From: Paraflavitalea soli
Lineage (GTDB): Bacteria > Bacteroidota > Bacteroidia > Chitinophagales > Chitinophagaceae
Length of the DNA stretch: 64,000 nt
Reading direction: 5' to 3'
Assembly: GCF_003555545.1 (NCBI RefSeq)
Contig: NZ_CP032157.1
Span: 7,444,546-7,508,545 of the forward strand
The notes under the pieces were generated by a model that was not told the origin of the DNA, made no database searches, and saw only the letters and a list, made by a program, of their open reading frames with translations. Positions 1 through 64,000 of the stretch are shown in pieces. How positions within the stretch are numbered: the first letter of the stretch is position 1; every line of letters begins with the position of its first letter. A program made the translations under genes and the position numbers.

Positions 1-357
1 GGAAGAGGTAACAGAAATAGGCGGGGTGATCATCCCGTCGGCCAGGAGGGCTGCACCGCCGATCATGGCGGGGAGCACCAGCCATTTCTTTTGCCGGCGT
101 ACCAGTGCGTATAGCGAGAAAATACCTCCTTCTCCCCGGTTGTCGGCTTTTAGGGTCAGAATGACGTATTTAATGGTCGTCTGCAAGGTAAGGGTCCAGA
201 TAATACAGGATAATGAACCCAGTATTAGTTTTTCGTCAATTACCCTGTCGCCGGTGATGGCATTCAATACATAGAGAGGGGAGGTACCGATATCTCCGTA
301 GATGATTCCTAACGCAATGAGTAAGGTTGCGGCGGTTACTTTATCTAATTTGCCCAC
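1..357 (-). CDS. kup: Potassium uptake protein Kup, N-terminal part (runs off the window)
   Basis: This encodes the first ~119 residues of a KUP/HAK/KT family K+ uptake permease, a multi-pass inner-membrane protein that takes up potassium with protons. Reading the minus strand gives the family's hallmark N-terminus: GIIYGDIGTSPLYV in the first membrane helix, then NRGEGGIFSLYALVRR, then GAALLADGMITP. An in-frame TGA lies a few codons upstream, and the only start after it that precedes the conserved block is GTG at 357, so I use that. The gene continues beyond base 1. A TAnnTTTG promoter element lies about 85 bases upstream. Family identity is clear; the GTG start is inferred. Confidence 0.88.
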   Translation of the reverse strand, partial: MGKLDKVTAATLLIALGIIYGDIGTSPLYVLNAITGDRVIDEKLILGSLSCIIWTLTLQTTIKYVILTLKADNRGEGGIFSLYALVRRQKKWLVLPAMIGGAALLADGMITPPISVTSS

Positions 358-410
358 GTCTGAGTAGCTTATCCCGTTTCAAAGGGTTTAACAATATCAT
401 CAATTACAAT

Positions 411-449
411 GCCGGGTTACAGGAACCCGGCAGAACAAGAACAAAGGTA
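411..449 (-). promoter_or_regulatory. Candidate kup promoter element and leader hairpin
   Basis: On the minus strand 442-449 reads TACCTTTG, a full match to the Bacteroidota -7 element TAnnTTTG. No convincing -33 TTTG is seen. Transcription would begin near 435, directly before a perfect 8-bp hairpin (411-418 with 424-431, GCCGGGTT/AACCCGGC) in the leader. The rest of 358-756 holds no gene I can support. Confidence 0.4.
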
Positions 450-756
450 TACGTAAAAAAACTAATTGGGGGAATGTTTTATTGTGTGGTTCTATGCAAT
501 AAACCCAATCTGCACATCTTTTGTTAAAGATCAATTCCCGGTGGTGGAAGGCTGACAGCTTTTGGGGCCGTAATCCCGTCTTGGTACAGGGGTGGTGCCA
601 ACGGTATCGCTAGGGCAGGCTGTGGGGTATCCAAAAGCTTTCATTCACTAACAGTTATCTCGAAAACCAAATATTTAAAATTGTATGGAAAGTTTGGGTG
701 AGCGTTTTACAATGCTTAATTTGGCATGTAAGAATGTATTAATGCATTGCAGCACC

Positions 757-2295
757 ATGATGAAATATCCAATTGTAGGCAGGTTGCTGGCCGTTGTCCT
801 GGTCTTAGTATGGCTTCCGCTGGTATCTTCAGCTCAGAAAATTTCCTATTCAGAATCGGAACGGGACGATAGCCGTCGCACCAATTTTGAGATCATTGGC
901 AGGGTAGGCGCCAACATACTGGTATTTAAGAATAACCGGTCTGATAATGCTATCAGTGTATATGACAACGATATGAAGCTGGTAGAACGGGTGAAGCTGG
1001 ATTATATGGATGACCGCTGGATCAATGTGGACTTTGTACCCTATCCGGACCATGTGTGGATGATCTACCAGTTCCAGCGTAAGGGAATTGTTTATTGTAT
1101 GGGAGTAAAGCTCAACCAGCAGGCGAAAATGCTGACGGACCCCATTGAGCTCGATACCACCCGCATTGGCTGGTCGGCCAGCAATAAGATCTATACCACT
1201 GTTTTCAGCGACGACAAGCAGAAGATCATGGTATTCAAGATCAATAGCCGAAATCCCAACAACTTCCTGTTTACCACCCTTTTATTCAATAATGACCTGA
1301 AGTTGCTCCAAAAGCACCGCATGAGCCTGGCCATGGAAGAGCGCAATGATTATTTTACCGATTTCCTGGTAGATAATGACGGGGATATGGTATTTGGTAA
1401 GTTTATCCGGAAAAACGGAAGTGACAATATCTCGGATGTACGGCTGATCCGGAAAAAGGCGGAGGAAGATAAATTCAGCATTACGGACCTAAAAACAGGA
1501 GAAAGAGTGTTGGATGAGGTAAAGATCAAAATAGATAATACAAACCGGCGTTATCTATTTACGGCATTGTATTATAAGCAGAAACGGGGCAATGTGGAAG
1601 GTCTTTATACAGTGATCTGGGATAAAGCGTCGGATGCGATGTTGAGAGAATCGATGATGGCTTTTTCGGATGATCTGAGGAGGCTGGCAAAGGGGCCTGA
1701 TGCCAACCTGCGCCTGGCTTTTAATGATTATTTCATCAAGAACATGATCGTTAAGAAGGATGGCGGGTACATCATGGTGGCCGAGTCGATGTATACCACA
1801 TCCCGTGGAGGTACCTTTAATCGCTGGGACTATATGTACGGGAATAATCCATGGGCTTCGCCGATGGATTACTATTATTCACCGTATTACAATTCCTGGG
1901 GATCGCCCTGGAACCGGTGGGGCAATTCGCAGGCTACCCGGTACCATGCAGAAAATATTATGATCCTTTCGTTTGATAAGGACGGCAATATGGAATGGAA
2001 CAATGTGATCCCCAAAAGCCAGTTTGATGATGAGAGTGAGGGGCTGGTTTCGCACCAGGTGATGAATACAGGCGGTGAATTGCATTTCCTGTTCAATTTG
2101 TATGAGCGCCGCACCTTGCTGTTGAATGACCAGAGCATTGGACCAGAAGGGCAGATCACCCGGAGGCCAACCTTGAAAGGGCTCGACAGGGCAGTAGAGT
2201 TTATGCCCCGTTATGGCAAACAGATCAGTGCACGTTCTATCATTATCCCATGCCAGTACCGTAATTATCTTACGTTTGCCAAAGTTGATTTCTAA
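757..2295 (+). CDS. Secreted protein of unknown function
   Basis: A 512-residue protein I do not recognise. It starts with a clear Sec signal peptide: positive MMKYPIVGRLL, a hydrophobic core and a cleavage-like SSAQK. The frame stays open upstream to 685, but those 24 codons lie before the signal peptide, so I start at the ATGATG at 757. The mature part is rich in aspartate, aromatic residues and short beta-like stretches (such as SVYDNDMKLVERVKLD), which could be a beta-propeller-like fold. A Tyr/Trp/Ser/Pro-rich low-complexity loop lies around residues 365-400. The next gene, a membrane protein, begins 20 bases downstream, so the two may be co-transcribed. Periplasmic or outer-surface location is inferred from the signal peptide alone. 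Confidence 0.7.
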   Translation: MMKYPIVGRLLAVVLVLVWLPLVSSAQKISYSESERDDSRRTNFEIIGRVGANILVFKNNRSDNAISVYDNDMKLVERVKLDYMDDRWINVDFVPYPDHVWMIYQFQRKGIVYCMGVKLNQQAKMLTDPIELDTTRIGWSASNKIYTTVFSDDKQKIMVFKINSRNPNNFLFTTLLFNNDLKLLQKHRMSLAMEERNDYFTDFLVDNDGDMVFGKFIRKNGSDNISDVRLIRKKAEEDKFSITDLKTGERVLDEVKIKIDNTNRRYLFTALYYKQKRGNVEGLYTVIWDKASDAMLRESMMAFSDDLRRLAKGPDANLRLAFNDYFIKNMIVKKDGGYIMVAESMYTTSRGGTFNRWDYMYGNNPWASPMDYYYSPYYNSWGSPWNRWGNSQATRYHAENIMILSFDKDGNMEWNNVIPKSQFDDESEGLVSHQVMNTGGELHFLFNLYERRTLLLNDQSIGPEGQITRRPTLKGLDRAVEFMPRYGKQISARSIIIPCQYRNYLTFAKVDF

Positions 2296-2315
2296 ACCCT
2301 TCTTATCCATATCCA

Positions 2316-3299
2316 GTGACAGGCCTTTTTAAACAGAAAAACTCTGGCAACATTTTAGTGTTGCTGATTTACGGACTGATACTCAAATTTGGGATGCTGC
2401 TGCATCCTATGCCACCATTGAGGCAGCCAGATGATCATTTCCTTTATATATGGCTGCTGGATTTCCTGTCACCCTTGCATTTGCCGCCTATTATTTATTC
2501 CCTGATCGCCTTTTTCCTGTTGTACAGCCAGGCCATTATGTTTAACCGGGTATGTAATGAGCAGAAAATGATGGCCAGGCCCAACTACCTGGCGGGCATG
2601 GCTTATCTGTTGATCACCTCCCTGTTTGTAGAGTGGAACCATTTTTCCGCGCCGCTACTGATCAATTCACTGTTGATCTGGATATTCTACCGGGTGAGCG
2701 TTCTATACAATTCCAACAAGCCAGGGGCCGCTATTTTTAATGTGGGATTGATCATGGGTATTGTTACGCTGATGTACCAGCCGGCCATTGTGTTTTCCAT
2801 CTTCCTGCTGATGAGCCTCTTTATCATGCGTCCACTGCGGGTAAGGGAATGGCTGATCGGTATATTGGGTATTACCACGCCTTATTATTTCCTGGCCATC
2901 GTGCTTTACCTCTCTAATCAATGGTCATGGAAAAAGCTACAGCCGAATATCTCTTTCAACCTGCCGGCCATGCCTTCCTCCATGACGGTACTGGTGAGCA
3001 TTACCTTGTTGATATTACCTTTTATCATCGGTGGTTTCTTTGTACAGAACAACCTGACCAAGATGTTGATCCAGGTGCGCAAAAGCTGGAGCCTGCTGCT
3101 GGTATTCCTGATCGTGTCGATGCTCATCATTGTGGCCAATGGCGGCAATAATTATGTAAACTGGTTGTTGTGTGCAGTGCCCCTGACTGCCTTTCATGCC
3201 GCGGCTTATTTTTATCCCTCCGGCCGGATATTTCCGCTGGTCATGCATTGGATCATTTTTGGCTGGGCCATGTATATTGGCTATTGGACGCAAATGTAG
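2316..3299 (+). CDS. Multi-pass membrane protein (DUF6427-like)
   Basis: A 327-residue protein made almost wholly of hydrophobic segments, with about eight to nine predicted membrane spans. It starts at GTG 2316, 20 bases after the secreted protein before it. The opening, with LKFGMLLHPMPPLRQPDDHF between the first spans, recalls the Bacteroidota family DUF6427, but I assign that from memory and with limited confidence. No catalytic motif is visible and the function is unknown. It ends at 3299, just before an inverted-repeat spacer that separates it from purQ. Confidence 0.72.
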   Translation: MTGLFKQKNSGNILVLLIYGLILKFGMLLHPMPPLRQPDDHFLYIWLLDFLSPLHLPPIIYSLIAFFLLYSQAIMFNRVCNEQKMMARPNYLAGMAYLLITSLFVEWNHFSAPLLINSLLIWIFYRVSVLYNSNKPGAAIFNVGLIMGIVTLMYQPAIVFSIFLLMSLFIMRPLRVREWLIGILGITTPYYFLAIVLYLSNQWSWKKLQPNISFNLPAMPSSMTVLVSITLLILPFIIGGFFVQNNLTKMLIQVRKSWSLLLVFLIVSMLIIVANGGNNYVNWLLCAVPLTAFHAAAYFYPSGRIFPLVMHWIIFGWAMYIGYWTQM

Positions 3300-3305
3300 C
3301 GTTCG

Positions 3306-3414
3306 AAGTTTTGGGTTTTGTGTTTCGGGTTCTTTGCTGGCGGCAGGCTACTGTTACTTTGGGGCTTCGCAGGGCGGCAGCAACACGAAACCTCAAACCC
3401 GAAACCCCAAACTT
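3306..3414. repeat. Long imperfect inverted repeat of GTTTCGGGTTT/AAACCCGAAAC phrases
   Basis: The left arm (3306-3331) is built of GTTTTGGG and GTTTCGGGTT phrases. The right arm (3382-3414) is built of AACCTCAAACCCGAAAC and CCCCAAAC. The arms are mostly complementary around a GC-rich loop, so the spacer can fold into a long hairpin and may end transcription of the upstream genes. Confidence 0.6.
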
Positions 3415-3417
3415 TCC

Positions 3418-3425
3418 TATCTTTG
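3418..3425 (+). promoter_or_regulatory. purQ promoter -7 element
   Basis: TATCTTTG followed by C is a perfect TAnnTTTG element. It predicts a transcript start near 3432 and an 18-base leader before the purQ ATG. The -33 region falls inside the inverted repeat and has no clear TTTG. Confidence 0.5.
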
Positions 3426-3449
3426 CTATTCCTCAAATTTATACCAATA

Positions 3450-4160
3450 ATGAAGTTTGGAGTAGTAGTTTTCCCCGGCTCGAATTGTGACCGCGATATG
3501 CAGGATGCACTGCAAAATGATCTGAATCAGGAAGTTGTAATGTTGTGGCACAAGGATAATGACCTCAGCATGTTCTCTACCGAAGATTGTATTGTGTTGC
3601 CCGGTGGCTTCTCCTATGGAGATTACCTGCGTTGTGGCGCCATTGCCCGTTTCAGCCCTGTGATGCAGGGGGTGATCGATTTTGCCAATAAAGGGGGCAA
3701 AGTACTGGGGGTATGTAATGGTTTCCAGGTGCTTTGTGAGGCTCATTTATTGCCCGGCGCCTTGTTAAGGAATGCCAATCAACAGTTTATCAGCAAGAAT
3801 ATCTATATCAAAGGAGTAGGATCGCCCGAAAAAGCGCTGAAAATCCCCATCGCCCATGGTGAAGGCCGCTATTATGCGGAAGCAGCTGTGTTGGACGAAC
3901 TGGAAGCCAAAGGTCAGGTGATCTATAAATATTGTGATGAAACGGGAGCTGTTACGCCTTCCTCCAATCCCAATGGCGCTATCAGGAATATTGCGGGCAT
4001 TTGTAATGCGAACCGTAATGTTTTTGGTATGATGCCCCACCCCGAGCGTGCCACCAGTGATGCATTGGGTAATATCGATGGCCGTATCATAATGAATTCA
4101 TTATTAATCCATTCCAAGACAAGTACAGCCCGTGCAGCAGCTGCTGTAGCCAATTTTTAA
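3450..4160 (+). CDS. purQ: Phosphoribosylformylglycinamidine synthase subunit PurQ
   Basis: This is the glutaminase subunit of FGAM synthase. It releases ammonia from glutamine for PurL in step four of purine synthesis in the cytoplasm. The 236-residue product has the class I glutamine amidotransferase layout: KFGVVVFPGSNCDRD at the start, the oxyanion region LPGGFSYGDYLRCGAIAR, the nucleophile elbow GVCNGFQ with its Cys, and a late PHPER segment with the catalytic His and Glu. The ATG at 3450 begins exactly where PurQ proteins begin. The longer open frame to 3318 would add a tail translated from repeat DNA and is rejected. A strong -7 promoter element lies just upstream. Confidence 0.96.
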   Translation: MKFGVVVFPGSNCDRDMQDALQNDLNQEVVMLWHKDNDLSMFSTEDCIVLPGGFSYGDYLRCGAIARFSPVMQGVIDFANKGGKVLGVCNGFQVLCEAHLLPGALLRNANQQFISKNIYIKGVGSPEKALKIPIAHGEGRYYAEAAVLDELEAKGQVIYKYCDETGAVTPSSNPNGAIRNIAGICNANRNVFGMMPHPERATSDALGNIDGRIIMNSLLIHSKTSTARAAAAVANF

Positions 4161-4223
4161 ATAATAATTAGCAGATTGCTTTAGTACATTCTTCCGTATT
4201 TTGTGTTCTAATAAGAAACGCTC

Positions 4224-4679
4224 ATGATGAAGAAATACTTACTACTCACTTTGGCTGTTATTGGGTTTGCCGGCGCATGGGCGCAGGAGAAACCGGTTAA
4301 TTGGACTTTCAGTGCTAAAAAGATCGCAGATAAGACGTACGAGGTATATGTTACCGCCAATATTACGGGTGACTGGCATTTATATTCTCAGAATGTAGGA
4401 GTAGATGGTCCTGTGCCTACCACTTTTACTTTTACAAAGAATCCTTTACTTACCCTCGATGGCAAACCCAAAGAAGTAGGTAAGGTGATCAAGAAGAAAG
4501 AAGAGGTGTGGGATGGTGTGGTAAACTATTATGAAAAGAATGTGAGTTTTGTGCAGGTGGTTAAAGTGCGGGGAACTGCAAAGACCAACCTGGCCGGTAA
4601 GGTGGAGTTCATGGTTTGTAATGATGAAAAATGCCTTCCCCCGGTAGAGGTTGATTTCTCTGTTAACATCGGCGGATAA
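4224..4679 (+). CDS. Secreted DsbD alpha-domain-like protein
   Basis: A 151-residue exported protein whose whole mature part resembles the N-terminal (alpha) domain of DsbD. After a signal peptide ending in AWAQ it reads PVNWTFSAKKI and later GDWHLYSQNVG and FMVCNDEKCLPP. The last segment carries the two cysteines (CNDEKC) that pass electrons in DsbD alpha domains. A full DsbD follows 81 bases downstream, and its own N-terminus has the same VQWQFSAVKK and GWRLFS phrases but lacks this Cys pair. The stand-alone protein may therefore be the redox-active periplasmic partner of that DsbD. That pairing is inferred. Confidence 0.82.
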   Translation: MMKKYLLLTLAVIGFAGAWAQEKPVNWTFSAKKIADKTYEVYVTANITGDWHLYSQNVGVDGPVPTTFTFTKNPLLTLDGKPKEVGKVIKKKEEVWDGVVNYYEKNVSFVQVVKVRGTAKTNLAGKVEFMVCNDEKCLPPVEVDFSVNIGG

Positions 4680-4711
4680 TCGTATATGACAATCTAAAAT
4701 AATTGATCAAG

Positions 4712-4748
4712 ACAAACGGGTTCCTGCTGAGGGAACTCGTTTGTTTTT
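4712..4748 (+). terminator. Intrinsic terminator or attenuator between the two DsbD-type genes
   Basis: ACAAACGGGTTCC (4712-4724) pairs with GGGAACTCGTTTGT (4731-4744), followed by a short T run. It should lower or stop read-through from the small DsbD-alpha gene into dsbD. Confidence 0.6.
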
Positions 4749-4760
4749 ACAGCGATAGAC

Positions 4761-6767
4761 ATGACAAGATATATTTACTCCCTGCTCCTCTTGCTTTTGT
4801 TTTCTTCTACTATAGCCTTTTCCCAGGATTCAACATCAGCTACACATGTACAATGGCAATTCAGCGCTGTTAAAAAAGCGCCCCATGAATATGTGTTGAC
4901 CTATAAAGCAGCCGTAAGCCCCGGCTGGCGGCTTTTTTCTACTACCGCCAAGGATGATGAGCTCAATACCAGGATCGTATTTGACAGTGCCACAGCGGCC
5001 AATGTGACCGTGCAATCCATTACGGAAAATGGTAAGCTGCAACAGCTGAAAGAGCCGATATTAGACGGTCTGGATATAAAGTTCTTTGAGCAGGAAACTG
5101 AAATAGTAGCCCATGTTACCGTTAAGGAAGGGTTTGAAAAATTACGGGGTACTGTAACTTACTCGATCATGAAAGGGGAGGAGATCCCCAGCCCCATAGA
5201 AGCGCCCTTCCTCTTTGTGATAGATGCAGCCGGTAATATCAGTACACAGGCCGGAGGTATTCTCGCGTCTGCTGAAGCATCCCAGAAATTGAAAAGAACA
5301 GCTATTGACCTCAACAATCCGGTAAGTACGGTAGGAGGTACAGGTATTGAAGACGACCGTTCCAAGAGCCTGATGGGTATCTTTATCCTGGGTTTCCTCG
5401 GTGGTTTGATCGGTCTGCTTACGCCCTGCGTATTTCCGATGATCCCCCTCACTGTATCCTTCTTCACCAAGCAATCACCTACGCGTTCAAAAGGCATCTT
5501 TAATGCCGTGATGTATGGCGTATTTATTTTGCTGATCTATGTGATCCTGAGTATTCCTTTTCACTTCCTGGATGCCAATAACCCGGAGATACTAAATACC
5601 ATCTCTACCAATATCTGGTTGAACTTATTCTTCTTTGTGGTATTTGTGGTATTTGCCTTGTCGTTCTTTGGCCTGTTTGAAATTGGCGTACCCGGTGGAT
5701 TAGCCAATAAAACAGATTCAAAGGCAGGCACAGGAGGTTTGGTGGGCATTTTCTTTATGGCGCTCACGCTGGCACTTGTATCTTTCTCCTGTACGGGACC
5801 TATATTGGGTTCCTTGCTGGCGGGTTCTTTGTCGAGCGATGGCGGTGCTGTGCAACTCACCATGGGTATGGCGGGTTTTGGATTGGCCCTGGCATTGCCT
5901 TTTACTGTATTTGCTTTATTCCCCAGTTTGTTGAAGTCATTGCCACGCTCCGGCGGCTGGCTTACGTCTGTAAAAATAGTGTTGGGCTTCCTGGAACTTG
6001 CCCTGGCAGTAAAGTTCCTGTCCAATGCCGACCTGGTAGAGCATTGGGGCATCCTGAAAAGAGAAACCTTCTTTGCCATCTGGATCATCATTGGCATTTT
6101 GCTCACCCTGTACCTGTTTGGTATCCTGAAGTTCAAACATGAGGGGAAGCCAAAGCTCACCAGGATCCGTCTTGCGTTGGGAGGTATTGTAGCAGTGTTC
6201 ACACTTTACCTGATACCAGGATTGACCACCACAAAATATGCCAACCGTGCGCTGATCAGTGGTTTTCCACCCCCGCTTACTTACAGCATTTATGGCAAGA
6301 ATGCTTTTAAAGGAGTAGAGGCTCAGGTGATCAATGATTACCAGAAAGGACTGAAGTTGGCCAAAGCGCAAAACAAACCGCTGTTGCTCGACTTTACAGG
6401 ATGGGCTTGTGTGAACTGCCGGAAGATGGAAGAAAACGTGTGGCCGGTACCGGAGATCAAGGAATTGATAGAAAACAACTATGTATTGGTGTCTTTATAT
6501 GTGGATGACCGGGCGAAATTGCCCACTGATGAAAGGTTCGTTCACACTTTTCCGGATAGTTCTAAGAAAGAGATCAAAACGGTGGGCGATTATTTTGCCA
6601 CTTTACAGAGTGTAAACTTTACCAGCGTGTCCCAACCATTGTATGTGGCCATTTCGCCCGATGAGCAATTGCTCACAAGGCCGGTGGGTTATACACCCAA
6701 TGAGAAGGAATATGCAGACTGGCTGAGGGCGGGTTTGGAAGCATATAAGAAGGTAAGTAAGAAGTAA
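4761..6767 (+). CDS. dsbD: Thiol:disulfide interchange protein DsbD
   Basis: A 668-residue inner-membrane protein that carries electrons from cytoplasmic thioredoxin to periplasmic thiol proteins. Order of parts: signal peptide (about 1-22); a periplasmic alpha-like domain (about 25-160) without the usual Cys pair; a CcdA-like membrane core (about 205-490) with GLLTPCVFPMIPLTVSFF and SFSCTGPILGSL, each holding a conserved Cys; and a C-terminal thioredoxin-like domain with WACVNCRK near residue 548 (a CxxC). The missing alpha-domain cysteines are present in the small protein encoded just upstream, which suggests a divided function. A terminator follows at 6796. Confidence 0.93.
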   Translation: MTRYIYSLLLLLLFSSTIAFSQDSTSATHVQWQFSAVKKAPHEYVLTYKAAVSPGWRLFSTTAKDDELNTRIVFDSATAANVTVQSITENGKLQQLKEPILDGLDIKFFEQETEIVAHVTVKEGFEKLRGTVTYSIMKGEEIPSPIEAPFLFVIDAAGNISTQAGGILASAEASQKLKRTAIDLNNPVSTVGGTGIEDDRSKSLMGIFILGFLGGLIGLLTPCVFPMIPLTVSFFTKQSPTRSKGIFNAVMYGVFILLIYVILSIPFHFLDANNPEILNTISTNIWLNLFFFVVFVVFALSFFGLFEIGVPGGLANKTDSKAGTGGLVGIFFMALTLALVSFSCTGPILGSLLAGSLSSDGGAVQLTMGMAGFGLALALPFTVFALFPSLLKSLPRSGGWLTSVKIVLGFLELALAVKFLSNADLVEHWGILKRETFFAIWIIIGILLTLYLFGILKFKHEGKPKLTRIRLALGGIVAVFTLYLIPGLTTTKYANRALISGFPPPLTYSIYGKNAFKGVEAQVINDYQKGLKLAKAQNKPLLLDFTGWACVNCRKMEENVWPVPEIKELIENNYVLVSLYVDDRAKLPTDERFVHTFPDSSKKEIKTVGDYFATLQSVNFTSVSQPLYVAISPDEQLLTRPVGYTPNEKEYADWLRAGLEAYKKVSKK

Positions 6768-6795
6768 AAACAGTTGAAAGATATTTGTTAATTCG

Positions 6796-6822
6796 AAGGA
6801 CCCGGAAGGGTCCTTTTGTTTT
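6796..6822 (+). terminator. Intrinsic terminator after dsbD
   Basis: A perfect 8-bp stem, AAGGACCC (6796-6803) with GGGTCCTT (6808-6815), closed by a GGAA tetraloop and followed by TTGTTTT. Confidence 0.85.
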
Positions 6823-6866
6823 ATCATAACGGTAGATAGCAAAGTGTGGGCAGTCTATACAAAAGA

Positions 6867-6896
6867 AAATCCCCGCTCTTCTACCAGCGGGGATTT
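6867..6896 (-). terminator. Intrinsic terminator of the ECF sigma gene
   Basis: AAATCCCCGCT (6867-6877) and AGCGGGGATTT (6886-6896) form an 11-bp stem. On the minus strand it is followed by TTTTCTTTT, so it fits termination of the leftward sigma factor gene. Confidence 0.75.
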
Positions 6897-6905
6897 CAAT
6901 TAGGC

Positions 6906-6978
6906 GTCATTCTGTTCCAGCCTTCCGGCTGGCAAGCAATGTCATTATCCAATAGGTCGGAGGGAGGGCCAGAATGAC
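6906..6978. repeat. Inverted repeat GTCATTCTG/CAGAATGAC with inner hairpin
   Basis: The outer arms are GTCATTCTG (6906-6914) and CAGAATGAC (6970-6978). Inside, CCAGCC and GGCTGG (6917-6932) form a second hairpin. It lies in the spacer 3' of the sigma factor gene and looks like a dispersed intergenic element. Confidence 0.5.
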
Positions 6979-7081
6979 AATATCTTTCCAGTCTCTATTT
7001 TGGTTCTCAAAGCTAAGTAGTTATCCGTTCCCATTTTTACGGTCACCGTTAAACTTTTGTCAAGAGAGACGAGGATTAATA

Positions 7082-7663
7082 TTATAAGGCAATCTTTTTC
7101 TGCATCATCATTTTGCGCAGATTGATAAGCCCGTAGCGCATTCTTCCCAGTGCAGTATTGATGCTGCAATTGGTAAGTGATGCGATCTCTTTAAAGCTCA
7201 GGTCTGCGTAATGACGGAGAATAATTACTTCGCGTTGGTCTTCGGGTAAAAGATCCAGCATTTGGCGAACACGGTCATGACTTTGTTTCTTCATCATTTT
7301 CATGTCGGCACCTTCTTCAGTGAAGTTGATTACCTCAAAAATGTCGCGGTCATCGCTCGTACGGATCGATGGGGTACGCTTCACTTTGCGGAAATGATCT
7401 ACGCACAGGTTGTGAGCAATACGCATTGCCCAGGGTAAAAATTTACCTTCCTCTGTGTAACGGCCTCCACGAATTGTGTCGATGATCTTGATGAGAACAT
7501 CCTGGAAAATATCTTCGGCCAGATATTTGTCTTTTACCAGGAATAAGATTGAAGTGTACATCTTGTCCTTATGACGAAGGACTAGGGTCTCAAGCGCATA
7601 AAGGTCTCCATCCTGGAAATCCTGGATGAGTTCATGGTCGGTCTTTTTGCGTAGTAAATTCAT
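7082..7663 (-). CDS. ECF-type RNA polymerase sigma factor
   Basis: A 193-residue group 4 sigma factor. Region 2 (about residues 20-95) reads ALETLVLRHKDKMYTSILFL, then AEDIFQDVLIKI and GKFLPWAMRIAHNLCVDHFR, which are the core-binding and -10 recognition helices. Region 4 (about 130-185) has LLPEDQREVIILRHYADLSF and an HTH, KEIASLTNCSINTALGRMRY. No anti-sigma gene is adjacent, so it may be controlled by its own promoter rather than by a membrane partner. It is divergent from uvrA across a 340-base AT-rich spacer that should hold both promoters. The family is certain; the regulon cannot be told from the sequence. Confidence 0.94.
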   Translation of the reverse strand: MNLLRKKTDHELIQDFQDGDLYALETLVLRHKDKMYTSILFLVKDKYLAEDIFQDVLIKIIDTIRGGRYTEEGKFLPWAMRIAHNLCVDHFRKVKRTPSIRTSDDRDIFEVINFTEEGADMKMMKKQSHDRVRQMLDLLPEDQREVIILRHYADLSFKEIASLTNCSINTALGRMRYGLINLRKMMMQKKIAL

Positions 7664-7983
7664 AAACTTCTACGGTTTTGAAGGTGATAGGATATTTAAA
7701 TTGAAATGGATTTTATTTTTGAACGGCTTTTCTGTGTAGAAGTGACAACATCAATAGGCAGTAAAATTTTAGTTTTCTAATTTATTGTACAAATTACCAA
7801 CTAAAGATATAGACTTTTTTCAAAAAACAAAACTTTAAGAGAACTTTTAAACTTTTTACTCACTCAGTGGTAAATAGTTATACCTATTGACAATAATCAA
7901 CTGCTTTTATTAGAAAAACTATATATTATTATCAAATGATATAACTGTTAAAAGTTATCTGAAATTGTTATCCCGCATTGCAA

Positions 7984-7991
7984 TAATTTTG
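7984..7991 (+). promoter_or_regulatory. uvrA promoter -7 element
   Basis: TAATTTTG matches TAnnTTTG, with ATTG at 7964-7967 as a possible -33 box (spacer 16, slightly short). Transcription would start close to the ATG at 8003. The remaining spacer (7664-7983) is AT-rich and shows no gene. Confidence 0.45.
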
Positions 7992-8002
7992 TGATCCTTC
8001 TT

Positions 8003-10804
8003 ATGCCTGATACAGCGAAAAAAAACAGTACCGTCAAGAGCATCCGGCCAGTAAAACCTTTGGATAATATTTTTATCAAAGGAGCCCGGGTGCACAACCT
8101 GAAGAATGTTTCTGTAGAAATTCCACGCAATAAATTAATTGTGGTAACCGGGGTTTCCGGGTCCGGAAAATCTTCTCTTACCATCGATACCCTGTTTGCC
8201 GAAGGCCAGCGCCGGTATGCAGAAAGCCTCAGTGCCTATGCCCGCCAGTTCATGGCCCGTATGGTGAAACCGGATGTGGACTTTATTAAAGGCTTATGCC
8301 CCGCCATTGCCATCGAGCAAAAAGTGATCACCCGCACGCCCCGTTCTACCGTGGGCAGCATGACAGAAGTGTATGATTACCTGCGCCTGCTCTATGCACG
8401 GGCGGGTAAAACCATCTCACCTGTTTCGGGACGCGAGGTCAGGAAAGATGATGTAAAAGATGTGGTGGAAGCCATGTCCAAACTGACTATAGGCGACAAG
8501 GTGTTGATCCTGATACCCTTCAGGCAACATACACACCGCAATGCACAGGAAGAGCTGAATATCCTGATGCAAAAAGGCTTCTCCCGTCTCTATGATGGCA
8601 CCGTGCTGCGCATTGAAGACCTGCTGGAAGATGCCAAATGGAAAGCTGCCAAAGACACCTATGTATTAATAGACCGCCTGGTGGTGAAGGATTTTGATGA
8701 AGATGATCAGCACCGCATAGCGGATTCAGTAGGCACCGCCTTTTATGAAGGCGAAGGTGCGCTTCAACTGGAAGTGAATGGCACGCAGAAATTATCCTTC
8801 TCCAATAAATTCGAACTGGATGGTATCCAGTTTGAAGAGCCCGTCCCCAATTTGTTTTCTTTTAACAATCCTTTTGGAGCTTGTCCTACCTGCGAAGGCT
8901 TTAGCCAGGTGCTGGGTATCGATAGCGACCTCGTTATTCCCGATAAGCGCCTGAGTGTATATGAAGGAGGCGTAGCTCCCTGGAAAGGCGAGAAGCTGGG
9001 CTGGTGGAAAGAACAATTTATCAAGGGCGCTAAAAAGATAGATTTCCCGATACACAAACCGATCATCGATCTCACCAAGGCACAGTATAAAACGCTGTGG
9101 GAAGGCAGCCATGGTGTGTTGGGCATCAATGACTTCTTCAAAGAGGTAGAACAAAACCTATATAAGGTACAGTACCGTGTGCTCTTGTCGCGCTACCGCG
9201 GCCGCACGGAATGCCCGGACTGTAAAGGCTATCGCCTGCGCAAGGAAGCGCTGTATGTACAGGTAGGCGGCAAACATATCGGAGAGCTCTGCGAAATGCC
9301 GACCAAAGACCTGGTGAAATGGTTTGATCAACTGAAGCTGAGTGAATATGATCAACAGGTAGCTAAAAGGGTATTGATAGAGATCCATCACCGTTTAAAG
9401 ACCCTGATGGATGTGGGCCTTGGTTATTTGACCATGAACCGCCTGGCCAATTCATTGAGCGGCGGCGAGAGCCAGCGTATACAGCTTACCCGGTCACTGG
9501 GTAGCAACCTCACCGATTCCCTGTACATCCTGGATGAACCTTCCATTGGCCTGCATTCGAGGGATACAGAACGATTGATCCGTGTGTTGAAAGAGTTACG
9601 TGACCTGGGCAACACGGTGGTGGTGGTAGAGCATGATGACATGATGATGCGGGAAGCCGATCATATTATCGATATGGGACCACTGGCCTCGCACCTGGGC
9701 GGCGAAGTGGTAGCGAGTGGCAATTACGACGAGTTGATCAGTAACCCTAAGAGCCTTACCGGTCAATACCTGAGTGGGGCTTTACAGATCGAAGTGCCTA
9801 AAAAGCTGCGCAACTGGAACCGTTCCATCAAGGTAGAAGGCGCCCGGCAGAATAACCTGCAGGACCTCACGGTGGAGTTTCCGCTGAACACGCTCTGTGT
9901 GGTAAGTGGTGTGAGCGGCAGTGGTAAGACCACCCTGGTAAAACAAATACTGTATCCCGGCCTGCAAAAGATTAAAGGTGAGTTTGCTGATAAAGTGGGC
10001 TTGCACAAAGCGATCACCGGTGATGTAGACTACCTGTCCCAGATCGAGATGGTAGACCAGAATCCCATTGGCAAATCATCGCGCAGTAACCCCGTTACCT
10101 ATATCAAAGCGTATGACGAGATCAGGGACCTCTATGCCAAACAACCGCTGAGCAAAATGCGTGGGTTTCAGCCCAAGCATTTCTCGTTCAATGTGGATGG
10201 AGGCCGTTGTGATACCTGTAAAGGGGAAGGTGAACAAGTGGTAGAGATGCAATTCCTGGCCGATGTACACCTGACCTGTGAAGTATGTGGTGGCAAGAAA
10301 TTCAAAGAAGAAGTGCTGGAGGTGAACTACAATGGCAAAAGCATTTATGATGTGCTGGAAATGAGTGTGGATGAATCCCTGGAGTTTTTCAAAGCAGAAA
10401 AGGATATTATCCAGAAAATAAAACCCTTGAGTGATGTGGGACTGGGTTATGTAAAACTGGGCCAATCCTCCGATACCTTGTCGGGCGGGGAAGCGCAACG
10501 GGTGAAGCTGGCCTCTTTCCTGGGGAAAGGCAAGGCCCAGGGGCATATCCTGTTTATTTTTGACGAACCTACTACGGGCTTACATTTTCACGATATCAAA
10601 AAGCTGCTGGCTTCTTTTAATGCCCTCATAGAGCAGGGACATTCGATCCTGGTGATCGAGCACAATATGGATGTGATCAAAAGTGCAGACTGGATCATCG
10701 ACCTGGGCCCCGAGGCTGGCGATGGGGGAGGCAATCTGGTATATGCAGGTATCCCATCGGGCTTAAAGAAGGTAAAAGAGAGCTATACAGGCCGGTTCTT
10801 ATAG
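8003..10804 (+). CDS. uvrA: Excinuclease ABC subunit A (UvrA)
   Basis: The damage-sensing ATPase of nucleotide excision repair, which acts with UvrB in the cytoplasm. The 933-residue length is normal. Visible parts: first Walker [10 protein letters not shown] (near residue 52), zinc-finger Cys pairs CPTCEGF and CPDCKGYR, the ABC signature [11 protein letters not shown] with Walker [13 protein letters not shown], a second Walker [10 protein letters not shown], the DNA-binding zinc finger CDTCKGEGE...CEVCGGKKF, a second signature [11 protein letters not shown] and [12 protein letters not shown] start at ATG 8003 rather than the GTG at 7991, because the GTG is part of the promoter -7 element. 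Confidence 0.97.
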
Positions 10805-10806
10805 AG

Positions 10807-10914
10807 AGTCGGAAAGTCCGTAGGTCAGTAAAGTCCGTAAGTAAAACAGCTTGTAGGGCCTTTCTTTCGGACTTCCGGTCTTTCCGACTTCCTGACTTGC
10901 CTTCGACTTTCGGT
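10807..10914. repeat. AGTCGGAAAG/CTTTCCGACT repeat after uvrA
   Basis: AGTCGGAAAG (10807-10816) pairs with CTTTCCGACT (10880-10889). Between and after them are several further AAGTCCG, CGGACTT and CGACTTTCGG phrases. The same vocabulary recurs at 19347-19425. It probably folds and could act as the uvrA terminator. Confidence 0.55.
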
Positions 10915-10961
10915 CTGCATTAACATTTCATCACCTTTCTTTGCAGGAAAGTATACAGGCT

Positions 10962-11525
10962 ATGCGTTACGTGCTGTTATTGTTGGTGGTTGTAGGACTG
11001 GGGGAAACGGGTTTTGCCCAGATAAGGGTTCCTATCGGTAAGCGGAAGGCTGCGGACCCGGTAGCCACCACCGCCAGTGAAAAAGCCATGTTGCCCAGGG
11101 TGGGGGTACCAGAGCTGATAGCAATGCTGGAGTGGACCGGCAAGCAGATCGATACTACGCTGAAGAAGAAAGGTTACCTGTTGATGCAGAAAGATGTGGA
11201 TTCCACCAGTTCCCTGTTCCTGTATTCCATGCTCACCAAGCTGGAGGATGGCCCTACCACCGTCCGTTCATTTTCCTTTATGGATGCTGCTGTAGGTGAA
11301 TTGAAAAGCAGGATGATCACCTACCGTACTTATGATAAGAATGAGTTTCGCGATATATCTTCCTACCTGTTGGCCAATAATTACCAAAAGACAAATGAGT
11401 TTGATTTCGATGAGGCCAAACATTCCCTCTATAGCAATGGCACACAGGAGATCCGTCTCAAAGTGATTACTACTGTGAGAGACAAGCGTACTTTTATAGC
11501 TTATGAACTGGAATTGGGAAAATGA
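10962..11525 (+). CDS. Secreted protein of unknown function
   Basis: A 187-residue exported protein. Starting at ATG 10962 gives a compact signal peptide, MRYVLLLLVVVGLGETGFAQ. The in-frame TTG at 10941 would add seven unlikely residues. The mature chain has an EWTGKQIDTTLKKKGY segment and alternating beta/alpha character, but I see no known motif. It ends one base before the stop of the opposing DUF4293 gene, so the two genes meet tail to tail with no spacer. Confidence 0.65.
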   Translation: MRYVLLLLVVVGLGETGFAQIRVPIGKRKAADPVATTASEKAMLPRVGVPELIAMLEWTGKQIDTTLKKKGYLLMQKDVDSTSSLFLYSMLTKLEDGPTTVRSFSFMDAAVGELKSRMITYRTYDKNEFRDISSYLLANNYQKTNEFDFDEAKHSLYSNGTQEIRLKVITTVRDKRTFIAYELELGK

Positions 11526-11951
11526 TTACCGCAGGCGGTCAAGGCTTTTTACCAGCTTCTGATCGCGGTACATGCCCCGTAATGCAAGGATAAACAGTAT
11601 AGGAGCCACAATAGCCACAATAGCTGTGAGATCATAATTGCCTTCTCCGGGCACAAACTTCTTTACCTGTAAATAGAACAGCACCAGGCTGAGGCAGGAA
11701 AGGAACAAGCCCAGCAGGCTGAGCCTCATTTGAAATTTACGGTCCTTGTACAGGAAGATAGCTACCAGGGCCAGCAATCCCGTTGCCACCACGGAGATGG
11801 TCAGCAATATACCACTTGTACCCACCACCGAGGAAATGGCTTTGGGCTGCCCATCCTTAATAATATTACCGGTATAAAAAGAAAACTTCAGGGAAAGGAA
11901 AGTGGCGGCTGCAGCCAGTAATAACCAAACAGATTGTATACGCTGGATCAT
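11526..11951 (-). CDS. DUF4293 family membrane protein
   Basis: A 141-residue membrane protein with four hydrophobic spans. The opening MIQRIQSVWLLLAAAATFLS and the late YRDQKLVKSLDRLR tail are typical of the Bacteroidota family DUF4293, whose function is unknown. It has one of the best promoters in the window just upstream (TTTG-N20-TATTTTTG). Confidence 0.88.
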   Translation of the reverse strand: MIQRIQSVWLLLAAAATFLSLKFSFYTGNIIKDGQPKAISSVVGTSGILLTISVVATGLLALVAIFLYKDRKFQMRLSLLGLFLSCLSLVLFYLQVKKFVPGEGNYDLTAIVAIVAPILFILALRGMYRDQKLVKSLDRLR

Positions 11952-11971
11952 TTGGATAAATATTATTATCT

Positions 11972-12003
11972 CAAAAATAAGTAATCTGATTGGTCCCTAC
12001 AAA
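11972..12003 (-). promoter_or_regulatory. Promoter of the DUF4293 gene
   Basis: On the minus strand TTTG (12000-12003) is followed after exactly 20 bases by TATTTTTG (11972-11979). Both match the Bacteroidota -33 and -7 consensus. Transcription should begin about 15 bases before the ATG at 11951. Confidence 0.65.
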
Positions 12004-12007
12004 AGAC

Positions 12008-12039
12008 AAGTGGCAGGTAACTACTCCTGCCACTTTTTT
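12008..12039. terminator. Hairpin terminator between DUF4293 and lipoprotein genes
   Basis: A perfect 10-bp stem, AAGTGGCAGG (12008-12017) with CCTGCCACTT (12026-12035). The T run is on the plus side, and a weaker TTGTCTTTTG tail serves the leftward lipoprotein gene. It lies upstream of the DUF4293 promoter and so insulates it. Confidence 0.7.
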
Positions 12040-12073
12040 CCATTTTATACTCCTAACTGATAAGAGCCATGGT

Positions 12074-12607
12074 TTAGCCCGCCTTGCCAGGCGGTATGAT
12101 CTCACTCATCTCTCCGTCTGCTACCCGGATCAGTTTCCAGTCATCCCCTTCGTGGATATGCACGATGTAAATAAACTGGTTACCTACCTGTATTTCCTCT
12201 GCACTGGATATCGGGTAGTCGTACCAGGTGCTCCGGACGAGCGATCTCACTTCGCGAGGTAGCTTTTTTTCAGTAATGTAACGGATGGTGTAAAGCCACC
12301 TGCCATGCATGTCATAGTCAAGGCGCAAATTGGTGTCACCATCCTTGTACTTGGCCATGAATCCATGCTGGATCACGTACCATTGTTCATTCTGAGCCTG
12401 CGGGAAAGTGAGTTTAAAATGTCTCACCGCTCTGATATGGATGTCATTACGGTAAACCATACTGCCTGTAGCAGCCGGAATGCCATCCGGCAAACTGGCC
12501 GGTGGACTTGCCTGATTGGTGCTGCTGCTTACCTTACCGGAGGCACAAGCCTGCAGCAAGATAAGAATGACCGGCAGCAGCGTGCCGGTGAGGGTGTTGT
12601 GTTTCAT
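12074..12607 (-). CDS. Lipoprotein with PepSY-like domain
   Basis: A 177-residue lipoprotein. The N-terminus has a lipobox, LLQACASG, so the Cys near residue 21 should be lipidated. The mature part (about 60-170) repeats a FP-x-A...W...Y-x-A-x-Y...D-x-x-G-x-W-x-Y-T pattern, for example FKLTFPQAQNEQWYV and DYDMHGRWLYTIRY followed by KKLPREVRSLV. This is typical of the Bacteroidota PepSY-like (putative beta-lactamase-inhibitor-like) domain. Its role is unknown. It faces a histidine kinase gene divergently. Confidence 0.78.
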   Translation of the reverse strand: MKHNTLTGTLLPVILILLQACASGKVSSSTNQASPPASLPDGIPAATGSMVYRNDIHIRAVRHFKLTFPQAQNEQWYVIQHGFMAKYKDGDTNLRLDYDMHGRWLYTIRYITEKKLPREVRSLVRSTWYDYPISSAEEIQVGNQFIYIVHIHEGDDWKLIRVADGEMSEIIPPGKAG

Positions 12608-12851
12608 GGCTATACATTATTATTGTAATTATGACGCACATGGTCTCCTTATGTTGCACAAATGCCTGTGTTAAATTAATTACTAGATAAAATAACAACA
12701 TCCTGCCAGTGCTTGCGGCAAGTTTTAGATGTATAACTGCCTGAGCCCATATTAAACAGGCTACTGTCCTGGTTTTCGATGTACGGCGTTTGTCGAATAA
12801 AAAGAAAGGGCTCCTTGACTATTTGGTAACTTTAATAAAGTAAAGCGCTAT

Positions 12852-13913
12852 ATGCTGAATAATAAGATATTACGGAATAATTGTATCTTCTGGACCTGCT
12901 ACTTCCTGTACGAATGGCTGGCCAATGCTGCCTATGATAGTCAGTATGAATCGCATCTCCTGGCAGCGGCCCTATATACGCCACTGATATTGGCAGCAAC
13001 CCTTTTCACTATTTATGTACTGATCAAACAGTATTATTTTAAAGGGGAGAAAGTGAAGTTTTGGGTGGGTCTGATCGTCAGTATGCTGGTATTTGGCATA
13101 GGGCGCAGGGCCATCAATTACTTTATCATTTATCAGATATATACACCGGAATGGATGAAAATGCAGCCTTTCCTGTTTGCTCCGAAAATCATCTTTGAGA
13201 TCGTAGGTATCTATCTGATCGTAGCGCTTAATGCGATGTTCTATTTTTTATCGGCCTGGTATGAACAGCAAAGGATCACGCAAGCTTTGCAAAAAGATAA
13301 GGTAGAAGCACAGCTGGAATTGCTCAAATCGCAGGTGCAGCCTCACTTTATTTTTAATACCCTCAATAATATTTATTCCCTCTCTACCCAAAACAGTCCC
13401 AAGACCTCAGACCTGATCTACCGGCTTTCTTCCCTGTTGAGTTATTCTTTGTACGATAGCCGTAAGACCATCATCCCCCTCGAACAGGAAATTGAATACA
13501 TCAATAATTATATTGAACTGGAGAAGATACGCTATGGAGAGCGGCTGGATATTGCAGTGAATATCCTCAACGATACAAGGCATCTTGGTATATCACCTTT
13601 CCTGCTGCTGCCCCTGGTAGAAAACTGTTTTAAACACGGCGTTAGCAATGAGATCGATACCTGCTGGATACGATTGGATGTACTGGTCAAAGATGATTGG
13701 CTCATCATTAAGGCCGAGAATAGTAAGTCGTCCAACGGTAAACACAATGGTACCCGCAATGGTATCGGCCTGGAAAACGTAAAGAAAAGGCTAGACATAC
13801 TATACGATGGACGGCATGAGTTTAAATGCATCGATGAAGGCCAAACCTTTTTGGCAGTACTCAAAATAAAAATGACTGCACATGAAGATCAAGTGCCTGT
13901 TGGTGGACGATGA
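12852..13913 (+). CDS. LytS/YehU-type sensor histidine kinase
   Basis: A 353-residue membrane histidine kinase. Four membrane spans fill about residues 20-140, followed by the His_kinase phospho-acceptor block with QVQPHFIFNTLNNIYSLS, where His165 is the phosphorylation site. An HATPase region follows with PFLLLPLVENCFKHGV (N box) and GIGLENVKKRLDILY (G box). It has no large external sensor domain, so the signal is probably read in the membrane. Its 3' end overlaps the LytTR response regulator gene by 32 bases, which indicates translational coupling and a dedicated pair. Confidence 0.93.
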   Translation: MLNNKILRNNCIFWTCYFLYEWLANAAYDSQYESHLLAAALYTPLILAATLFTIYVLIKQYYFKGEKVKFWVGLIVSMLVFGIGRRAINYFIIYQIYTPEWMKMQPFLFAPKIIFEIVGIYLIVALNAMFYFLSAWYEQQRITQALQKDKVEAQLELLKSQVQPHFIFNTLNNIYSLSTQNSPKTSDLIYRLSSLLSYSLYDSRKTIIPLEQEIEYINNYIELEKIRYGERLDIAVNILNDTRHLGISPFLLLPLVENCFKHGVSNEIDTCWIRLDVLVKDDWLIIKAENSKSSNGKHNGTRNGIGLENVKKRLDILYDGRHEFKCIDEGQTFLAVLKIKMTAHEDQVPVGGR

Positions 13914-14592
13914 GCCACCAGCCGTAGACCTGATGACCACTTATATCGAAAGGGTGGGAGACCTCGAAATAGTGGGCCGGTGCAGTAATGCCATTGAAGC
14001 ATTTGGCTTTCTGCAAAAGACGAAAGTAGACCTGTTATTGCTCGATATCCAAATGCCCAAAATGACCGGGCTCGATCTGATCAGGTCCCTGCACGACCGG
14101 CCCAGGATCATTGTGATCACTGCCTATCGTGAGTTTGCTGCAGATGGATTTGACCTCGATGTGCTGGATTATATCGTAAAGCCTGTTTCTTTCGAGCGCT
14201 TCTTAAAAGCCATCGCCAAATACAACCAATATGCTTTGCTCCGGCAAACAGAAACGCCGGAGCAGGCAACAGATGCCTTTGAAAAAGCCTATATGTACTT
14301 TAAGGAAAACAAGCAGGTGAGAAAAGTATTCCTGAAGGATATTGTATACATTGAAAGCATCAAGGACTATGTGAAGATCATCACCACCGATAAGCCGCTT
14401 ATCACTTATCAACGGCTGAGCTATATGGAAGAAAAGCTGCCGGAGAATAAGTTCCTGCGTATACACAAATCCTACATCATTGCCATTGACAGGATATCAG
14501 GTTACAATAATGACCTGATCAATATTGAGGGATATGAACTACCACTGGGCAGAAGCTATAAACAAGGCTTTCTGAAAGTAGTGGGGGCGTGA
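13882..14592 (+). CDS. LytTR family response regulator
   Basis: A 236-residue regulator paired with the kinase upstream. The receiver domain (1-120) has the acidic pocket VDDEPPAVD, the phospho-acceptor Asp55 in LLLLDIQMPKMTG, the Thr of VITAYREF and the Lys of DYIVKPVSF. The C-terminal LytTR DNA-binding domain (about 135-236) has KDIVYIESIKDYVKI and FLRIHKSYIIAI. LytTR proteins bind paired short direct repeats near promoters; which genes it controls cannot be read here. Confidence 0.94.
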   Translation: MKIKCLLVDDEPPAVDLMTTYIERVGDLEIVGRCSNAIEAFGFLQKTKVDLLLLDIQMPKMTGLDLIRSLHDRPRIIVITAYREFAADGFDLDVLDYIVKPVSFERFLKAIAKYNQYALLRQTETPEQATDAFEKAYMYFKENKQVRKVFLKDIVYIESIKDYVKIITTDKPLITYQRLSYMEEKLPENKFLRIHKSYIIAIDRISGYNNDLINIEGYELPLGRSYKQGFLKVVGA

Positions 14593-14643
14593 AAAGGAAG
14601 TTGAAGTTGGAATCAATCGGGCAGCGGAAAAGCCCACTGGCTA

Positions 14644-14829
14644 TTACAGCCTTTGTTGTCTGCCTATAACATAGTACAGGAGGGTGCCAATAAAAGGAAG
14701 CAAAATAACCAGGAGGCACCAGATGATCTTGGTAGAATCATCCGCAAAGCGGCTTTGAACGATATCCACCAATGCCCAGATCCATAAAACGATACACAAT
14801 AATCCGAGTAATCCAAACGAAAAGAACAT
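14644..14829 (-). CDS. Small PLDc_N-domain membrane protein
   Basis: A 61-residue protein with two hydrophobic helices. The second carries the family signature: ALVDIVQSRF, then DSTKIIWCLLVILLPFIGTL and LYYVIGRQQ. This matches the stand-alone phospholipase D N-terminal (PLDc_N) type, whose function is unknown. It is convergent with the response regulator gene and about 180 bases downstream of glyA on the same strand, beyond a terminator. Confidence 0.85.
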   Translation of the reverse strand: MFFSFGLLGLLCIVLWIWALVDIVQSRFADDSTKIIWCLLVILLPFIGTLLYYVIGRQQRL

Positions 14830-14890
14830 GGTTGTAAGTTTTATAAATTAGTCGGGATCACAAAGCTTTTATTACAATAGTAATATAGTC

Positions 14891-14937
14891 AAAAAAAACC
14901 GGGCGAAAGAACATTGTACAATGCTCCTTCGCCCGGT
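14891..14937 (-). terminator. glyA terminator
   Basis: ACCGGGCGAA (14898-14907) pairs with TTCGCCCGGT (14928-14937). A further inner ACATTGTACAATG palindrome lies in the loop. Read on the minus strand, the stem is followed by eight T residues. Confidence 0.85.
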
Positions 14938-14960
14938 CTTTTTCACACAACTAATATTTT

Positions 14961-15013
14961 AAGGTGGGTCGCCCTGCAGGGACGCAGTGCAGGGCGGCAG
15001 GGCGGCTCGCCTT
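14961..15013. repeat. GGTGGGTCGCC/GGCGGCTCGCC hairpin repeat, copy 1
   Basis: AAGGTGGGTCGCCCTGC (14961-14977) pairs with GCAGGGCGGCTCGCCTT (14997-15013), with G-U pairs. It touches the glyA stop codon. Related copies occur at 20925-20957, 46190-46222 and 55364-55402. Confidence 0.7.
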
Positions 15014-16292
15014 ATCCTAATTCAGGATATAAAGGGAATTTCTTCATAAATGCCTGTACATCTCCTTTCACCGACCTGATGATGTTCTCATCATCTGCAT
15101 TCATCAACACCTTGTCTATCAGACCCACTACCGTTTCCATATCCGATTCTTTCATACCGCGGGTAGTGATGGCAGGTACACCTACACGGATACCGCTGGT
15201 TACAAATGGGCTCTTGTCATCAAAAGGAACCGCATTCTTATTGAGGGTGATATGGGCTTTGTCCAGTGTTTCCTGAGCTTTCTTACCAGTCAGGTTCTTA
15301 TTGCGCAGGTCAATCAGCATCAGGTGGTTATCTGTTCCCTGGCTAATGAGGTCATAACCGCGGTTCACAAATGATTTGGCCATTGCCTGTGCATTGGTCA
15401 GTATTTGTTTGCCATAAGCCAGGAAGTCATCTGTTAAGATCTCACCGAAGGAAACCGCCTTGGCTGCAATCACGTGTTCCAGCGGACCGCCCTGTATACC
15501 GGGAAATACGGCCAGGTCGAGCAGGGACGTGATGGTGCGGGTATTTCCTTTGGGGTCTTTAATGCCGAAAGGATTCTCAAAATCATGGCGTACCATGATA
15601 ATACCGCCGCGGGGACCGCGCAATGTTTTATGGGTAGTAGAAGTTACAATATGGCAATGATCAAATGGATCATTGAGCAACCCTTTGGCTATCAGGCCTG
15701 CGGGGTGGGCAATATCAGCCAATACCAAGGCTCCGATCTCATCGGCTACGGCACGGATACGGGCATAATCCCAATCGCGGCTATAGGCAGAAGCGCCACA
15801 AATGATCATTTTAGGCTTTTCCTTGCGGGCGATAGATTCCAGCTGGTCATAATCTACCAGGCCGGTATCTTTTTTTACACCATAGTGAAGGGCCACGTAG
15901 TTTTTACCGCTGAAATTGGCGGGGCTGCCGTGGGTGAGGTGACCACCCATGCTCAGATCGAGACCCAGTATCTTATCGCCTGGTTTCAGGCAGGCTACAA
16001 ATACAGCTGTATTGGCTTGAGCACCGCTATGGGGCTGTACGTTGGCCCAGCTTGCATTGAATATCTTTTTCAGCCGGTCAATAGCCAGCTGTTCTATTTG
16101 GTCAACGATCTCGCAACCACCATAATAACGTTTGCCGGGATATCCTTCCGCGTATTTGTTGGTGGGTACTGTGCCCATGGCCTGCATTACCTGTAAAGAA
16201 GTAAAGTTTTCGGAGGCTATGAGTTCAATGCCATTGCGTTGACGTTCAAGTTCCTGGTTGATGAGGTCAAAAACTAAGGTATCTTTTTGCAT
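15012..16292 (-). CDS. glyA: Serine hydroxymethyltransferase (GlyA)
   Basis: A PLP enzyme that interconverts serine and glycine and charges tetrahydrofolate with a one-carbon unit in the cytoplasm. The 426-residue product shows [11 protein letters not shown] near the start, [23 protein letters not shown], and the cofactor lysine in [15 protein letters not shown] start at ATG 16292, not 16310, because a TAnnTTTG promoter element sits at 16297-16304 and because GlyA proteins begin close to this point. The transcript is then leaderless or nearly so. A repeat hairpin and a terminator follow the stop. Confidence 0.97.
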
Positions 16293-16296
16293 GGCG

Positions 16297-16304
16297 CAAA
16301 AGTA
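16297..16304 (-). promoter_or_regulatory. glyA promoter -7 element, directly before the ATG
   Basis: On the minus strand TACTTTTG matches TAnnTTTG and ends only four bases before the start codon. A weak TTTA lies about 21 bases upstream. This implies a leaderless glyA mRNA. Confidence 0.5.
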
Positions 16305-16462
16305 GTTCAAATCGAATTAACGGGATAAAGAGATTAGGTTTTAAAATTTGCCAGAAAGTGAAAATAAAATGCCAATTGTCGCATCACATCCAGTCAAAAA
16401 TAGGCGTACGAATAATTTTTCCTATTTTCACGGCTTGGTAAAAACAAACTAGTTGTTTTTCA

Positions 16463-17461
16463 ATGAAAGCGATCATCCCCGTAGCTGGTGCAGGCACTAA
16501 GCTGCGTCCCCATACATACACACAACCCAAGGCACTGATTCCTCTTGCAGGCAAAACAATTCTGAGTATAATTGTTGATCAGTTGACAGAAGCCGGTATC
16601 AATGAATTCATTTTTATTGTAGGCTACCTGGGTGAGAAGATACAGGACTACGTAAAGGAAAAATATCCCGGACTACAGGCCCATTTTGTATTTCAGACCG
16701 AGCGCCATGGTATTGGCCATGCGATCACACTTACCCGCAACATCGTGGCCGATGATGAAATGTTTATCGTGTTGGGCGATACCATTGCCGAATACGATGT
16801 ACAGCAGGTACTGGATATGCCAGGATCGGCCCTGGGCGTTAAAAGGGTAGATGACCCGCGTAATTTCGGGGTGGCTGAAATGGGCGAGGATGGCTTTATC
16901 AGCCGCGTGGTGGAAAAACCGCAGATCCCTAAATCAAATATGGCCCTGGTAGGCATCTACCGCATCAAAGAGACTGCTTTGTTGTTTAACTGCCTGGAAA
17001 ACAATATCCGCAACCAGGTGATGAGCCGCGGCGAATTCAGTATTACCGACGCCCTGGAATGTATGATCACCCAGGGAGCTAAATTCCAGCCCTTTAAGGT
17101 GCAGAACTGGTTCGACTGTGGCCGGAAGGAAACCCTGCTCGAATCGAATGCCACCCTGCTCAAAAAATTTGGCGGCATCATTGCCCCCGAACATAGCCTC
17201 GATAATACCATCATCATACCTCCCGTAAGTATTGCCAAAGGTTGTAATATCAAAAACTCCATCATTGGCCCCAACGTGACCATCGGAGAGAAAACCACCA
17301 TTAATTACTCCATTATCAAGGACTCGATCATCGGCTCCTTTGCCGATCTGTACGATATTGTACTCACCACTTCCCTCATAGGCAGCGATACGGAAGTAAA
17401 GGGAGAAAGCCGTAGCCTCAACATCGGCGACAATACAGAGATCGATTTGGGGGAATCTTGA
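16463..17461 (+). CDS. Sugar-phosphate nucleotidyltransferase
   Basis: A 332-residue cytoplasmic enzyme of the RmlA/GlmU-type nucleotidyltransferase superfamily, expected to make an NDP-sugar from a sugar phosphate and NTP. The NTP loop GAGTKLRPHTYTQPKAL (residues 9-25) differs from the usual GGxGTRLRPLT by lacking one Gly and using Lys for Arg. LVVLGDT-like FIVLGDTIAEYD and the late FDCGRKETLLESN are also present. The C-terminal ~80 residues are isoleucine-rich hexapeptide turns (IIPPVSIAKGCNIKNSIIGP), a short left-handed beta helix. Substrate cannot be decided; glucose-1-phosphate is the usual one for this shape. Confidence 0.88.
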   Translation: MKAIIPVAGAGTKLRPHTYTQPKALIPLAGKTILSIIVDQLTEAGINEFIFIVGYLGEKIQDYVKEKYPGLQAHFVFQTERHGIGHAITLTRNIVADDEMFIVLGDTIAEYDVQQVLDMPGSALGVKRVDDPRNFGVAEMGEDGFISRVVEKPQIPKSNMALVGIYRIKETALLFNCLENNIRNQVMSRGEFSITDALECMITQGAKFQPFKVQNWFDCGRKETLLESNATLLKKFGGIIAPEHSLDNTIIIPPVSIAKGCNIKNSIIGPNVTIGEKTTINYSIIKDSIIGSFADLYDIVLTTSLIGSDTEVKGESRSLNIGDNTEIDLGES

Positions 17462-17636
17462 TAAGATTGGTATATAATTTACATGACCGGCTTCAGGAAC
17501 TGAAGAAGAATGACTAACTTTCTAAAGAATTGTGCAACATTCTTTGTGAGGTATGTGTCTTTATAGAGGATGAGGCTCCCGATTCCCGTGACGAGTGGCA
17601 GCAATCAACCTTTGCCAACCTTTTAAACGCTAATTT

Positions 17637-18059
17637 ATGAGAGGAAAGAAAAAAATCTTGTTGCTTCTGGCAATACTTCCTCTTGCCTTGTTAACCAAAG
17701 CTAATAATGGCAATAACGGCAGTGATGACCGTGGAAAACCTGAACCGGCCATCTCCGGCCTTGTTTCTGAAACGGGTACCAAAAAACCAGTACAGGGTGT
17801 AACCATTTCCATTTCCGGCAAAGGCCAGGACAAGAAGGAATTGTTTACTACCGACGCTGCCGGTAATTTTAAAGTTCCCCAGATGCCAGCAGGTGAATTG
17901 ATCATCATCCTGGAGAAAAAAGGCTATAAAACTTTTAGAAAAGAAGGAGTTACACTGAAAGAAGGCGTCCCCCTCAAATTGAATTTTGATATCAGCAATG
18001 AAGGGGCCGATGATGAGAGCGATGTGTTTCACCCGCTGCGTATGATGGACAGCGAATAA
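17637..18059 (+). CDS. Exported protein with carboxypeptidase-regulatory-like domain
   Basis: A 140-residue protein with a signal peptide (MRGKKKILLLLAILPLALL) and one beta-sandwich domain of the carboxypeptidase-regulatory/TonB-plug type: ISGLVSETGTKKPVQGVTIS, then FTTDAAGNFKVPQMPAGELI and KKGYKTFRKEGVTLK. Such domains usually sit at the N-terminus of SusC-type receptors; here it stands alone. The tail is acidic. A strong terminator follows. Function is unknown. Confidence 0.8.
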   Translation: MRGKKKILLLLAILPLALLTKANNGNNGSDDRGKPEPAISGLVSETGTKKPVQGVTISISGKGQDKKELFTTDAAGNFKVPQMPAGELIIILEKKGYKTFRKEGVTLKEGVPLKLNFDISNEGADDESDVFHPLRMMDSE

Positions 18060-18090
18060 TCCCGATCGTACATAACCACAAGATATTGAA

Positions 18091-18122
18091 GCGGTTCCGC
18101 CTGGCGGAACCGCTTTTTTTTT
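18091..18122 (+). terminator. Strong intrinsic terminator
   Basis: GCGGTTCCGCC (18091-18101) and GGCGGAACCGC (18103-18113) form a near-perfect palindrome followed by nine T residues. Confidence 0.92.
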
Positions 18123-18204
18123 GGGGCCTTTTATGCTGATTGAGCATAAATAATTGTATGTTTACCATATAGTTACAGATGTTAAAAATATGAATATAGG
18201 TATA

Positions 18205-18305
18205 CTTATAGAGGACTTATAGAGGAGATACAGAGGAATTATAGAGGACATACAGAGAACCACACCCGTAGACTATCCATAGACCATCCGTAGATCACCC
18301 ATAGA
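18205..18305. repeat. Degenerate 11-bp tandem repeats (TTATAGAGGA type)
   Basis: Nine consecutive units: CTTATAGAGGA twice, GATACAGAGGA, ATTATAGAGGA, CATACAGAGAA, then CCACACCCGTAGA, CTATCCATAGA, CCATCCGTAGA and TCACCCATAGA. All but one are exactly 11 bases. They lie between two convergent genes and their terminators and are not in a plausible reading frame. Confidence 0.75.
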
Positions 18306-18386
18306 TTATAGTAGTATCAAGGCATTGCCTGCCATCTTCACGTAATATACCGGCCATCAGGTATGAATACCGGCACAGCTAAAGGC

Positions 18387-18415
18387 AAAAAAACGGGGCT
18401 GAGAACAGCCCCGTT
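18387..18415 (-). terminator. Terminator of the coiled-coil protein gene
   Basis: AACGGGGCT (18392-18400) and AGCCCCGTT (18407-18415) form a 9-bp stem. On the minus strand it runs into seven T residues. Confidence 0.85.
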
Positions 18416-18438
18416 AACGTCACATGAGAATGGTACTC

Positions 18439-19236
18439 TTAATCAAAATCAATGTCCATGTCGCCATCTTCTTTGCGGATAGTGACTTTTTCATGGCTAA
18501 AGTATTTCTTATAGCGGTCCAGCACTTCCTGGGGTTGTTTTTTGCCGTTGACCGTCAGGTTGCCGTCTTTGTATTTGATGCTGTAATCGCCTTTGGTGCT
18601 CAATAACCCTTCTTTTTCCATGCTGTAGATCATTTCCTGGTAGTCTTTAAACTCGTCTTTAACACGTTCCATTTCTTCCTGGACCTCTTTCATGTTCACC
18701 TTTTTCAGGTCTTCCATTTCCTTCTTCCAGTCCTTATTGTTCAATTCCTTTTCTACTTCCCGCTTTGCCTCGTCCAAATGTTTTTTGAGGTCTTCTTTAT
18801 CCAGGCTGGACAAGGACTGCTTCACCGATTCATTGATCTCCTTTTGCAGCTTATCAAAATCAATACTTTTCAATGATTCCTGCACCTGTTGGTTGATCTT
18901 GTCCATGTCGACCGATTTCAGGGCCTGGTCAATTTGCTTTTGCAACTGCTCAGCGTCAATGCTTTTCCGGGCCGATTCCACGGTTTTTTTGATCTCGTCC
19001 CAATCTACTTCCTGCAGCTTTTCTTTGGCTTCCTCCAGCTTGCGGATCTCTTTGTCGAGGTCTTTTTCATCCTTTTCCCGGACCGACTTATTTCTTTTGG
19101 CGGGAACGGTATCCTGGCTGGATGGCTTGTCTTGTGTGTACTGTTGGGGATTGCCTGTCCAGGCTACAAGGGCGATAACTGCGGTTAATCCCAATGTTGG
19201 AACTGCCCAGTGTAAATGCTTTTTAATGCGTCTCAT
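18439..19236 (-). CDS. Membrane-anchored coiled-coil protein of unknown function
   Basis: A 265-residue protein with one N-terminal membrane helix (about residues 8-26) and a long charged region (about 45-210) of heptad-like Lys/Glu/Leu composition, a coiled coil. Within it three phrases recur at regular spacing: SIDAEQLQKQIDQALKSVD, MDKINQQVQESLKSID and FDKLQKEINESVKQSL. These look like internal duplications of about 20 residues. The end (GDYSIKYKDGNLTVNGKKQP) is a compact globular tail. I start at ATG 19236, since the longer frame to 19314 puts an odd 26 residues before the anchor. Function is unknown. Confidence 0.72.
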   Translation of the reverse strand: MRRIKKHLHWAVPTLGLTAVIALVAWTGNPQQYTQDKPSSQDTVPAKRNKSVREKDEKDLDKEIRKLEEAKEKLQEVDWDEIKKTVESARKSIDAEQLQKQIDQALKSVDMDKINQQVQESLKSIDFDKLQKEINESVKQSLSSLDKEDLKKHLDEAKREVEKELNNKDWKKEMEDLKKVNMKEVQEEMERVKDEFKDYQEMIYSMEKEGLLSTKGDYSIKYKDGNLTVNGKKQPQEVLDRYKKYFSHEKVTIRKEDGDMDIDFD

Positions 19237-19346
19237 GCTATAAAAGGTTTTGTCAGGTGATGAAATACGATACACTTCGTATAAATGTACGATTGATTTC
19301 GTAAATTGTTGCATGGCGACATCCCGAGCGGTAGTTTTTTAACAAA

Positions 19347-19425
19347 AAAGTCCGCAAGTACCTTCCCTGATCGAAGCTACTTGCGGACTTTACCGTCTTT
19401 CCGACTTTACCGACTTTCGGACTCC
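19347..19425 (-). terminator. Terminator built from the AGTCCG repeat family
   Basis: AAAGTCCGCAAGTA (19347-19360) pairs with TACTTGCGGACTTT (19378-19391), a perfect 14-bp stem followed on the minus strand by T-rich DNA. It is flanked by further CCGACTTT and CGGACT phrases up to 19425, the same words as at 10807-10914. It serves the M28 peptidase gene. Confidence 0.8.
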
Positions 19426-19432
19426 CCCGGAC

Positions 19433-20782
19433 CTACCTCCCTACCCCCGGTACTACCGGCAGGCTTTCGTTGCCATCCTCACTGACGGATTGAACGGCAA
19501 AGAAATAATTGTCTTTGGAGTAAGGCAGTTGAATATCAGTCTGCGTGGTATAGATCTTTTTCTGCCAGAAAGGCCAGTTGGTTTCCCGCATGAGGATATA
19601 GTAACCTTTCGGTTTTCCATATTTGGGAGCTTTCCAATTCAATATAGTATAGTTGGTGAGCCGGCGCACTTCTATCTTCACTTCCTGGGGCATGCCGGCA
19701 GATTTGGCCAGGTTGGCCAGGTTACTCAGGTTCATGGCCGTATTCTTACGGAGATATTCAAAGTCCATGAACTCGATCAGGTCGCCATACTGGATACCAT
19801 TTTCCACCCTTACATCCTGGTGCTGGTGATAATAGTTCTCATTCATTTCCGTAATGCGTACGGCTGCATATCCATTCTGTACATAGGGCGTATGATCGCC
19901 ACCGCGCAGGAAACGGTCATTGCGATAGATCAACACCACTTCCAGGTTGTCTACATAGCGTTCACCCGTTTCCTTTACATACCGGGCCAGTTGTCGCGCC
20001 TTGCCATCATTCTCCAGTCCCAGGTTGCGGATATTGACGGCTGCTTTGTCCAATTCCCAGGCGGGTAATCCTTCACTGAACACCCGTATTTTGGTGTTGT
20101 TGACAATATTCGTCTCGCTGCTGTTGTTGCTGCCCATGATATCGTTGTTGAGCACCCCTTCAATGTACAGGCTGTCCTTCCTGCTTTTATCCGCCATGAA
20201 TTTGGCGCCCAGCAGTCCCTGTTCTTCCCCACTCACGGCAATAAAAATAACCGTGGCCGGGAAATTCCGCTGGCTCATAATGCGGGCGCATTCGATCACC
20301 GCTGCTACACCACTGGCATCATCATTGGCGCCGGGTGCATCGCCCGTACGGTCCATTACACTGGTGCGCATATTGTCCAGGTGGCCGCTGATGAGAAATA
20401 TCCTGTTGTCTTTGGGGTCCGTACCTTTTAAGGTGGCTACCACATTGCCCAATACCAAAGGGGCGTCTACCCGCCGGCCATCGGGTGCCAGCGTAGTAGT
20501 GTCTATGATAGCGGAAAGCCTGCCGCCTGACTTTTTAGCAAACTCATTGAATTTTCCCAATACGTATAAGCGTGCAGCGCCGATACCACGCTTAGGATCT
20601 GTTTGTGTACTCAGCGTATTGCGGGTGCCAAAGGCCACCATATGGGTAATATAACTTTTCAGGCTGTCGGCACTTACTTCCGATACCATTTTTTCGATGA
20701 CGGGATCACGCTGTACAATGGTTTGGGCAAAGAGTGAGCTGCCGCAGACAGTCAATAACAATACAAATGACCATTTTCTCAT
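19433..20782 (-). CDS. Secreted M28 family zinc aminopeptidase
   Basis: A 449-residue exported metallopeptidase. After a signal peptide (MRKWSFVLLLTVCGSSLFAQ) the catalytic domain shows the M28 zinc ligands in order: His in LISGHLDNM, Asp in GANDDASG, Glu pair in SGEEQGLLG, Asp in LNNDIMGSNN and His in GGDHTPY. The last ~90 residues (RLTNYTILNWKAPKYGKPKG) look like a fibronectin type III-like domain. It probably trims peptides in the periplasm or outside the cell. The open frame to 20896 is rejected because it would place 38 residues before the signal peptide. Confidence 0.92.
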   Translation of the reverse strand: MRKWSFVLLLTVCGSSLFAQTIVQRDPVIEKMVSEVSADSLKSYITHMVAFGTRNTLSTQTDPKRGIGAARLYVLGKFNEFAKKSGGRLSAIIDTTTLAPDGRRVDAPLVLGNVVATLKGTDPKDNRIFLISGHLDNMRTSVMDRTGDAPGANDDASGVAAVIECARIMSQRNFPATVIFIAVSGEEQGLLGAKFMADKSRKDSLYIEGVLNNDIMGSNNSSETNIVNNTKIRVFSEGLPAWELDKAAVNIRNLGLENDGKARQLARYVKETGERYVDNLEVVLIYRNDRFLRGGDHTPYVQNGYAAVRITEMNENYYHQHQDVRVENGIQYGDLIEFMDFEYLRKNTAMNLSNLANLAKSAGMPQEVKIEVRRLTNYTILNWKAPKYGKPKGYYILMRETNWPFWQKKIYTTQTDIQLPYSKDNYFFAVQSVSEDGNESLPVVPGVGR

Positions 20783-20844
20783 GAGCAATGAAAGTTGAGG
20801 TGATGTGTAAAGATATATAGACGTTATTGGATAGGGTGTCTTGC

Positions 20845-21022
20845 AGGAAGAGGCAAAAAGGCGAAAAGGCAATGAGGCACCGGGGCAACCAGGCAACGAG
20901 GGAGTAGCAGGGGCTGCTAAGAGAAAGGGTGGGCCGCTTTAGCAGCGACCCACCCTTGTATGATATAGCATATTTCTTACACTCGTTGCCTTTATGCCTT
21001 TTGCCTCGTTGCCTTTTTAGGC
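20845..21022. repeat. GGCAACGAGG/GTTGCCTCG inverted repeat array with hairpin copy 2
   Basis: The left side (20845-20900) is built of GGCAAAAAGGC, GGCAATGAGG and GGCAACGAGG phrases. The right side (20984-21022) is built of CGTTGCCTTTATGCC and GCCTCGTTGCC, their complements. Between them lies a copy of the GGTGGGTCGCC hairpin family (arms 20925-20938 and 20944-20957). The array ends exactly at the stop codon of the ABC permease gene. Confidence 0.7.
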
Positions 21023-22336
21023 TTATGCTTTCCTAAAAGCCCATTTCCACATCTCTTTCCAGGTAGGCTTTTTACCATACATCAGGATACCCGTACGGTA
21101 AATTTTACCGGCCAGCCAGGTGGTACCTATAAACCCTACAATGAGGAATACCATACTCAATATCAACTCCCACACAGTTACACCATCGGGAATGCCGTGC
21201 GCTATCCTGGCCATCATCACAATGGGAGAGGTGAGGGGAAACAGGCTTCCGAATACAGAAAGTCCGCTGAAGGGATTATTCACAGCCTTGGTCATGATCA
21301 CGATACCAAAGATGATGGGCATAATGATGGGCAGTGTTAAGCTTTGCGCATCCTGCGGATCTTCATTCACCGCACTGCCTACAGCAGCAAAGAGTGAGGA
21401 GTACAACAGGTATCCACCCAGGAAGTAGAAGAGGAAGCATGGCAGCAGCAGCGCCCAATTGATACCTGCCACTACAGCACCCAGGGCACTGGTGTTTTGA
21501 GAGGCCGTGGCCATAGCACCAGCTCCTCCGGGAATATTTTGTGCAGCAGCAGGATCGCCTCCTTGCATAAGCAGGGGAATGATGGTCATCGTAATGATTC
21601 CCAAAATGATCCAGATAAGGAATTGCACCAGGCCTACAGCGCCGATACCGGTGATCTTACCCATCATCAACTGGAATGGTTTTACACTGCTTACAATTAC
21701 TTCCGCAATGCGATTTACCTTTTCTTCCATCACACCCCGCATCACCATGGTACCATATATAAACAGTACGATGTAAATGAGGAAACCGGATATAAACCCT
21801 ACTGCTTCGGCAAACTTGGATTTGTCGCCTTTGCCTTTACCGGTCACCGATTGGAATTCTATTTTGGCCCTGTTCTGTACACTGTCCAGCTGTTGCTGGG
21901 TAATATGAAACGCCAACAATCTTTTTTGCTCCAGTTGTTTATTAATGGCCGATTTGATCCTCTCCTGGCTGATCACACCGATCGTTTTACCGTACACAAT
22001 GCTTAATGTGTCTGCTGATAATACATTGTACCCGGCTGGTATGAAAATATAACCATTAAAGGCCTTCTTTTCTATTTGCCGGTTGAGAGAGGCAGTGTCT
22101 TTATCCGTTACAAAGCTGAAGTTTACATCTCCCTTGGCTTCCAGCTTGCCATTGAACAGATTGGCATTATCCGCCACTGCTATTTTCAGGTCATCATTCC
22201 CTTGCACAGAAAAGTAGATCATGAAGGCATAGAAGGCAAAGATGACCAATGGTAATAATATAGTACTGAGCAGGAAGGTCTTTTTCTTCACCCTGCTGCT
22301 AAATTCCCGTTGAGCAACAATCCAGGTCTTATTCAT
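21023..22336 (-). CDS. ABC-2 type exporter permease (NatB-like)
   Basis: A 437-residue membrane subunit of an ABC-2 exporter. One membrane span near residue 25 is followed by a large extracytoplasmic loop (about 45-170) and then five to six spans clustered in the C-terminal half, the NatB/YhaP layout. The start MNKTWIVAQREFSSRVKKKTF is typical. Its ATPase partner is encoded 9 bases upstream on the same strand, so the two form an operon. Such pairs export sodium or small toxic molecules in relatives, but the substrate here is unknown. Confidence 0.9.
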   Translation of the reverse strand: MNKTWIVAQREFSSRVKKKTFLLSTILLPLVIFAFYAFMIYFSVQGNDDLKIAVADNANLFNGKLEAKGDVNFSFVTDKDTASLNRQIEKKAFNGYIFIPAGYNVLSADTLSIVYGKTIGVISQERIKSAINKQLEQKRLLAFHITQQQLDSVQNRAKIEFQSVTGKGKGDKSKFAEAVGFISGFLIYIVLFIYGTMVMRGVMEEKVNRIAEVIVSSVKPFQLMMGKITGIGAVGLVQFLIWIILGIITMTIIPLLMQGGDPAAAQNIPGGAGAMATASQNTSALGAVVAGINWALLLPCFLFYFLGGYLLYSSLFAAVGSAVNEDPQDAQSLTLPIIMPIIFGIVIMTKAVNNPFSGLSVFGSLFPLTSPIVMMARIAHGIPDGVTVWELILSMVFLIVGFIGTTWLAGKIYRTGILMYGKKPTWKEMWKWAFRKA

Positions 22337-22345
22337 ATAATAAGT

Positions 22346-23284
22346 TTAGGCGGTTATGGTTTGAAATTGTCTGGCTGTAGCAGTATTCCCTACCAGCCTG
22401 ATAAAGATATCATTCAGGGAAGGCAGTCGTTCCTGGAAGGAGTTGATCTGAATGCCTGCATTGATGAAATGTTGTAATACCTGGTTAGGCGTGTGCCCTT
22501 CTTTTAAGATCAGGTCTACACCATATTCATTGTTCGCAATGATGTCATAACTGCCGTTTGTTTCCGGAAGTTTATCCGTAGCTGTACCATAACCTATTGT
22601 AAAGTAATTTTCCTTGAATTGCTGTTTTACCCCTTTTACCGTACCGTCCAATATTTTCTGTCCTTTGTTCACGAGAATGATATGGTCGCAGATCTCTTCA
22701 ACCTGTTCCATGCGGTGCGTACTGAAGATGATGCTGGCGCCATTTTTGGCCAGGCGGAAGATCTCATCTTTGATCAGGTTGGCATTAACCGGGTCCAGGC
22801 CGCTGAAAGGCTCATCCAATATGATCAGTTTGGGTTCATGTAATACCGTGGTTACAAATTGAAGTTTCTGGCTCATCCCTTTACTCAGGTCTTCCACCTT
22901 TTTATTCCACCAGCTCTGCATTTCGAAGCGCATAAACCAATCCCTCACCTTTTCCATGGCTTCCAGCTTGCTCAGCCCTTTCAGGCGGGCGAGGTAGAGT
23001 GCCTGATCGCCGATCTTCATCTTTTTATACAGGCCCCTTTCTTCGGGCATATAGCCGATCTTCAGGATGTCGTTGACGGGATCAAAAGGACGGCCATTAA
23101 AAATGATCTGTCCTTCGTCGGGATAGGTAATGCCCGTGAGCATGCGGATAAGGGTGGTCTTACCGGCGCCATTAGGCCCCAATAAACCAAAGATGCTGCC
23201 CGGGGTAAGGGTGAAGCTGATATCGTCTACGGCTTTTTGCGTAGCATAATACTTCTTAAGGTTTTGTACCTCCAGTATATTCAT
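22346..23284 (-). CDS. ABC transporter ATP-binding protein (NatA-like)
   Basis: A 312-residue ATPase that powers the ABC-2 permease encoded just downstream. Walker A GPNGAGKTT (residues 36-44), a Q-loop region YMPEERGLYKKM, a signature DLSKGMSQKLQ that has Lys-Gly-Met in place of Gly-Gly-Gln, Walker B LIILDEPFSGLDP and the switch His in FSTHRMEQ are all present. A C-terminal ~80-residue domain (DUF4162-like) follows. The ATP-binding gene comes first in the operon. Confidence 0.94.
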   Translation of the reverse strand: MNILEVQNLKKYYATQKAVDDISFTLTPGSIFGLLGPNGAGKTTLIRMLTGITYPDEGQIIFNGRPFDPVNDILKIGYMPEERGLYKKMKIGDQALYLARLKGLSKLEAMEKVRDWFMRFEMQSWWNKKVEDLSKGMSQKLQFVTTVLHEPKLIILDEPFSGLDPVNANLIKDEIFRLAKNGASIIFSTHRMEQVEEICDHIILVNKGQKILDGTVKGVKQQFKENYFTIGYGTATDKLPETNGSYDIIANNEYGVDLILKEGHTPNQVLQHFINAGIQINSFQERLPSLNDIFIRLVGNTATARQFQTITA

Positions 23285-23320
23285 GTATTACGGTTTTTAG
23301 TTGGAACGGGCCAATGGCCA

Positions 23321-23353
23321 GAAAGATAATCAAACTGGTCTTTAGTAGCCAAA
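23321..23353 (-). promoter_or_regulatory. Candidate promoter of the ABC exporter operon
   Basis: On the minus strand TTTG (23350-23353) precedes TATCTTTC (23321-23328) by 21 bases. The -7 box differs from TAnnTTTG only at the last base. It lies about 36 bases before the ATG. Confidence 0.4.
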
Positions 23354-23387
23354 AAGGCCGATATATTACAGAAACCCTGTTTTTTTG

Positions 23388-24974
23388 TTATAATACCTTA
23401 ACAATTTCCTCCACTACCCGTTCTCCATCCATGGCGGCGCTTACAATGCCGCCGGCATAGCCAGCTCCTTCGGCACAGGGATACAGGCGGCTTATTTGCG
23501 GATGCTGGAGGGTGTGCGGGTCCCGGGGAATACGCACCGGAGAAGAAGTCCTGGACTCTGTAGCTACTACTACCGCTTCATTGGTATAATACCCCTTCAT
23601 CTTTTTGCCAAACTCCTGGAAAGCGTTTTTCAGCGCGTAGTGAATGAAACCAGGCAATACCTCATTGAGCGGGGCAGCCTGAAGGCCCGGCAGGTAAGAA
23701 CAATCGGGGAGGTTGGCAGATACCTTTTGCTGCACAAAATCAGCCATCCGTTGGGCGGGGGCTACAAACCTCCCTCCACCATATTCATAGGCCTTTTTCT
23801 CTACTGCCTGCTGGAAGTACATAGCCGATAAGGGGTTTTGCGCATCCAGCAGGGGGGATGCTCCTTTTTTCTTACCTGCAGCTGCAATATCCTGCATTTC
23901 TACGGAAGCTACCATACCTGAATTGGCAAAAGGGTTATTCCGTTTGGATGGAGACCACCCATTTACCACTAGTTCCCCGGCGTCAGTAGCAGCTGGCGCA
24001 ATGATGCCTCCGGGGCACATACAAAAAGAAAATACGCCACGGGCTTCTACCTGCTGTACCAGACTGTAAGAGGCAGGTGGCAAAAAGGCATCGCGGGTGG
24101 TGCAATGGTATTGTATACTATCGATCAAAGTTTGCGGGTGTTCAATGCGTACACCCAACGCAAAAGGCTTGGCTTCTATCAGTATCTTCTTTTGGTGTAG
24201 CAGCACAAAGATATCCCTGGCCGAATGGCCGGTGGCCAGGATCACGGCAGCTCCTTCAAAGCTGTCGCCGTCGGCAGTTTTAACCCCTTTTACCAGGTTG
24301 TCGGTTATGATAAGATCAGTCACCTTTTTCTCGAAGAGAAACAGGCCGCCACAGTCTGCTATTTTATCGCGGATAGCAGTAATGATCTGCGGTAGCTTGT
24401 TGGTGCCTACATGGGGATGGGCCTCATACAATATCTTTTCTTCTGCACCAAACTGTACCAGGATATTCAGGATACGGTTTACATCACCCCGCTTGGTACT
24501 GCGGGTATACAGTTTACCATCGCTGTAGGTGCCTGCACCGCCTTCCCCAAAGCAATAGTTGCTTTCCGGGTTGATAACACCTTCTTTGTTTAATAAGGCC
24601 AGGTCACGGCGGCGGGAGCGCACATCTTTACCGCGTTCCAGCAAAACAGGCTGAATACCCTGTTCAATGAGCTTAAGGGCGGCAAAAAGACCTGCAGGGC
24701 CGGCGCCCACAATGATCACTTTGTGGGGAGCTTTAGACACATCTTTTAGTACCAGTTGCTGAACCGCCCTTTCCTGGAAAGGTTCGTTGATAAATACGCG
24801 TATCGTTAACTGGATCCAGGGCTGTTTACTCCGGGCATCAATCGATTGCTTCAGTACATGATAACCTGTGATGGCTGTGGGGGGAATGCCAAAATGGGAG
24901 GCCGCATATTGCTGCACTTTGGAGGCAGAGGCTGCTTCGGCTGGCAGCACTTTGAGTGTACATTGTTGTTGCAT
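23388..24974 (-). CDS. NAD(P)/FAD-dependent oxidoreductase (COG2509-like)
   Basis: A 528-residue flavoprotein. An N-terminal ~85-residue domain precedes the FAD-binding Rossmann motif VIIVGAGPAGLFAALKL, followed by FGEGGAGTYSDGKLYTR and, near the end, a second FAD segment with CAEGAGYAGGIVSAAMDG. This is the layout of the uncharacterised FAD-dependent dehydrogenases of the COG2509 kind. A cysteine in FCMCPGG lies where such enzymes bind substrate. The reaction is not known. It is divergent from the dnaA region. Confidence 0.88.
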   Translation of the reverse strand: MQQQCTLKVLPAEAASASKVQQYAASHFGIPPTAITGYHVLKQSIDARSKQPWIQLTIRVFINEPFQERAVQQLVLKDVSKAPHKVIIVGAGPAGLFAALKLIEQGIQPVLLERGKDVRSRRRDLALLNKEGVINPESNYCFGEGGAGTYSDGKLYTRSTKRGDVNRILNILVQFGAEEKILYEAHPHVGTNKLPQIITAIRDKIADCGGLFLFEKKVTDLIITDNLVKGVKTADGDSFEGAAVILATGHSARDIFVLLHQKKILIEAKPFALGVRIEHPQTLIDSIQYHCTTRDAFLPPASYSLVQQVEARGVFSFCMCPGGIIAPAATDAGELVVNGWSPSKRNNPFANSGMVASVEMQDIAAAGKKKGASPLLDAQNPLSAMYFQQAVEKKAYEYGGGRFVAPAQRMADFVQQKVSANLPDCSYLPGLQAAPLNEVLPGFIHYALKNAFQEFGKKMKGYYTNEAVVVATESRTSSPVRIPRDPHTLQHPQISRLYPCAEGAGYAGGIVSAAMDGERVVEEIVKVL

Positions 24975-25913
24975 GATGTTAGGCAGTTAACCTAAAAATC
25001 CGGTGATTACAAAATTGACAAATAACAGCCATGTGGCTGTCGTGCAAAAATAGCTATATATAATAAGCTACTCTCTAAAAATTATAGAAACATTACTACT
25101 GTAACAGCCTATAGATATGATTACTGAACAACCGGATCAAGCTTAGTTATGTTGGGAAAAGCAGCAAAACAGCGCGTATTTATACCCGGAAAAGGGCAGT
25201 TAATAAGTTAACTTTTTTTCCGGTATCCGGGGCTTAACTGACAAAATATATATTTTGAAAAGGAGGCGTAAAAAAAGTTGGTACAATATGCGGTCCGTAT
25301 TAAATTATTTGTATCTTCAATAGCATCACAGCTTATATATGAAGAAAGCGTTTTTATTCCATATGGCGTCCTTTTCTTTCTTCATGAGGAATTCCTGCAA
25401 AACCACCCGGAGATCATTAGTAGCACAGTGTAGTAAATTTATTCAGTGGCCGACTCAACCTATTACCGGCGATAGTAGCCGGTTATTAAAACCTTGTATC
25501 GCCAGTAGCAAAAAGTATTGATGGATGTAGTCTGATAAAATAAGTTCGCACCACTTACTTGTTTTATCTGTTCACTTTGTTTTGATGCAATTCATCTGTA
25601 GTAAAAAATGATTAAAACCCTAAGAACTGATTGTGGTACAGGTATGTTGTATAACATGGTGAACAGTTGTAAATAAACATATTCTTCTTAAAAAATACAG
25701 GCAGCAAATTTGCAGAAGTAACATCTGTATGTGGGATCGAAAAAACAAGTAATAAAAAATTTTTTATTCAGTAAAAAATTTTGATATTCGCCCCCCTGCA
25801 TAACTTTTTTTGGAAGTATAGCAATATCCAACATCCATAGAAAAACACGGTTCAAGGCGGCATGATTAGTTCAGAATAATCTTAACTCAACATAATAAAC
25901 TGCTGTTAGCATA
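24975..25913. other. AT-rich 0.94 kb non-coding region upstream of dnaA
   Basis: I find no convincing gene here. It contains a -7 element for the leftward oxidoreductase (TATTTTTG on the minus strand, 25045-25052) with an ACAGCC/GGCTGT hairpin just downstream of it, long A/T runs near 25690-25790, and a GCAAATTTGC palindrome near 25706. A 60-codon frame at 25339 is judged accidental. I looked for DnaA boxes close to TTATCCACA on both strands and saw none, so it is not clearly oriC. Confidence 0.55.
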
Positions 25914-27347
25914 ATGACAAAGTCTTTTGATAAAGTTTGGATAAATTGTTTGGAGATAATAAAGGACATCGTTGAGTGGCAACATTTCAAAACATGGTTC
26001 GAGCCGATTAAGCCTGTAGAGATTAAAGGTAATGTGTTGGTGATACAGGTTCCCAGCCAATTCTTTTATGAATACCTTGAAGAGCATTATGTGAATTTGT
26101 TGGCAAAGACTTTGCGTAGGGTATTGGGCAAAGAAGCGCAGCTGGAGTATCGCATCATGGTGGATAGTGGTAATCACAACAACAAGCCATTGACAATGGA
26201 TATCCCCACACATGGTTATAAAACTTATTCCAGCAATGAAATGGATTTTCCGCTGATCATACACAATCCCGTCAAAAACCCGTTTGTAATTCCGGGTTTG
26301 AAGAAGATGCAGATCGATCCGCAGCTGAATCCTATATATACTTTCGAAAACTTCGTAGAAGGCGATAGCAACCGCGTAGCCCGCCGTGCCGGTAAAACCG
26401 TAGGCGAAAAGCCAGGCGCCAGCTCCTTCAATCCATTAGTTATATATGGTGGTGTCGGTTTAGGTAAAACCCACCTCGCCCAGGCCATCGGAAATGATGT
26501 TAAACGCCTGCATGCCAATAAAGTAGTATTGTATGTAAGTTCTGAGAAATTCATCAACCAGTTTCAGGACCATAGCCGCAATAACGCCATCAATGATTTT
26601 ATCCATTTTTACCAGCTGGTAGATGTATTGATCATCGATGACGTACAATTCTTCAACCGGGCCGAAAAGTCACAGGATGCCTTCTTTGCCATCTTCAACC
26701 ACCTGCACCAAAGCGGCAAACAGCTTATTCTTACCTCCGATAAGCCTCCCAAAGACCTGGAAGGTGTACAGGAACGTTTGCTGAGCCGTTTTCGCTGGGG
26801 ACTGAGTGCCGACCTGCAGGTACCTGATTATGAAACACGTATAGAGATTCTGGACAGGAAAATGAAGAACGATGGCCTCGAAATGCCACGTGAAGTAGTG
26901 AAATACCTGGCCTATAATATCAATAGCAATGTACGCGAGCTGGAGGGGGCGCTGATCTCATTATTGGCACAATCTTCGCTAAATAAGCGGGAAATTGACC
27001 TTGATCTTGCTAAACGCGTACTCCGTAATTTTGTGAAAACAAGTAGCAAAGAAATCACCATCGAAACTATACAGAAAATGGTCTGTGAATACTTCGATGT
27101 ATCATACGACAAATTGCTGCAAAAGACCCGGAAACGGGAAATTGTACAGGCAAGACAGATCACTATGTATCTTGCCAAAGCATTTACTAAAAATTCCCTG
27201 AAAACGATAGGTGAGCATTTTGGCGGTCGTGACCATACCACGGTCATCCACTCCTGCCAGACTGTAAAAGATCTGATGGATACTGACAGCACCTTCCGCG
27301 AAAGCGTCATGGAATTACAGCAGAAAGTTCAGCTTGCCGCCATGTGA
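25914..27347 (+). CDS. dnaA: Chromosomal replication initiator protein DnaA
   Basis: The 477-residue initiator ATPase that opens the replication origin. Domain I is at about 1-85. The AAA+ domain III has Walker A GGVGLGKTHLA (from residue 179) and Walker B VLIIDDVQFF, with sensor regions LILTSDKPP and LLSRFRWGL. Domain IV at the end carries the DNA-binding helix-turn-helix with the signature FGGRDHTTVIHSC. No dnaN follows, unlike in many other phyla. A strong terminator directly after the stop makes it a single-gene transcript. Confidence 0.98.
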   Translation: MTKSFDKVWINCLEIIKDIVEWQHFKTWFEPIKPVEIKGNVLVIQVPSQFFYEYLEEHYVNLLAKTLRRVLGKEAQLEYRIMVDSGNHNNKPLTMDIPTHGYKTYSSNEMDFPLIIHNPVKNPFVIPGLKKMQIDPQLNPIYTFENFVEGDSNRVARRAGKTVGEKPGASSFNPLVIYGGVGLGKTHLAQAIGNDVKRLHANKVVLYVSSEKFINQFQDHSRNNAINDFIHFYQLVDVLIIDDVQFFNRAEKSQDAFFAIFNHLHQSGKQLILTSDKPPKDLEGVQERLLSRFRWGLSADLQVPDYETRIEILDRKMKNDGLEMPREVVKYLAYNINSNVRELEGALISLLAQSSLNKREIDLDLAKRVLRNFVKTSSKEITIETIQKMVCEYFDVSYDKLLQKTRKREIVQARQITMYLAKAFTKNSLKTIGEHFGGRDHTTVIHSCQTVKDLMDTDSTFRESVMELQQKVQLAAM

Positions 27348-27371
27348 TAACAACATTAATTGCTTATTACG

Positions 27372-27400
27372 ATCCCGCTCCTGGTGAGCGGGATTTTTTT
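27372..27400 (+). terminator. dnaA terminator
   Basis: ATCCCGCTC (27372-27380) and GAGCGGGAT (27386-27394) form a 9-bp stem followed by seven T residues. Confidence 0.93.
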
Positions 27401-27447
27401 ATCCCATTTTGAGACTGGGTTGGACAAACATTACTTCAATAGACCTG

Positions 27448-28650
27448 TTATTGCCGGAGCGGCTGAAATTGGATCTCACTGGATGTTTGCATACCCCGCT
27501 CATCGATAACAGTCAGGAACCATAACAGCGTACCCGCAGGCGGCAGGGGAGATTGGATCATTTGTTTGTCTACTGTTACTTTCACCGTTTGCCACTGTTT
27601 ATCTTTCAGTAAGGCTGCCGTGTCGGTCGTATAATGTAAGGCCGCAGCGGAAAGAGGCACGCTGGATTGTACCGACGCTATAACCCTGTTTTTTTTGATA
27701 GCTATCTTTTTGATGATGGCCAAAGGGGGAGTATGATTCAGGTAACTGTTGATGAAGCCGGCAACCTCTTCATTTTCCCAACCATACCGATGGTTGTGTT
27801 TAAGTCCCACTTTTATACTCAGGTTCCTGCTCCTGACCAACTGATAGGTTTTGGCATAGCTGTCCAGGTAGAAGTGTCCATCATTCGTGCCATTCACAAA
27901 TAATACCGGCATCCCTGCTTTTCCGATATACTGTGATGGATCGTATTGTTGTACCCAGGTTTGTCTGTCTGCAGTAGCAAGCAGGTCCAGTTCTTTTTTC
28001 ATGGCGCTGTTCTCATACAGATATCCGCATCCATATACCGGCACCGCCGCTTTGTAACGATCATCTACGCCTGCCATCAACGAAGTAATGATGCCTCCCC
28101 AGCTAATGCCGGTAATGGCCGTACGGTTACTGTCTACCTCCGGCATGCTCCGCAGCAGATTGTGTGCAAGTATTACATCCGCCACGGCCTGGTACATCCA
28201 CTGGTCCTCCAGCGATGGCGTGATGGTGAAATAAGGTGTTTTTCCACCCGGCTCCACAAAGCCATTCTCCAGGTGCACCCTGCCAGGACCATTTCCCCGC
28301 AGGTCCATCGCAATAGCGGCATATCCCTTCTTTGCCCACAGGATAGCCCACTCCCTAAAAGCGGTTCCACCACCACCATGCACCAATACCACAGCTGGCA
28401 GGTGATGGTCGCCCTCCCTGTTGCCACTGAGCGTGCCGGGTGTGGCGTAATATGCAAATACCCGCTGCGTAGTATCCCGATAATTCAACCCGGTATATAC
28501 AATGCCGATGGCCGAATCGCTGCTGATCGTCTCATACGCAGGTGTTTTATAAATAGCCGGTACATCCCATAACGTGCCCTTGATCTGACTTTGCGCTGGC
28601 AGGTAAATAATGCTTGTAAGAAACACAATGGCTGCAATACGAATGGTCAT
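27448..28650 (-). CDS. Secreted alpha/beta-hydrolase (acetyl-esterase/peptidase type)
   Basis: A 400-residue exported serine hydrolase. Starting at 28650 gives a signal peptide, MTIRIAAIVFLTSIIYLPAQ. The alpha/beta-hydrolase core (about 90-320) has the oxyanion segment VVLVHGGGGTAFREW, the nucleophile elbow GISWGG with the catalytic Ser, a likely acid in FVNGTNDGHFY and His in LKHNHRYGW. This resembles prolyl-oligopeptidase and acetylxylan-esterase-like enzymes. About 90 C-terminal residues form a small beta domain. Substrate is unknown. It is divergent from a lipoprotein operon across a spacer with a palindrome. Confidence 0.87.
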   Translation of the reverse strand: MTIRIAAIVFLTSIIYLPAQSQIKGTLWDVPAIYKTPAYETISSDSAIGIVYTGLNYRDTTQRVFAYYATPGTLSGNREGDHHLPAVVLVHGGGGTAFREWAILWAKKGYAAIAMDLRGNGPGRVHLENGFVEPGGKTPYFTITPSLEDQWMYQAVADVILAHNLLRSMPEVDSNRTAITGISWGGIITSLMAGVDDRYKAAVPVYGCGYLYENSAMKKELDLLATADRQTWVQQYDPSQYIGKAGMPVLFVNGTNDGHFYLDSYAKTYQLVRSRNLSIKVGLKHNHRYGWENEEVAGFINSYLNHTPPLAIIKKIAIKKNRVIASVQSSVPLSAAALHYTTDTAALLKDKQWQTVKVTVDKQMIQSPLPPAGTLLWFLTVIDERGMQTSSEIQFQPLRQ

Positions 28651-28712
28651 GTATATAATATAAGGCACCTAATTTAGGCGCAAAAGCAGTGATAATGGAG
28701 AAAAAAAGCTGA

Positions 28713-28728
28713 ACTTAGTATGCTAAGT
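28713..28728. promoter_or_regulatory. Palindrome in a divergent promoter region, possible operator
   Basis: ACTTAG (28713-28718) and CTAAGT (28723-28728) surround a TATG core. It lies about 60 bases from each of two divergent start codons. A regulator-binding role is inferred only from position and symmetry. Confidence 0.3.
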
Positions 28729-28778
28729 ATTCCCCTGAACTGGCAACCGATACTTTTCACCTCACAACATAAACTGTT

Positions 28779-29834
28779 ATGCGGATGTATCGACAACTTG
28801 TAGCCGGATCTTTTATCCTCGCCTGCTCTTCCTGTATCAAAGCCCCTCCCCTGAATCCGGAGGCCGATATTGAAACCTTCACAGTAAACAAGCAATTGCT
28901 GTTGAGTGATGTGTTTATCGACCAGGTCAACGGCAGAATAGTGCTGAACCTTACTGATAAAGCCTACAACAGTGGCATAGCACCCGTTATCACCACTACT
29001 ACCGGCGCTGCTATACAACCCGCTTCCGGTGATTCCATCCATTTTGATGACGATACAGTCAGGTATGTGGTGAGGTCGGAAGATGGCGCTAACACCAAGA
29101 CCTATAAGGTAGAGCTGGCCTCTATTGGCGCCTGGAAATTTGATTTTGAGCACTGGGCCATACAGGATAAGGACAAATACGATTATCCACTCGAAGAAGA
29201 TGGCAGCACACTCTGGACCTCCGGCAATCCCGGTGTGGCATTATCTGGCGTAGCCAAAGACCCCGCTGCTTATCCTACCCGCTCCACTACCGATAAAAGG
29301 TTTGGCGACAAAGCGGCTGAATTGGTAACCCTCAAAGGCACGGCTCTTTCGGGGTTGGTGGGCATTAAACTGTTTGCAGGCTCCCTCTTCACCGGTACAT
29401 TCAACTCTACCAATGCCCTGGTAGAGCCCTTGAAAGCTACTCAATTCGGACAGCCCTTCGTGGGCAAGCCCCTCCGTTTTACCGGTTATTTCAAATACGT
29501 AGCCGGCCCCAATTTTCAGGACAAGGCAGGCAATATATTGCCCGGTGTGCGTGATTCCTGTTCCATCTATGCCGTATTTTTCAAAGGCAATACCAGCCTG
29601 GATGCCACCAATATCAATACTTCTGATCGTATTGTGGCAGTAGCAAAACTAAAGACTACCGATGATCATCCCCAGTTTACCCGCTTCGACCTGCCATTTG
29701 AATATAATTCATCCCTTCCCCTCACGGGCAAACACATGCTGGCCATCGTGGTATCATCCAGTCAATATGGCGATAATTACCGGGGTGCTATTGGCAGCAG
29801 ACTGGTGGTAGATAGCCTCAACATCATCCATTAA
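28779..29834 (+). CDS. PCMD-domain lipoprotein
   Basis: A 351-residue lipoprotein. The lipobox Cys lies in LACSSCIKAPP near residue 19. Residues 30-110 form a short beta domain (VNKQLLLSDVFIDQVNGRIV), and the rest is the putative carbohydrate metabolism domain (PCMD) of Bacteroidota: WKFDFEHWAI, then LWTSGNPGVAL, GDKAAELVTL, and RFTGYFKYVAGP. The structure is likely to bind glycan or cell-surface polymer. Its TAA stop overlaps the first ATG of the next gene, a beta-barrel protein, so the two are probably translated together. Confidence 0.86.
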   Translation: MRMYRQLVAGSFILACSSCIKAPPLNPEADIETFTVNKQLLLSDVFIDQVNGRIVLNLTDKAYNSGIAPVITTTTGAAIQPASGDSIHFDDDTVRYVVRSEDGANTKTYKVELASIGAWKFDFEHWAIQDKDKYDYPLEEDGSTLWTSGNPGVALSGVAKDPAAYPTRSTTDKRFGDKAAELVTLKGTALSGLVGIKLFAGSLFTGTFNSTNALVEPLKATQFGQPFVGKPLRFTGYFKYVAGPNFQDKAGNILPGVRDSCSIYAVFFKGNTSLDATNINTSDRIVAVAKLKTTDDHPQFTRFDLPFEYNSSLPLTGKHMLAIVVSSSQYGDNYRGAIGSRLVVDSLNIIH

Positions 29835-29842
29835 TGCATTGT

Positions 29843-30604
29843 ATGAAAAGAATTGGATTGTTTTACCTCCTTATGATTTTTGCTGTGATAGCACATGGAC
29901 AACTTCAGCGTGATAGTATTCAACACATGCGCAAAGGCGAAAGCAATATCCTGGGAGGATTGAATATTGGTGCTGCCGCGCCCACCTCTTTTCCGAATAC
30001 CATCCGGAAGATCAACGGGTATTGGCCGCGCGTAAGCCCTTCCCTGGGTTTTGAATATATTTATTACCTGCCTGAAAAATGGGGCATAGGCGCCGCCTTC
30101 AAACTTGATTTTAAAGGAATGGGCACCAGGAGCGAGGTTATCTATTTCCATACCATCATTGCTGTGAAAGATGGCGACCAGACCAACGAATTTACTGGTA
30201 CCTTCTCCGGTAAAAATGAAACGCGGGTAAGTAACGCTTACATATCCGTACCCATATACGCAGTGTACCGGTTCAACAACCAGTGGCGGGCAAAACTTGG
30301 TTTTTATATGGCCTGGTTATTCAGCTCCGATTTTGAAGGCAATGTATCTGATGGCTATATCCGCAATGGCGGCCCTACCGGCGAAAAAGTAAATATCGAT
30401 TTTGCCACTTTCGATTTTGGCGAAGACGTCAACTCATTTGATATCGGTCTCTATGGCGCCGGTGAATACCGCATCAGCCATAAGCTTTCCCTCAGTGCTC
30501 AGCTCAGCTGGGGATTACGCCCTATCTTCCCTTCCACTTTTAAGGGTATGGATTTTCCCCTCTATAATATTTTCGCTACCCTTGGGGTAACCTATCATCT
30601 GTGA
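29843..30604 (+). CDS. Outer-membrane beta-barrel protein
   Basis: A 253-residue exported protein with signal peptide MKRIGLFYLLMIFAVIAHGQ and alternating amphipathic strands typical of an eight- to ten-stranded barrel, ending in YNIFATLGVTYHL with aromatic termini. Glycine/aromatic-rich strands such as SPSLGFEYIYYLPEKWGIGA fit the PorT/OmpW-like group. An alternative ATG at 29834 overlaps the upstream stop. It follows the PCMD lipoprotein in the same operon. Confidence 0.8.
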   Translation: MKRIGLFYLLMIFAVIAHGQLQRDSIQHMRKGESNILGGLNIGAAAPTSFPNTIRKINGYWPRVSPSLGFEYIYYLPEKWGIGAAFKLDFKGMGTRSEVIYFHTIIAVKDGDQTNEFTGTFSGKNETRVSNAYISVPIYAVYRFNNQWRAKLGFYMAWLFSSDFEGNVSDGYIRNGGPTGEKVNIDFATFDFGEDVNSFDIGLYGAGEYRISHKLSLSAQLSWGLRPIFPSTFKGMDFPLYNIFATLGVTYHL

Positions 30605-30644
30605 CAGTGTTTTTTTAATCGACAGCAGCATTGTATATTAGGCC

Positions 30645-31130
30645 ATGAACCTACACTATACTGCCATATCGAAATGTGCCGGATTTATCCTGGCTACTAC
30701 TATCCTGGTTGCTTGTCAAACTGAAGTTAAACCCGATGTTCCCAAAACAGCCGCCCTTCCTGTCACAGGCACCTGGAAGCTCCTTTCCGGTACCCTTATT
30801 GAAAAAGGCGATACCACAGTAACTGATTATACCAGGGGCCAGGAGTTTATCAAGATACTCAACGGATCTCATTTTGCATTTCTGCACCACGATCTCAGTA
30901 AAGGAAAGGATTCAGCCGCCATCTATTCTTCCGGCGGAGGTAGCTATACCCTTACCGATAGTCTTTATACTGAACACCTGCAGTATTGTACTGCCAGGCA
31001 ATGGGAAGGCAATGACTTCCATTTTGTGCTTACCCTGCAGGGCGATACCCTCACCCAGCAAGGCGTAGAGAAAATTGAAAACTTAGGCGTCAACAGGATC
31101 AATATTGAAAAGTATGTACGTGTAAAATAG
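30645..31130 (+). CDS. Lipocalin-like lipoprotein
   Basis: A 161-residue lipoprotein, with lipobox Cys in LVACQTE near residue 24. The mature part reads LPVTGTWKLLSG, TRGQEFIKILNGSHFAFL, GGSYTLTD and FVLTLQGDTLTQQG, the pattern of Bacteroidota lipocalin-like proteins. It is the third gene of a plus-strand group after the PCMD lipoprotein and the barrel protein, 40 bases from the latter. A lipocalin in an envelope operon suggests binding of a small hydrophobic ligand, which is inferred. Confidence 0.76.
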   Translation: MNLHYTAISKCAGFILATTILVACQTEVKPDVPKTAALPVTGTWKLLSGTLIEKGDTTVTDYTRGQEFIKILNGSHFAFLHHDLSKGKDSAAIYSSGGGSYTLTDSLYTEHLQYCTARQWEGNDFHFVLTLQGDTLTQQGVEKIENLGVNRINIEKYVRVK

Positions 31131-31136
31131 GCGGAC

Positions 31137-31568
31137 CTACTTTGATAACAATACTTCAATATTCGAGCCGATGGAATGCTTATATCCTTGCAGCCTGGTA
31201 AAATAGATATACGACAGGATCAATACACCCAGGAACAACAAAGGGTCAATTATATACATGATGCCATCACCTACAGCGGCATGAGCAATGATGGCTGATA
31301 CCAGCGTAATGCCAAAACCAACATACGCGTACTCCTTTATTTTCCCTGGAATACCCGGTAGCAGCAATATGAGTACGCCCAATACTTTGGCAATGGTCAG
31401 CTCTGCTTTGAAGTAAGCGGGTAAATGCAGGTGCGTGAAAGCGCCTTCCGGATAGGTATAACCATCAAAGAAGGTAAAACTAATAATGCTGAATGTCATG
31501 ACAGCCCCAATGATGCCGGTGGCTGTCCAATAGATGATCTTCTCTCTTCTTATTTTTTTGCTGTTCAT
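31137..31568 (-). CDS. DoxX-like membrane protein
   Basis: A 143-residue protein with four hydrophobic spans. The segments IIYWTATGIIGAVMTFSII, LPAYFKAELTIAKVLGVLIL and KEYAYVGFGITLVSAIIAH match the DoxX-like family of small inner-membrane proteins. It converges on the lipocalin-like gene with only six bases between stop codons. Confidence 0.85.
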   Translation of the reverse strand: MNSKKIRREKIIYWTATGIIGAVMTFSIISFTFFDGYTYPEGAFTHLHLPAYFKAELTIAKVLGVLILLLPGIPGKIKEYAYVGFGITLVSAIIAHAAVGDGIMYIIDPLLFLGVLILSYIYFTRLQGYKHSIGSNIEVLLSK

Positions 31569-31642
31569 TGTTCAATAATTTATATACCTATAAGACAGGG
31601 CAGGGGTGATTCCTGTGACAGGTCGATTATCCGCGGATAGGT

Positions 31643-31673
31643 TTTGCTTCCTTCTGCAATTGGCCTATTTTTA
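31643..31673 (+). promoter_or_regulatory. Promoter of the serine hydrolase gene, near-leaderless
   Basis: TTTG (31643-31646), a 19-base spacer and TATTTTTA (31666-31673) lie five bases before the ATG at 31679. Only the last -7 base departs from TAnnTTTG. The transcript should start at or next to the ATG. Confidence 0.55.
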
Positions 31674-31678
31674 AACCT

Positions 31679-32872
31679 ATGAAACACTTGTTCTTTTTTT
31701 GCCTGCTGCTGAGTGCTGCTGCAAGCCACGCACAAAAAGCACCCAAATCTTATTTTCCTCCCCGCACGGGCTGGGAGCACCGTAGCCCTGTTTCTTTTGG
31801 CCTCGATCCCCTGAAGATTGATTCCGCCATCGCCTTTGCCCGGCGCAATGAATCCAGGCAATCACGCAATATGGATTCGGCACAAGTACAATCCTTTGGC
31901 AAAGAGCCTTACAGTGACCCCGTGGGCGCCCTGGTAGACCGGGCCGATCCGGGTGGGGTGATTGTTTACAAAGGATACATCGTAGCCGAATGGGGCCAGC
32001 CGGAGCGGGTAGATATTACCAATAGCGTTACCAAAAGTTTCTTATCATCCGTAGTGGGACTTGCCGTTGACCGCGGCCTTATAAAAAACGTGAACGACAC
32101 AGTAGCGGGCTATATACCTCCTATTGAAGTATACCATCCCGGTGGGGCATCGGAGATTATCACCCCTTTTGCTTCTGCTCATAACCGCACCCTTACCTGG
32201 GAGGTGATGTTGCGTCAGACCAGCGACTGGGAAGGAACTTTATGGGGCAAGCCCGATTGGGCCGACCGGCCCGAGGGGAATTTCAATACCTGGCGTACAC
32301 GTCCCCGGAATGTGCCCGGTACAGTATGGAAGTACAATGATGTGCGGGTAAATGCCCTGGCCCTGGCAGCTACCAGCGTGTGGCGCCAGCCTTTGCCACA
32401 GGTACTTAAGAACCTGATCATGGACCCCATTGGTGCTTCGAATACCTGGCGATGGATGGGCTACCACAATTCCTGGATCGTATTGGATGGTGTGCCCGTA
32501 CAATCGGTAAGTGGTGGTGGTCACTGGGGTGGCGGCATGTACATCAATGCCTACGATATGGCGCGCTTTGGATTGCTCACCCTGCACAAAGGCAACTGGA
32601 ACGGTACACAACTACTATCGGAGCAATGGGTAAAGCAGGCCCTTACACCCACTACGGCCAACACTACTTATGGATACATGAACTGGTTCCTCAACACCGA
32701 TCATAAGATGGCTGCCAAAGCGCCTGTCTCTTCCTTCATTCACATTGGCAATGGCACCAATTTTATTTACGTAGACCCGGAGCATGAGCTGGTAGCAGTC
32801 GTGCGGTGGATAGAGAACAGGTCCATGGGCGATATGATTGGTAAAATACTGGAAGCCTTGCCCAATAAATAG
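31679..32872 (+). CDS. Secreted serine hydrolase, beta-lactamase/PBP class C fold
   Basis: A 397-residue exported serine hydrolase. The signal peptide ends near SHAQ. The catalytic SxxK is intact as S116-V-T-K119 in ITNSVTKSFLSS. A Tyr motif YND lies in TVWKYNDVRVNAL, and a late GGGHWGGGMY glycine segment stands near the usual third motif. Such enzymes act as esterases, D-aminopeptidases or amide hydrolases rather than true beta-lactamases. Compare the related protein at 37374, which has lost this motif. A promoter sits right before the ATG and a bidirectional terminator follows. Confidence 0.88.
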   Translation: MKHLFFFCLLLSAAASHAQKAPKSYFPPRTGWEHRSPVSFGLDPLKIDSAIAFARRNESRQSRNMDSAQVQSFGKEPYSDPVGALVDRADPGGVIVYKGYIVAEWGQPERVDITNSVTKSFLSSVVGLAVDRGLIKNVNDTVAGYIPPIEVYHPGGASEIITPFASAHNRTLTWEVMLRQTSDWEGTLWGKPDWADRPEGNFNTWRTRPRNVPGTVWKYNDVRVNALALAATSVWRQPLPQVLKNLIMDPIGASNTWRWMGYHNSWIVLDGVPVQSVSGGGHWGGGMYINAYDMARFGLLTLHKGNWNGTQLLSEQWVKQALTPTTANTTYGYMNWFLNTDHKMAAKAPVSSFIHIGNGTNFIYVDPEHELVAVVRWIENRSMGDMIGKILEALPNK

Positions 32873-32882
32873 GCCTTAACTA

Positions 32883-32916
32883 AAAAGAGCGAAACACCTA
32901 AGTGCTTCGCTCTTTT
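32883..32916. terminator. Bidirectional terminator between convergent genes
   Basis: AAAAGAGCGAA (32883-32893) and TTCGCTCTTTT (32906-32916) form an 11-bp stem with A and T runs, which can work in both directions. Confidence 0.88.
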
Positions 32917-32936
32917 CAGTAATTGACCGGTAACAA

Positions 32937-34880
32937 TTATTGTTTGATAATGATCCTTACCAGGTTTTCTATTCCATTGGTCACTTGCAAATAATACTGC
33001 CCATTAGGTTCCTGGGCCAGGTTGAAATGAACAATGCTGACAACACTGTTCTTTGCAATAACACAGGTTTGTATTAACCGGCCATTGAAGTCGTACAAAT
33101 AAAAATTGTACTGTTTATCCCTCTTTTTATTGATGATGATCGCACTTAAAGGCCCTTTGGTGGGGTTGGGCGCAATGACCAGCCGGAAGTCACCTGTTTT
33201 ATTTTCCGTGCCATACACCATAAAGCTTTGTGTAATGGTATTGGCTGGCAAGTAATTTTCGTTGCCTTCCTGCACCGCCTTCACCGTTACCTTTCCTTCA
33301 CCGTTGAACCGAAGCGTGTCTCCCTGCACATAAGCAGGTCCTTCAGTCACGATATATTGTACGGGCAATCCGGAAGAAGCCATGCCATTCAGGAGTACCG
33401 AAGCACTCCTTAGTTGGTCCGTGATGGTAGCAAACGTAAGTGTTTGAGCTGCCCTGGCTACCGTGAAAGTCCGTTCTGTACTGGCGGGGAAATATTGCTC
33501 ATTACCTGCCTGACTGGCCCTGATCGTTACCAGGCCACCGCCTGTAAGGCTCACTGCATTATCGTTGATAGTGGCAGGTCCGCTGACCACCTCAAAAGTT
33601 ACCGGTAGTTCCGCACTGCTGCCTGCTGTCAACTCAAAAGGTCCGTCTCCAAAAGTCTTATCAGGAATAGAATCTAATGTTACTACCTGAAAGCGCTTTT
33701 CAATTAATTCCCATTCGGCAAACTGGGTGCCTGTCTGCCCGTTATTGGCCGTAATATCGAGCCTGTAATAAATATAGCGTGTAATATTGCTGTCTAACAG
33801 GAAAGTCCTTTTCAGACGGCGACTGGCAAACAATTCACCACTCTTCGTGTCCAATGTATCCCAATTGGTGCCATTATTGGAAGCTAATAAGGACCAGTCT
33901 TTCGGGTCACGTTCCGGTACATCGTTGGCAGAGGTGAGGGTATATTTCACGACCACTGCAGGAGCTTTGGATTCATATTGTACCCACAATGCTTTTTTAC
34001 CACTCTGGTAGTATTTCGTACTGCTGCTGTTGTCGATCAGGCTGGGGAAATTCTCCGAAGGTTTGCTGGTATTGGCAAACTGTGCTGTGATGATCCCGCC
34101 ATTATCAGTAATATCAAATGAATTGGTATTAACAGGAGGAGGTACTTCCCCTGGAGGAACGCCATCCCTGAAGAAGCGGGCCTGCCTCCATTTAACTACC
34201 GCCTCACCTGTTTTCATGGTACCATAATTACCATATTTGTGATAATTGGACACAGGTTCATTATCTGGTATCTCGGCACGCAAGGTATCATTGATGTAGA
34301 TCTGTATCTTATTGCCTACATCTTCCTGCATGTGGATCACATTTACTTTTACTTCCCTGCCATAAATATTGGTGGCCAGCGTTTGCCCGGCACCACGCAT
34401 GGAACCGCCTTCTGCCGCATAGCCGCGGATCATCATTTGGGTGGCGCCTTCCACACTGCCGAATATCTGCATCAGGCTTTCATCGTTCAGCGGGGCATTG
34501 AAGGTCACGTACCCTTCAAACTGCCGGCTGCCCGTAGAGTAATCATTTTGCAGCCGGATCTCCGAACGGTTTGATTTGGTGGTCAGGATGCGGAAAGTTT
34601 CGGTATCCGTATCTGCGTCATACCGGTAATCAGCACAGATAGGATCACATACCGATTTGTAAGTAGTATAATTGAAGATCTGTAAACCGTCTGCATCATC
34701 GAGGTGTACCTTCTTGGTAGGCGAGTAGGATTTCCAGCCATTGCCAAGCTGTGCCTGGGCGGTAGACAGGCAGGAGGTGAGCAGTGTGCCGGCCAGTACC
34801 AGCCTTACCAGGCCTTTCATAGAAAAGCTCCTGTGCGTAGCAAGGTTGGCGCAGGAACGGGATCGTACAATTTTTTTCAT
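32937..34880 (-). CDS. T9SS-secreted multidomain protein, possible polysaccharide lyase
   Basis: A 647-residue extracellular protein. Order: a long-n-region signal peptide ending in STAQAQ (an alternative start is ATG 34820); a jelly-roll-like domain (about 45-245) with SNRSEIRLQNDYSTGSRQFE, which recalls the RSELR strand of PL7-type alginate lyases; a discoidin-like F5/8 domain (about 260-410); two short Ig-like repeats with QAGNEQYFPAST and QEGNENYLPANT; and a T9SS type A sorting domain (VIAPNPTKGPL ... NFYLYDFNGRLIQT). The sorting domain means export through the outer membrane by type IX secretion. The lyase idea rests on one motif and is tentative. Confidence 0.82.
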   Translation of the reverse strand: MKKIVRSRSCANLATHRSFSMKGLVRLVLAGTLLTSCLSTAQAQLGNGWKSYSPTKKVHLDDADGLQIFNYTTYKSVCDPICADYRYDADTDTETFRILTTKSNRSEIRLQNDYSTGSRQFEGYVTFNAPLNDESLMQIFGSVEGATQMMIRGYAAEGGSMRGAGQTLATNIYGREVKVNVIHMQEDVGNKIQIYINDTLRAEIPDNEPVSNYHKYGNYGTMKTGEAVVKWRQARFFRDGVPPGEVPPPVNTNSFDITDNGGIITAQFANTSKPSENFPSLIDNSSSTKYYQSGKKALWVQYESKAPAVVVKYTLTSANDVPERDPKDWSLLASNNGTNWDTLDTKSGELFASRRLKRTFLLDSNITRYIYYRLDITANNGQTGTQFAEWELIEKRFQVVTLDSIPDKTFGDGPFELTAGSSAELPVTFEVVSGPATINDNAVSLTGGGLVTIRASQAGNEQYFPASTERTFTVARAAQTLTFATITDQLRSASVLLNGMASSGLPVQYIVTEGPAYVQGDTLRFNGEGKVTVKAVQEGNENYLPANTITQSFMVYGTENKTGDFRLVIAPNPTKGPLSAIIINKKRDKQYNFYLYDFNGRLIQTCVIAKNSVVSIVHFNLAQEPNGQYYLQVTNGIENLVRIIIKQ

Positions 34881-34998
34881 ATGCGATTATTTTAGTCCTA
34901 CAACTAACGCATATTATTTTACTCCCTGGTTTCTCCTTCTTGCTATTTATTAAGTGATTTTACCCTTTCGACCCCCTACTGCCCGGCTGGCCTATGCG

Positions 34999-35541
34999 CT
35001 ACAGCCATTTTCTCATCCACAAGCCTTTTTGCGGATCATTGCCCCGCATCATGATCGTCCAGTCGATAAGCTCAAAATGCCATCGCTGGTAGAATTTAAT
35101 GGCGGCTGTATTCTGTTCCCAAACGTTGAGCCATAGTGCTGCATAACCAAGGCCGGTGGCGCGCCGGACACAGTGTTCCATCAATACCGTTCCGATCTGC
35201 CTGCCCTGGAATGGGGTCAGCAGGTACAATCTTTCCAGTTCAATGTACTGAGCTGTTTCCTGCCGTTCCGGCCTTGGGTTGGTGTTTATCTTGGCATACC
35301 CGGCCAGTTCCTGGCCATAAAACGCTAATAGAAAAGTATTTCCGGCATCCTGCCATTCAGCAAGTACCTGCTCCTGGCTGAACGCCTTGGTGACATAAGC
35401 CAACAGGTCTTCTTCTGGCATTTTACCGGTATAGGCAGTCTGGAATGCCTTGCCTGCCATGGTACACAGCGACGGAATATCTTCGGCGCTGGCCTTCCTG
35501 ATATAAATGGATTGATCGGTAGTCGTATTCTCTTCACGCAT
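34999..35541 (-). CDS. GNAT family N-acetyltransferase
   Basis: A 180-residue cytoplasmic acetyltransferase. It has IRKASAEDIPSLCTM at the start, the acetyl-CoA loop region YLLTPFQGRQIGTVLMEHC (Q-x-x-x-G-x form of motif A) and NVWEQNTAAIKFYQRWHFEL near the end, all typical of GNAT enzymes. The closest recalled types act on spermidine or protein N-termini, but the substrate cannot be inferred. Confidence 0.9.
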   Translation of the reverse strand: MREENTTTDQSIYIRKASAEDIPSLCTMAGKAFQTAYTGKMPEEDLLAYVTKAFSQEQVLAEWQDAGNTFLLAFYGQELAGYAKINTNPRPERQETAQYIELERLYLLTPFQGRQIGTVLMEHCVRRATGLGYAALWLNVWEQNTAAIKFYQRWHFELIDWTIMMRGNDPQKGLWMRKWL

Positions 35542-35664
35542 GGGCTGGATAGAATGAACTTTGTAAATGATGCCGCAAAGCTGCAGCAGGACTACCGGTA
35601 TGACTGGTAAGATCAGGATAAAAACGTGTAAAATCGGGAGTATACCGCAATTACCGGGAGAGCA

Positions 35665-36639
35665 TCAGTTCTTAGGGCTGACCCCATACTTCTTTTTAAA
35701 TGCTTTACTGAAGTAGGAGGGAGAAGAATAGCCCGTTTCATAAGCAATTTCACTGATGTTCTTGCTGGTGTTCATTAATAATTCCCGGGCTTGTTCCAGC
35801 CGGTAGTTGATCAGAAAATCCATGACCGAAGTGTCAAACAGTTCCCGAAACCCGTTCTTGAGCTTAAATGCATTGAGCCCTGTAACTTTCGACAGCGCTG
35901 CAAGCGACACCGGGTCTGCATAGTGGCTGGTGAGGTAATCCCTGGCAAAATAAAGCTTCTCCCGGTCTGCAGTACTTTTCACAACAGGGGTCTTGGTGCT
36001 GGACCTGCGGGAACTGGCCTGCACAAATAATATAAACAGTTCTACCGCCTTCGACCGCAGGTAAAGCTTTTTCATCTCCCCGGCAAATGGACACAACATG
36101 ATATCGTCAATACATCTTTCGATAGCCGCATTGATCGGTAGCCATTCACTGGCAAACAGGGCCGGCTGCTTGCCGGCTACCTTATTGGTAAATGGATCGA
36201 GCGTGATGCCTCCTTCCCCTACGAGGTTCAGGAAGCATTCCCGGGTGATCTGCAGCGAGAACATGACCGATTGGTTGTCAATATGCGACAGGCGGCTATC
36301 CAGTTCATCTGTATAAAGCATATTGTATTGGCCGCCTCTTATCGAAAAGCTTTTCGACAGCTGTTCATACCTGATATGGGAATGTCCTTGCCTGTTAAAA
36401 TAGATCTTCACTGCATCAATATCATTGCGGATGGCATAACTGGTTTCCTGCTGTTGCGCGAGTTCATTATAGGCCAGGCGAAACCCGTCGAAACACCAGT
36501 TCTGAAAAGTGATACGCGCCTTTTCAAGGCTGATCATCTCCTTGCTCTCCACCAGTTCTTTGGAATTGAGGTCAATATCCGAAATGGGGTTGCGGTAAAA
36601 GGTGGTTTGCTGTTGAATACTATTGAACTGTAGCGGCAT
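35665..36639 (-). CDS. AraC family transcriptional regulator
   Basis: A 324-residue regulator. The N-terminal ~210 residues form a sensing domain I cannot name. The last ~100 residues contain the AraC double helix-turn-helix: SLAALSKVTGLNAFKLKNGF, then the second helix pair ISEIAYETGYSSPSYFSKAF followed by KKKYGVSP. It is divergent from the AHSA1 protein gene, which is its most likely target. A TACGTTTA element about 15 bases before the ATG may be its own promoter. Confidence 0.93.
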   Translation of the reverse strand: MPLQFNSIQQQTTFYRNPISDIDLNSKELVESKEMISLEKARITFQNWCFDGFRLAYNELAQQQETSYAIRNDIDAVKIYFNRQGHSHIRYEQLSKSFSIRGGQYNMLYTDELDSRLSHIDNQSVMFSLQITRECFLNLVGEGGITLDPFTNKVAGKQPALFASEWLPINAAIERCIDDIMLCPFAGEMKKLYLRSKAVELFILFVQASSRRSSTKTPVVKSTADREKLYFARDYLTSHYADPVSLAALSKVTGLNAFKLKNGFRELFDTSVMDFLINYRLEQARELLMNTSKNISEIAYETGYSSPSYFSKAFKKKYGVSPKN

Positions 36640-36848
36640 AATGTATGATTAAACGTATACAGAAGCTGGAACCCAGGGCAAGATACTGCATCTGCGTTGT
36701 GTATGGCCGCTGGCTCCCTTACAAAGTGTGAAACCTTCTTTCCGGGTAGGAGTGTCCTTCCCCCTGTTTTGTCCCGGGAACAGGTTTTTGACGCAATTAC
36801 CCCCTATTTATGCGCCATTAGACCTGCTTATTCTAAGTTTGATGCGGT

Positions 36849-36856
36849 TAGTTTTG
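36849..36856 (+). promoter_or_regulatory. Promoter -7 element four bases before the AHSA1 gene
   Basis: TAGTTTTG matches TAnnTTTG and ends four bases before the ATG at 36861. The transcript would be leaderless or nearly so. No clear -33 TTTG is seen, which would fit a promoter that needs an activator such as the adjacent AraC protein. Confidence 0.45.
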
Positions 36857-36860
36857 TCGT

Positions 36861-37301
36861 ATGAAAAATAATGCAATCACTGTAGAGGTTTCCATACAGG
36901 CTCCCATCGAAACCGTTTGGACATGTTGGACAGCCCCCCGTCATATTCTTCAATGGAACCAGCCTTCGGCAGAATGGAAAACTTCCAGGGTGGAGAACGA
37001 TCTGCGACCTGGTGGCAGGTTTCTGTATGTAATGGAAGCAAAGGACGGCACCGAAGGTTTTGATTTTGAGGGGGCATACGATGAAGTAGAGATCCATCAA
37101 TTGATCAGCTATACCCTTACCGACGGAAGGCAAACCGTGAACCTGTTTACCCAAACAGCCTCGGGCACTACCATCACCGAAACTTTTGATCCCGTGGAGG
37201 GACTGTCTGCACAGCTCCAGCAAGATTTTTGTGCAGGGGTACTGGAAAACTTCAGGCGCTATACTGAATCACAAGTCGGGGAAGCGGGCGCGGAAATTTA
37301 A
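36861..37301 (+). CDS. SRPBCC/AHSA1-type protein
   Basis: A 146-residue START-like fold protein. The N-terminal ITVEVSIQAPIETVWTCWT, PRHILQWN and DLRPGGRFLYVME segments, and the late ITETFDPVEG, are typical of Activator-of-Hsp90-ATPase-1-like (AHSA1) bacterial proteins, which bind small hydrophobic ligands in many cases. It stands alone, divergent from the AraC regulator. Its function here is not known. Confidence 0.9.
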   Translation: MKNNAITVEVSIQAPIETVWTCWTAPRHILQWNQPSAEWKTSRVENDLRPGGRFLYVMEAKDGTEGFDFEGAYDEVEIHQLISYTLTDGRQTVNLFTQTASGTTITETFDPVEGLSAQLQQDFCAGVLENFRRYTESQVGEAGAEI

Positions 37302-37345
37302 CGAAATGGGTTTCAGGACAACCATATTGTTATTGTCAATACCAG

Positions 37346-37353
37346 TACATTTG
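37346..37353 (+). promoter_or_regulatory. Promoter -7 element of the second serine hydrolase-like gene
   Basis: TACATTTG is a full TAnnTTTG match, 20 bases before the ATG at 37374. ATTG at 37326-37329 may be the -33 box, with a short 16-base spacer. Confidence 0.45.
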
Positions 37354-37373
37354 ATAAGTGGTAACCTGTCAAT

Positions 37374-38453
37374 ATGAAAAAAATAGCCTTCTCCATCATT
37401 CCACTTGTTATTGCCTGCCTGCAAGTTGTAGCGCAAACAAAGCAGGTGACGCAAATTGATAGTTTATTATCAGCCATGACAAACCGCGACCTGTTTTCAG
37501 GGGCGGTGCTCATCGCAGATAGTACCGGTGTATTATTGGCCAAGGGCTATGGCTATTCAGATCGGGAGAACAAAGTAAAAAATACACCCCGTACAAGGTT
37601 TGATATATCTACTGCTTCCAATGTTTTTACAGGTACTGCCATTACTTCCCTGGCGCAACAGGGAAAACTGCAATTTACCGACACCGTTGGAAAGTATATT
37701 AAAGGTCTACCCGGCGGAGACAAGATCACCATCCACCAGTTATTGACACATACTTCCGGTCTCGACTATTTTAATAATGCCAGGGGTTTTGACTACCATC
37801 AGGTCAAAAATTGTACAGATGTCATGCCCTTTATGCGCACATTACCCTTATTGTATAATCCGGGCGATAGTTGTCAGTATTCATCCGGTAACCTGATCGT
37901 CCTGGGGGCTATCATAGAAAAAGTGACGGGCAGGAGTTACCAGGATTACATCACCCAATTGTTTATCCGTCCCCTTGGTCTGCAAAACACAAGTTTTACC
38001 CCTTACTATACTTTGAAAGAGTCACAAAGACAGTATGCCATTGGATATACTAAGTCTGATTCCGGCTACCAAAGAAAAGCCTATGACTACGACAATGGCT
38101 TTATCCCGCTTTCCGCAGGCGGCGATTGGACCAGCGTAACTGATCTGTACAAATTCGACAAAGCTGTCTTTTCAGAAAAACTGTTGAACAGGAATTACCT
38201 GTCGCAAATGATCGGCAGGCATACCCATCCCTGGGACTGTTGCTATTTTGGTTATGGCTGGATCACGACTGTGAAAGATGGTTATTCAAGTATTGGCCAT
38301 TTGGGGCGTAGCTCCGCATGGCATACGATGAATGAGTATTATCCCAAACAGCAATACACCATTATCATCATGACCAACTTTGGATCAGTGGATGTGGAAG
38401 CCCTCACTAAGCAGTTTGAGGAGCTCTTGTTTGGAAATCCGCCTGGAACCTGA
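37374..38453 (+). CDS. Beta-lactamase-fold protein with lost catalytic SxxK (probable pseudoenzyme)
   Basis: A 359-residue exported protein of the serine beta-lactamase/PBP-like family. The fold is well kept: signal peptide to VVAQ, SGAVLIADSTGVLLAKGYG, QQGKLQFTDTVGKYIKGLP, ITIHQLLTHTSGLDYF, YSSGNLIVLGAIIEKVTGRS and a late SIGHLGRSS. In place of the SxxK nucleophile motif, the sequence before FTGTAI reads T80-A-S-N83. Ser is replaced by Thr and the general-base Lys by Asn. Either the activity is lost and the protein binds ligand, or Ser82 serves in a shifted register. The frame is intact and has its own promoter, so it is a maintained gene and not an obvious pseudogene. Confidence 0.85.
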   Translation: MKKIAFSIIPLVIACLQVVAQTKQVTQIDSLLSAMTNRDLFSGAVLIADSTGVLLAKGYGYSDRENKVKNTPRTRFDISTASNVFTGTAITSLAQQGKLQFTDTVGKYIKGLPGGDKITIHQLLTHTSGLDYFNNARGFDYHQVKNCTDVMPFMRTLPLLYNPGDSCQYSSGNLIVLGAIIEKVTGRSYQDYITQLFIRPLGLQNTSFTPYYTLKESQRQYAIGYTKSDSGYQRKAYDYDNGFIPLSAGGDWTSVTDLYKFDKAVFSEKLLNRNYLSQMIGRHTHPWDCCYFGYGWITTVKDGYSSIGHLGRSSAWHTMNEYYPKQQYTIIIMTNFGSVDVEALTKQFEELLFGNPPGT

Positions 38454-38558
38454 TTAGTTCCCGGACATGCCCATAAATGCCGCCGCATTAATTGTAGCAG
38501 AGAGCAATGCATTCCCATACAGCAGCAAACAAACAACCGCAGTAATGATCTTTTTAGT
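38454..38558 (-). other. Possible small secreted-peptide frame without an ATG
   Basis: The minus strand reads TKKIITAVVCLLLYGNALLS then ATINAAAFMGMSGN and stop. It looks like a signal peptide plus a short tail, but an ACT codon stands where ATG would be expected before the Lys-Lys. Its stop abuts the stop of the opposing hydrolase-like gene. It is either a decayed small gene or chance. Confidence 0.2.
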
Positions 38559-38618
38559 GTCAAATAGAATGCAACCTGGTAATATTGAGTGATATAAAGC
38601 CATATAAGTTTTTGAATC

Positions 38619-39398
38619 CTAACCGGGCGTATTGTCAGGCTTTCTTTGGGAAATGACCAACGCTATCCCACAAAATGCCAGGCAGGTGATCACCCCAATA
38701 AAATTTTCCCCTTCTTTCCATTTCGGAAACCGGACAGCATAATAAAGGTGAAGTGACAGTAGCCAAATAAATAATACTGCTGCTAGCAGAAGACTTATTT
38801 CTTCCGTTTTATACCTGGTAAAAATGGAGATAGCTGACCCCATCAAGGCAATACCCCCGATAAATGTCCAGAATTTGGGAAATGGGATATATTTCGGAAC
38901 CAGCGTACTTAATCCATTCATACTCGCTATATGTGCCACCGAAAAATTATATAGCATGATTGCGAATAAGTAGGGGCCAATTGGACTAAGCTTGGAAAGA
39001 GTGGTCAAAAACCTGTTTTCAGGCCTGGGAGCATTGATTGTCGAGATCAAGAGAAAGCCTCCGCTCAATGCCAGTACTTTATTCAGGTTTATCCAAAGAT
39101 CAGTGTTTTGAGGGCCGGCAGATAAAAATACTGGTAAGTGTGCAAACAGAAATAATGCTAAAAAGACCACCCCCATTATCAAGGACAGGATTTGAAACCT
39201 TTTACCCATAATGATCAGCAGACCAGTTATAATTAACAGTACAGCCGTCACGTATACAATCCAATATAGTCCGGAAGGTATATTCGTTAAATTAGGTAAA
39301 ATGATAGGGCGGATACCGGGATATAAGAAATGCAGGACGCCAATACATGCTATACAAATACCGAAAAATATACGACCGGTGGCTAATAAATACTTCAC
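38619..39398 (-). CDS. Multi-pass membrane protein, DoxX-like
   Basis: A 259-residue protein of about eight hydrophobic spans. The beginning, YLLATGRIFFGICIACIGVLHFL and FLYPGIRPIILP, resembles DoxX-like proteins, and the second half looks like a repeat of the same four-helix unit (LFAIMLYNFSVAHIASMNGL, FWTFIGGIALMGSAISIF). It may thus be a duplicated DoxX-like fold. No catalytic residue is visible; function unknown. Confidence 0.75.
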   Translation of the reverse strand: MKYLLATGRIFFGICIACIGVLHFLYPGIRPIILPNLTNIPSGLYWIVYVTAVLLIITGLLIIMGKRFQILSLIMGVVFLALFLFAHLPVFLSAGPQNTDLWINLNKVLALSGGFLLISTINAPRPENRFLTTLSKLSPIGPYLFAIMLYNFSVAHIASMNGLSTLVPKYIPFPKFWTFIGGIALMGSAISIFTRYKTEEISLLLAAVLFIWLLSLHLYYAVRFPKWKEGENFIGVITCLAFCGIALVISQRKPDNTPG

Positions 39399-39654
39399 GA
39401 TTTGAATATTTTAATTTGAAAAAGGTTTGCGAAGGCTGAGCATAAATACATGGCAAGTAACCATTTGGAGAGGAGTGCCGCAAACTAAAAGCCCGACAAA
39501 AGCCTACAAAAACAAACAAATTTGAATTTGTACAACGATGATGCAGGATTTTGGCTAAGTTGGATAGGCAGCGCAGGTGAGCAACTTTAGCCCTGGTCTC
39601 AGAACTTAGAGCTACTTATAATATGAATTAATTTTATTATCTATATCTGTTATC

Positions 39655-40929
39655 ATGAATGAACGTGACCTGGTAAAGGATGTTATTCTGGAAGTTTTTA
39701 TGAAAAGTGGCTATGCCCATACCGGCCAAATGACCCAACGAGACTTTGACTATATCTCATCTGAAATCGAAAAGAAATCGGGTATACTGATTAGCGGTAC
39801 CACAATAAAAAGACTTGCACTTGGAGATTTTAGCCGGCTTCCTCAGGTGGCCACCCTTAACGCAATTGCCAATTACTTTGATTACAAAACCTGGCAGGAT
39901 TTTAAAGCTTCCAGGGCTACCGTCATAAAGCCAGAGTTTGATATTCCCCCTTCCGTTGCCAGAAAGGAGGGATCCAGGTTCTTTAAAAGGAAGCTGCTTT
40001 ATTTTGCCGCTTCTTTGCTCGTAGTAGTGTTGATCCTTGTTTTTTTTCTATTTGAATCAAGGCCGGCAAGCATTTCGAATGCTGAGAAAGCTAAATTTTC
40101 CTGCCAGAAAAGCACCCGTAACGATATGCCCAATACCGTAATATTTAAGTATGATATTGACCAGGTACACGCAGATAGTTTTTTTATTCAGCAGTCATGG
40201 GATAAAAACAGGAGGAGAAGGATTTATAAAAATAAGTATACCATTACAGATATATACTACGAACCGGGCTATCATATCGCCAAACTGATAGCTAACGATT
40301 CCATTATTAAGACAATGGATGTGCATATACCAACAGATGGGTGGTTTTTCTATGCTATAGATAATATTGCCAATTATATACCTGAATATATAAAGACAGA
40401 TAAGTATATCAACAATGGGGTATTAGGGTTATCTGTGCAACAGTTAAAGGAAAACAATATAGATATCACCAAAGACAAATTATACCATTACACCTATTTC
40501 CCAGATTCAATGACGGTGAAATCAAATAATTTCAGGTTAAAGACGAGGGTACGAATGAATGAAGTAAGGAATAGCTGGTGTCCTTACATTACCATTGAAT
40601 TATTTTGCCAGGGCTATTTCATCCAGATGAAATCGACTAAAAAGGGGTGTGCTAACAAAGCTTCCTTAATACTTAGCCAGGAAATAAAGGGAAATGAAAC
40701 AGATCTGACAGCATTGACATTTGATGTGAACCAATGGACGGATGTGGAAATTGTTTCAACAAACAATATTGTCACAATATATATAAATAATAAAGCTGCT
40801 TTTTCTGCGCCCAGCTTCGATCGTATCAAATACATTTCAGGCTTTGCTTTTATTTCAAATGGATTATGTGAAGTGGATAACATTGAATTAGCCGGGCCAG
40901 ATGGGAAAAATGTATATAAAGGTCAATAA
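39655..40929 (+). CDS. Membrane-anchored HTH-like protein with extracytoplasmic lectin-like domain
   Basis: A 424-residue one-pass membrane protein. Residues 1-85 look like a cytoplasmic helical DNA-binding region: an SGTTIKRLALGDFSRLPQVA helix-turn-helix-like stretch followed by TLNAIANYFDYKTWQDF. A single membrane span lies at about 113-134 after a basic stop (FFKRK). The outer part has an unrecognised beta region and ends in a LamG-like sheet with LKTRVRMN, VNQWTDVEIVSTNNIVTIYI and ISNGLCEVDNIEL. This layout suggests direct signalling from envelope to DNA in one chain. The HTH assignment is by eye and uncertain. Confidence 0.7.
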   Translation: MNERDLVKDVILEVFMKSGYAHTGQMTQRDFDYISSEIEKKSGILISGTTIKRLALGDFSRLPQVATLNAIANYFDYKTWQDFKASRATVIKPEFDIPPSVARKEGSRFFKRKLLYFAASLLVVVLILVFFLFESRPASISNAEKAKFSCQKSTRNDMPNTVIFKYDIDQVHADSFFIQQSWDKNRRRRIYKNKYTITDIYYEPGYHIAKLIANDSIIKTMDVHIPTDGWFFYAIDNIANYIPEYIKTDKYINNGVLGLSVQQLKENNIDITKDKLYHYTYFPDSMTVKSNNFRLKTRVRMNEVRNSWCPYITIELFCQGYFIQMKSTKKGCANKASLILSQEIKGNETDLTALTFDVNQWTDVEIVSTNNIVTIYINNKAAFSAPSFDRIKYISGFAFISNGLCEVDNIELAGPDGKNVYKGQ

Positions 40930-41018
40930 GGAAGGCTAAGATGTTTCTTGCAAATTAAGTAGTTGGTCTGGTGAAAAAATTAAAGTAGAAGTAGATAGTG
41001 TGGGGTATATTTAAAATG

Positions 41019-41050
41019 AAAGAGGCGACTTCTTACGAAATCGCCTCTTT
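41019..41050 (-). terminator. Terminator downstream of the tRNA array
   Basis: AAAGAGGCGA (41019-41028) and TCGCCTCTTT (41041-41050) form a 10-bp stem with a T-rich tail on the minus strand. It ends the leftward tRNA transcription unit. Confidence 0.8.
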
Positions 41051-41053
41051 TCG

Positions 41054-41130
41054 TCGGGAAGGCAGGATTCGAACCTGCGACTCTCCCGACCCCAAGGTCG
41101 GGATGCGCTATCGAAGGCCTGTGACTGCTG
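41054..41130 (-). pseudogene. tRNA-Pro-like fragment, copy 2 (5' acceptor strand missing)
   Basis: On the minus strand it keeps most of a D-arm, an anticodon arm, a perfect T-arm (GCAGGTTCGAATCCTGC) and the 3' acceptor strand CTTCCCGAC. The first ten bases that should pair with the acceptor are replaced by unrelated DNA. The anticodon arm is abnormal: a 7-bp stem (TCCCGAC/GTCGGGA) and a 6-base CTTGGG loop. It is part of a direct repeat unit of 126 bases. Confidence 0.6.
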
Positions 41131-41179
41131 CATGCTGTAAAACAAAAAAGCAGCTTCCAAAGAAACTGCTTTTTAAATG

Positions 41180-41256
41180 TCGGGAAGACAGGATTCGAAC
41201 CTGCGACTCTCCCGACCCCAAGGTCGGGATGCGCTATCGAAGGCCTGTGACTGCTG
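41180..41256 (-). pseudogene. tRNA-Pro-like fragment, copy 1 (5' acceptor strand missing)
   Basis: Nearly identical to the fragment at 41054-41130, with the same missing 5' acceptor strand and the same 7-bp stem and 6-base anticodon loop. Its repeat unit (41180-41298) is seven bases shorter than the other. The unit also duplicates the AAAAAGCAG/CTGCTTTTT hairpin. Confidence 0.6.
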
Positions 41257-41263
41257 TAAAACA

Positions 41264-41293
41264 AAAAAGCAGCTTCCAAAGAAACTGCTTTTT
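41264..41293 (-). terminator. Terminator after tRNA-Pro, duplicated at 41145-41174
   Basis: AAAAAGCAG (41264-41272) pairs with CTGCTTTTT (41285-41293). The same hairpin is repeated at 41145-41174 after the first pseudo-copy. Both fit termination on the minus strand. Confidence 0.75.
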
Positions 41294-41298
41294 AAAAG

Positions 41299-41372
41299 TC
41301 GGGAAGACAGGATTCGAACCTGCGACCCCCTGGTCCCAAACCAGGTGCGCTACCGGCCTGCGCTACTTCCCG
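41299..41372 (-). tRNA. tRNA-Pro (anticodon TGG)
   Basis: A complete cloverleaf on the minus strand: acceptor CGGGAAG pairing with CTTCCCG plus discriminator A, D-arm GCGC...GCGC, anticodon stem CCTGG/CCAGG with loop TTTGGGA (anticodon TGG) and T-arm GCAGG-TTCGAAT-CCTGC. CCA is not encoded. It is the only intact Pro copy in this array. Confidence 0.95.
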
Positions 41373-41404
41373 ATTGTTTTTCTTTCTACAAACGCTACCT
41401 GATT

Positions 41405-41458
41405 GCGACTCTCCCGACCCCAAGGTCGGGATGCGCTACCGGCCTGCGCTACTTCCCG
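41405..41458 (-). pseudogene. tRNA-Pro-like fragment lacking the T-arm and 3' end
   Basis: On the minus strand it starts like the intact tRNA-Pro (CGGGAAGTAGCGCAGGC), keeps the D-arm, then has the abnormal TCCCGAC/GTCGGGA anticodon arm and stops after GAGAGTCGC. It is the complement of the other two broken copies, which lack the 5' end. Confidence 0.6.
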
Positions 41459-41545
41459 TTCCTGTTTCCTTATCAACCTGAATTAATCAGGAAACTAAAT
41501 TCACCGGACAATCAAACTACCGTGCTGAAAACGGCAGCTCTTCAG

Positions 41546-41636
41546 CGGAGAGGGAGGGATTCGAACCCTCGATACAAGTTTAAGCTCGTATAACGGTTTA
41601 GCAAACCGGCCCTTTCGGCCACTCAGGCACCTCTCC
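41546..41636 (-). tRNA. tRNA-Ser (anticodon GCT)
   Basis: A class II tRNA on the minus strand: acceptor GGAGAGG with CCTCTCC plus discriminator G, D-arm, anticodon stem GGTTT/AAACC with GCT in the loop, a long variable arm (TACGAGCTTAAACTTGTA) and T-arm GAGGG-TTCGAAT-CCCTC. It is the first gene of the leftward tRNA unit. Confidence 0.95.
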
Positions 41637-41932
41637 TTTTTACGGGATCGCAAAAATAAGAGGAAAATATCAAATGGCAAATTCAAATCGCACTTTATTC
41701 TGCCATTTTCTGAAATAGTCGCCCTATGATAGCTTATTGACAATGAATAGACTCAGTGGCTCCGCTGGTTTCCCTTTAAGCGGATGTTAACAGGATTCAT
41801 TTATCAGCTTTATGTCAGACCTTAGCTGATAATCAGGTATTAAAATTGCATTAGTACCGCGTATTTATTTTCCGTCCCCACCCACAATCATTGTAATATT
41901 GTTCCTTCATACATAAAAAACACACCTATACT

Positions 41933-42694
41933 ATGGCAAACAAAACCAATAATCGCCGGGATTTCCTCATCACCACGGGTAAAGCAGGGCTGGCAGCAGC
42001 ATTGTCTTTGCCAGTGCTGGATGCCCTGGCAATCGGTTCCCACCCGGCACCGGCGCTGAAAACAGGAATGGCCACGCCTTACGAACAACAGCCATTACCT
42101 TATGCCTACACTGCCCTGGAGCCTGCTATTGACGCCACCACCATGGAGATTCATTACTCCAAACACGCAGCTACCTACGCCAAGAACCTGGCCGATGCAG
42201 TAACGGCTGAAAAGGTGGATAAGAATGCTACTTCCCTGGAAACCCTCCTGTCAGGTATTTCAAAATATTCGGCTAAAATGCGCAACAACGCAGGCGGCCA
42301 TTATAACCATGAGCTGTTTTGGCAAACACTCAAAACTCCTGTCGATGGAGCCAAACCTACCGGTAAAGTATTGGCTGCCATAGAAAAAGACTTCAATTCC
42401 TTCGATGCTTTCAAAACCCAGTTTGCCGATGCCGCCAAGAACCGTTTTGGCAGTGGCTGGGCATGGTTGATCGTGGGCAAAGACAAAAAGCTCTCCATTG
42501 TATCTTCTCCCAACCAGGATAATCCCCTGATGGATGTGGCCGAAATAAAAGGATTCCCTTTATTGGGATTGGATGTATGGGAGCATGCTTATTATCTTAA
42601 ATACCAGAATCGCCGGCCCGATTATATCACTGCCTGGTGGAATGCCATCAACTGGGATTTTGTACAAAAGAGAGCTACAGGTCTCATTGGCTAA
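41933..42694 (+). CDS. Fe/Mn superoxide dismutase with Tat-like signal
   Basis: A 253-residue enzyme that turns superoxide into oxygen and hydrogen peroxide. The N-terminus has a twin-arginine motif, NNRRDFLITTG, followed by a hydrophobic stretch, so export by the Tat system is likely and would place the enzyme in the periplasm. The SOD core has LPYAYTALEPAIDATTMEIH, metal ligands in IHYSKHAATY, GGHYNHELFW and LDVWEHAYY, and FGSGWAWL. Fe versus Mn use cannot be decided with confidence. The gene stands alone. Confidence 0.94.
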   Translation: MANKTNNRRDFLITTGKAGLAAALSLPVLDALAIGSHPAPALKTGMATPYEQQPLPYAYTALEPAIDATTMEIHYSKHAATYAKNLADAVTAEKVDKNATSLETLLSGISKYSAKMRNNAGGHYNHELFWQTLKTPVDGAKPTGKVLAAIEKDFNSFDAFKTQFADAAKNRFGSGWAWLIVGKDKKLSIVSSPNQDNPLMDVAEIKGFPLLGLDVWEHAYYLKYQNRRPDYITAWWNAINWDFVQKRATGLIG

Positions 42695-42730
42695 GTAAAT
42701 ATTATACCGGATGTCTCCGGTTGATCATAC

Positions 42731-42779
42731 AACAAGGACAGCTATCATGGATCGATTATCCATAGTAGCTGTCCTTGTT
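42731..42779. terminator. Long hairpin between convergent genes
   Basis: AACAAGGACAGCTA (42731-42744) pairs with TAGCTGTCCTTGTT (42766-42779), extended by an inner ATGGAT/ATCCAT stem. There is no strong T run, but its place after the SOD gene and before a convergent gene fits termination. Confidence 0.6.
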
Positions 42780-42803
42780 AATTTATGGTAAACCTTAGCG
42801 CAA

Positions 42804-43163
42804 TTAGGGCTGCCCTTGTTTATACAAAGCAAGCGCTGTTTTCAAAATTTCGTTGATCGTCTTTACCGGAATATCTTTTTCCGGATCAAATAACAATATC
42901 TTCATACGCGCTCTCTTCTCCTGTATCAACTGCGGATGTTCGATCTTATTCCCTTCTACGATACCTAAATAAGGTTGATGATTCTTCTTATGCACCCACA
43001 GGTAACAAAACATTGCTCCTTTGTAACAATAGAAAGGCATCTTGTATTTCCATGCTTCTGTAATACCTGGATCAAAATGCAATAAGTATTCACGCATGGC
43101 CAGTAAGTAACTTTTTACGGGCTCTTCTTTGTTCAGGAAGTAATGATCTATTTCTCTCATCAT
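42804..43163 (-). CDS. DUF1801-type protein
   Basis: A 119-residue small cytoplasmic protein. MMREIDHYFLNKEEPVKSYL at the start and ITEAWKYKMPFYCYKGAMFC in the middle match the DUF1801 (YdhG/CyaY-like) family, common in Bacteroidota and of unknown function. The open frame runs up to 43190, but the conserved start is the ATGATG at 43163. The spacer 43164-43582 upstream has no gene I would support. Confidence 0.85.
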   Translation of the reverse strand: MMREIDHYFLNKEEPVKSYLLAMREYLLHFDPGITEAWKYKMPFYCYKGAMFCYLWVHKKNHQPYLGIVEGNKIEHPQLIQEKRARMKILLFDPEKDIPVKTINEILKTALALYKQGQP

Positions 43164-43582
43164 GGCAAATGGGTATAACGGTCCTTGCAAGACGACAACC
43201 GACTGGTAAGGAAGACTTTAAAGTTACAAAGATCGGGTAAATGTATGCCCAGCCTTCTTGTATACACTACTTGCGCACTCCATGTTTACACTTAGTCCAC
43301 TCATTAAGTACTTAACTAAGATCAAATAAATAGTACTTTTAACGAATATTGTTTGATTTTACTATAAAAACTTACTAACCTTGCATTCGCTTTTTATACA
43401 CCTGATAGTAGCCCGTTAGTAACCCGACAACAAGTGCACCCCACCAACCAACCTTAAGCACACAACCACCGTACACGCTTTGAAAACTCACCTGTAAAAA
43501 TCGCTCCCGGTAATAATTGTATCCTATACCGTGCCATGCACGGAACATAACCTTATTGTTACATTCCATTAAACCTTGATCT

Positions 43583-44422
43583 ATGTCCAGGCAGCTTTCC
43601 TATGCGCTGATCATAAACCTTCTCGGCTTTGCCGCTGTGGCAAATGGCCCTTATTCTTTGGTGTTTGATATGGACGTGCCGGACGCCATCCCATTGGCTA
43701 CGCCTGGCCCCAAAGGAATCAATTCCTTGTGTCTTGATGAATGGTCAAGGCATAAGGAATTGATCATTAATAAAAGAGATAGTTTGTATGATGCCATTGC
43801 AGATAAAGAAAAATTAAGCCGCAATAAAGAGAAAGCACAGCACGAGATCAATTCCCTCAAAGCCAGGCTCTCCAACCTCGATAAAGTGATCGGCCTTGTC
43901 AATACACTCGAAAAAAGTGATGTAGAATATATCCTGAAGCCTTCTATCAAAGCAGAAGGTTCTACTGCGTACGATACCAGGAGAAGATGCATTGTTTTAA
44001 CTGTAGGTTCTACTGCTAATTTCATACATGAGATCACCCATGGTGGTCAGTACGAAGCAGGAGAGATCATATTCGATTCCCAACTGGATAAATCTTACTT
44101 ACAAGACCTGTACGATGAAGTTGAAGCTTATAAAGCACAATTTGCTTACGACCCTTCCTCTGTATCCTCATTGAAGTCCAGCTTCGTTGCCCGGTCATTG
44201 GCAGATATAACACCCCGGTGGGTGGAAGATCTGCAATCTGCTGAAGGAGAGAAAACCTATCGTGACCACAGCAAGATCAGGGTTAATATCTATTCCGGCA
44301 AAGCCGTCCTGCTCATGGCCTACCCACAATTGGCAAGCCAGTTCAGCGGATGGGCCGATAGCTGGACCATGAAAGAAGCACCCAATGTGGTGTACAAACG
44401 ACAGCCAATGGTGGTACAATAA
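43583..44422 (+). CDS. Putative secreted zinc metallopeptidase (HExxH)
   Basis: A 279-residue protein I cannot place in a named family. A short N-terminal hydrophobic stretch (about 5-20) is probably a signal peptide or anchor. A charged coiled-coil segment covers about 55-110. The key feature is HEITH at 149-153 within NFIHEITHGGQYEAGE, an HExxH zinc site, followed by Glu-rich YDEVEAYKAQF at 177-187, where Glu181 (or 179) could be the third ligand as in gluzincins. It lies between the DUF1801 gene and the first of the paired secreted proteins that bracket the ter locus. Substrate unknown. Confidence 0.68.
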   Translation: MSRQLSYALIINLLGFAAVANGPYSLVFDMDVPDAIPLATPGPKGINSLCLDEWSRHKELIINKRDSLYDAIADKEKLSRNKEKAQHEINSLKARLSNLDKVIGLVNTLEKSDVEYILKPSIKAEGSTAYDTRRRCIVLTVGSTANFIHEITHGGQYEAGEIIFDSQLDKSYLQDLYDEVEAYKAQFAYDPSSVSSLKSSFVARSLADITPRWVEDLQSAEGEKTYRDHSKIRVNIYSGKAVLLMAYPQLASQFSGWADSWTMKEAPNVVYKRQPMVVQ

Positions 44423-44436
44423 AGTAGGACTATACA

Positions 44437-44469
44437 CAAAAAAAATACACCGGTGCAGCCCGGTGTATT
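44437..44469 (-). terminator. Terminator of the left-flank secreted protein gene
   Basis: AATACACCGG (44444-44453) and CCGGTGTATT (44460-44469) form a 10-bp stem. On the minus strand it runs into about nine T residues. Confidence 0.88.
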
Positions 44470-44499
44470 CAAACACATAAACGAAAACTATAACTGAAA

Positions 44500-44910
44500 T
44501 TATTTAACCTTGTTCACTACTGTCTCGTCCACATAACTGCGGTTGCGATTGATCTGGTAGATCTCAGACTTGTCATTCTTCTTTGCCTTCACTTCCACAT
44601 TCAACACATTGTCTCCAATTTCTTCCGTATTCAACATGAACTTCTTGGAGATATTGCTTCCTTTTACTTTACCGGAATACAGTACATTACCGTAATCATC
44701 CCTGAAAGTGATAGAAAACTCATCTTCTTCTGTATTGTTGAGGTTCAGCAGGAAAACCGGTTGGTTCTCGTAGTGACCGATAAATTTCAATTCTATAGAA
44801 GAGCTCTTGGGGTTCTTTTCGCCATTGGCTAAAGTGGTGTTGGAAAAGGTTAAGGTTAAAGCAACTACTGCCATCAGCATCATTCCGAAATTCCTCATCT
44901 TGATTTTCAT
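44500..44910 (-). CDS. Secreted protein, left-flank paralog of the ter locus
   Basis: A 136-residue exported protein with signal peptide ending near TTLANG. The mature part reads IELKFIGHYENQPVFLLNLN, EEDEFSITFRDDYGNVLYSG, ISKKFMLN and INRNRSYVDETVVNKVK, and looks like one small beta-sandwich. It aligns without gaps to the 136-residue protein at 55593-56003, with about 100 of 136 residues identical by hand count. Promoter and upstream DNA are shared too. The two copies bracket the ter gene train. I do not recognise the family; a role in the envelope is inferred from the signal peptide. Confidence 0.82.
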   Translation of the reverse strand: MKIKMRNFGMMLMAVVALTLTFSNTTLANGEKNPKSSSIELKFIGHYENQPVFLLNLNNTEEDEFSITFRDDYGNVLYSGKVKGSNISKKFMLNTEEIGDNVLNVEVKAKKNDKSEIYQINRNRSYVDETVVNKVK

Positions 44911-45031
44911 AATTCGTATATTTTATAATTTTATAACCGTTTTTTCAGCGCTTATCCCCCGCTGCGGGATTGAACTTCTTTCAGGTTTCGGGCTTCGCTT
45001 GTCTTAGCCCTCATTCCCTTCGTTCATGATG

Positions 45032-45063
45032 CAAACTTACAGCGACAATCATCGGGCTACAAA
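45032..45063 (-). promoter_or_regulatory. Promoter of the left-flank secreted protein
   Basis: On the minus strand TTTG (45060-45063), 20 bases, then TAAGTTTG (45032-45039) fully match the Bacteroidota consensus. The leader is about 115 bases. The paralog at 55593 has the same element, followed in both by GCATCATGAA. Confidence 0.7.
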
Positions 45064-45120
45064 CCAACAAATGCTTCATTTCAGGATGCTAAACACGTAA
45101 TAGAAATGTTAAAACCCTTT

Positions 45121-45160
45121 GCTGGCACGGGTTACAGAAAAAAGTGAAAATGATCTCCAA
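45121..45160 (-). promoter_or_regulatory. Conserved upstream block shared by the two flank genes
   Basis: GCACGGGTTACAG...AAGTGAAAATGATC here corresponds to GCGCGGGTTACAG...AAGTCAACATGATC at 56240-56275. Both lie about 60-90 bases upstream of the -33 box. Conservation outside the core promoter suggests a regulator site. Confidence 0.5.
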
Positions 45161-45244
45161 GCCATTTTTACCCCTGTTTTTTTATTATTCAGGATACCCT
45201 CGCCTCTATGCCTGGCTGCCTCCTTGCCGCTTTCCCCTGCCTTT

Positions 45245-45280
45245 CGCTCGCAGCTCGTAGCTCATCGCTCGCAGCTCATT
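45245..45280. repeat. GCTCGCAGCTC direct repeats
   Basis: CGCTCGCAGCTC occurs at 45245-45256 and 45266-45277, separated by GTAGCTCAT. The core GCTCGCAGCTC recurs at 55501-55511 on the other side of the ter locus. The rest of 44911-45586 holds the flank promoter and no supported gene. Confidence 0.55.
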
Positions 45281-45586
45281 ACTTCAACACATTACATAAG
45301 TTTATCATTGATGCTGAATTTCTTCATATATTAATGCTGGTGAGTAATATTTTTTTTATATTTTGTCTCGCCCTTTGAAACAACCATAAACCCTTTAAAA
45401 TATGCTTGCGCGTACCCAGTTGATCGATGCCGTGTGTTATAACAAAGTCCCGCCATCGTTTACAAACATATCTTCCTTACCATAGCAGCCATATTTTAGT
45501 GCCTGGGAACATGGTCATTTTTTAATGCCATTTTTTCCTTGACAAACCGTAATAATTTCCCTGATACGTAAACTAATACCTTACCA

Positions 45587-46162
45587 ATGGCAATTAACTT
45601 ACAGAAAGGCCAGAAAATAGACATAGGCCTTTCCAACATCAGTGTAGGGCTGGGCTGGAATCCAAATGAAGGAACAGGCTCCGCCTTCGACCTGGATGCT
45701 TCTGCATTTATGATCGATGCTTCCAGGCTCATCCCCTCAGAAGGATACTTTGTATTCTATGGCAATACAGATTCTCCCGATGCTGCGGTGCACCATACCG
45801 GTGATGATCCTACCGGCGGCAACTCTGCCGGCGGTGATGATGAAAGCCTCGTAGTAGACCTTACCAAAATAGATCCTGCTATTGCAGAAATACTGTTTGT
45901 GGTCACCATTCATGATGCCGGCGCCCGCAAACAGAATTTTGGCCAGGTCAGGGATTCCTATATCAGGCTCGTGGACAATGCCAGCGGCAACGAGATCGCC
46001 AAATATGAACTGGGGGAAGACTTTTCCATCGAAACAGGCGTGGAATTTGGCCGCCTCTACAAACGCGATGGCAAATGGAAGTTTGAAGCCTCCGGTATCG
46101 GCTATAAAGAAGACCTGGGCTATTTCCTGGGCAAATATTATAAAGGCCAGATCATTAAATGA
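45587..46162 (+). CDS. TerD family protein 1
   Basis: A 191-residue calcium-binding stress protein of the TerD/CABP family, cytoplasmic or membrane-associated. The signature is full: INLQKGQKIDIGLSNISVGL, GLGWNPNEG, FDLDASAFMID, the acidic loop GGDDESLVVDL, ILFVVTIHDAGARKQNFGQV and ELGEDFSIETGVEFGRLY. TerD proteins bind Ca2+ through the acidic loops. This is the first gene of the ter train and is separated from the second TerD by 172 bases that hold a hairpin repeat. Confidence 0.96.
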   Translation: MAINLQKGQKIDIGLSNISVGLGWNPNEGTGSAFDLDASAFMIDASRLIPSEGYFVFYGNTDSPDAAVHHTGDDPTGGNSAGGDDESLVVDLTKIDPAIAEILFVVTIHDAGARKQNFGQVRDSYIRLVDNASGNEIAKYELGEDFSIETGVEFGRLYKRDGKWKFEASGIGYKEDLGYFLGKYYKGQIIK

Positions 46163-46178
46163 TACCAGTTGTCGCCCT

Positions 46179-46247
46179 GGGCCTGTCGAAGGGTGGGTCG
46201 CCCTCTAAGGGCGGCTCACCCTGATCTAAAGGAGCCTGTCGAAGGGC
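46179..46247. repeat. Hairpin repeat copy 3 with flanking CCTGTCGAAGGG direct repeats
   Basis: AGGGTGGGTCGCCC (46190-46203) and GGGCGGCTCACCCT (46209-46222) form the hairpin family member. It is flanked by GGCCTGTCGAAGGG (46180-46193) and GAGCCTGTCGAAGGG (46233-46247). The element lies between the first two TerD genes and may split or tune the operon. Confidence 0.7.
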
Positions 46248-46334
46248 TGTTGGAGGCGACAGCGCATATTTTTCGGTACAAGCAGTACAGGCAGCGATTA
46301 AACCCTAATAAATAAAACAAAAAGAACCTTATTT

Positions 46335-46976
46335 ATGGCAATTAACCTGGTAAAAGGACAAACAATTGACCTTAGAAAAAACGATGGCGGAGCCGATTTT
46401 GACCTTGCAACTGTAACCATCGGCCTCGGATGGGATATCCGCGAGAAAAAAAGCGGATTCCTCGGAAAGCTTCTCGGTGGCAAACAGGAAGACTTTGACC
46501 TCGATGCCGTAGCCTTTTTGCTCGACAGTAATGGTAAAGTAGCCAACCTGGGCGATAAACTCATTGGCGGTGATGTGGTCTTCTACAACAGCCCCAAGCA
46601 CCCTTCCGGCAAAGCATGGTCCACCGGCGATAACAGAACAGGAGCAGGTGATGGCGACGACGAACAACTCGTCTTCAAGCTCGATACCCTCGATGCACGC
46701 TTTGATAAGATCGTATTCGTCGTATCTATTTATCAGGGCCGCCAGAAGAATCAGCACTTTGGTCTCGTGGAAAATGCCTTTATCCGTGCAATAGACACGC
46801 GCGGTAAGGAAATTGCCCGCTTCAACCTGTCGGGCGACGCCACCTTCAATGGCATGTGCTCCATGGTATTTGCTGAAGTATACCGTAAAGACGGCAGCTG
46901 GAAATTCCGCGCCCTGGGTACACCCCACCAGGCCGACTCCTTCGTGGAGATCTTGAAACAATATGTGAACGTATAA
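46335..46976 (+). CDS. TerD family protein 2 (longer variant)
   Basis: A 213-residue TerD protein. It keeps INLVKGQTIDLRK, GLGWDIREK, FDLDAVAFLLD, a double acidic loop TGAGDGDDEQLVFKLD, IVFVVSIYQGRQKNQHFGLV and MVFAEVYRKDGSWKF. It differs from TerD 1 and 3 by an insert (KKSGFLGKLLGGKQE) after GLGW and by NAFIRAIDTRGKE, so it is a distinct paralog group and not a recent copy. The next gene, a vWA protein, starts 16 bases later. Confidence 0.95.
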   Translation: MAINLVKGQTIDLRKNDGGADFDLATVTIGLGWDIREKKSGFLGKLLGGKQEDFDLDAVAFLLDSNGKVANLGDKLIGGDVVFYNSPKHPSGKAWSTGDNRTGAGDGDDEQLVFKLDTLDARFDKIVFVVSIYQGRQKNQHFGLVENAFIRAIDTRGKEIARFNLSGDATFNGMCSMVFAEVYRKDGSWKFRALGTPHQADSFVEILKQYVNV

Positions 46977-46992
46977 ACATCAAAATATTTGT

Positions 46993-47631
46993 ATGAGAAG
47001 ATTACCCGTGTATCTGGTACTTGACACTTCCGGTTCTATGACTGGAGAGCCCATTGAATCCCTGAAGAATGGTGTCCAGGTCCTCATTTCTACCTTGCGC
47101 CAGGATCCGTATGCGCTGGAAACAGCGTATTTAAGCGTGATCACCTTCAGTACGTCGGCTCAACAACTCGTACCCCTTACCGAATTGTCAACGTTCCAGA
47201 TGCCGGATCTTCAGGCTGCAGGCACCACCTCCCTGGGTGAGGCCCTCAACTTACTGGCACAAAGGGTAGAGGTAGAAGTGGCCCGCACCACCGCCGAACA
47301 AAAAGGCGATTGGAAACCCCTCGTATTCATCATGACCGATGGAGAACCTACCGACGATTGGCAGCGGGGGCTTAATGAATACCGCAAACGGAAATTTGGT
47401 ATGGTGATAGCCTGCGCCGCTGGCCGGGCTGCCAACACCAATGTACTCAAGCAGGTTACCGACACCGTGGTGCAATTGGATACCGCCGATTCTTCCACCA
47501 TCAAAGCTTTCTTTAAATGGGTATCTGCTTCCATCAGCACCGGTAGCCAGAAAGTAGAAAGCGGCGGCCAGGAAGTAACCGGCCTCAATGAACTGCCTCC
47601 ACCACCACCAGAAGTAAACGTAGTTGTATAA
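46993..47631 (+). CDS. vWA domain protein (TerY-like) 1
   Basis: A 212-residue von Willebrand A domain protein of the TerY kind. The metal (MIDAS) site is complete: LVLDTSGSMTGEP (DxSxS), AAGTTSLGEAL (Thr) and IMTDGEPTDDW (Asp). After the domain comes a low-complexity linker and a C-terminal tail, ELPPPPPEVNVVV. The second vWA protein (49708) ends in the matching LPPPPPQVNMVI. vWA proteins of ter systems are thought to form complexes with TerD and phospho-signalling partners; the tail may be a docking peptide, which is inferred. Confidence 0.94.
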   Translation: MRRLPVYLVLDTSGSMTGEPIESLKNGVQVLISTLRQDPYALETAYLSVITFSTSAQQLVPLTELSTFQMPDLQAAGTTSLGEALNLLAQRVEVEVARTTAEQKGDWKPLVFIMTDGEPTDDWQRGLNEYRKRKFGMVIACAAGRAANTNVLKQVTDTVVQLDTADSSTIKAFFKWVSASISTGSQKVESGGQEVTGLNELPPPPPEVNVVV

Positions 47632-47632
47632 G

Positions 47633-48349
47633 ATGTTGAAAGAAGCAAAACATATTTCCTTTGATCTGTGGTTGACGTTGATCCGGTCAAATAAGGATTT
47701 TAAGAAAGAAAAAGCAAAGCTCTTCTGTTCTTATTTTAAGATTAGTCATGTAGATGCCGATGCGGTCGTTAAAGTGTTCCGGCAAACCGACCAGTTGGTG
47801 AATCGTATCAACGAAACGGTAGGAAAGAACGTAGACTCCCTGGAAATGTACATGATCGCACTTGATAAGCTCGGTGTCGATATGTCGGGACTGCTGCCAC
47901 CTCATTTGGAAGAATACTACACCCTGTCCGAGCAGTTATTCTTTCAATACCCGGCGCAGCCGCTGCATGAAGAGATTGTACCCCTGCTGGCTGCCTTGAA
48001 AGACAGGGGGCATACCATCAATATCACCAGCAACACCGGTTATATCAAGGGCCGTACCCTGCGCAGGCTCATGGAAGATACCGGCATAGCCCGGTACATG
48101 GACTTCCAGGTATATTCAGATGAAGTGTCGGCTTCCAAACCCTCACCCATCATCTTTGAACACATGTACCGGCAGGCAAAGGAGTTGTATCCCGCCGGTT
48201 TATCCAAACAGCACATCGTGCACATTGGCGATAACAGTCTTACCGATGTAGGAGGGGCAAAGGATTTTGGGATCAATGCTTTTCTCATCAATGATCAAAG
48301 CATGACCTTAAAAAACATAGAGGATGAGCTCAGTGTACTCGTTGCATAA
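47633..48349 (+). CDS. HAD superfamily hydrolase-like protein of the ter locus
   Basis: A 238-residue protein with a HAD phosphatase core: motif I ISFDLWLTLIRS, motif II ITSNTG, Lys of motif III in SASKPSPIIFE and motif IV HIGDNSLTDVGGAKDFG. In motif I the nucleophile Asp is present but the second Asp (general acid) is Trp (D-L-W), so the usual phosphomonoesterase chemistry may be changed, as in dehalogenase-type HADs. It starts one base after the vWA stop and overlaps the PRTase-like gene by 26 bases. HAD plus PRTase pairs are known companions of ter genes. Confidence 0.9.
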   Translation: MLKEAKHISFDLWLTLIRSNKDFKKEKAKLFCSYFKISHVDADAVVKVFRQTDQLVNRINETVGKNVDSLEMYMIALDKLGVDMSGLLPPHLEEYYTLSEQLFFQYPAQPLHEEIVPLLAALKDRGHTINITSNTGYIKGRTLRRLMEDTGIARYMDFQVYSDEVSASKPSPIIFEHMYRQAKELYPAGLSKQHIVHIGDNSLTDVGGAKDFGINAFLINDQSMTLKNIEDELSVLVA

Positions 48350-49211
48350 GATAATGGGGGTCGATGCCTTTACGTTCAACCCTGCTGATTATAGCCGCTT
48401 CAAATTTGGAGATGGCCATATAGCTGAATCATTTGGCGAAGCACTCGCCCATGGATTCCTGGCGCAGCATGGCGAAGCATTAAAGGCCGGCAAACAGCTG
48501 GTCATATTGCCTAGCCCTTATTTTGCCATCCCTACCGCTTCTTATGCCATGGCAGGAGCTTTTAAGAAAACCATCAACCGTTTTTTAGCCGTCAATCGCT
48601 TACCTGTAGCAGAAGAAGCCAAGATCCATCGTTATAAGACCTATAGCCTGGATTACGGGGAACTGGATGCCGACAGCAGGCTCAACCTTATTCTCAACGA
48701 TAAGTACCACCTGGACAGTCAATTCCTGCGGGGTAAATGCCTGATCTTTATCGATGATATCAAGATCACCGGCAGTCATGAGCTCGTGATCCGCAACCTG
48801 CTGAAACAATTTGCCTTGGAAGAAGAGGTTGCTTACTTCCTCTACTTTGCTCAACTCGATGGTAAGAATATCCATCCCAGGATCGAAAATGACCTTAACT
48901 ACAGTTTTGTAAAATCGGTTCATGACCTGGGCAGCATTATCAATTCGGGCAATTTTAAGGTCAATACCCGTATTGTCAAATACATTCTCAACGCGGAGTT
49001 TGCCGACTTCGAAACCTTTATTTCAAAGCAATCCGCTTTGTTTTGTGAACAACTTACCGATCTGGCCATCAGCAATGGCTACCATGAAATGGAGGAATAC
49101 AATAAGAACTTTCTCCAATTGTTAACAATCACCCATCAAAATCATCACATATGCCTATCAACTTACAAAAAGGACAACGCGCCAACCTTGACCTCCCCAA
49201 ATTTACCATAG
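48324..49211 (+). CDS. Phosphoribosyltransferase-like protein of the ter locus
   Basis: A 295-residue protein with a type I PRTase core. The PRPP loop is CLIFIDDIKITGSHE (Asp-Asp then Thr-Gly), preceded by a LVILPSPYFAIPTASYAM strand-loop. Start at ATG 48324 overlaps the HAD gene; an ATG at 48354 is possible. The last 20 codons overlap the third TerD gene by 61 bases in another frame, a long overlap that suggests tight co-translation. PRTase and HAD neighbours in ter operons have been proposed to make or process a nucleotide-like small molecule; that is literature knowledge plus inference. Confidence 0.85.
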   Translation: MSSVYSLHKIMGVDAFTFNPADYSRFKFGDGHIAESFGEALAHGFLAQHGEALKAGKQLVILPSPYFAIPTASYAMAGAFKKTINRFLAVNRLPVAEEAKIHRYKTYSLDYGELDADSRLNLILNDKYHLDSQFLRGKCLIFIDDIKITGSHELVIRNLLKQFALEEEVAYFLYFAQLDGKNIHPRIENDLNYSFVKSVHDLGSIINSGNFKVNTRIVKYILNAEFADFETFISKQSALFCEQLTDLAISNGYHEMEEYNKNFLQLLTITHQNHHICLSTYKKDNAPTLTSPNLP

Positions 49212-49705
49212 GCCTCGGCTGGGATACCAATGAAGCTCAAACAGGGCAGGGATTCGACCTCGATGCCTCTGTCTTCATTCTCGGCGAGAACAGGAAACTC
49301 CTGGCCGATGAGTACTTTGTTTTTTACAACAACCTCAAATCTCCCGATGGTGCTGTAAAGCATTCAGGCGATAATACCACCGGCGATGGTGATGGCGATG
49401 ATGAGACCATCGAGATCGACCTGTCTAATATTAACCCAGGTGCTAAAGAGATCTGCGTGGTAGTTACCATCCATGAAGCACCGGCTCGCAAACAGAATTT
49501 TGGCCAGGTAAGGAATTCTTTCATTCGCGTATTCAATGCCGCCACCAACGAAGAGATCATGAAGTATGAGCTGGGAGAAGACTTCTCTATTGAAACGGCT
49601 GTTGAATTTGGCCGCATCTATAAAAAAGACGAGAACTGGAAATTTGAAGCAGTAGGTATTGGCCACAGCGGCGGCCTCGAACAGTTTTTAGGTAAATACA
49701 ATTAA
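49151..49705 (+). CDS. TerD family protein 3
   Basis: A 184-residue TerD protein close to TerD 1. It has INLQKGQRANLDLPKFTIGL, GLGWDTNEA, FDLDASVFILG, the acidic loop GDGDGDDETIEIDL, ICVVVTIHEAPARKQNFGQV and ELGEDFSIETAVEFGRIY. It starts inside the 3' end of the PRTase-like gene and is followed two bases later by the second vWA gene, so the TerD-vWA gene pair of 46335-47631 is repeated here. Confidence 0.96.
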   Translation: MPINLQKGQRANLDLPKFTIGLGWDTNEAQTGQGFDLDASVFILGENRKLLADEYFVFYNNLKSPDGAVKHSGDNTTGDGDGDDETIEIDLSNINPGAKEICVVVTIHEAPARKQNFGQVRNSFIRVFNAATNEEIMKYELGEDFSIETAVEFGRIYKKDENWKFEAVGIGHSGGLEQFLGKYN

Positions 49706-49707
49706 TT

Positions 49708-50343
49708 ATGAGAAGACTGCCGGTTTATTTATTGCTCGATACTTCCGGCTCCATGAAAGGAGAGCCCATTGAAGCCGTAAAGAATGGTCTTGAATCACTC
49801 ATTGGGTTCTTGCGACAGGACCCCTTTGCCCTGGAGTCTGTGCACCTTTCCATCATCACCTTCGATCGGGAAGTCACCAACATCCTTCCCCTCAAAGACC
49901 TGGAAAGCCTCATTCTGCCCGAGATCACTACGCCCGATTCAGGGCCTACCCACCTGGGGCAGGCGCTGGAAATGCTCTGTACCCTGGTGGATAGCGAGGT
50001 ATTGAAAAGCACACCTGACCAGAAAGGAGATTGGATGCCCCTCTTGTTTATCATGACAGATGGAAAGCCCAGCGACCTCCAGAAGTACCGCGAAATGATA
50101 CCCGAAGTGAAGAAGCGGCATTTTGGCGAGATCGTAGCCTGTGCGGCGGGTCCCAAGGTCGATGACCAGTTGCTCAAAGAGCTCACCCATATCGTGGTGC
50201 ACCTCGACACGGCCGACAGCTCTACCATCAAATCATTCTTTAAATGGGTTTCAGCGTCCGTAAGTACTGGCAACAGAAGTATGGGCGCCGGCGGCGATGT
50301 GGTCTTACCTCCGCCCCCTCCCCAGGTGAATATGGTCATTTAA
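49708..50343 (+). CDS. vWA domain protein (TerY-like) 2
   Basis: A 211-residue vWA protein paralogous to the one at 46993. MIDAS residues are in LLLDTSGSMKGEP, SGPTHLGQAL and IMTDGKPSDLQ. It ends with the same proline tail, VLPPPPPQVNMVI. Both proteins share HLDTADSSTIKSFFKWVSAS-like DNA and protein stretches, so a TerD-vWA unit was probably duplicated in this locus. It is followed by a 123-base spacer, the largest break in the second half of the operon. Confidence 0.94.
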   Translation: MRRLPVYLLLDTSGSMKGEPIEAVKNGLESLIGFLRQDPFALESVHLSIITFDREVTNILPLKDLESLILPEITTPDSGPTHLGQALEMLCTLVDSEVLKSTPDQKGDWMPLLFIMTDGKPSDLQKYREMIPEVKKRHFGEIVACAAGPKVDDQLLKELTHIVVHLDTADSSTIKSFFKWVSASVSTGNRSMGAGGDVVLPPPPPQVNMVI

Positions 50344-50399
50344 TGTCGCTGTGATCCAGGTGTGCAGTTAAGTAAAATAAGGAAAGCATAATATCAGCA

Positions 50400-50430
50400 T
50401 TGCCGATTGTCGACTGCCGATTACCGACTG
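50400..50430. repeat. GCCGATT/CGACTG short direct repeats
   Basis: TGCCGATTGTCGACTG is followed at once by CCGATTACCGACTG. Each half repeats a CCGATT-x-x-CGACTG phrase. It lies in the 123-base spacer inside the ter train, before the YggT-like gene. Confidence 0.5.
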
Positions 50431-50466
50431 ATGATCCGCCTTCTGAAGAACAATTAACAACAAAGT

Positions 50467-50727
50467 ATGTATTTCATCATATGCATGCTCCTCAATATTT
50501 TGATCATAGGCCTCTTCCTGTATTCAAAACTATTGCCCTATAAAGACAGGTTAGACAATCGTTACAAAGGCACATTTGACTTTTTCAGCAAATTGTTTAA
50601 CCCCATGTTGAATTTCCTCCGGGGAGTCATCAAACCCTTCCAGGTAGGCAGCGGACTTGCTGTAGACATGTCACAGATCGTCCTGCTCATTCTATTATTA
50701 CTTTTATTAGGCATTGGCCGGTTTTAA
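50467..50727 (+). CDS. Small YggT-like membrane protein in the ter locus
   Basis: An 86-residue protein with two membrane helices (about 2-20 and 66-84). The segment between has LFNPMLNFLRGVIKPF, then GLAVDMSQIVLLILLLLLL, which matches one YggT repeat (PxLxPxRxxxPxxxxxDxSPxxxxxxL). Full YggT proteins hold two such repeats; this has one. Its place between vWA genes suggests a membrane anchor for the complex, which is inferred. Confidence 0.75.
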   Translation: MYFIICMLLNILIIGLFLYSKLLPYKDRLDNRYKGTFDFFSKLFNPMLNFLRGVIKPFQVGSGLAVDMSQIVLLILLLLLLGIGRF

Positions 50728-50762
50728 ACCTAACCTTTAAAATAAACCTAAACCTCCTTGCT

Positions 50763-51815
50763 ATGCGCAGATTACCGGTATACTTTTTAATAGATGTTTC
50801 AGAGTCAATGGTGGGCGATCAAATGCCCTATGTAGAAGAAGGACTGGCCTCCATCATTAAAGACCTGCGATCTGATCCCTATGCGCTGGAAACAGCCTGG
50901 GTATCCATCATCGTCTTTGCCGGGAAAACGAAACGCATTGTTCCATTAACCGAATTGACTTCCTTTTATCCCCCACGCATTCCCATTGGGGGTGGTACTT
51001 CCCTGGGTGAAGCCCTCGAATTCCTCATGCACGATATCGACACCAATGTGGTAAAGAGTACACCTGATACCAAGGGCGATTGGAAACCCATCATCTTTTT
51101 GTTTACCGATGGAGCCCCCACCGACAACCCCACACCGGCTGTTACAAAGTGGATCAACCAATACAAAAAGAAAGCGTCCATCGTGGCCATTGCATTGGGC
51201 GATAATACCGATACCGCCGTGCTGGGCCAGCTTACCAATGATGTGCTGCTGGTGAAGAACCTGGCACCGGAGTCTTACAAATCATTCTTTAAATGGGTTA
51301 CTGCTTCTATCAAGACCACCAGCATGAGTGTGTCTGAAAGCAATATAGACGGCCCCCAACTGGCTAAGCTGGATGACGCTTACCTCACTAAGGTAGAGCC
51401 TCCTGCCACACCCTCTTCCAAAGTCATCGACAATAATTTTGCCGTCTTCCTGTCCAAATGCCAGGCCACCAAAAAGCCCTACCTCATTAAATACAAACGC
51501 AATATTACCCCCTCCAACATAGAAGGGCTTTCACTGGAAACCCAATTCTTTAAACTCCAGGGATCCTTTCCCGTTGATGATACCTATTTTCAGTTGAGTG
51601 ACAATACCCCCACCAACCAAAAGATCAGTTCAGGCGAATTGGTAGGCTTTCCCCATTGTCCCTGCTGCGGTAATCAATACGGCTTTAGTACCTGTGCTTG
51701 TGGCGGTATCATGTGTACCGGCGACGAAGAAGTCAGTACCTGCCCCTGGTGCAATACCCAGGCTAAATTTGGTTTTTCATCCGGGCATCATGATATAAAC
51801 CGTTCGAGAGGATAA
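50763..51815 (+). CDS. vWA domain protein (TerY) 3 with C-terminal zinc ribbon
   Basis: A 350-residue protein. The N-terminal vWA domain has FLIDVSESMVGDQ, GGGTSLGEALEF and LFTDGAPTDNP for metal binding. About residues 215-290 form an unassigned domain. The end is a Cys-rich zinc module, CPCCGNQYGFSTCACGG then MCTGDEEVSTCPWCNTQ, with CxxC pairs at both sides (TerY-C type). Unlike the other two vWA proteins it has no proline tail. It directly precedes the PP2C and kinase genes, and the kinase also ends in a zinc ribbon. Confidence 0.93.
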   Translation: MRRLPVYFLIDVSESMVGDQMPYVEEGLASIIKDLRSDPYALETAWVSIIVFAGKTKRIVPLTELTSFYPPRIPIGGGTSLGEALEFLMHDIDTNVVKSTPDTKGDWKPIIFLFTDGAPTDNPTPAVTKWINQYKKKASIVAIALGDNTDTAVLGQLTNDVLLVKNLAPESYKSFFKWVTASIKTTSMSVSESNIDGPQLAKLDDAYLTKVEPPATPSSKVIDNNFAVFLSKCQATKKPYLIKYKRNITPSNIEGLSLETQFFKLQGSFPVDDTYFQLSDNTPTNQKISSGELVGFPHCPCCGNQYGFSTCACGGIMCTGDEEVSTCPWCNTQAKFGFSSGHHDINRSRG

Positions 51816-51843
51816 CAACTATTTTCATTAACCCAATTATTCT

Positions 51844-53037
51844 GTGGACAAGATCGTATTTCCCAACGCCAAAGAAAAAGAAGCTTACTCCTATGCCATT
51901 CAATGGGGAAAGTTTGCTCTATCCGATATTGGCGAACATCATTTTGAAGGACTCGAAGCCATTGGGCTAAGCTATGACCCGGCAACGGGTACCGTACAGG
52001 GTATTCCTTCCACACCCGGCGATGCAGACATAACCTTGCATTATAAACCATTAGACAGCCATACAGAGCAGTTGCTCACCAGGCCCGTACACCTCTTTGT
52101 GAATTTTGATCCCAGGAGCTTATGGACCGAACAGGAGCCGCCTCTGGAAGCCCCTTATCAAAAGTCCCACACCGACAGCGTGATGGACATTACCGGCGCC
52201 AAAACCATGATTGCAGCCAGCAAGCGTGGCCGCTCCCATGCCCGGGAAGGCAAATTCAGGGATGATGATTTTGATGTGATGTACCGGTCTGATACCGGTT
52301 GGTATGTTATTGCCGTGGCAGATGGCGCCGGCTCAGCCAAGTTCTCCCGCGAAGGTTCCCGCATTGTATGCAATACCGTAGTAGAACACCTGTCCCTATC
52401 CGCTACCGGCAACAAACTGGATGAGCTCGAAGCCCTGATCGTACAGCTGGAGGCTAATCCCGATGATGCCAGCCGCAAAGCCATTGGCGATACCTTGTAC
52501 AATACCCTGGGCAATGCTGTGCTCCTGGCTTATAAGAACATTGCCAAAGAAGCAGAAGCTTCCCAGAACCTGGTAAAGGATTATGCTACCACCTTGCTCA
52601 CCACTGTATGCCGCCAATACGGCGATAAATGGTTCATTGGTGCTTTTTGGGTAGGCGATGGGGGAGTGGGCATCTACAAAAAAGGAGAAGCCCCAAAAAT
52701 ACTGGGTGAGACCGATAGCGGCGAATACTCCGGCCAAACCAGGTTTCTCACCATGCCGGAAGTCTTTGAAGCAGCTTCCTTCTACAAGCGCATACGCTTC
52801 CAGTTGGTAGACCATTTCGATGCCCTGGTGCTCATGACCGATGGTATTACTGATGCCTGGTTCCACACCGATGCCAATCTCTTCAAAGCAGAGAAATGGG
52901 ACGAGCTGTTCCAGGAAATGCAAAAGGAAGTAAATCTTTCGAGAGATAATGAAAATGCCCATAACCAGTTATTACATTGGTTGGATTTCTGGGTAAAAGG
53001 CGAATACGACGACCGAACAATTGCAATACTTTTTTAA
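51844..53037 (+). CDS. PP2C phosphatase with N-terminal Ig-like domain
   Basis: A 397-residue Ser/Thr phosphatase. The catalytic part (about 120-397) has the PP2C metal sites AVADGAGSAKFSREGS, FWVGDGGVGIY, LVLMTDGITDAW and GEYDDRTIAIL. The N-terminal ~95 residues are unusual: GLSYDPATGTVQGIPSTPGD resembles the He_PIG/cadherin-like strands normally seen in surface proteins, yet there is no signal peptide. Start is GTG 51844. The kinase gene follows after two bases, so phosphatase and kinase are an opposed pair under one control. Confidence 0.92.
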   Translation: MDKIVFPNAKEKEAYSYAIQWGKFALSDIGEHHFEGLEAIGLSYDPATGTVQGIPSTPGDADITLHYKPLDSHTEQLLTRPVHLFVNFDPRSLWTEQEPPLEAPYQKSHTDSVMDITGAKTMIAASKRGRSHAREGKFRDDDFDVMYRSDTGWYVIAVADGAGSAKFSREGSRIVCNTVVEHLSLSATGNKLDELEALIVQLEANPDDASRKAIGDTLYNTLGNAVLLAYKNIAKEAEASQNLVKDYATTLLTTVCRQYGDKWFIGAFWVGDGGVGIYKKGEAPKILGETDSGEYSGQTRFLTMPEVFEAASFYKRIRFQLVDHFDALVLMTDGITDAWFHTDANLFKAEKWDELFQEMQKEVNLSRDNENAHNQLLHWLDFWVKGEYDDRTIAILF

Positions 53038-53039
53038 TT

Positions 53040-54536
53040 ATGGCAAACACCATCAAAATAAAGGCGGCAGACGGCTCAGACGTAGAGTTTGTGAATGACA
53101 TGATTGGCCAGGGCGGCATGAAAGATGTTTACTTCAGCCCTGATAAATCTTATGTAGTAGCCTTCTTCAGGGATAAACAGGATGCGGTGGCCAAGGATCG
53201 TCTCCTCACCATTACCGGCACCTTTTATGACCGCATCTTTAAACAGGCCGGCGGCGATTATTGGAAAGACCTCTATTGCTGGCCCACCAAAGTAGTAGAA
53301 TGGAATGGACGCCTCGGCATTGTAGCCCCCACCTATCAGAAACATTTCTTCTTTCAGACCGGATCGCGCAACAATGATTTCCTGCAGATCAAAGGCAAGG
53401 AAAAAGAAGGCAAATGGTTTGCCAGCGCTTTTCACCAGAATAAAAACCTCGACCCTTCAGAGAAAGGCGATTGGTATAAATATTTCCTCATTGGCATTAC
53501 CATCAGCCGCGGCGTAAAACGTATGCATGCTGCCGGACTGGCTCACTCCGATCTTTCTTACAAGAATGTATTGATAGATCCTGTCACTGGCCGGGCTGCC
53601 ATTATTGATATTGACGGGCTGGTGGTGCCCGGCAAATACCCGCCCGATGTGTTGGGTACACCCGATTTTATTGCGCCCGAGGTATTGGCCACCAGGCACC
53701 TGCCCAAGGAAGACAAGAGCAGGAAGTTTCCGGGTATTCCTACCGACAGGCACGCCCTGGCTGTCATGATCTACATGTACCTGCTGCGGCGCCATCCCTT
53801 GCGGGGAGGAAAAGTGCACGATGCAGATGCCCAGAAAGACGAAGAGCTGTCCATGGGCTCCAAAGCATTGTTTATTGAACACCCTACCGATAAGACCAAC
53901 AGGCCCAAACTAAGTCAGGTAAAGCCGAGTTACCTGCCCTGGGCCGATACCGATAAATTGCCTTATACCATTACCGGTCCTTACCTGAAGCAGCTTTTTG
54001 ACAGGGCATTCATCGACGGACTGCACAATCCCGCCATGCGTCCAACAGCCGATGAGTGGGAAAATGCCCTGGTGAGATCAGTTGATCTCATGCAGCCTTG
54101 TCAGAACAAGTCCTGCGAAATGAAATGGTACGTATTTGACAATACCACCGCGCCGAAATGTCCTTTCTGTGGTACGCCTTACCGCGGACAGCTGCCTGTA
54201 CTGAATCTCTATTCTAAAAATCCAAAAGGGATGTTTAGCTTTGAAAATCACAGGCTCATGGTGTACAGCAACCAATACATCTATCAGTGGCATATCAATA
54301 AGAACATTTCACCCAACGAGCGCTTAACAGCCGATCAGAAAAAGCCCGTAGGTTATTTTGTATTCCACAATGATAAATGGGTGCTGGTCAACCAGGCTAT
54401 TCCCGGTTTGAAGGATATGGATACAGACCAGGAAGTTCCAATCGGGCAAATGCTGGAGATAAAAGATGCACAAAAGATCCTCCTGTCTAAAGAAGAGGGC
54501 GGGCGATTGATCATCGTACAAATGGTAAACAATTAA
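53040..54536 (+). CDS. Serine/threonine kinase-like protein with zinc ribbon
   Basis: A 498-residue protein kinase-like protein. It has a glycine loop IGQGGMKDVYF (residues 22-32), a catalytic loop HSDLSYKNVLID (His169-x-Asp171 ... Asn), the metal loop AIIDIDGLVVPG in place of DFG, and GTPDFIAPEV as the APE segment. After the glycine loop, VVAFFRD stands where VAxK is expected, so the usual ATP-binding Lys is not evident. Residues ~370-395 are a zinc ribbon (CQNKSC ... CPFCG), followed by a ~100-residue beta-rich tail. I start at ATG 53040; the frame to 52977 overlaps PP2C and is rejected. Confidence 0.9.
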   Translation: MANTIKIKAADGSDVEFVNDMIGQGGMKDVYFSPDKSYVVAFFRDKQDAVAKDRLLTITGTFYDRIFKQAGGDYWKDLYCWPTKVVEWNGRLGIVAPTYQKHFFFQTGSRNNDFLQIKGKEKEGKWFASAFHQNKNLDPSEKGDWYKYFLIGITISRGVKRMHAAGLAHSDLSYKNVLIDPVTGRAAIIDIDGLVVPGKYPPDVLGTPDFIAPEVLATRHLPKEDKSRKFPGIPTDRHALAVMIYMYLLRRHPLRGGKVHDADAQKDEELSMGSKALFIEHPTDKTNRPKLSQVKPSYLPWADTDKLPYTITGPYLKQLFDRAFIDGLHNPAMRPTADEWENALVRSVDLMQPCQNKSCEMKWYVFDNTTAPKCPFCGTPYRGQLPVLNLYSKNPKGMFSFENHRLMVYSNQYIYQWHINKNISPNERLTADQKKPVGYFVFHNDKWVLVNQAIPGLKDMDTDQEVPIGQMLEIKDAQKILLSKEEGGRLIIVQMVNN

Positions 54537-54550
54537 AATCAGAATACAAC

Positions 54551-55321
54551 ATGAATCACATGATCCAGGAAATTCTCAACAACCCGTGGGCTGCATTGGC
54601 GGTGGTTGGGAATCTTATTGTTATTGAAAGCTTGCTGTCGGTCGATAATGCCGCTGTACTGGCTACCATGGTGATGGACCTGCCAAAGGAACAAAGAAGC
54701 AGGGCCCTGAAGTATGGCATTATTGGCGCGTATGTTTTCCGCGGTATTTGCTTATTACTCGCTGCATATATCATTACAATATGGTGGCTCAAACCTCTCG
54801 GTGGTTTATACCTCCTTTACCTCGTATGGGATTGGTGGAAAGGCAAACAAACACCCGAAAAAGAAGATGATACCCTCGATAAAAAAAGCAATTGGCTTTA
54901 CAAAGTCACCGTGGGAGCCCTGGGCAACTTCTGGGCAACCGTAGCCCTGGTAGAGATCATGGACCTGGCTTTCTCCATCGACAATGTATTTGCTGCAGTA
55001 GCATTTTCTGATAATATCATACTCATTTGGGTGGGTGTATTTATTGGTATCCTGGCTATGCGGTTTGTGGCACAGGGCTTTGTAAAGCTTATGGAGAAAT
55101 ATGCGTTCCTGGAAGCTGCCGCCTTTATTGTAATTGCCATCTTAGGTATTAAGCTCATGCTTTCTTTGTATGAACATTTCGTACCCGAATCACCATTCAG
55201 TAAGTTCCTGGGTAGCCATGCTGCCGATTGGGGTGTATCTATCCTTACGATCAGCATATTCGTTATCCCCATTATTTATACTACCCTGTTTGGTAAAAAG
55301 AAACAGGAACCAGGCGTATAA
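54551..55321 (+). CDS. TerC family integral membrane protein
   Basis: A 256-residue protein with about seven membrane spans. Both TerC signature acidic helices are present: VIESLLSVDNAAVLATMVMD and MDLAFSIDNVFAAVAFSDN. A charged cytoplasmic loop (GKQTPEKEDDTLDKKS) lies between. TerC proteins are thought to move metal ions and, in ter systems, to hold the TerD/vWA complex at the membrane. It is the last gene of the train, 14 bases after the kinase, and is followed by a repeat-family hairpin that can terminate transcription. Confidence 0.95.
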   Translation: MNHMIQEILNNPWAALAVVGNLIVIESLLSVDNAAVLATMVMDLPKEQRSRALKYGIIGAYVFRGICLLLAAYIITIWWLKPLGGLYLLYLVWDWWKGKQTPEKEDDTLDKKSNWLYKVTVGALGNFWATVALVEIMDLAFSIDNVFAAVAFSDNIILIWVGVFIGILAMRFVAQGFVKLMEKYAFLEAAAFIVIAILGIKLMLSLYEHFVPESPFSKFLGSHAADWGVSILTISIFVIPIIYTTLFGKKKQEPGV

Positions 55322-55363
55322 GAGGAAGTAAGATAAAAATTAAGTAATAGTATATACTAAAAG

Positions 55364-55402
55364 AAAAGGGTGGGTCGCCTTCCAAAGGCGGCTCACCCTT
55401 TT
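55364..55402 (+). terminator. Hairpin repeat copy 4, acting as terC terminator
   Basis: AAAAGGGTGGGTCGCC (55364-55379) pairs with GGCGGCTCACCCTTTT (55387-55402) through 14 Watson-Crick and two G-U pairs, then a T/C-rich tail. It is the longest stem of the family and sits right after the last ter gene. Confidence 0.8.
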
Positions 55403-55437
55403 CCCTTTTACTGATGTTATCACCCTTGTTTGTTTCG

Positions 55438-55511
55438 AACGAAGCGTAGCGTAGTGAGAAATCTGCTGTCGAAGCAAAACTTGTCCCGCTCTGCGGGACG
55501 GCTCGCAGCTC
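55438..55511. repeat. Dispersed intergenic repeat patch
   Basis: GAACGAAGCGTAGCGTAGTG is followed by a GTCCCGC/GCGGGAC hairpin (55483-55499) and then GCTCGCAGCTC (55501-55511), the core repeat also found at 45245-45277. No gene is visible. Confidence 0.5.
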
Positions 55512-55532
55512 TTTTAAGGTTGCCTATTCACA

Positions 55533-55571
55533 AAAAAAAGTGGAACATCTATTGTAGATGCTCCACTTTTT
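55533..55571 (-). terminator. Terminator of the right-flank secreted protein gene
   Basis: AAAAGTGGAACATCTA pairs with TAGATGCTCCACTTTT around a TTG loop, with A and T runs on both sides. Confidence 0.88.
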
Positions 55572-55592
55572 TTAAAACAAAAAACCAGCTTA

Positions 55593-56003
55593 TTATTTGA
55601 TCTTGCTTACTACAGTTTCTTCTACATAGCTACGGTTCCTGTTGATCTTGTACACTTCGGCCTGATTGTTCTTCTTTGCTTTTACTTCCACACTTAATAC
55701 GTTATCGCCAATCTCTTCAATGTTCAACATGAACTTCTTCGAAATGCTGGTTCCTTTTACTTTACCGCTGTACAGCACATTGCCAAAATCATCACGGAAA
55801 GTGATAGTAAATTCATCTTCTTCTTTGTTGTTCAGGTTCAGTTGGAAAACCGGTTGGTTTTCATAATGACCAATGAACTTCAGTTCTATAGCAGAAGCAA
55901 TTTTTTCTTTTTCGTTGTTTGCCAGCGCGCTGGTAGAGAAAGATAAAGTGAAAGCTACTAAGGCGATTGCCAAAATTCCATAATTCCTCATAATCGTTTT
56001 CAT
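55593..56003 (-). CDS. Secreted protein, right-flank paralog of the ter locus
   Basis: A 136-residue exported protein, the partner of 44500-44910. Start at ATG 56003 gives the same length and a signal peptide ending near SALANN; the frame to 56060 runs into leader DNA. Mature sequence: IELKFIGHYENQPVFQLNLN, EEDEFTITFRDDFGNVLYSG, ISKKFMLN and INRNRSYVEETVVSKIK. Most changes against the left copy are conservative (Ser/Thr, Asp/Glu, Tyr/Phe), which shows both are under selection. Both point leftward and have their own promoter and terminator. Function unknown. Confidence 0.82.
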   Translation of the reverse strand: MKTIMRNYGILAIALVAFTLSFSTSALANNEKEKIASAIELKFIGHYENQPVFQLNLNNKEEDEFTITFRDDFGNVLYSGKVKGTSISKKFMLNIEEIGDNVLSVEVKAKKNNQAEVYKINRNRSYVEETVVSKIK

Positions 56004-56148
56004 AATGTATATTTTAAAAGTTTTTAAAACAGTGCTGTAAGCTTCGTATGGGATGGGCAATCGGGCAGGCAGGCAATGTAGAAGAAAAAGTAGGAGTTCG
56101 TTACTCCTGTAAACAACACCAGGATGGTGTGTTCTTTATTTCATGATG

Positions 56149-56178
56149 CAAACATACAGCGGCATTATCCACCCCAAA
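56149..56178 (-). promoter_or_regulatory. Promoter of the right-flank secreted protein
   Basis: On the minus strand TTTG (56175-56178), 18 bases, then TATGTTTG (56149-56156), followed by GCATCATGAA as at the left-flank gene. The leader is about 140 bases. Confidence 0.65.
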
Positions 56179-56239
56179 AACCAAATAAAGGGCCGTTTCA
56201 GTATCGTAAACCCATTTTTTAAAACAGCGAATGAGCCAT

Positions 56240-56275
56240 AGGCGCGGGTTACAGGCAAAAGTCAACATGATCCCC
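56240..56275 (-). promoter_or_regulatory. Conserved upstream block, right-flank copy
   Basis: GCGCGGGTTACAG and AGTCAACATGATC match the block at 45121-45160 in order and spacing relative to the promoter. Confidence 0.5.
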
Positions 56276-56391
56276 AACCTCATTTTGGGGTAGAAAATAA
56301 TCCAAAATAGCCCCCTTTTTTCCTTTTTCTTAACAATTTCGACATATACGGACCCAATTTCAAGGATATAGGTACAGCTAAATCAGGTATG

Positions 56392-56676
56392 TCAATTAAT
56401 TATAATCACTCCCGGAATGCCTGCTTCCGAGCTTCTCCTTGCCTTCTCTGTTGTCTCATTGTTCTTGTTGCCTCGATGCCTTTGTTGCCTCGATGCCTTG
56501 TTGCCTTTATACCTCTTACCCCTCAATTTTAATGTCACCCTTCTATGATCTAACTCACTGGTCCCCGGGGTCTGTTTCTTGATAATCCTCAAGAATATTT
56601 CCCATTCCGGGTCTCTAAAGTGCGTAGTTACACGTAACCTTGAAATAAATTCCCAAAACGATACAATTTTATCCAT
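56392..56676 (-). CDS. Possible small protein whose 3' end runs into repeat DNA
   Basis: A 94-codon frame. The first ~50 residues (MDKIVSFWEFISRLRVTTHF, RDPEWEIFLRIIKK) look like a real folded, amphipathic protein. The rest (GNKASRQQRHRGNKNNETTE) is a translation of the GTTGCCTCGATGCC repeats at 56441-56515. Either a small gene was truncated and extended by repeat DNA, or the frame is chance. I do not recognise it. The rest of 56277-57104 shows no supported gene. Confidence 0.3.
   Translation of the reverse strand: MDKIVSFWEFISRLRVTTHFRDPEWEIFLRIIKKQTPGTSELDHRRVTLKLRGKRYKGNKASRQQRHRGNKNNETTEKARRSSEAGIPGVIIIN
56467..56515. repeat. GTTGCCTCGATGCCTT tandem repeats
   Basis: GTTGCCTCGATGCCTTT (56467-56483), GTTGCCTCGATGCCTT (56484-56499) and a partial GTTGCCTTTATACCT follow head to tail. 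The same words form the right arm of the element at 20984-21022. Confidence 0.7.
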
Positions 56677-57104
56677 ACAATACTAGTTATATGTTTATAT
56701 ATAGGGGAAATATGAATGTATTTTAGGTTATTTCCTATATTAAAAAAGACAACTAATTTCACGCGCAAAGCATTTTGACCAGTAAATCCAATATCTATCC
56801 AAAAACCGTAAAAGATTATTTTAAAACCAATACTATGACACTAACCCCTACACTATTCAGGCAATTACAGCCTCCATTTCATCCGGTGTTTAATAACTGT
56901 CTTCAAACAAGCGCCTATAGCCACGGGCAACGTCCTGGCATATATGGATCTCTTGCAGGGCAGTAATGCACAAAACACTATCCCCCTGTAATCAATAACC
57001 TAATCATTACTTACCGGTGCTGCCGGTAACGGATTGCGTGGCTATCCCACCCCGGTGGTATAGCATAGTAATAGATTTCGATTATTGAATAAACTCTATA
57101 CCGT

Positions 57105-60100
57105 ATGGCTTCAGCATCAGGATTTATTCACCCTTTATTTTCATTAAGGGAAACACGTTGTAAGAGATTATTAACTGTGTTGTTTTGCATGCTTGTGTGT
57201 ACCCTCGGGTTCCACACAGGTGTTTCGGCATTTGCACCAGGCGCAGGTCACCCGCCAGGCGTGCCCGACCTTACACACCCTGATTCTAAGTTGACCATCG
57301 TAAAGAACAACTCTGTTGCCAACAACATCGACCAGAACATCGTAAAAGCCCATGTGGTAGATGAATTTGGTAATCCCGTAGCCGGTGTTGATATCGTGAT
57401 CGTATCCTCCAGTGGAGGATTTACACCCATTTATACCACCAACGCCAGCGGGGATGCCAATGTACCATTTCCCAGTCTGATCGTTGGTACTGTATCCATT
57501 CAGGCTTATGTTAATGGAGATCCTTTTATTCACGGCAGCCCAGCCGTTACTTATTTTGTGGCAGCGCCACCTACCGTTAATACACCTACGACCAGGTTAT
57601 CCGTATTAACGACCAATGCCATTGCCAACAACAGCGCTACCAATAGCGTACGCGCACATATTACCGACGCATATGGCCATCCCATTGCCGGTCAAACCAT
57701 CGCATTTTCCATTGCCTCCGGAATCGCCAGTTTTGTGGGGCCTTCCTCACTGACAACCGATGCCAACGGTAATGCCGACATATCATTGATCAGTACCATC
57801 GCAGGTAATGTAAATATTACTGCGACCATGAACGGTATTAATATCCCGAATGGTAGCCCTGCTACCGTAACCTTTGTGGCCGACGTTCCGCAAACCAATA
57901 ATCCCCTCACCGCATTGAGCGTTGTTACCAACAATGCTGTCGCCAATGGTATTGCAACCAACAGCGTAAAAGCCCATGTGGTAGATGCCAACGGCAATAT
58001 CGTTGCCAACCAGCCAGTCGTATTCACCATTTTCAGTGGTACAGCTAATTTTGTGGGTTCCACTACTGTAAATACCGATGCCAGTGGCAATGCCGTTATC
58101 GCACTCAACAGTACCGTTGCCGGAAATGTAAAAATTACAGCCAGGGTCAATGGTGTCTTTATTATTTATGGCAGCCCCGCCAATGTGACCTTTACCGCCG
58201 GTCCTCCTGATGTAACTGCTGCCAGCACTGGCTTACTTGTTATCACCAATAATGCCATAGCCAATGGCGCCGCCACCAATAGCGTGAGAGCCCGTATCAG
58301 GGATATCAACGGTAATGCTGTAGCCAATGCTACCGTTGTATTCAATATCCTGAGCGGTACCGGCACCATTGTGGGTAGCAGTACCGTTACTACCAATGCA
58401 AGCGGATTTGCCGATATCAATATTACCAGCCTGGTAGCCGGAAATGTGAGTATTACTGCCACCGTGAATGGCGTACCCCTTGTAAATGGAAGCCCTGCTG
58501 TAGTGAGATTTGTGGCTGATGCACCCGCTGTTGCCAATCCGGGTACTGCCCTTAGCGTAGTGACCAACAATGCCCTGGCCAATGGTGCAGCCACCAACAG
58601 GGTAAAAGCACATATTGTTGATGCCAATGGCAACCCCGTAGCCAATGCAACCATTGTATTTACGATCGCCAGCGGTACCGCCAACTTTGCTATCCCGGCT
58701 TCCACCACCACCAATGCCAGTGGGGATGCCTTCGTTAATCTCAACAGCAACCTGGCGGGGAATGTAACTATTACAGCCACCGTCAATGGCGTGGCCATTG
58801 TCAATGGCAGTCCCCTAACCATTACATTCGTGGCCGATGCGCCCGCTGTCAACAACCCGGCTACTGCACTCAGTGTAGTGACCAACAATGCCGTGGCCAA
58901 TAATACAGCTACAAATAGTGTAAAAGCACATATTGTAGATGCCAGTGGCAACCCCGTTCCCAACGCCACCGTCGTATTCAATATCTTCAGTGGTACCGCC
59001 ACTTTTGCCAGCCCTGCTACCGTAACTACCAATGCCAGCGGCGATGCCATTGTTACACTTAAGAGTAATGTGGTAGGATCGGTGAGAATAACAGCTACTG
59101 TAAATGGCGTTACCATCCTCAATGGCAGCCCGGCCATTGTAGTTTTTGTGGTAGATGTGCCATCTGTAACCAATCCGGCTACCGCTTTAAGCGTAGTCAC
59201 CAACAATGCCGTGGCCAATAATATTGCCACCAATAGTGTAAAGGCACATATTGTAGATGCCGGCGGCAACCCTGTTCCCAATGCAACCATTGTATTCACC
59301 ATAGCCACTGGAACGGCCACCTTCGCCAGCCCCGCTACCGTTACTACCAACGCCAGCGGCGATGCCGTGGTAACCCTGAAGAGCACCGTAGCCGGTTCTG
59401 TTACCATCACAGCTACCGTCAATGGTACCCCCATTACCAATGGAAGTCCTGCCACCGTCATCTTTGTGGCAGATGTACCTTCCATCGCCAATCCGGCCAC
59501 TGCCCTCAGTGTAGTACAAAATGATGCGTTGGCGAATAATACAGCTACCAATAGTGTGAAGGCCCATATAGCAGACGCCCAGGGCAACCCGGTGGCCAAT
59601 GCTACCGTGCTGTTCTATATATACAGTGGTACCGCTACTTTCGCCAGTCCCGCTTCCGTAACCACCGATGCGAATGGTAATGCTACCGTTACCTTGAAAA
59701 GCAATGTGGTAGGATCCGTAAATATTACCGCTACTGTCAATGGCACCGTCATTCTTAATGGTAGTCCGGCCATCGTTCGCTTTGTGGTGGACGTACCGGC
59801 AGTAACCAACCCGGCTACCGCCCTCAGTGTAGTCACCAACAATGCCATAGCCAACGGTACTGCTACCAACAGCGTAAAAGCACACATCGTTGATGCTAAC
59901 GGTAATCCTGTTCCCAACGCCACCATCGTATTTACCATAGCCAGCGGCGCAGCCAACTTCGCCAGCCCGGCCTCCGTTACCACCAACGCCAGCGGCGACG
60001 CCGTGGTAACCCTCAACAGTACCATTGTTGGTTCCGTTGATATCACCGCTACGGTCAATGGTACACCCATTGTCAATGGTAGTCCCGCCACCGTCAACTT

Positions 60101-63100
60101 TGTGGTGGATGTGCCTGCCGTTACCAATCCGGCCACCAAACTGACCGTTGTGCTGAATTATGCTGTGGCCAATGGATTTGCTGTCAACAGCGTGAAAGCA
60201 CATATAGAAGACGCCCAGGGCAATCCTGTGCCCAACGCCCTGATCCGGTTCATCAGGGCCAACGGTACAGCCACCTTTACCAGTCCGCCCCTTATCACTA
60301 CCGACCTCGATGGTGATGCCACCGTTACACTGAGCAGTACCGTGGTGGGCGCTGTAGATATTACAGCTACCGTCAATGGTGTAGCCATTGTTAATGGAAG
60401 CCCTGCTACCGTGTTCTTTGTAGCCGATGTACCAGCCGTAACCAATCCTGCTACCGCTTTAAGTGTAGTGACCGATAATGCCATAGCCAATAATACTGCT
60501 ACCAACAGTGTAAAAGCACATATAGCAGATGCCAATGGCAATCCTGTTCCCAATGCAACAGTGGTGTTTACCATCGCCACCGGTACCGCCACTTTCACCA
60601 GTCCGGTTACAGTGACCACCGATGCCAATGGTGATGCCGTGGTGGCACTGAAGAGTGGAGTAGTGGGTACCGTTACCATCACCGCCACCGTAGAGGGTAC
60701 CCCCATCGTTAATGGAAGCCCCGTTGCCGTGAAATTTGTAGCCGATGTTCCTGCTATAGCTAATCCGGCCACCGCCTTAAGCGTAGTCACCAACAACGCC
60801 CTGGCCAACAATACCGCTACCAACAGCGTAAAAGCACATATTGCAGATGCCAGCGGCAACCCTGTTGCCAATGCTACTGTGGTATTCCATATTTACAGCG
60901 GCACTGCCACATTTGCCAGCCCTGCCACCGTTACCACCGATGTAAATGGTGATGCCATCGTCACATTGACCAGTACAGTGGCCGGCTCTGTAAATATTAC
61001 CGCTACCGTCAATGGTAACGTGATCCTTAACGGAAGTCCTGCCATTGTGATCTTTAAAGCCGATGCACCTGCTACCGGTAATCCTGCTACCGCATTAAGT
61101 GTGGTAGACGACAACCGCGTGGCCAATAATACCGCCCTCAACAGCGTGAAAGCGCATATAGCAGATGCCAATGGCAACCCTGTACAAGGTGCTTCCATTG
61201 TATTCATCATCACTGGTGGTACTGCTGCTACCGCTGCATTCACCGATGTTAATCCGATCCTGACCGATGCCAGTGGCAATGCCATCATGCACCTGAAGAG
61301 CCCCGTTACAGGTACTGTAATTATCACTGCTACTGTCAATGGTAACCCCATTACCAATGGCAGCCCCGTTACCGTCACCTTTGTGGCCGATGTGCCTTCC
61401 GTTGGAAACCCTGCTACCGCACTCACTGTGGTCGATAACAACAGGGTAGCCAACAATGCCGCTCTCAACAGCGTAAAAGCCCATATCGTAGATGCGGGCG
61501 GCAATCCTGTGCCTGGTGCTGCCATCATATTTACCATCACGGGTGGTACAGCCACTACTGCAGCATTTACCGATGCCAACCCGATCACGACCGATGCCAA
61601 TGGCGATGCCATCATGCACATTAAGAGTCCCCTGGTCGGTACCGTCATCATCACCGCTACCGTAAATGGCAACCCCATTACCAATGGCAGCCCTGCTACC
61701 GTAATCTTTGTAGCCGATATTCCCGTGGTGGGCAACCCTGCTACCGCACTCAGTGTAGTCGATGACAACCGCGTAGCCAATAATACAGCACTCAACAGCG
61801 TAAAAGCACATATCGTAGATGGCAATGGTAACCCTGTTCCGGGAGCCATCATAGTATTTACCATCACAGGTGGTACTGCCAGCAGCGGAGCTACATTGAA
61901 CGATGCCAATCCCATCACTACTGATGCCAATGGCGATGCCATCATGCACCTGAAGAGTACCGCTGCAGGTACCGTCACCATCACCGCCACCGTAAATGGT
62001 GTTGCCATTACCAATGGCAGCCCTGCTACCGTGACCTTTGTGGCCGATGTGCCTTCCGGAGCCAATCCTGCTACCGCCCTCAGCGTAGTGATCCCCAGTG
62101 CCGTGGCCAATGGCACAGCCGTTACCAGTGTGAAAGCACATGTGGCAGATGCCAATGGCAACCCTGTGAAAGGCGCTGCCGTACAGTTTACCATTGCCAC
62201 CGGTGCAGCCAACATCGTAGAGACCAACCCTGTGATCACTGATGCCAATGGCGATGCTGTGATCACCCTCAACAGCACAGTTGTAGGTGCAGTTACCATT
62301 ACCGCTACAGCCGGTGGTACACCGATCACCAACGGAAGTCCTGCTACCGTCACCTTCACCGTAGATGTGCCGGCTGTTACCAATCCGGCTACCGCCCTCA
62401 GCGTGGTAGTAACCGGTGTAGTAGCTGATGGTGTAGCCCTCAATAAAGTAAAAGCACATATTGAAGACGCCCAGGGCAATCCTGTTCCTGGTGCAACCAT
62501 AGAATTTACCATCGCTACCGGTACAGCCCAGTTTGATGGACCGGCTACCATGACCACCGATGCCAATGGAGATGCCATCATATCCCTCAAGAGTACAGTG
62601 GCTGGTACAGTTACCGTTACCGCTAAGGTCAATGGTACTGCCATTGTGAACGGCAGCCCGGCCATCGTAACCTTTGTGGCAGGACCTCCTGATCCGGGCA
62701 ATACTGCTACTGCCCTGATCGTAGCTACCAATAATGCCCTCGCCAATGGTACCGCTACCAACAGCGTAAAAGCACATGTGGTGGATGCCAATGGCAACCC
62801 CGTACCCAATGCAACCATTGAGTTTGCGATCGCCGGCGGTACAGGCGCCTTCGTAGGTAGTACAACCATTACCACCGATGCCAATGGAGATGCCACCATC
62901 ACCCTTACCAGTACCGTAGCTGGTACCGTGGACATCACCGCTACCGTCAATGGTGTGGCCATCATCAACAACAGCCCTGCCACGGTAACCTTCACCACCG
63001 AGCCCGATGTGAACATTGCCGACACAAGACTCATTGTGCTCTCCAATGACGCCATCGCCGATGGCGTAGAGACCAACAGCGTGAAAGCCCATGTGGTGGA

Positions 63101-63590
63101 TGCTACCGGCACTCCGCTCAACCTGAAAGAAGTATTCTTCAAAATAGAATCCGGCGACGCTACCGTATTGACCATACAGCCTGTGCTGACCGATGCCAAT
63201 GGAGATGCTACCATCCTGCTGGCCAGTAAAACGGCAGGCGCTGTATCTGTAACAGCCAAAGTGGGTGATAAGCAGATCATCAATGGCAGCCCGGCCAAAT
63301 TGCGGTTCGTGCCCATTGATATCTATGTTCCGAAGATATTCACCCCCAACAACGATGGACAGAACGATATCGTGAAGCCTATCGTAGTGGGTATTACCAC
63401 CTTCCATTATTTCAACATCTACAACCGTTGGGGCAACCTGGTATTTACGACCAAGGATCCGAATGTAGGATGGGATGGACGATTTAAAGGTGTATTACAA
63501 CCAGTGGAAACATACATGTGGATTGCCGAAGGATTGGACAAAGACAAAAAGAAAATTACCCGCAGAGGTATGATATCACTGGTGCGGTAA
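57105..63590 (+). CDS. Giant T9SS-exported protein of 19 tandem Ig-like (Big_1-type) repeats
   Basis: A 2161-residue surface protein. A signal segment with a long n-region (to about residue 43) is followed by 19 repeats of about 106 residues. Each starts like TALSVVTNNAVANNTATNSV, continues KAHIVDANGNPVPNATIVF and TTDANGDAVVTLKSTVAGSV, and ends NGSPATVTFVAD, the invasin/Big_1 Ig pattern. The DNA period is 318 bases in the middle. Repeats 13-15 form a subfamily with VDDNRVANNTALNSV and a TGGTA insert. The last ~85 residues are a T9SS type B (CHU_C) sorting domain: VPKIFTPNNDGQNDIVKP, FNIYNRWGNLVF, GWDGRFKG. A likely adhesin or matrix protein. A PorP/SprF-like gene follows, a common partner. 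Confidence 0.93.
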   Translation: MASASGFIHPLFSLRETRCKRLLTVLFCMLVCTLGFHTGVSAFAPGAGHPPGVPDLTHPDSKLTIVKNNSVANNIDQNIVKAHVVDEFGNPVAGVDIVIVSSSGGFTPIYTTNASGDANVPFPSLIVGTVSIQAYVNGDPFIHGSPAVTYFVAAPPTVNTPTTRLSVLTTNAIANNSATNSVRAHITDAYGHPIAGQTIAFSIASGIASFVGPSSLTTDANGNADISLISTIAGNVNITATMNGINIPNGSPATVTFVADVPQTNNPLTALSVVTNNAVANGIATNSVKAHVVDANGNIVANQPVVFTIFSGTANFVGSTTVNTDASGNAVIALNSTVAGNVKITARVNGVFIIYGSPANVTFTAGPPDVTAASTGLLVITNNAIANGAATNSVRARIRDINGNAVANATVVFNILSGTGTIVGSSTVTTNASGFADINITSLVAGNVSITATVNGVPLVNGSPAVVRFVADAPAVANPGTALSVVTNNALANGAATNRVKAHIVDANGNPVANATIVFTIASGTANFAIPASTTTNASGDAFVNLNSNLAGNVTITATVNGVAIVNGSPLTITFVADAPAVNNPATALSVVTNNAVANNTATNSVKAHIVDASGNPVPNATVVFNIFSGTATFASPATVTTNASGDAIVTLKSNVVGSVRITATVNGVTILNGSPAIVVFVVDVPSVTNPATALSVVTNNAVANNIATNSVKAHIVDAGGNPVPNATIVFTIATGTATFASPATVTTNASGDAVVTLKSTVAGSVTITATVNGTPITNGSPATVIFVADVPSIANPATALSVVQNDALANNTATNSVKAHIADAQGNPVANATVLFYIYSGTATFASPASVTTDANGNATVTLKSNVVGSVNITATVNGTVILNGSPAIVRFVVDVPAVTNPATALSVVTNNAIANGTATNSVKAHIVDANGNPVPNATIVFTIASGAANFASPASVTTNASGDAVVTLNSTIVGSVDITATVNGTPIVNGSPATVNFVVDVPAVTNPATKLTVVLNYAVANGFAVNSVKAHIEDAQGNPVPNALIRFIRANGTATFTSPPLITTDLDGDATVTLSSTVVGAVDITATVNGVAIVNGSPATVFFVADVPAVTNPATALSVVTDNAIANNTATNSVKAHIADANGNPVPNATVVFTIATGTATFTSPVTVTTDANGDAVVALKSGVVGTVTITATVEGTPIVNGSPVAVKFVADVPAIANPATALSVVTNNALANNTATNSVKAHIADASGNPVANATVVFHIYSGTATFASPATVTTDVNGDAIVTLTSTVAGSVNITATVNGNVILNGSPAIVIFKADAPATGNPATALSVVDDNRVANNTALNSVKAHIADANGNPVQGASIVFIITGGTAATAAFTDVNPILTDASGNAIMHLKSPVTGTVIITATVNGNPITNGSPVTVTFVADVPSVGNPATALTVVDNNRVANNAALNSVKAHIVDAGGNPVPGAAIIFTITGGTATTAAFTDANPITTDANGDAIMHIKSPLVGTVIITATVNGNPITNGSPATVIFVADIPVVGNPATALSVVDDNRVANNTALNSVKAHIVDGNGNPVPGAIIVFTITGGTASSGATLNDANPITTDANGDAIMHLKSTAAGTVTITATVNGVAITNGSPATVTFVADVPSGANPATALSVVIPSAVANGTAVTSVKAHVADANGNPVKGAAVQFTIATGAANIVETNPVITDANGDAVITLNSTVVGAVTITATAGGTPITNGSPATVTFTVDVPAVTNPATALSVVVTGVVADGVALNKVKAHIEDAQGNPVPGATIEFTIATGTAQFDGPATMTTDANGDAIISLKSTVAGTVTVTAKVNGTAIVNGSPAIVTFVAGPPDPGNTATALIVATNNALANGTATNSVKAHVVDANGNPVPNATIEFAIAGGTGAFVGSTTITTDANGDATITLTSTVAGTVDITATVNGVAIINNSPATVTFTTEPDVNIADTRLIVLSNDAIADGVETNSVKAHVVDATGTPLNLKEVFFKIESGDATVLTIQPVLTDANGDATILLASKTAGAVSVTAKVGDKQIINGSPAKLRFVPIDIYVPKIFTPNNDGQNDIVKPIVVGITTFHYFNIYNRWGNLVFTTKDPNVGWDGRFKGVLQPVETYMWIAEGLDKDKKKITRRGMISLVR

Positions 63591-63654
63591 ATAAAAAGTT
63601 AGCAACAGGTTCAATGAAGATATTATCCGATATACAATTTAAAACCATGGCCAA

Positions 63655-64000
63655 ATGAAAATGATTTGGTTCCTACTATGCGGTATTTTATTGGCGGGGA
63701 TCGCCCAGGCCCAGGAGATCAACTTTTCCCGGGTGCAGGATATGGCGATCTGGTACAACCAGTCCCTCAAGACCGATAAACAAAGCAGTATTAAACTGAA
63801 CTACCGCAACGTACAGTACGGCGGTATCATCGCCTACAACAGCATCAGCGCGATGGTAGATATGCCATTGCTCTCCAAGGCTAAGAAAGAAGCGCCCAAC
63901 AGCGGGGGCTATTTCAGCGCCAGCGCCGGAGCCGCATCGGATAAATCAAACCAGGGTATCCTCAACAATACATTGGGACTGCTGGGTATATCCTATGCCG
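63655..64000 (+). CDS. PorP/SprF-like outer-membrane protein, N-terminal part
   Basis: The first 115 residues of a protein cut by the window end. Signal peptide MKMIWFLLCGILLAGIAQAQ is followed by INFSRVQDMAIWYNQSLKTD, IKLNYRNVQYGGIIAYNSIS and a GGYFSASAGAASDKSNQG stretch before LLGISYA. The F-x-x-x-Q-D...YN-x-S start and glycine-rich strands fit the PorP/SprF family, outer-membrane barrels that work with type IX secretion and surface anchoring of the large CHU_C protein upstream. Start is ATG 63655, 64 bases after the adhesin stop. Confidence 0.72.
   Translation, partial: MKMIWFLLCGILLAGIAQAQEINFSRVQDMAIWYNQSLKTDKQSSIKLNYRNVQYGGIIAYNSISAMVDMPLLSKAKKEAPNSGGYFSASAGAASDKSNQGILNNTLGLLGISYA

Follow-up and report, generated by a model that had tools for sequence, protein, structure and literature searches.

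Gene content of the locus

In the 64,000-nucleotide window analyzed here, from the genome of Paraflavitalea soli, twelve ORFs lie on the + strand at positions 45,587–55,321, as given in the first-pass annotation, which had described them as a Ter-type phospho-signaling locus. This assignment was borne out by the Pfam domain content (Table 1) and by the recurring gene order. Nine of the 11 junctions overlap or span ≤ 35 bp when the kinase is begun at the ATG at 53,040, in agreement with the tight spacing noted earlier; with the same kinase start, the values in order are +172, +16, −8, −26, −61, +2, +123, +35, +28, +2, and +14 bp. The −8 junction rests on the TTG start of the HAD gene, and an ATG nine bases downstream would change it to +1. 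The order TerD-vWA does occur twice (46,335–47,631 and 49,151–50,343), and the three TerD proteins of the locus are the only ones found in the host genome.

Table 1. Genes and other features of the locus, with positions in the window.
Feature	Position	Strand	Description
terD1	45587..46162	+	TerD domain protein, 191 aa; PF02342 E 1.7e-64
inverted repeat, second copy	46191..46221	+	between terD1 and terD2
terD2	46335..46976	+	TerD domain protein, 213 aa; PF02342 E 2.9e-54
vWA1 (TerY-like)	46993..47631	+	PF00092 E 6.4e-15; C-terminal tail LPPPPPEVNVVV; vWA1 clade
HAD-family phosphatase-like protein	47624..48349	+	241 aa from TTG; PF00702 E 5.1e-13
PRTase_3 (ComF-like phosphoribosyltransferase)	48324..49211	+	295 aa; PF15610 E 1.7e-83
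terD3	49151..49705	+	TerD domain protein, 184 aa; PF02342 E 6.9e-71
vWA2 (TerY-like)	49708..50343	+	PF00092 E 1.6e-13; tail LPPPPPQVNMVI
YggT-like small membrane protein	50467..50727	+	86 aa; PF02325 E 7e-6; position conserved
vWA3 with TerY_C metal-binding domain	50763..51815	+	350 aa; PF15616 E 9.2e-45, PF00092 E 6.9e-13
PP2C-type phosphatase	51844..53037	+	397 aa, GTG start; PF13672 (PP2C_2) E 1.1e-42; N-terminal region conserved
Ser/Thr kinase	53040..54536	+	PF00069 (Pkinase) E 5.7e-11; longer TTG start at 52977 possible
terC	54551..55321	+	TerC-family membrane protein, 256 aa; PF03741 E 5.7e-51
stem-loop, terminator-like	55363..55403	+	after terC; includes copy of genome-wide inverted repeat

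TerY-P/Ter systems were reportedly defined by Anantharaman et al. in 2012. The twelve genes represent the known Ter system in a Bacteroidota form, with TerD/TerC and HAD-PRTase_3 joined by the TerY-P triad, i.e., adjacent genes for the TerY_C-vWA protein, the PP2C, and the kinase. No nuclease or known toxin, and no ATP-grasp, StiP, HpcH-type lyase, or second PRTase, was matched by Pfam among the twelve genes. TerB was found neither among them nor in the relatives with the exact order (single-sequence TerB profile), and profiles of StiP, HpcH, and PRT2 gave no match in the exact-order loci. The stem-loop after terC is weak evidence of an operon end because an inverted repeat present in 150 exact copies across the genome has one copy within it, and the stem-loop was set aside as a terminator marking the end of an operon. 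Matches to sigma-70-type promoters numbered 20, against 16.7 in shuffled sequences (sd 4.0), showing no excess.

Conservation of gene order and the origin of the vWA pair

A contig search with the kinase alignment gave at least 560 relatives, of which 80 were kept; the same search with the PRTase as the query gave none. Gene order was counted over 99 loci, 94 of which hold the kinase. The comparison of gene order that the first-pass annotation had suggested showed all twelve families in identical order in 12 retrieved loci that belong to 11 other genomes, and this recurrence makes the arrangement more than chance. The PP2C is immediately upstream of the kinase in all 94 kinase-holding loci. 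The HAD gene follows the kinase in 13 of these 94 loci and is not fixed in the middle of the locus, so that its link to the switch proposed below is loose. In two loci, an Na/Ca exchanger replaces TerC after the kinase, which fits an output in cation transport.

Among four genomes of the same genus, three hold the whole locus in the same order. In the fourth (G001, 100% complete), terC and both flanks are kept at the orthologous site, and nowhere in this genome is there a TerD, PRTase_3, TerY_C, or Ter kinase. Because the site keeps terC but lacks all eleven genes that precede it, the eleven were gained or lost as a block. The genus offers a natural pair, with terC alone on one side and the whole block on the other.

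The MIDAS motif DxSxS of vWA1 is intact as read from the sequence. C-terminal tails resembling LPPPPPEVNIVV were found in 159 of 165 short vWAs and in none of 1,439 other ORFs. In the vWA tree (midpoint-rooted, with the clade chosen as the best separating one and a node support of 0.41), first and second vWAs separate 75 to 75 with no exceptions; judged by this split, vWA1 and vWA2 are both older than the lineages sampled. The repeated TerD-vWA units had been regarded as an expansion, but the 75/75 split does not support tandem duplication of such a unit, and this reading was rejected. Enterobacterial plasmids are already known to carry the order vWA-TerD-vWA-TerY_C, under the name terY-CYXYW (PMC12054061).

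Two further parts, the YggT-like protein and the N-terminal region of the PP2C, had been singled out as lying outside standard descriptions, which the comparison supports in part; the YggT-like protein is a recurrent member. YggT-like genes occur in 32 of the 99 loci, in 31 of them directly upstream of the TerY_C-vWA or PP2C gene. The PF02325 match is borderline (26.8 bits, with the cut-off at 27); the model matched in 4 of 59 genomes, always inside this locus, and missed the locus copy of one genome (G010). The term “half-YggT” is not apt: the protein has roughly the length of a single YGGT repeat, and single-repeat YggT/YlmG proteins are common. In the PP2C, whose conserved motifs include DGAGS, TDG, and DDRT, the N-terminal region has residues that do not vary across the 27 aligned sequences and is thus general, not special to the locus. 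The Ig domain ascribed to it found little support in Pfam (He_PIG in 1 of 27 sequences, E 0.066) and was set aside; we claim only a conserved N-terminal region.

An unusual kinase with a predicted FHA-fold domain

The kinase consists of an N-lobe, a zinc ribbon, and then a C-terminal domain of predicted FHA fold (about residues 382–498). The zinc-ribbon cysteines C354, C359, C374, and C377 are invariant in 35 kinase sequences. A lysine in the glycine loop, K28, is kept in 94/94 kinases, and the beta-3 lysine is missing: with beta-3 modelled at 38–43, position 42 is always F/I and position 43 always F/Y (94/94). The residue just after this strand, R44, is R/K in 94/94 and is the only basic candidate for the replaced lysine; beta-3 may have been placed one position off, and the lysine could have been substituted by this arginine, not shifted. 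D171, N176, and D190 are kept in all 94 sequences and H169 and D192 in 93, the conservation of HSDLSY being partly due to the selection of sequences, since it was one of two search patterns. Given these residues and K28, the kinase is probably active. No mid-helix Glu that could pair with K28 is invariant in the alpha-C helix, where position 53 is D/E in 91/94, and the first glycine of the GxGxxKxVY pattern is kept in 69 of the 94 Ter kinases.

The eukaryotic WNK kinases likewise have their lysine in the glycine loop and lack one in beta-3 (PMC1821047). The two loops, GQGGMKDVY in the Ter kinase and GRGSFKTVY in WNK, share the pattern GxGxxKxVY, whereas the usual alpha-C Glu is not evident in the Ter kinase. 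Kinship with WNK was not supported: hhalign aligned the C-lobe only (residues 152–219), leaving no detectable N-lobe alignment, and no WNK was among the best 50 of 1,971 PDB matches to the whole kinase (Foldseek), which were mixed eukaryotic kinases. We regard the lysine shift as a likeness at the level of the motif, most likely convergent.

The C-terminal domain was modelled by AlphaFold2 with a mean pLDDT of 91.5. The best match in the fold search was the FHA domain 6hc0 (E 6.1e-4, probability 1.00, rmsd 5.9); three matches had E ≤ 0.001, the rmsd of the FHA-fold matches was 5–8 Å, and the 50 PDB matches listed are FHA domains. We thus predict a distant FHA fold, seen by fold comparison only: an assignment by sequence was rejected, as PF00498 matched none of the 35 kinases at E up to 1. 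In our reading of the kinase alignment against the FHA consensus, the usual phosphothreonine-binding residues are not conserved, and together with the missing Pfam match this makes phosphopeptide reading doubtful. No match with E ≤ 0.001 was obtained for this domain in a viral structure library.

Known Ter systems, proposed function, and alternatives

The locus shares all three parts of the TerY-P triad, including the invariant zinc-ribbon cysteines. It differs in its setting: the triad here is part of a TerD/HAD/PRTase_3/TerC operon that also includes two short vWAs and a YggT-like protein but no restriction or DNA-processing genes. The FHA-fold domain behind the zinc ribbon is not part of the TerY-P description in the accessible portion of PMC11090510, according to which the kinase of the anti-phage TerY-P-like module of Gao et al. 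(2020) has a C-terminal OB fold, in contrast to the FHA fold modelled here. With the plasmid ter cluster (terY-CYXYW with terZABCDEF), the locus has in common the vWA-TerD-vWA-TerY_C order and the vWA tails. The plasmid clusters examined have TerB, StiP, HpcH, ATP-grasp, and another PRTase, none of which is among the twelve genes, whereas the locus has PRTase_3 plus HAD.

The side of the locus comprising the metabolite genes and TerC can be separated as a module, since HAD, PRTase_3, TerD, TelA, and TerC are present without vWA, PP2C, or kinase in three related loci (L013–L015) and two tailed phages of the Stephanstirmvirinae carry PRTase_3 with a weakly HAD-like gene and either TerC or TelA nearby. 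TelA accompanies the TerD-HAD-PRTase_3 side in several relatives. A PRTase_3 relative was found in 154 of 50,697 phage records. In the two Stephanstirmvirinae phages, a weakly HAD-like gene precedes PRTase_3 as in the locus, with TerC nearby in one and TelA and a TerD-like gene in the other; unlike in the locus, none of the genes annotated in the two stretches codes for a vWA protein, PP2C, or kinase. In one of these phages PRTase_3 is followed by a Macro-domain gene, and a phage protein near TelA showed no similarity to u321 of the relative L031.

With moderate confidence, we propose that the locus acts as an inner-membrane switch, worked by reversible phosphorylation, which adjusts tolerance to metal or envelope stress. 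A metal-sensing phosphorylation switch has been proposed for TerY-P (PMC11090510), and in another species ter genes are induced by Te, Zn, and Mn, and deletion of terC lowers tolerance to tellurite and zinc (PMC12054061). The activities, substrates, docking partner, metal, and metabolite that we infer would be as follows. The kinase, with its zinc ribbon and FHA-fold domain, and the PP2C would set the phosphorylation state of the vWA and TerD proteins, the TerY_C-vWA and the zinc ribbon being the putative metal-responsive parts. The two short vWAs would act as a fixed pair, whose proline-rich C-terminal tails may dock onto a shared partner in a complex. The YggT-like and TerC proteins would form the membrane seat, and TerC may move or hand on a divalent metal; TerC proteins are reported to metalate exported enzymes (PMC10550928). 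HAD and PRTase_3 may make or remove a nucleotide-like small molecule of the TerD/TerC side.

A role in anti-phage defense, in which infection would shift metal or nucleotide pools and the kinase/PP2C switch would sense this and arrest the cell or block the phage, is a tentative possibility. TerY-P-like modules are described both as stand-alone defense systems and as parts of CoCoNuTs (PMC11090510), and deletion of terC in K. pneumoniae lowers resistance to phage as well as to tellurite and zinc (PMC12054061). The patchy distribution (10 of 395 Bacteroidota genomes have TerY_C, the present one included), the PRTase_3 relatives in phages, and a relative whose kinase lies ~9 kb from SIR2 and Piwi genes on a Hymenobacter plasmid point the same way. 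Against this, the twelve genes include no nuclease or known toxin, PADLOC (10 of the 12 proteins) returned weak matches to other systems only (ShosT for the PRTase; PD-T4-6 and mads_6 for the kinase), and the order is unchanged in three of the four same-genus genomes, with no parts swapped.

It is unlikely that the locus serves mainly in metalloid or metal resistance, with TerC and TerD exporting or sequestering metal or protecting the membrane and the kinase and PP2C adjusting this. In favor of that reading are TerC and the three TerD, the presence of TelA in several relatives, and, in another species, the terC phenotype and the induction of ter genes by Te, Zn, and Mn (PMC12054061). However, TerD and TerC account for only four of the twelve genes, TerB was found neither among the twelve nor in the exact-order relatives, and G001 keeps terC without TerD, kinase, TerY_C, or PRTase_3, which argues for transport independent of them. 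Very improbable is a set of separate neighboring units that share only their place (TerD1; TerD2-vWA1-HAD-PRTase-TerD3-vWA2; YggT-TerY_C-PP2C-kinase-TerC). The two longer gaps (172 and 123 bp), the inverted repeat with a nearby terminator-like site between terD1 and terD2, and the occurrence of TerD-HAD-PRTase_3-TelA-TerC and TerY-P parts apart in other genomes would agree with it, but the eleven genes are missing together at the G001 site, the gene order of the locus is retained in the 11 other genomes, and a repeat with 150 exact copies does not specially mark a boundary.

Within the proposed switch, the displaced kinase lysine, the FHA-fold domain, and the tails of the short vWAs look like three new and testable features, and no paper joining them was found in the open-access literature. 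The features are small, mutable targets: one kinase lysine, one predicted FHA-fold domain, and one twelve-residue tail on two vWAs. As a long shot, the Ter kinase could be a convergent counterpart of WNK, in which the lysine in the glycine loop would free the beta-3 site to bind an ion, so that the kinase would sense ions and, with the PP2C, gate a TerC-type cation transporter, while a twelve-residue LPPPPPEVNIVV-like tail code would let the fixed vWA pair plug into the complex. In that case, more than two thousand sequenced plasmids would encode an ion-gated Ser/Thr kinase, now often labelled as lipopolysaccharide kinase. Ter loci are common on enterobacterial plasmids; relatives of the kinase occur in 2,347 plasmid records (60–80% identity among the matches listed, mostly ~63%), and the TerY_C-vWA protein has matches in 2,323 of 72,556 such records.

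Gene content and conservation of the locus

The Ter locus is filled by twelve ORFs, which follow one another in the order TerD, TerD, vWA, HAD, PRTase_3, TerD, vWA, YGGT-like, TerY_C-bearing vWA, PP2C_2, protein kinase and TerC. All of the twelve same-strand genes named in the first-pass annotation were therefore recovered, and the tight packing that it described is borne out: 9 of the 11 junctions overlap or span ≤ 35 bp, the two wider ones being 172 bp (terD1/terD2) and 123 bp (vWA2/YggT). The host genome is a single 8.44 Mb contig, and the three TerD genes of the locus are the only ones found there.

To place the locus among its relatives, 99 loci were annotated with profiles built from the window and its relatives. 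Genome draws supplied 17 of these loci and plasmids 2, and the other 80 were the best of at least 560 relatives from a kinase-alignment scan. The kinase was found in 94 of the 99, a count biased toward kinase-bearing loci because most of the set came from that scan, and PP2C lay immediately 5′ of the kinase in all 94. The order of the twelve genes, which the first-pass annotation proposed to compare among relatives, was identical in 12 loci from 11 genomes (locus L042 repeats L017). Chitinophaga strains, for example C. filiformis or C. pinensis (L077, L079, L081), share this order. Within 250 bp after the kinase, we found TerC in 27 of the 94 loci, HAD in 13, TerY_C-vWA in 3, and a Na/Ca exchanger, TerD or a second kinase match in 2 each; a recognized gene lay farther away in 4, and none was recognized or the contig ended in 41. 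The exchanger loci, L035 and L097, carry it directly 3′ of the kinase, where other loci have TerC (PF01699 in L035).

Counting the host genome, PRTase_3 was present in 9 of 59 genomes, and among 395 Bacteroidota genomes TerY_C was present in 10 and the full-length kinase in 11; six more weak kinase matches each covered short parts only. Relative to the same-genus genomes G002, G003 and G004, HAD (71–73% identical), PRTase_3 (76–85%), PP2C (75–83%) and YggT (76–83%) are more divergent than TerD, vWA1, vWA2 and the kinase, which are 90–96% identical among same-genus genomes. The locus as a whole is of a known kind, and its arrangement is a conserved Bacteroidota variant; its fresh points lie in the kinase, with its lysine and predicted FHA-fold domain, in the tails of the vWAs, and in a block that is present or absent beside a fixed terC.

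The paired vWA genes and the variably present block

The first-pass annotation had noted that a TerD-vWA pair occurs twice, and this arrangement stands. In a tree of the window and 74 loci holding exactly two short vWAs, the first copies fell into one clade in 75 of 75 cases and the second copies outside it in 75 of 75, which rules out a new duplication and points to an old arrangement of two distinct vWAs. The short vWAs end in the consensus LPPPP[PAS]E[VIL][NHQ][IV][VI][VIL]. PPPP lies within the last 16 residues in 159 of 165 unique sequences, with a near variant in four of the other six. The tail was carried by 0 of 1,439 other ORFs (≥ 120 aa) of the same loci, and all seven further VWA_2 proteins identified in the host genome lack it; it also occurs on vWAs of Escherichia coli and Azospirillum plasmid clusters. 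TerY_C-vWA has no such tail, which makes TerY_C, PP2C or the kinase a candidate partner.

The YggT gene is present in 32 of the 99 loci, in 31 of which it lies directly 5′ of TerY_C-vWA or PP2C; its upstream neighbor in those 31 is a short vWA or, in three, a small gene behind one. PF02325 matched in 4 of 59 genomes, every time inside a Ter locus (it missed the copy in the locus of genome G010), and in 7 of 14 control genomes. In this family, YggT therefore looks like a Ter component rather than a housekeeping gene.

In a blastn comparison with the same-genus genome G001 (100% complete), the orthologous site was found to retain the tRNA flank, the upstream gene and ∼100 bp matching window positions 45013–45114. 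About 250 bp past this match comes terC (79.5% DNA identity; TerC identity confirmed), then the downstream flank; in the window, 9.4 kb separate the match from terC. No PRTase_3, TerD, Ter kinase or TerY_C was found in the whole G001 genome, and G002, G003 and G004 each hold three TerD, one kinase and one TerY_C. Therefore, the eleven genes come or go together while terC remains; loss in G001 would be the simpler reading.

The locus is bracketed by paralogous small, probably secreted proteins (∼75% DNA identity across 440 bp), and the same pair flanks the lone terC in G001. An imperfect inverted repeat, GGGTGGGTCGCC ... GGCGGCTCACCC, whose RNA arms pair with two G-U pairs, also occurs here. 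A somewhat shorter version is repeated exactly 150 times across the genome (110 forward, 40 reverse; 0 for a reversed control pattern). In the copies listed, bases at the inner stem end change in pairs; it is a dispersed element, REP-like or terminator-like. The large ORF after the locus contains many similar repeats of putative Ig-like type.

Coordinates of the Ter locus and neighboring elements in the window
Feature	Positions	Strand	Remark
Paralogous small protein, upstream	44500-44910	-	
Ter locus, twelve ORFs	45587-55321	+	
Imperfect inverted repeat, copy 1	46191-46221		
Imperfect inverted repeat, copy 2	55368-55398		
Paralogous small protein, downstream	55593-56060	-	
2161-aa ORF	57105-63590		after Ter locus

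The kinase: lysine position and C-terminal domain

We aligned 94 unique full-length kinases (93 from loci and that of the window; 96 matches before filtering by length and identity). Four residues, K28 in the glycine loop, D171, N176 and D190, were invariant, and H169 and D192 occurred in 93 of the 94, counts biased by both search patterns, one of which contained K28 and the other HSDLSY. The bias on K28 can be removed: in 60 of the 94, position 24 is neither Q nor R, so these sequences cannot match the K28-containing pattern, and K28 is invariant there too. The beta-3 strand is mostly VV[AG][FI][FY], without lysine; in an AlphaFold2 model (mean pLDDT 88.4), K28 lies where beta-2 begins, and residues 38–43 form beta-3. 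R44 is a possible stand-in for the absent beta-3 lysine, and no acidic partner of K28 is evident in alpha-C. The glycine-loop motif GQGGMKDVY matches GRGSFKTVY of WNK1. According to Kannan et al. (2007, PMC1821047), WNK stands alone among functional ePK families in lacking the beta-3 lysine, its lysine sitting in the glycine loop, and a comparable shift, to arginine, occurs in the CAK-chloro subfamily.

A domain of ∼117 residues lies C-terminal to the zinc ribbon and was modeled alone with a mean pLDDT of 91.5. In a fold search its best E was 6.1e-4 (probability 1.00), with three matches at E ≤ 0.001, rmsd of 5–8 Å and TM by query length of 0.43–0.61. The 50 PDB matches listed were FHA, some by title; among them, Pml1, CEP170, GarA, OdhI, APLF, Rad53 and spliceosome chains are presumed by us to be FHA. 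Pfam gave no FHA match in 35 kinases, and conservation is not apparent at the residues that usually bind phosphothreonine, so we call the domain a predicted FHA fold and regard phosphopeptide reading as doubtful. Among 27 PP2C proteins scanned, one bears a Pfam FHA domain (E 2.5e-5), so FHA-type domains exist on the phosphatase side of the putative switch too.

Kinase relatives were found in 2,347 of 72,556 plasmid records (2,313 at 60–80% identity), mostly from Klebsiella, Escherichia, Salmonella and Enterobacter; 28 of the 40 matches listed were named “lipopolysaccharide kinase InaA family protein.” The phage collection gave a single partial match (30% identity across 49% of the query). Given this abundance on plasmids, the lysine and FHA-fold features bear on a widespread system, not on the window alone.

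Modules, relatives and possible functions

The window locus combines two modules, with HAD-PRTase_3-TerD3 between vWA1 and vWA2. Loci L013–L015 hold HAD, PRTase_3, TerD, TelA and TerC without vWA, PP2C or kinase; conversely, HAD and PRTase_3 are missing from other loci that have the vWA-PP2C-kinase side, and some of these loci are cut at contig edges.

On the best reading, drawn up with reference to PMC11090510, PMC12054061, PMC8115787, PMC1821047, PMC4978471, PMC3710099, PMC7159879 and PMC10550928 and put at about even odds, the kinase and PP2C would respond to metal or stress as a switch acting on a membrane-bound assembly of TerD, vWA and TerC, to which a nucleotide-metabolite pair would be loosely tied. 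That the locus is instead a phage defense system seems rather doubtful, plain metal resistance is unlikely, and a set of unrelated neighboring genes is highly improbable.

Phage records with a PRTase_3 relative number 154. In two phage stretches, a HAD-like gene (below the Pfam cut-off) lies upstream of PRTase_3; one has TerC (by annotation) and a Macro-domain gene near PRTase_3, and the other TelA. In Escherichia phage nepoznato (L173, 151 kb), the weakly HAD-like gene, PRTase_3, the Macro-domain gene and the annotated TerC cluster at 4325–7577, which may point to phages that exploit or counteract the same putative small molecule as the Ter locus. A 100-kb plasmid of Hymenobacter monticola (L169) carries a Ter locus with a kinase 73% identical to that of the window, and SIR2 and Piwi genes lie ∼9 kb 3′ of this kinase.
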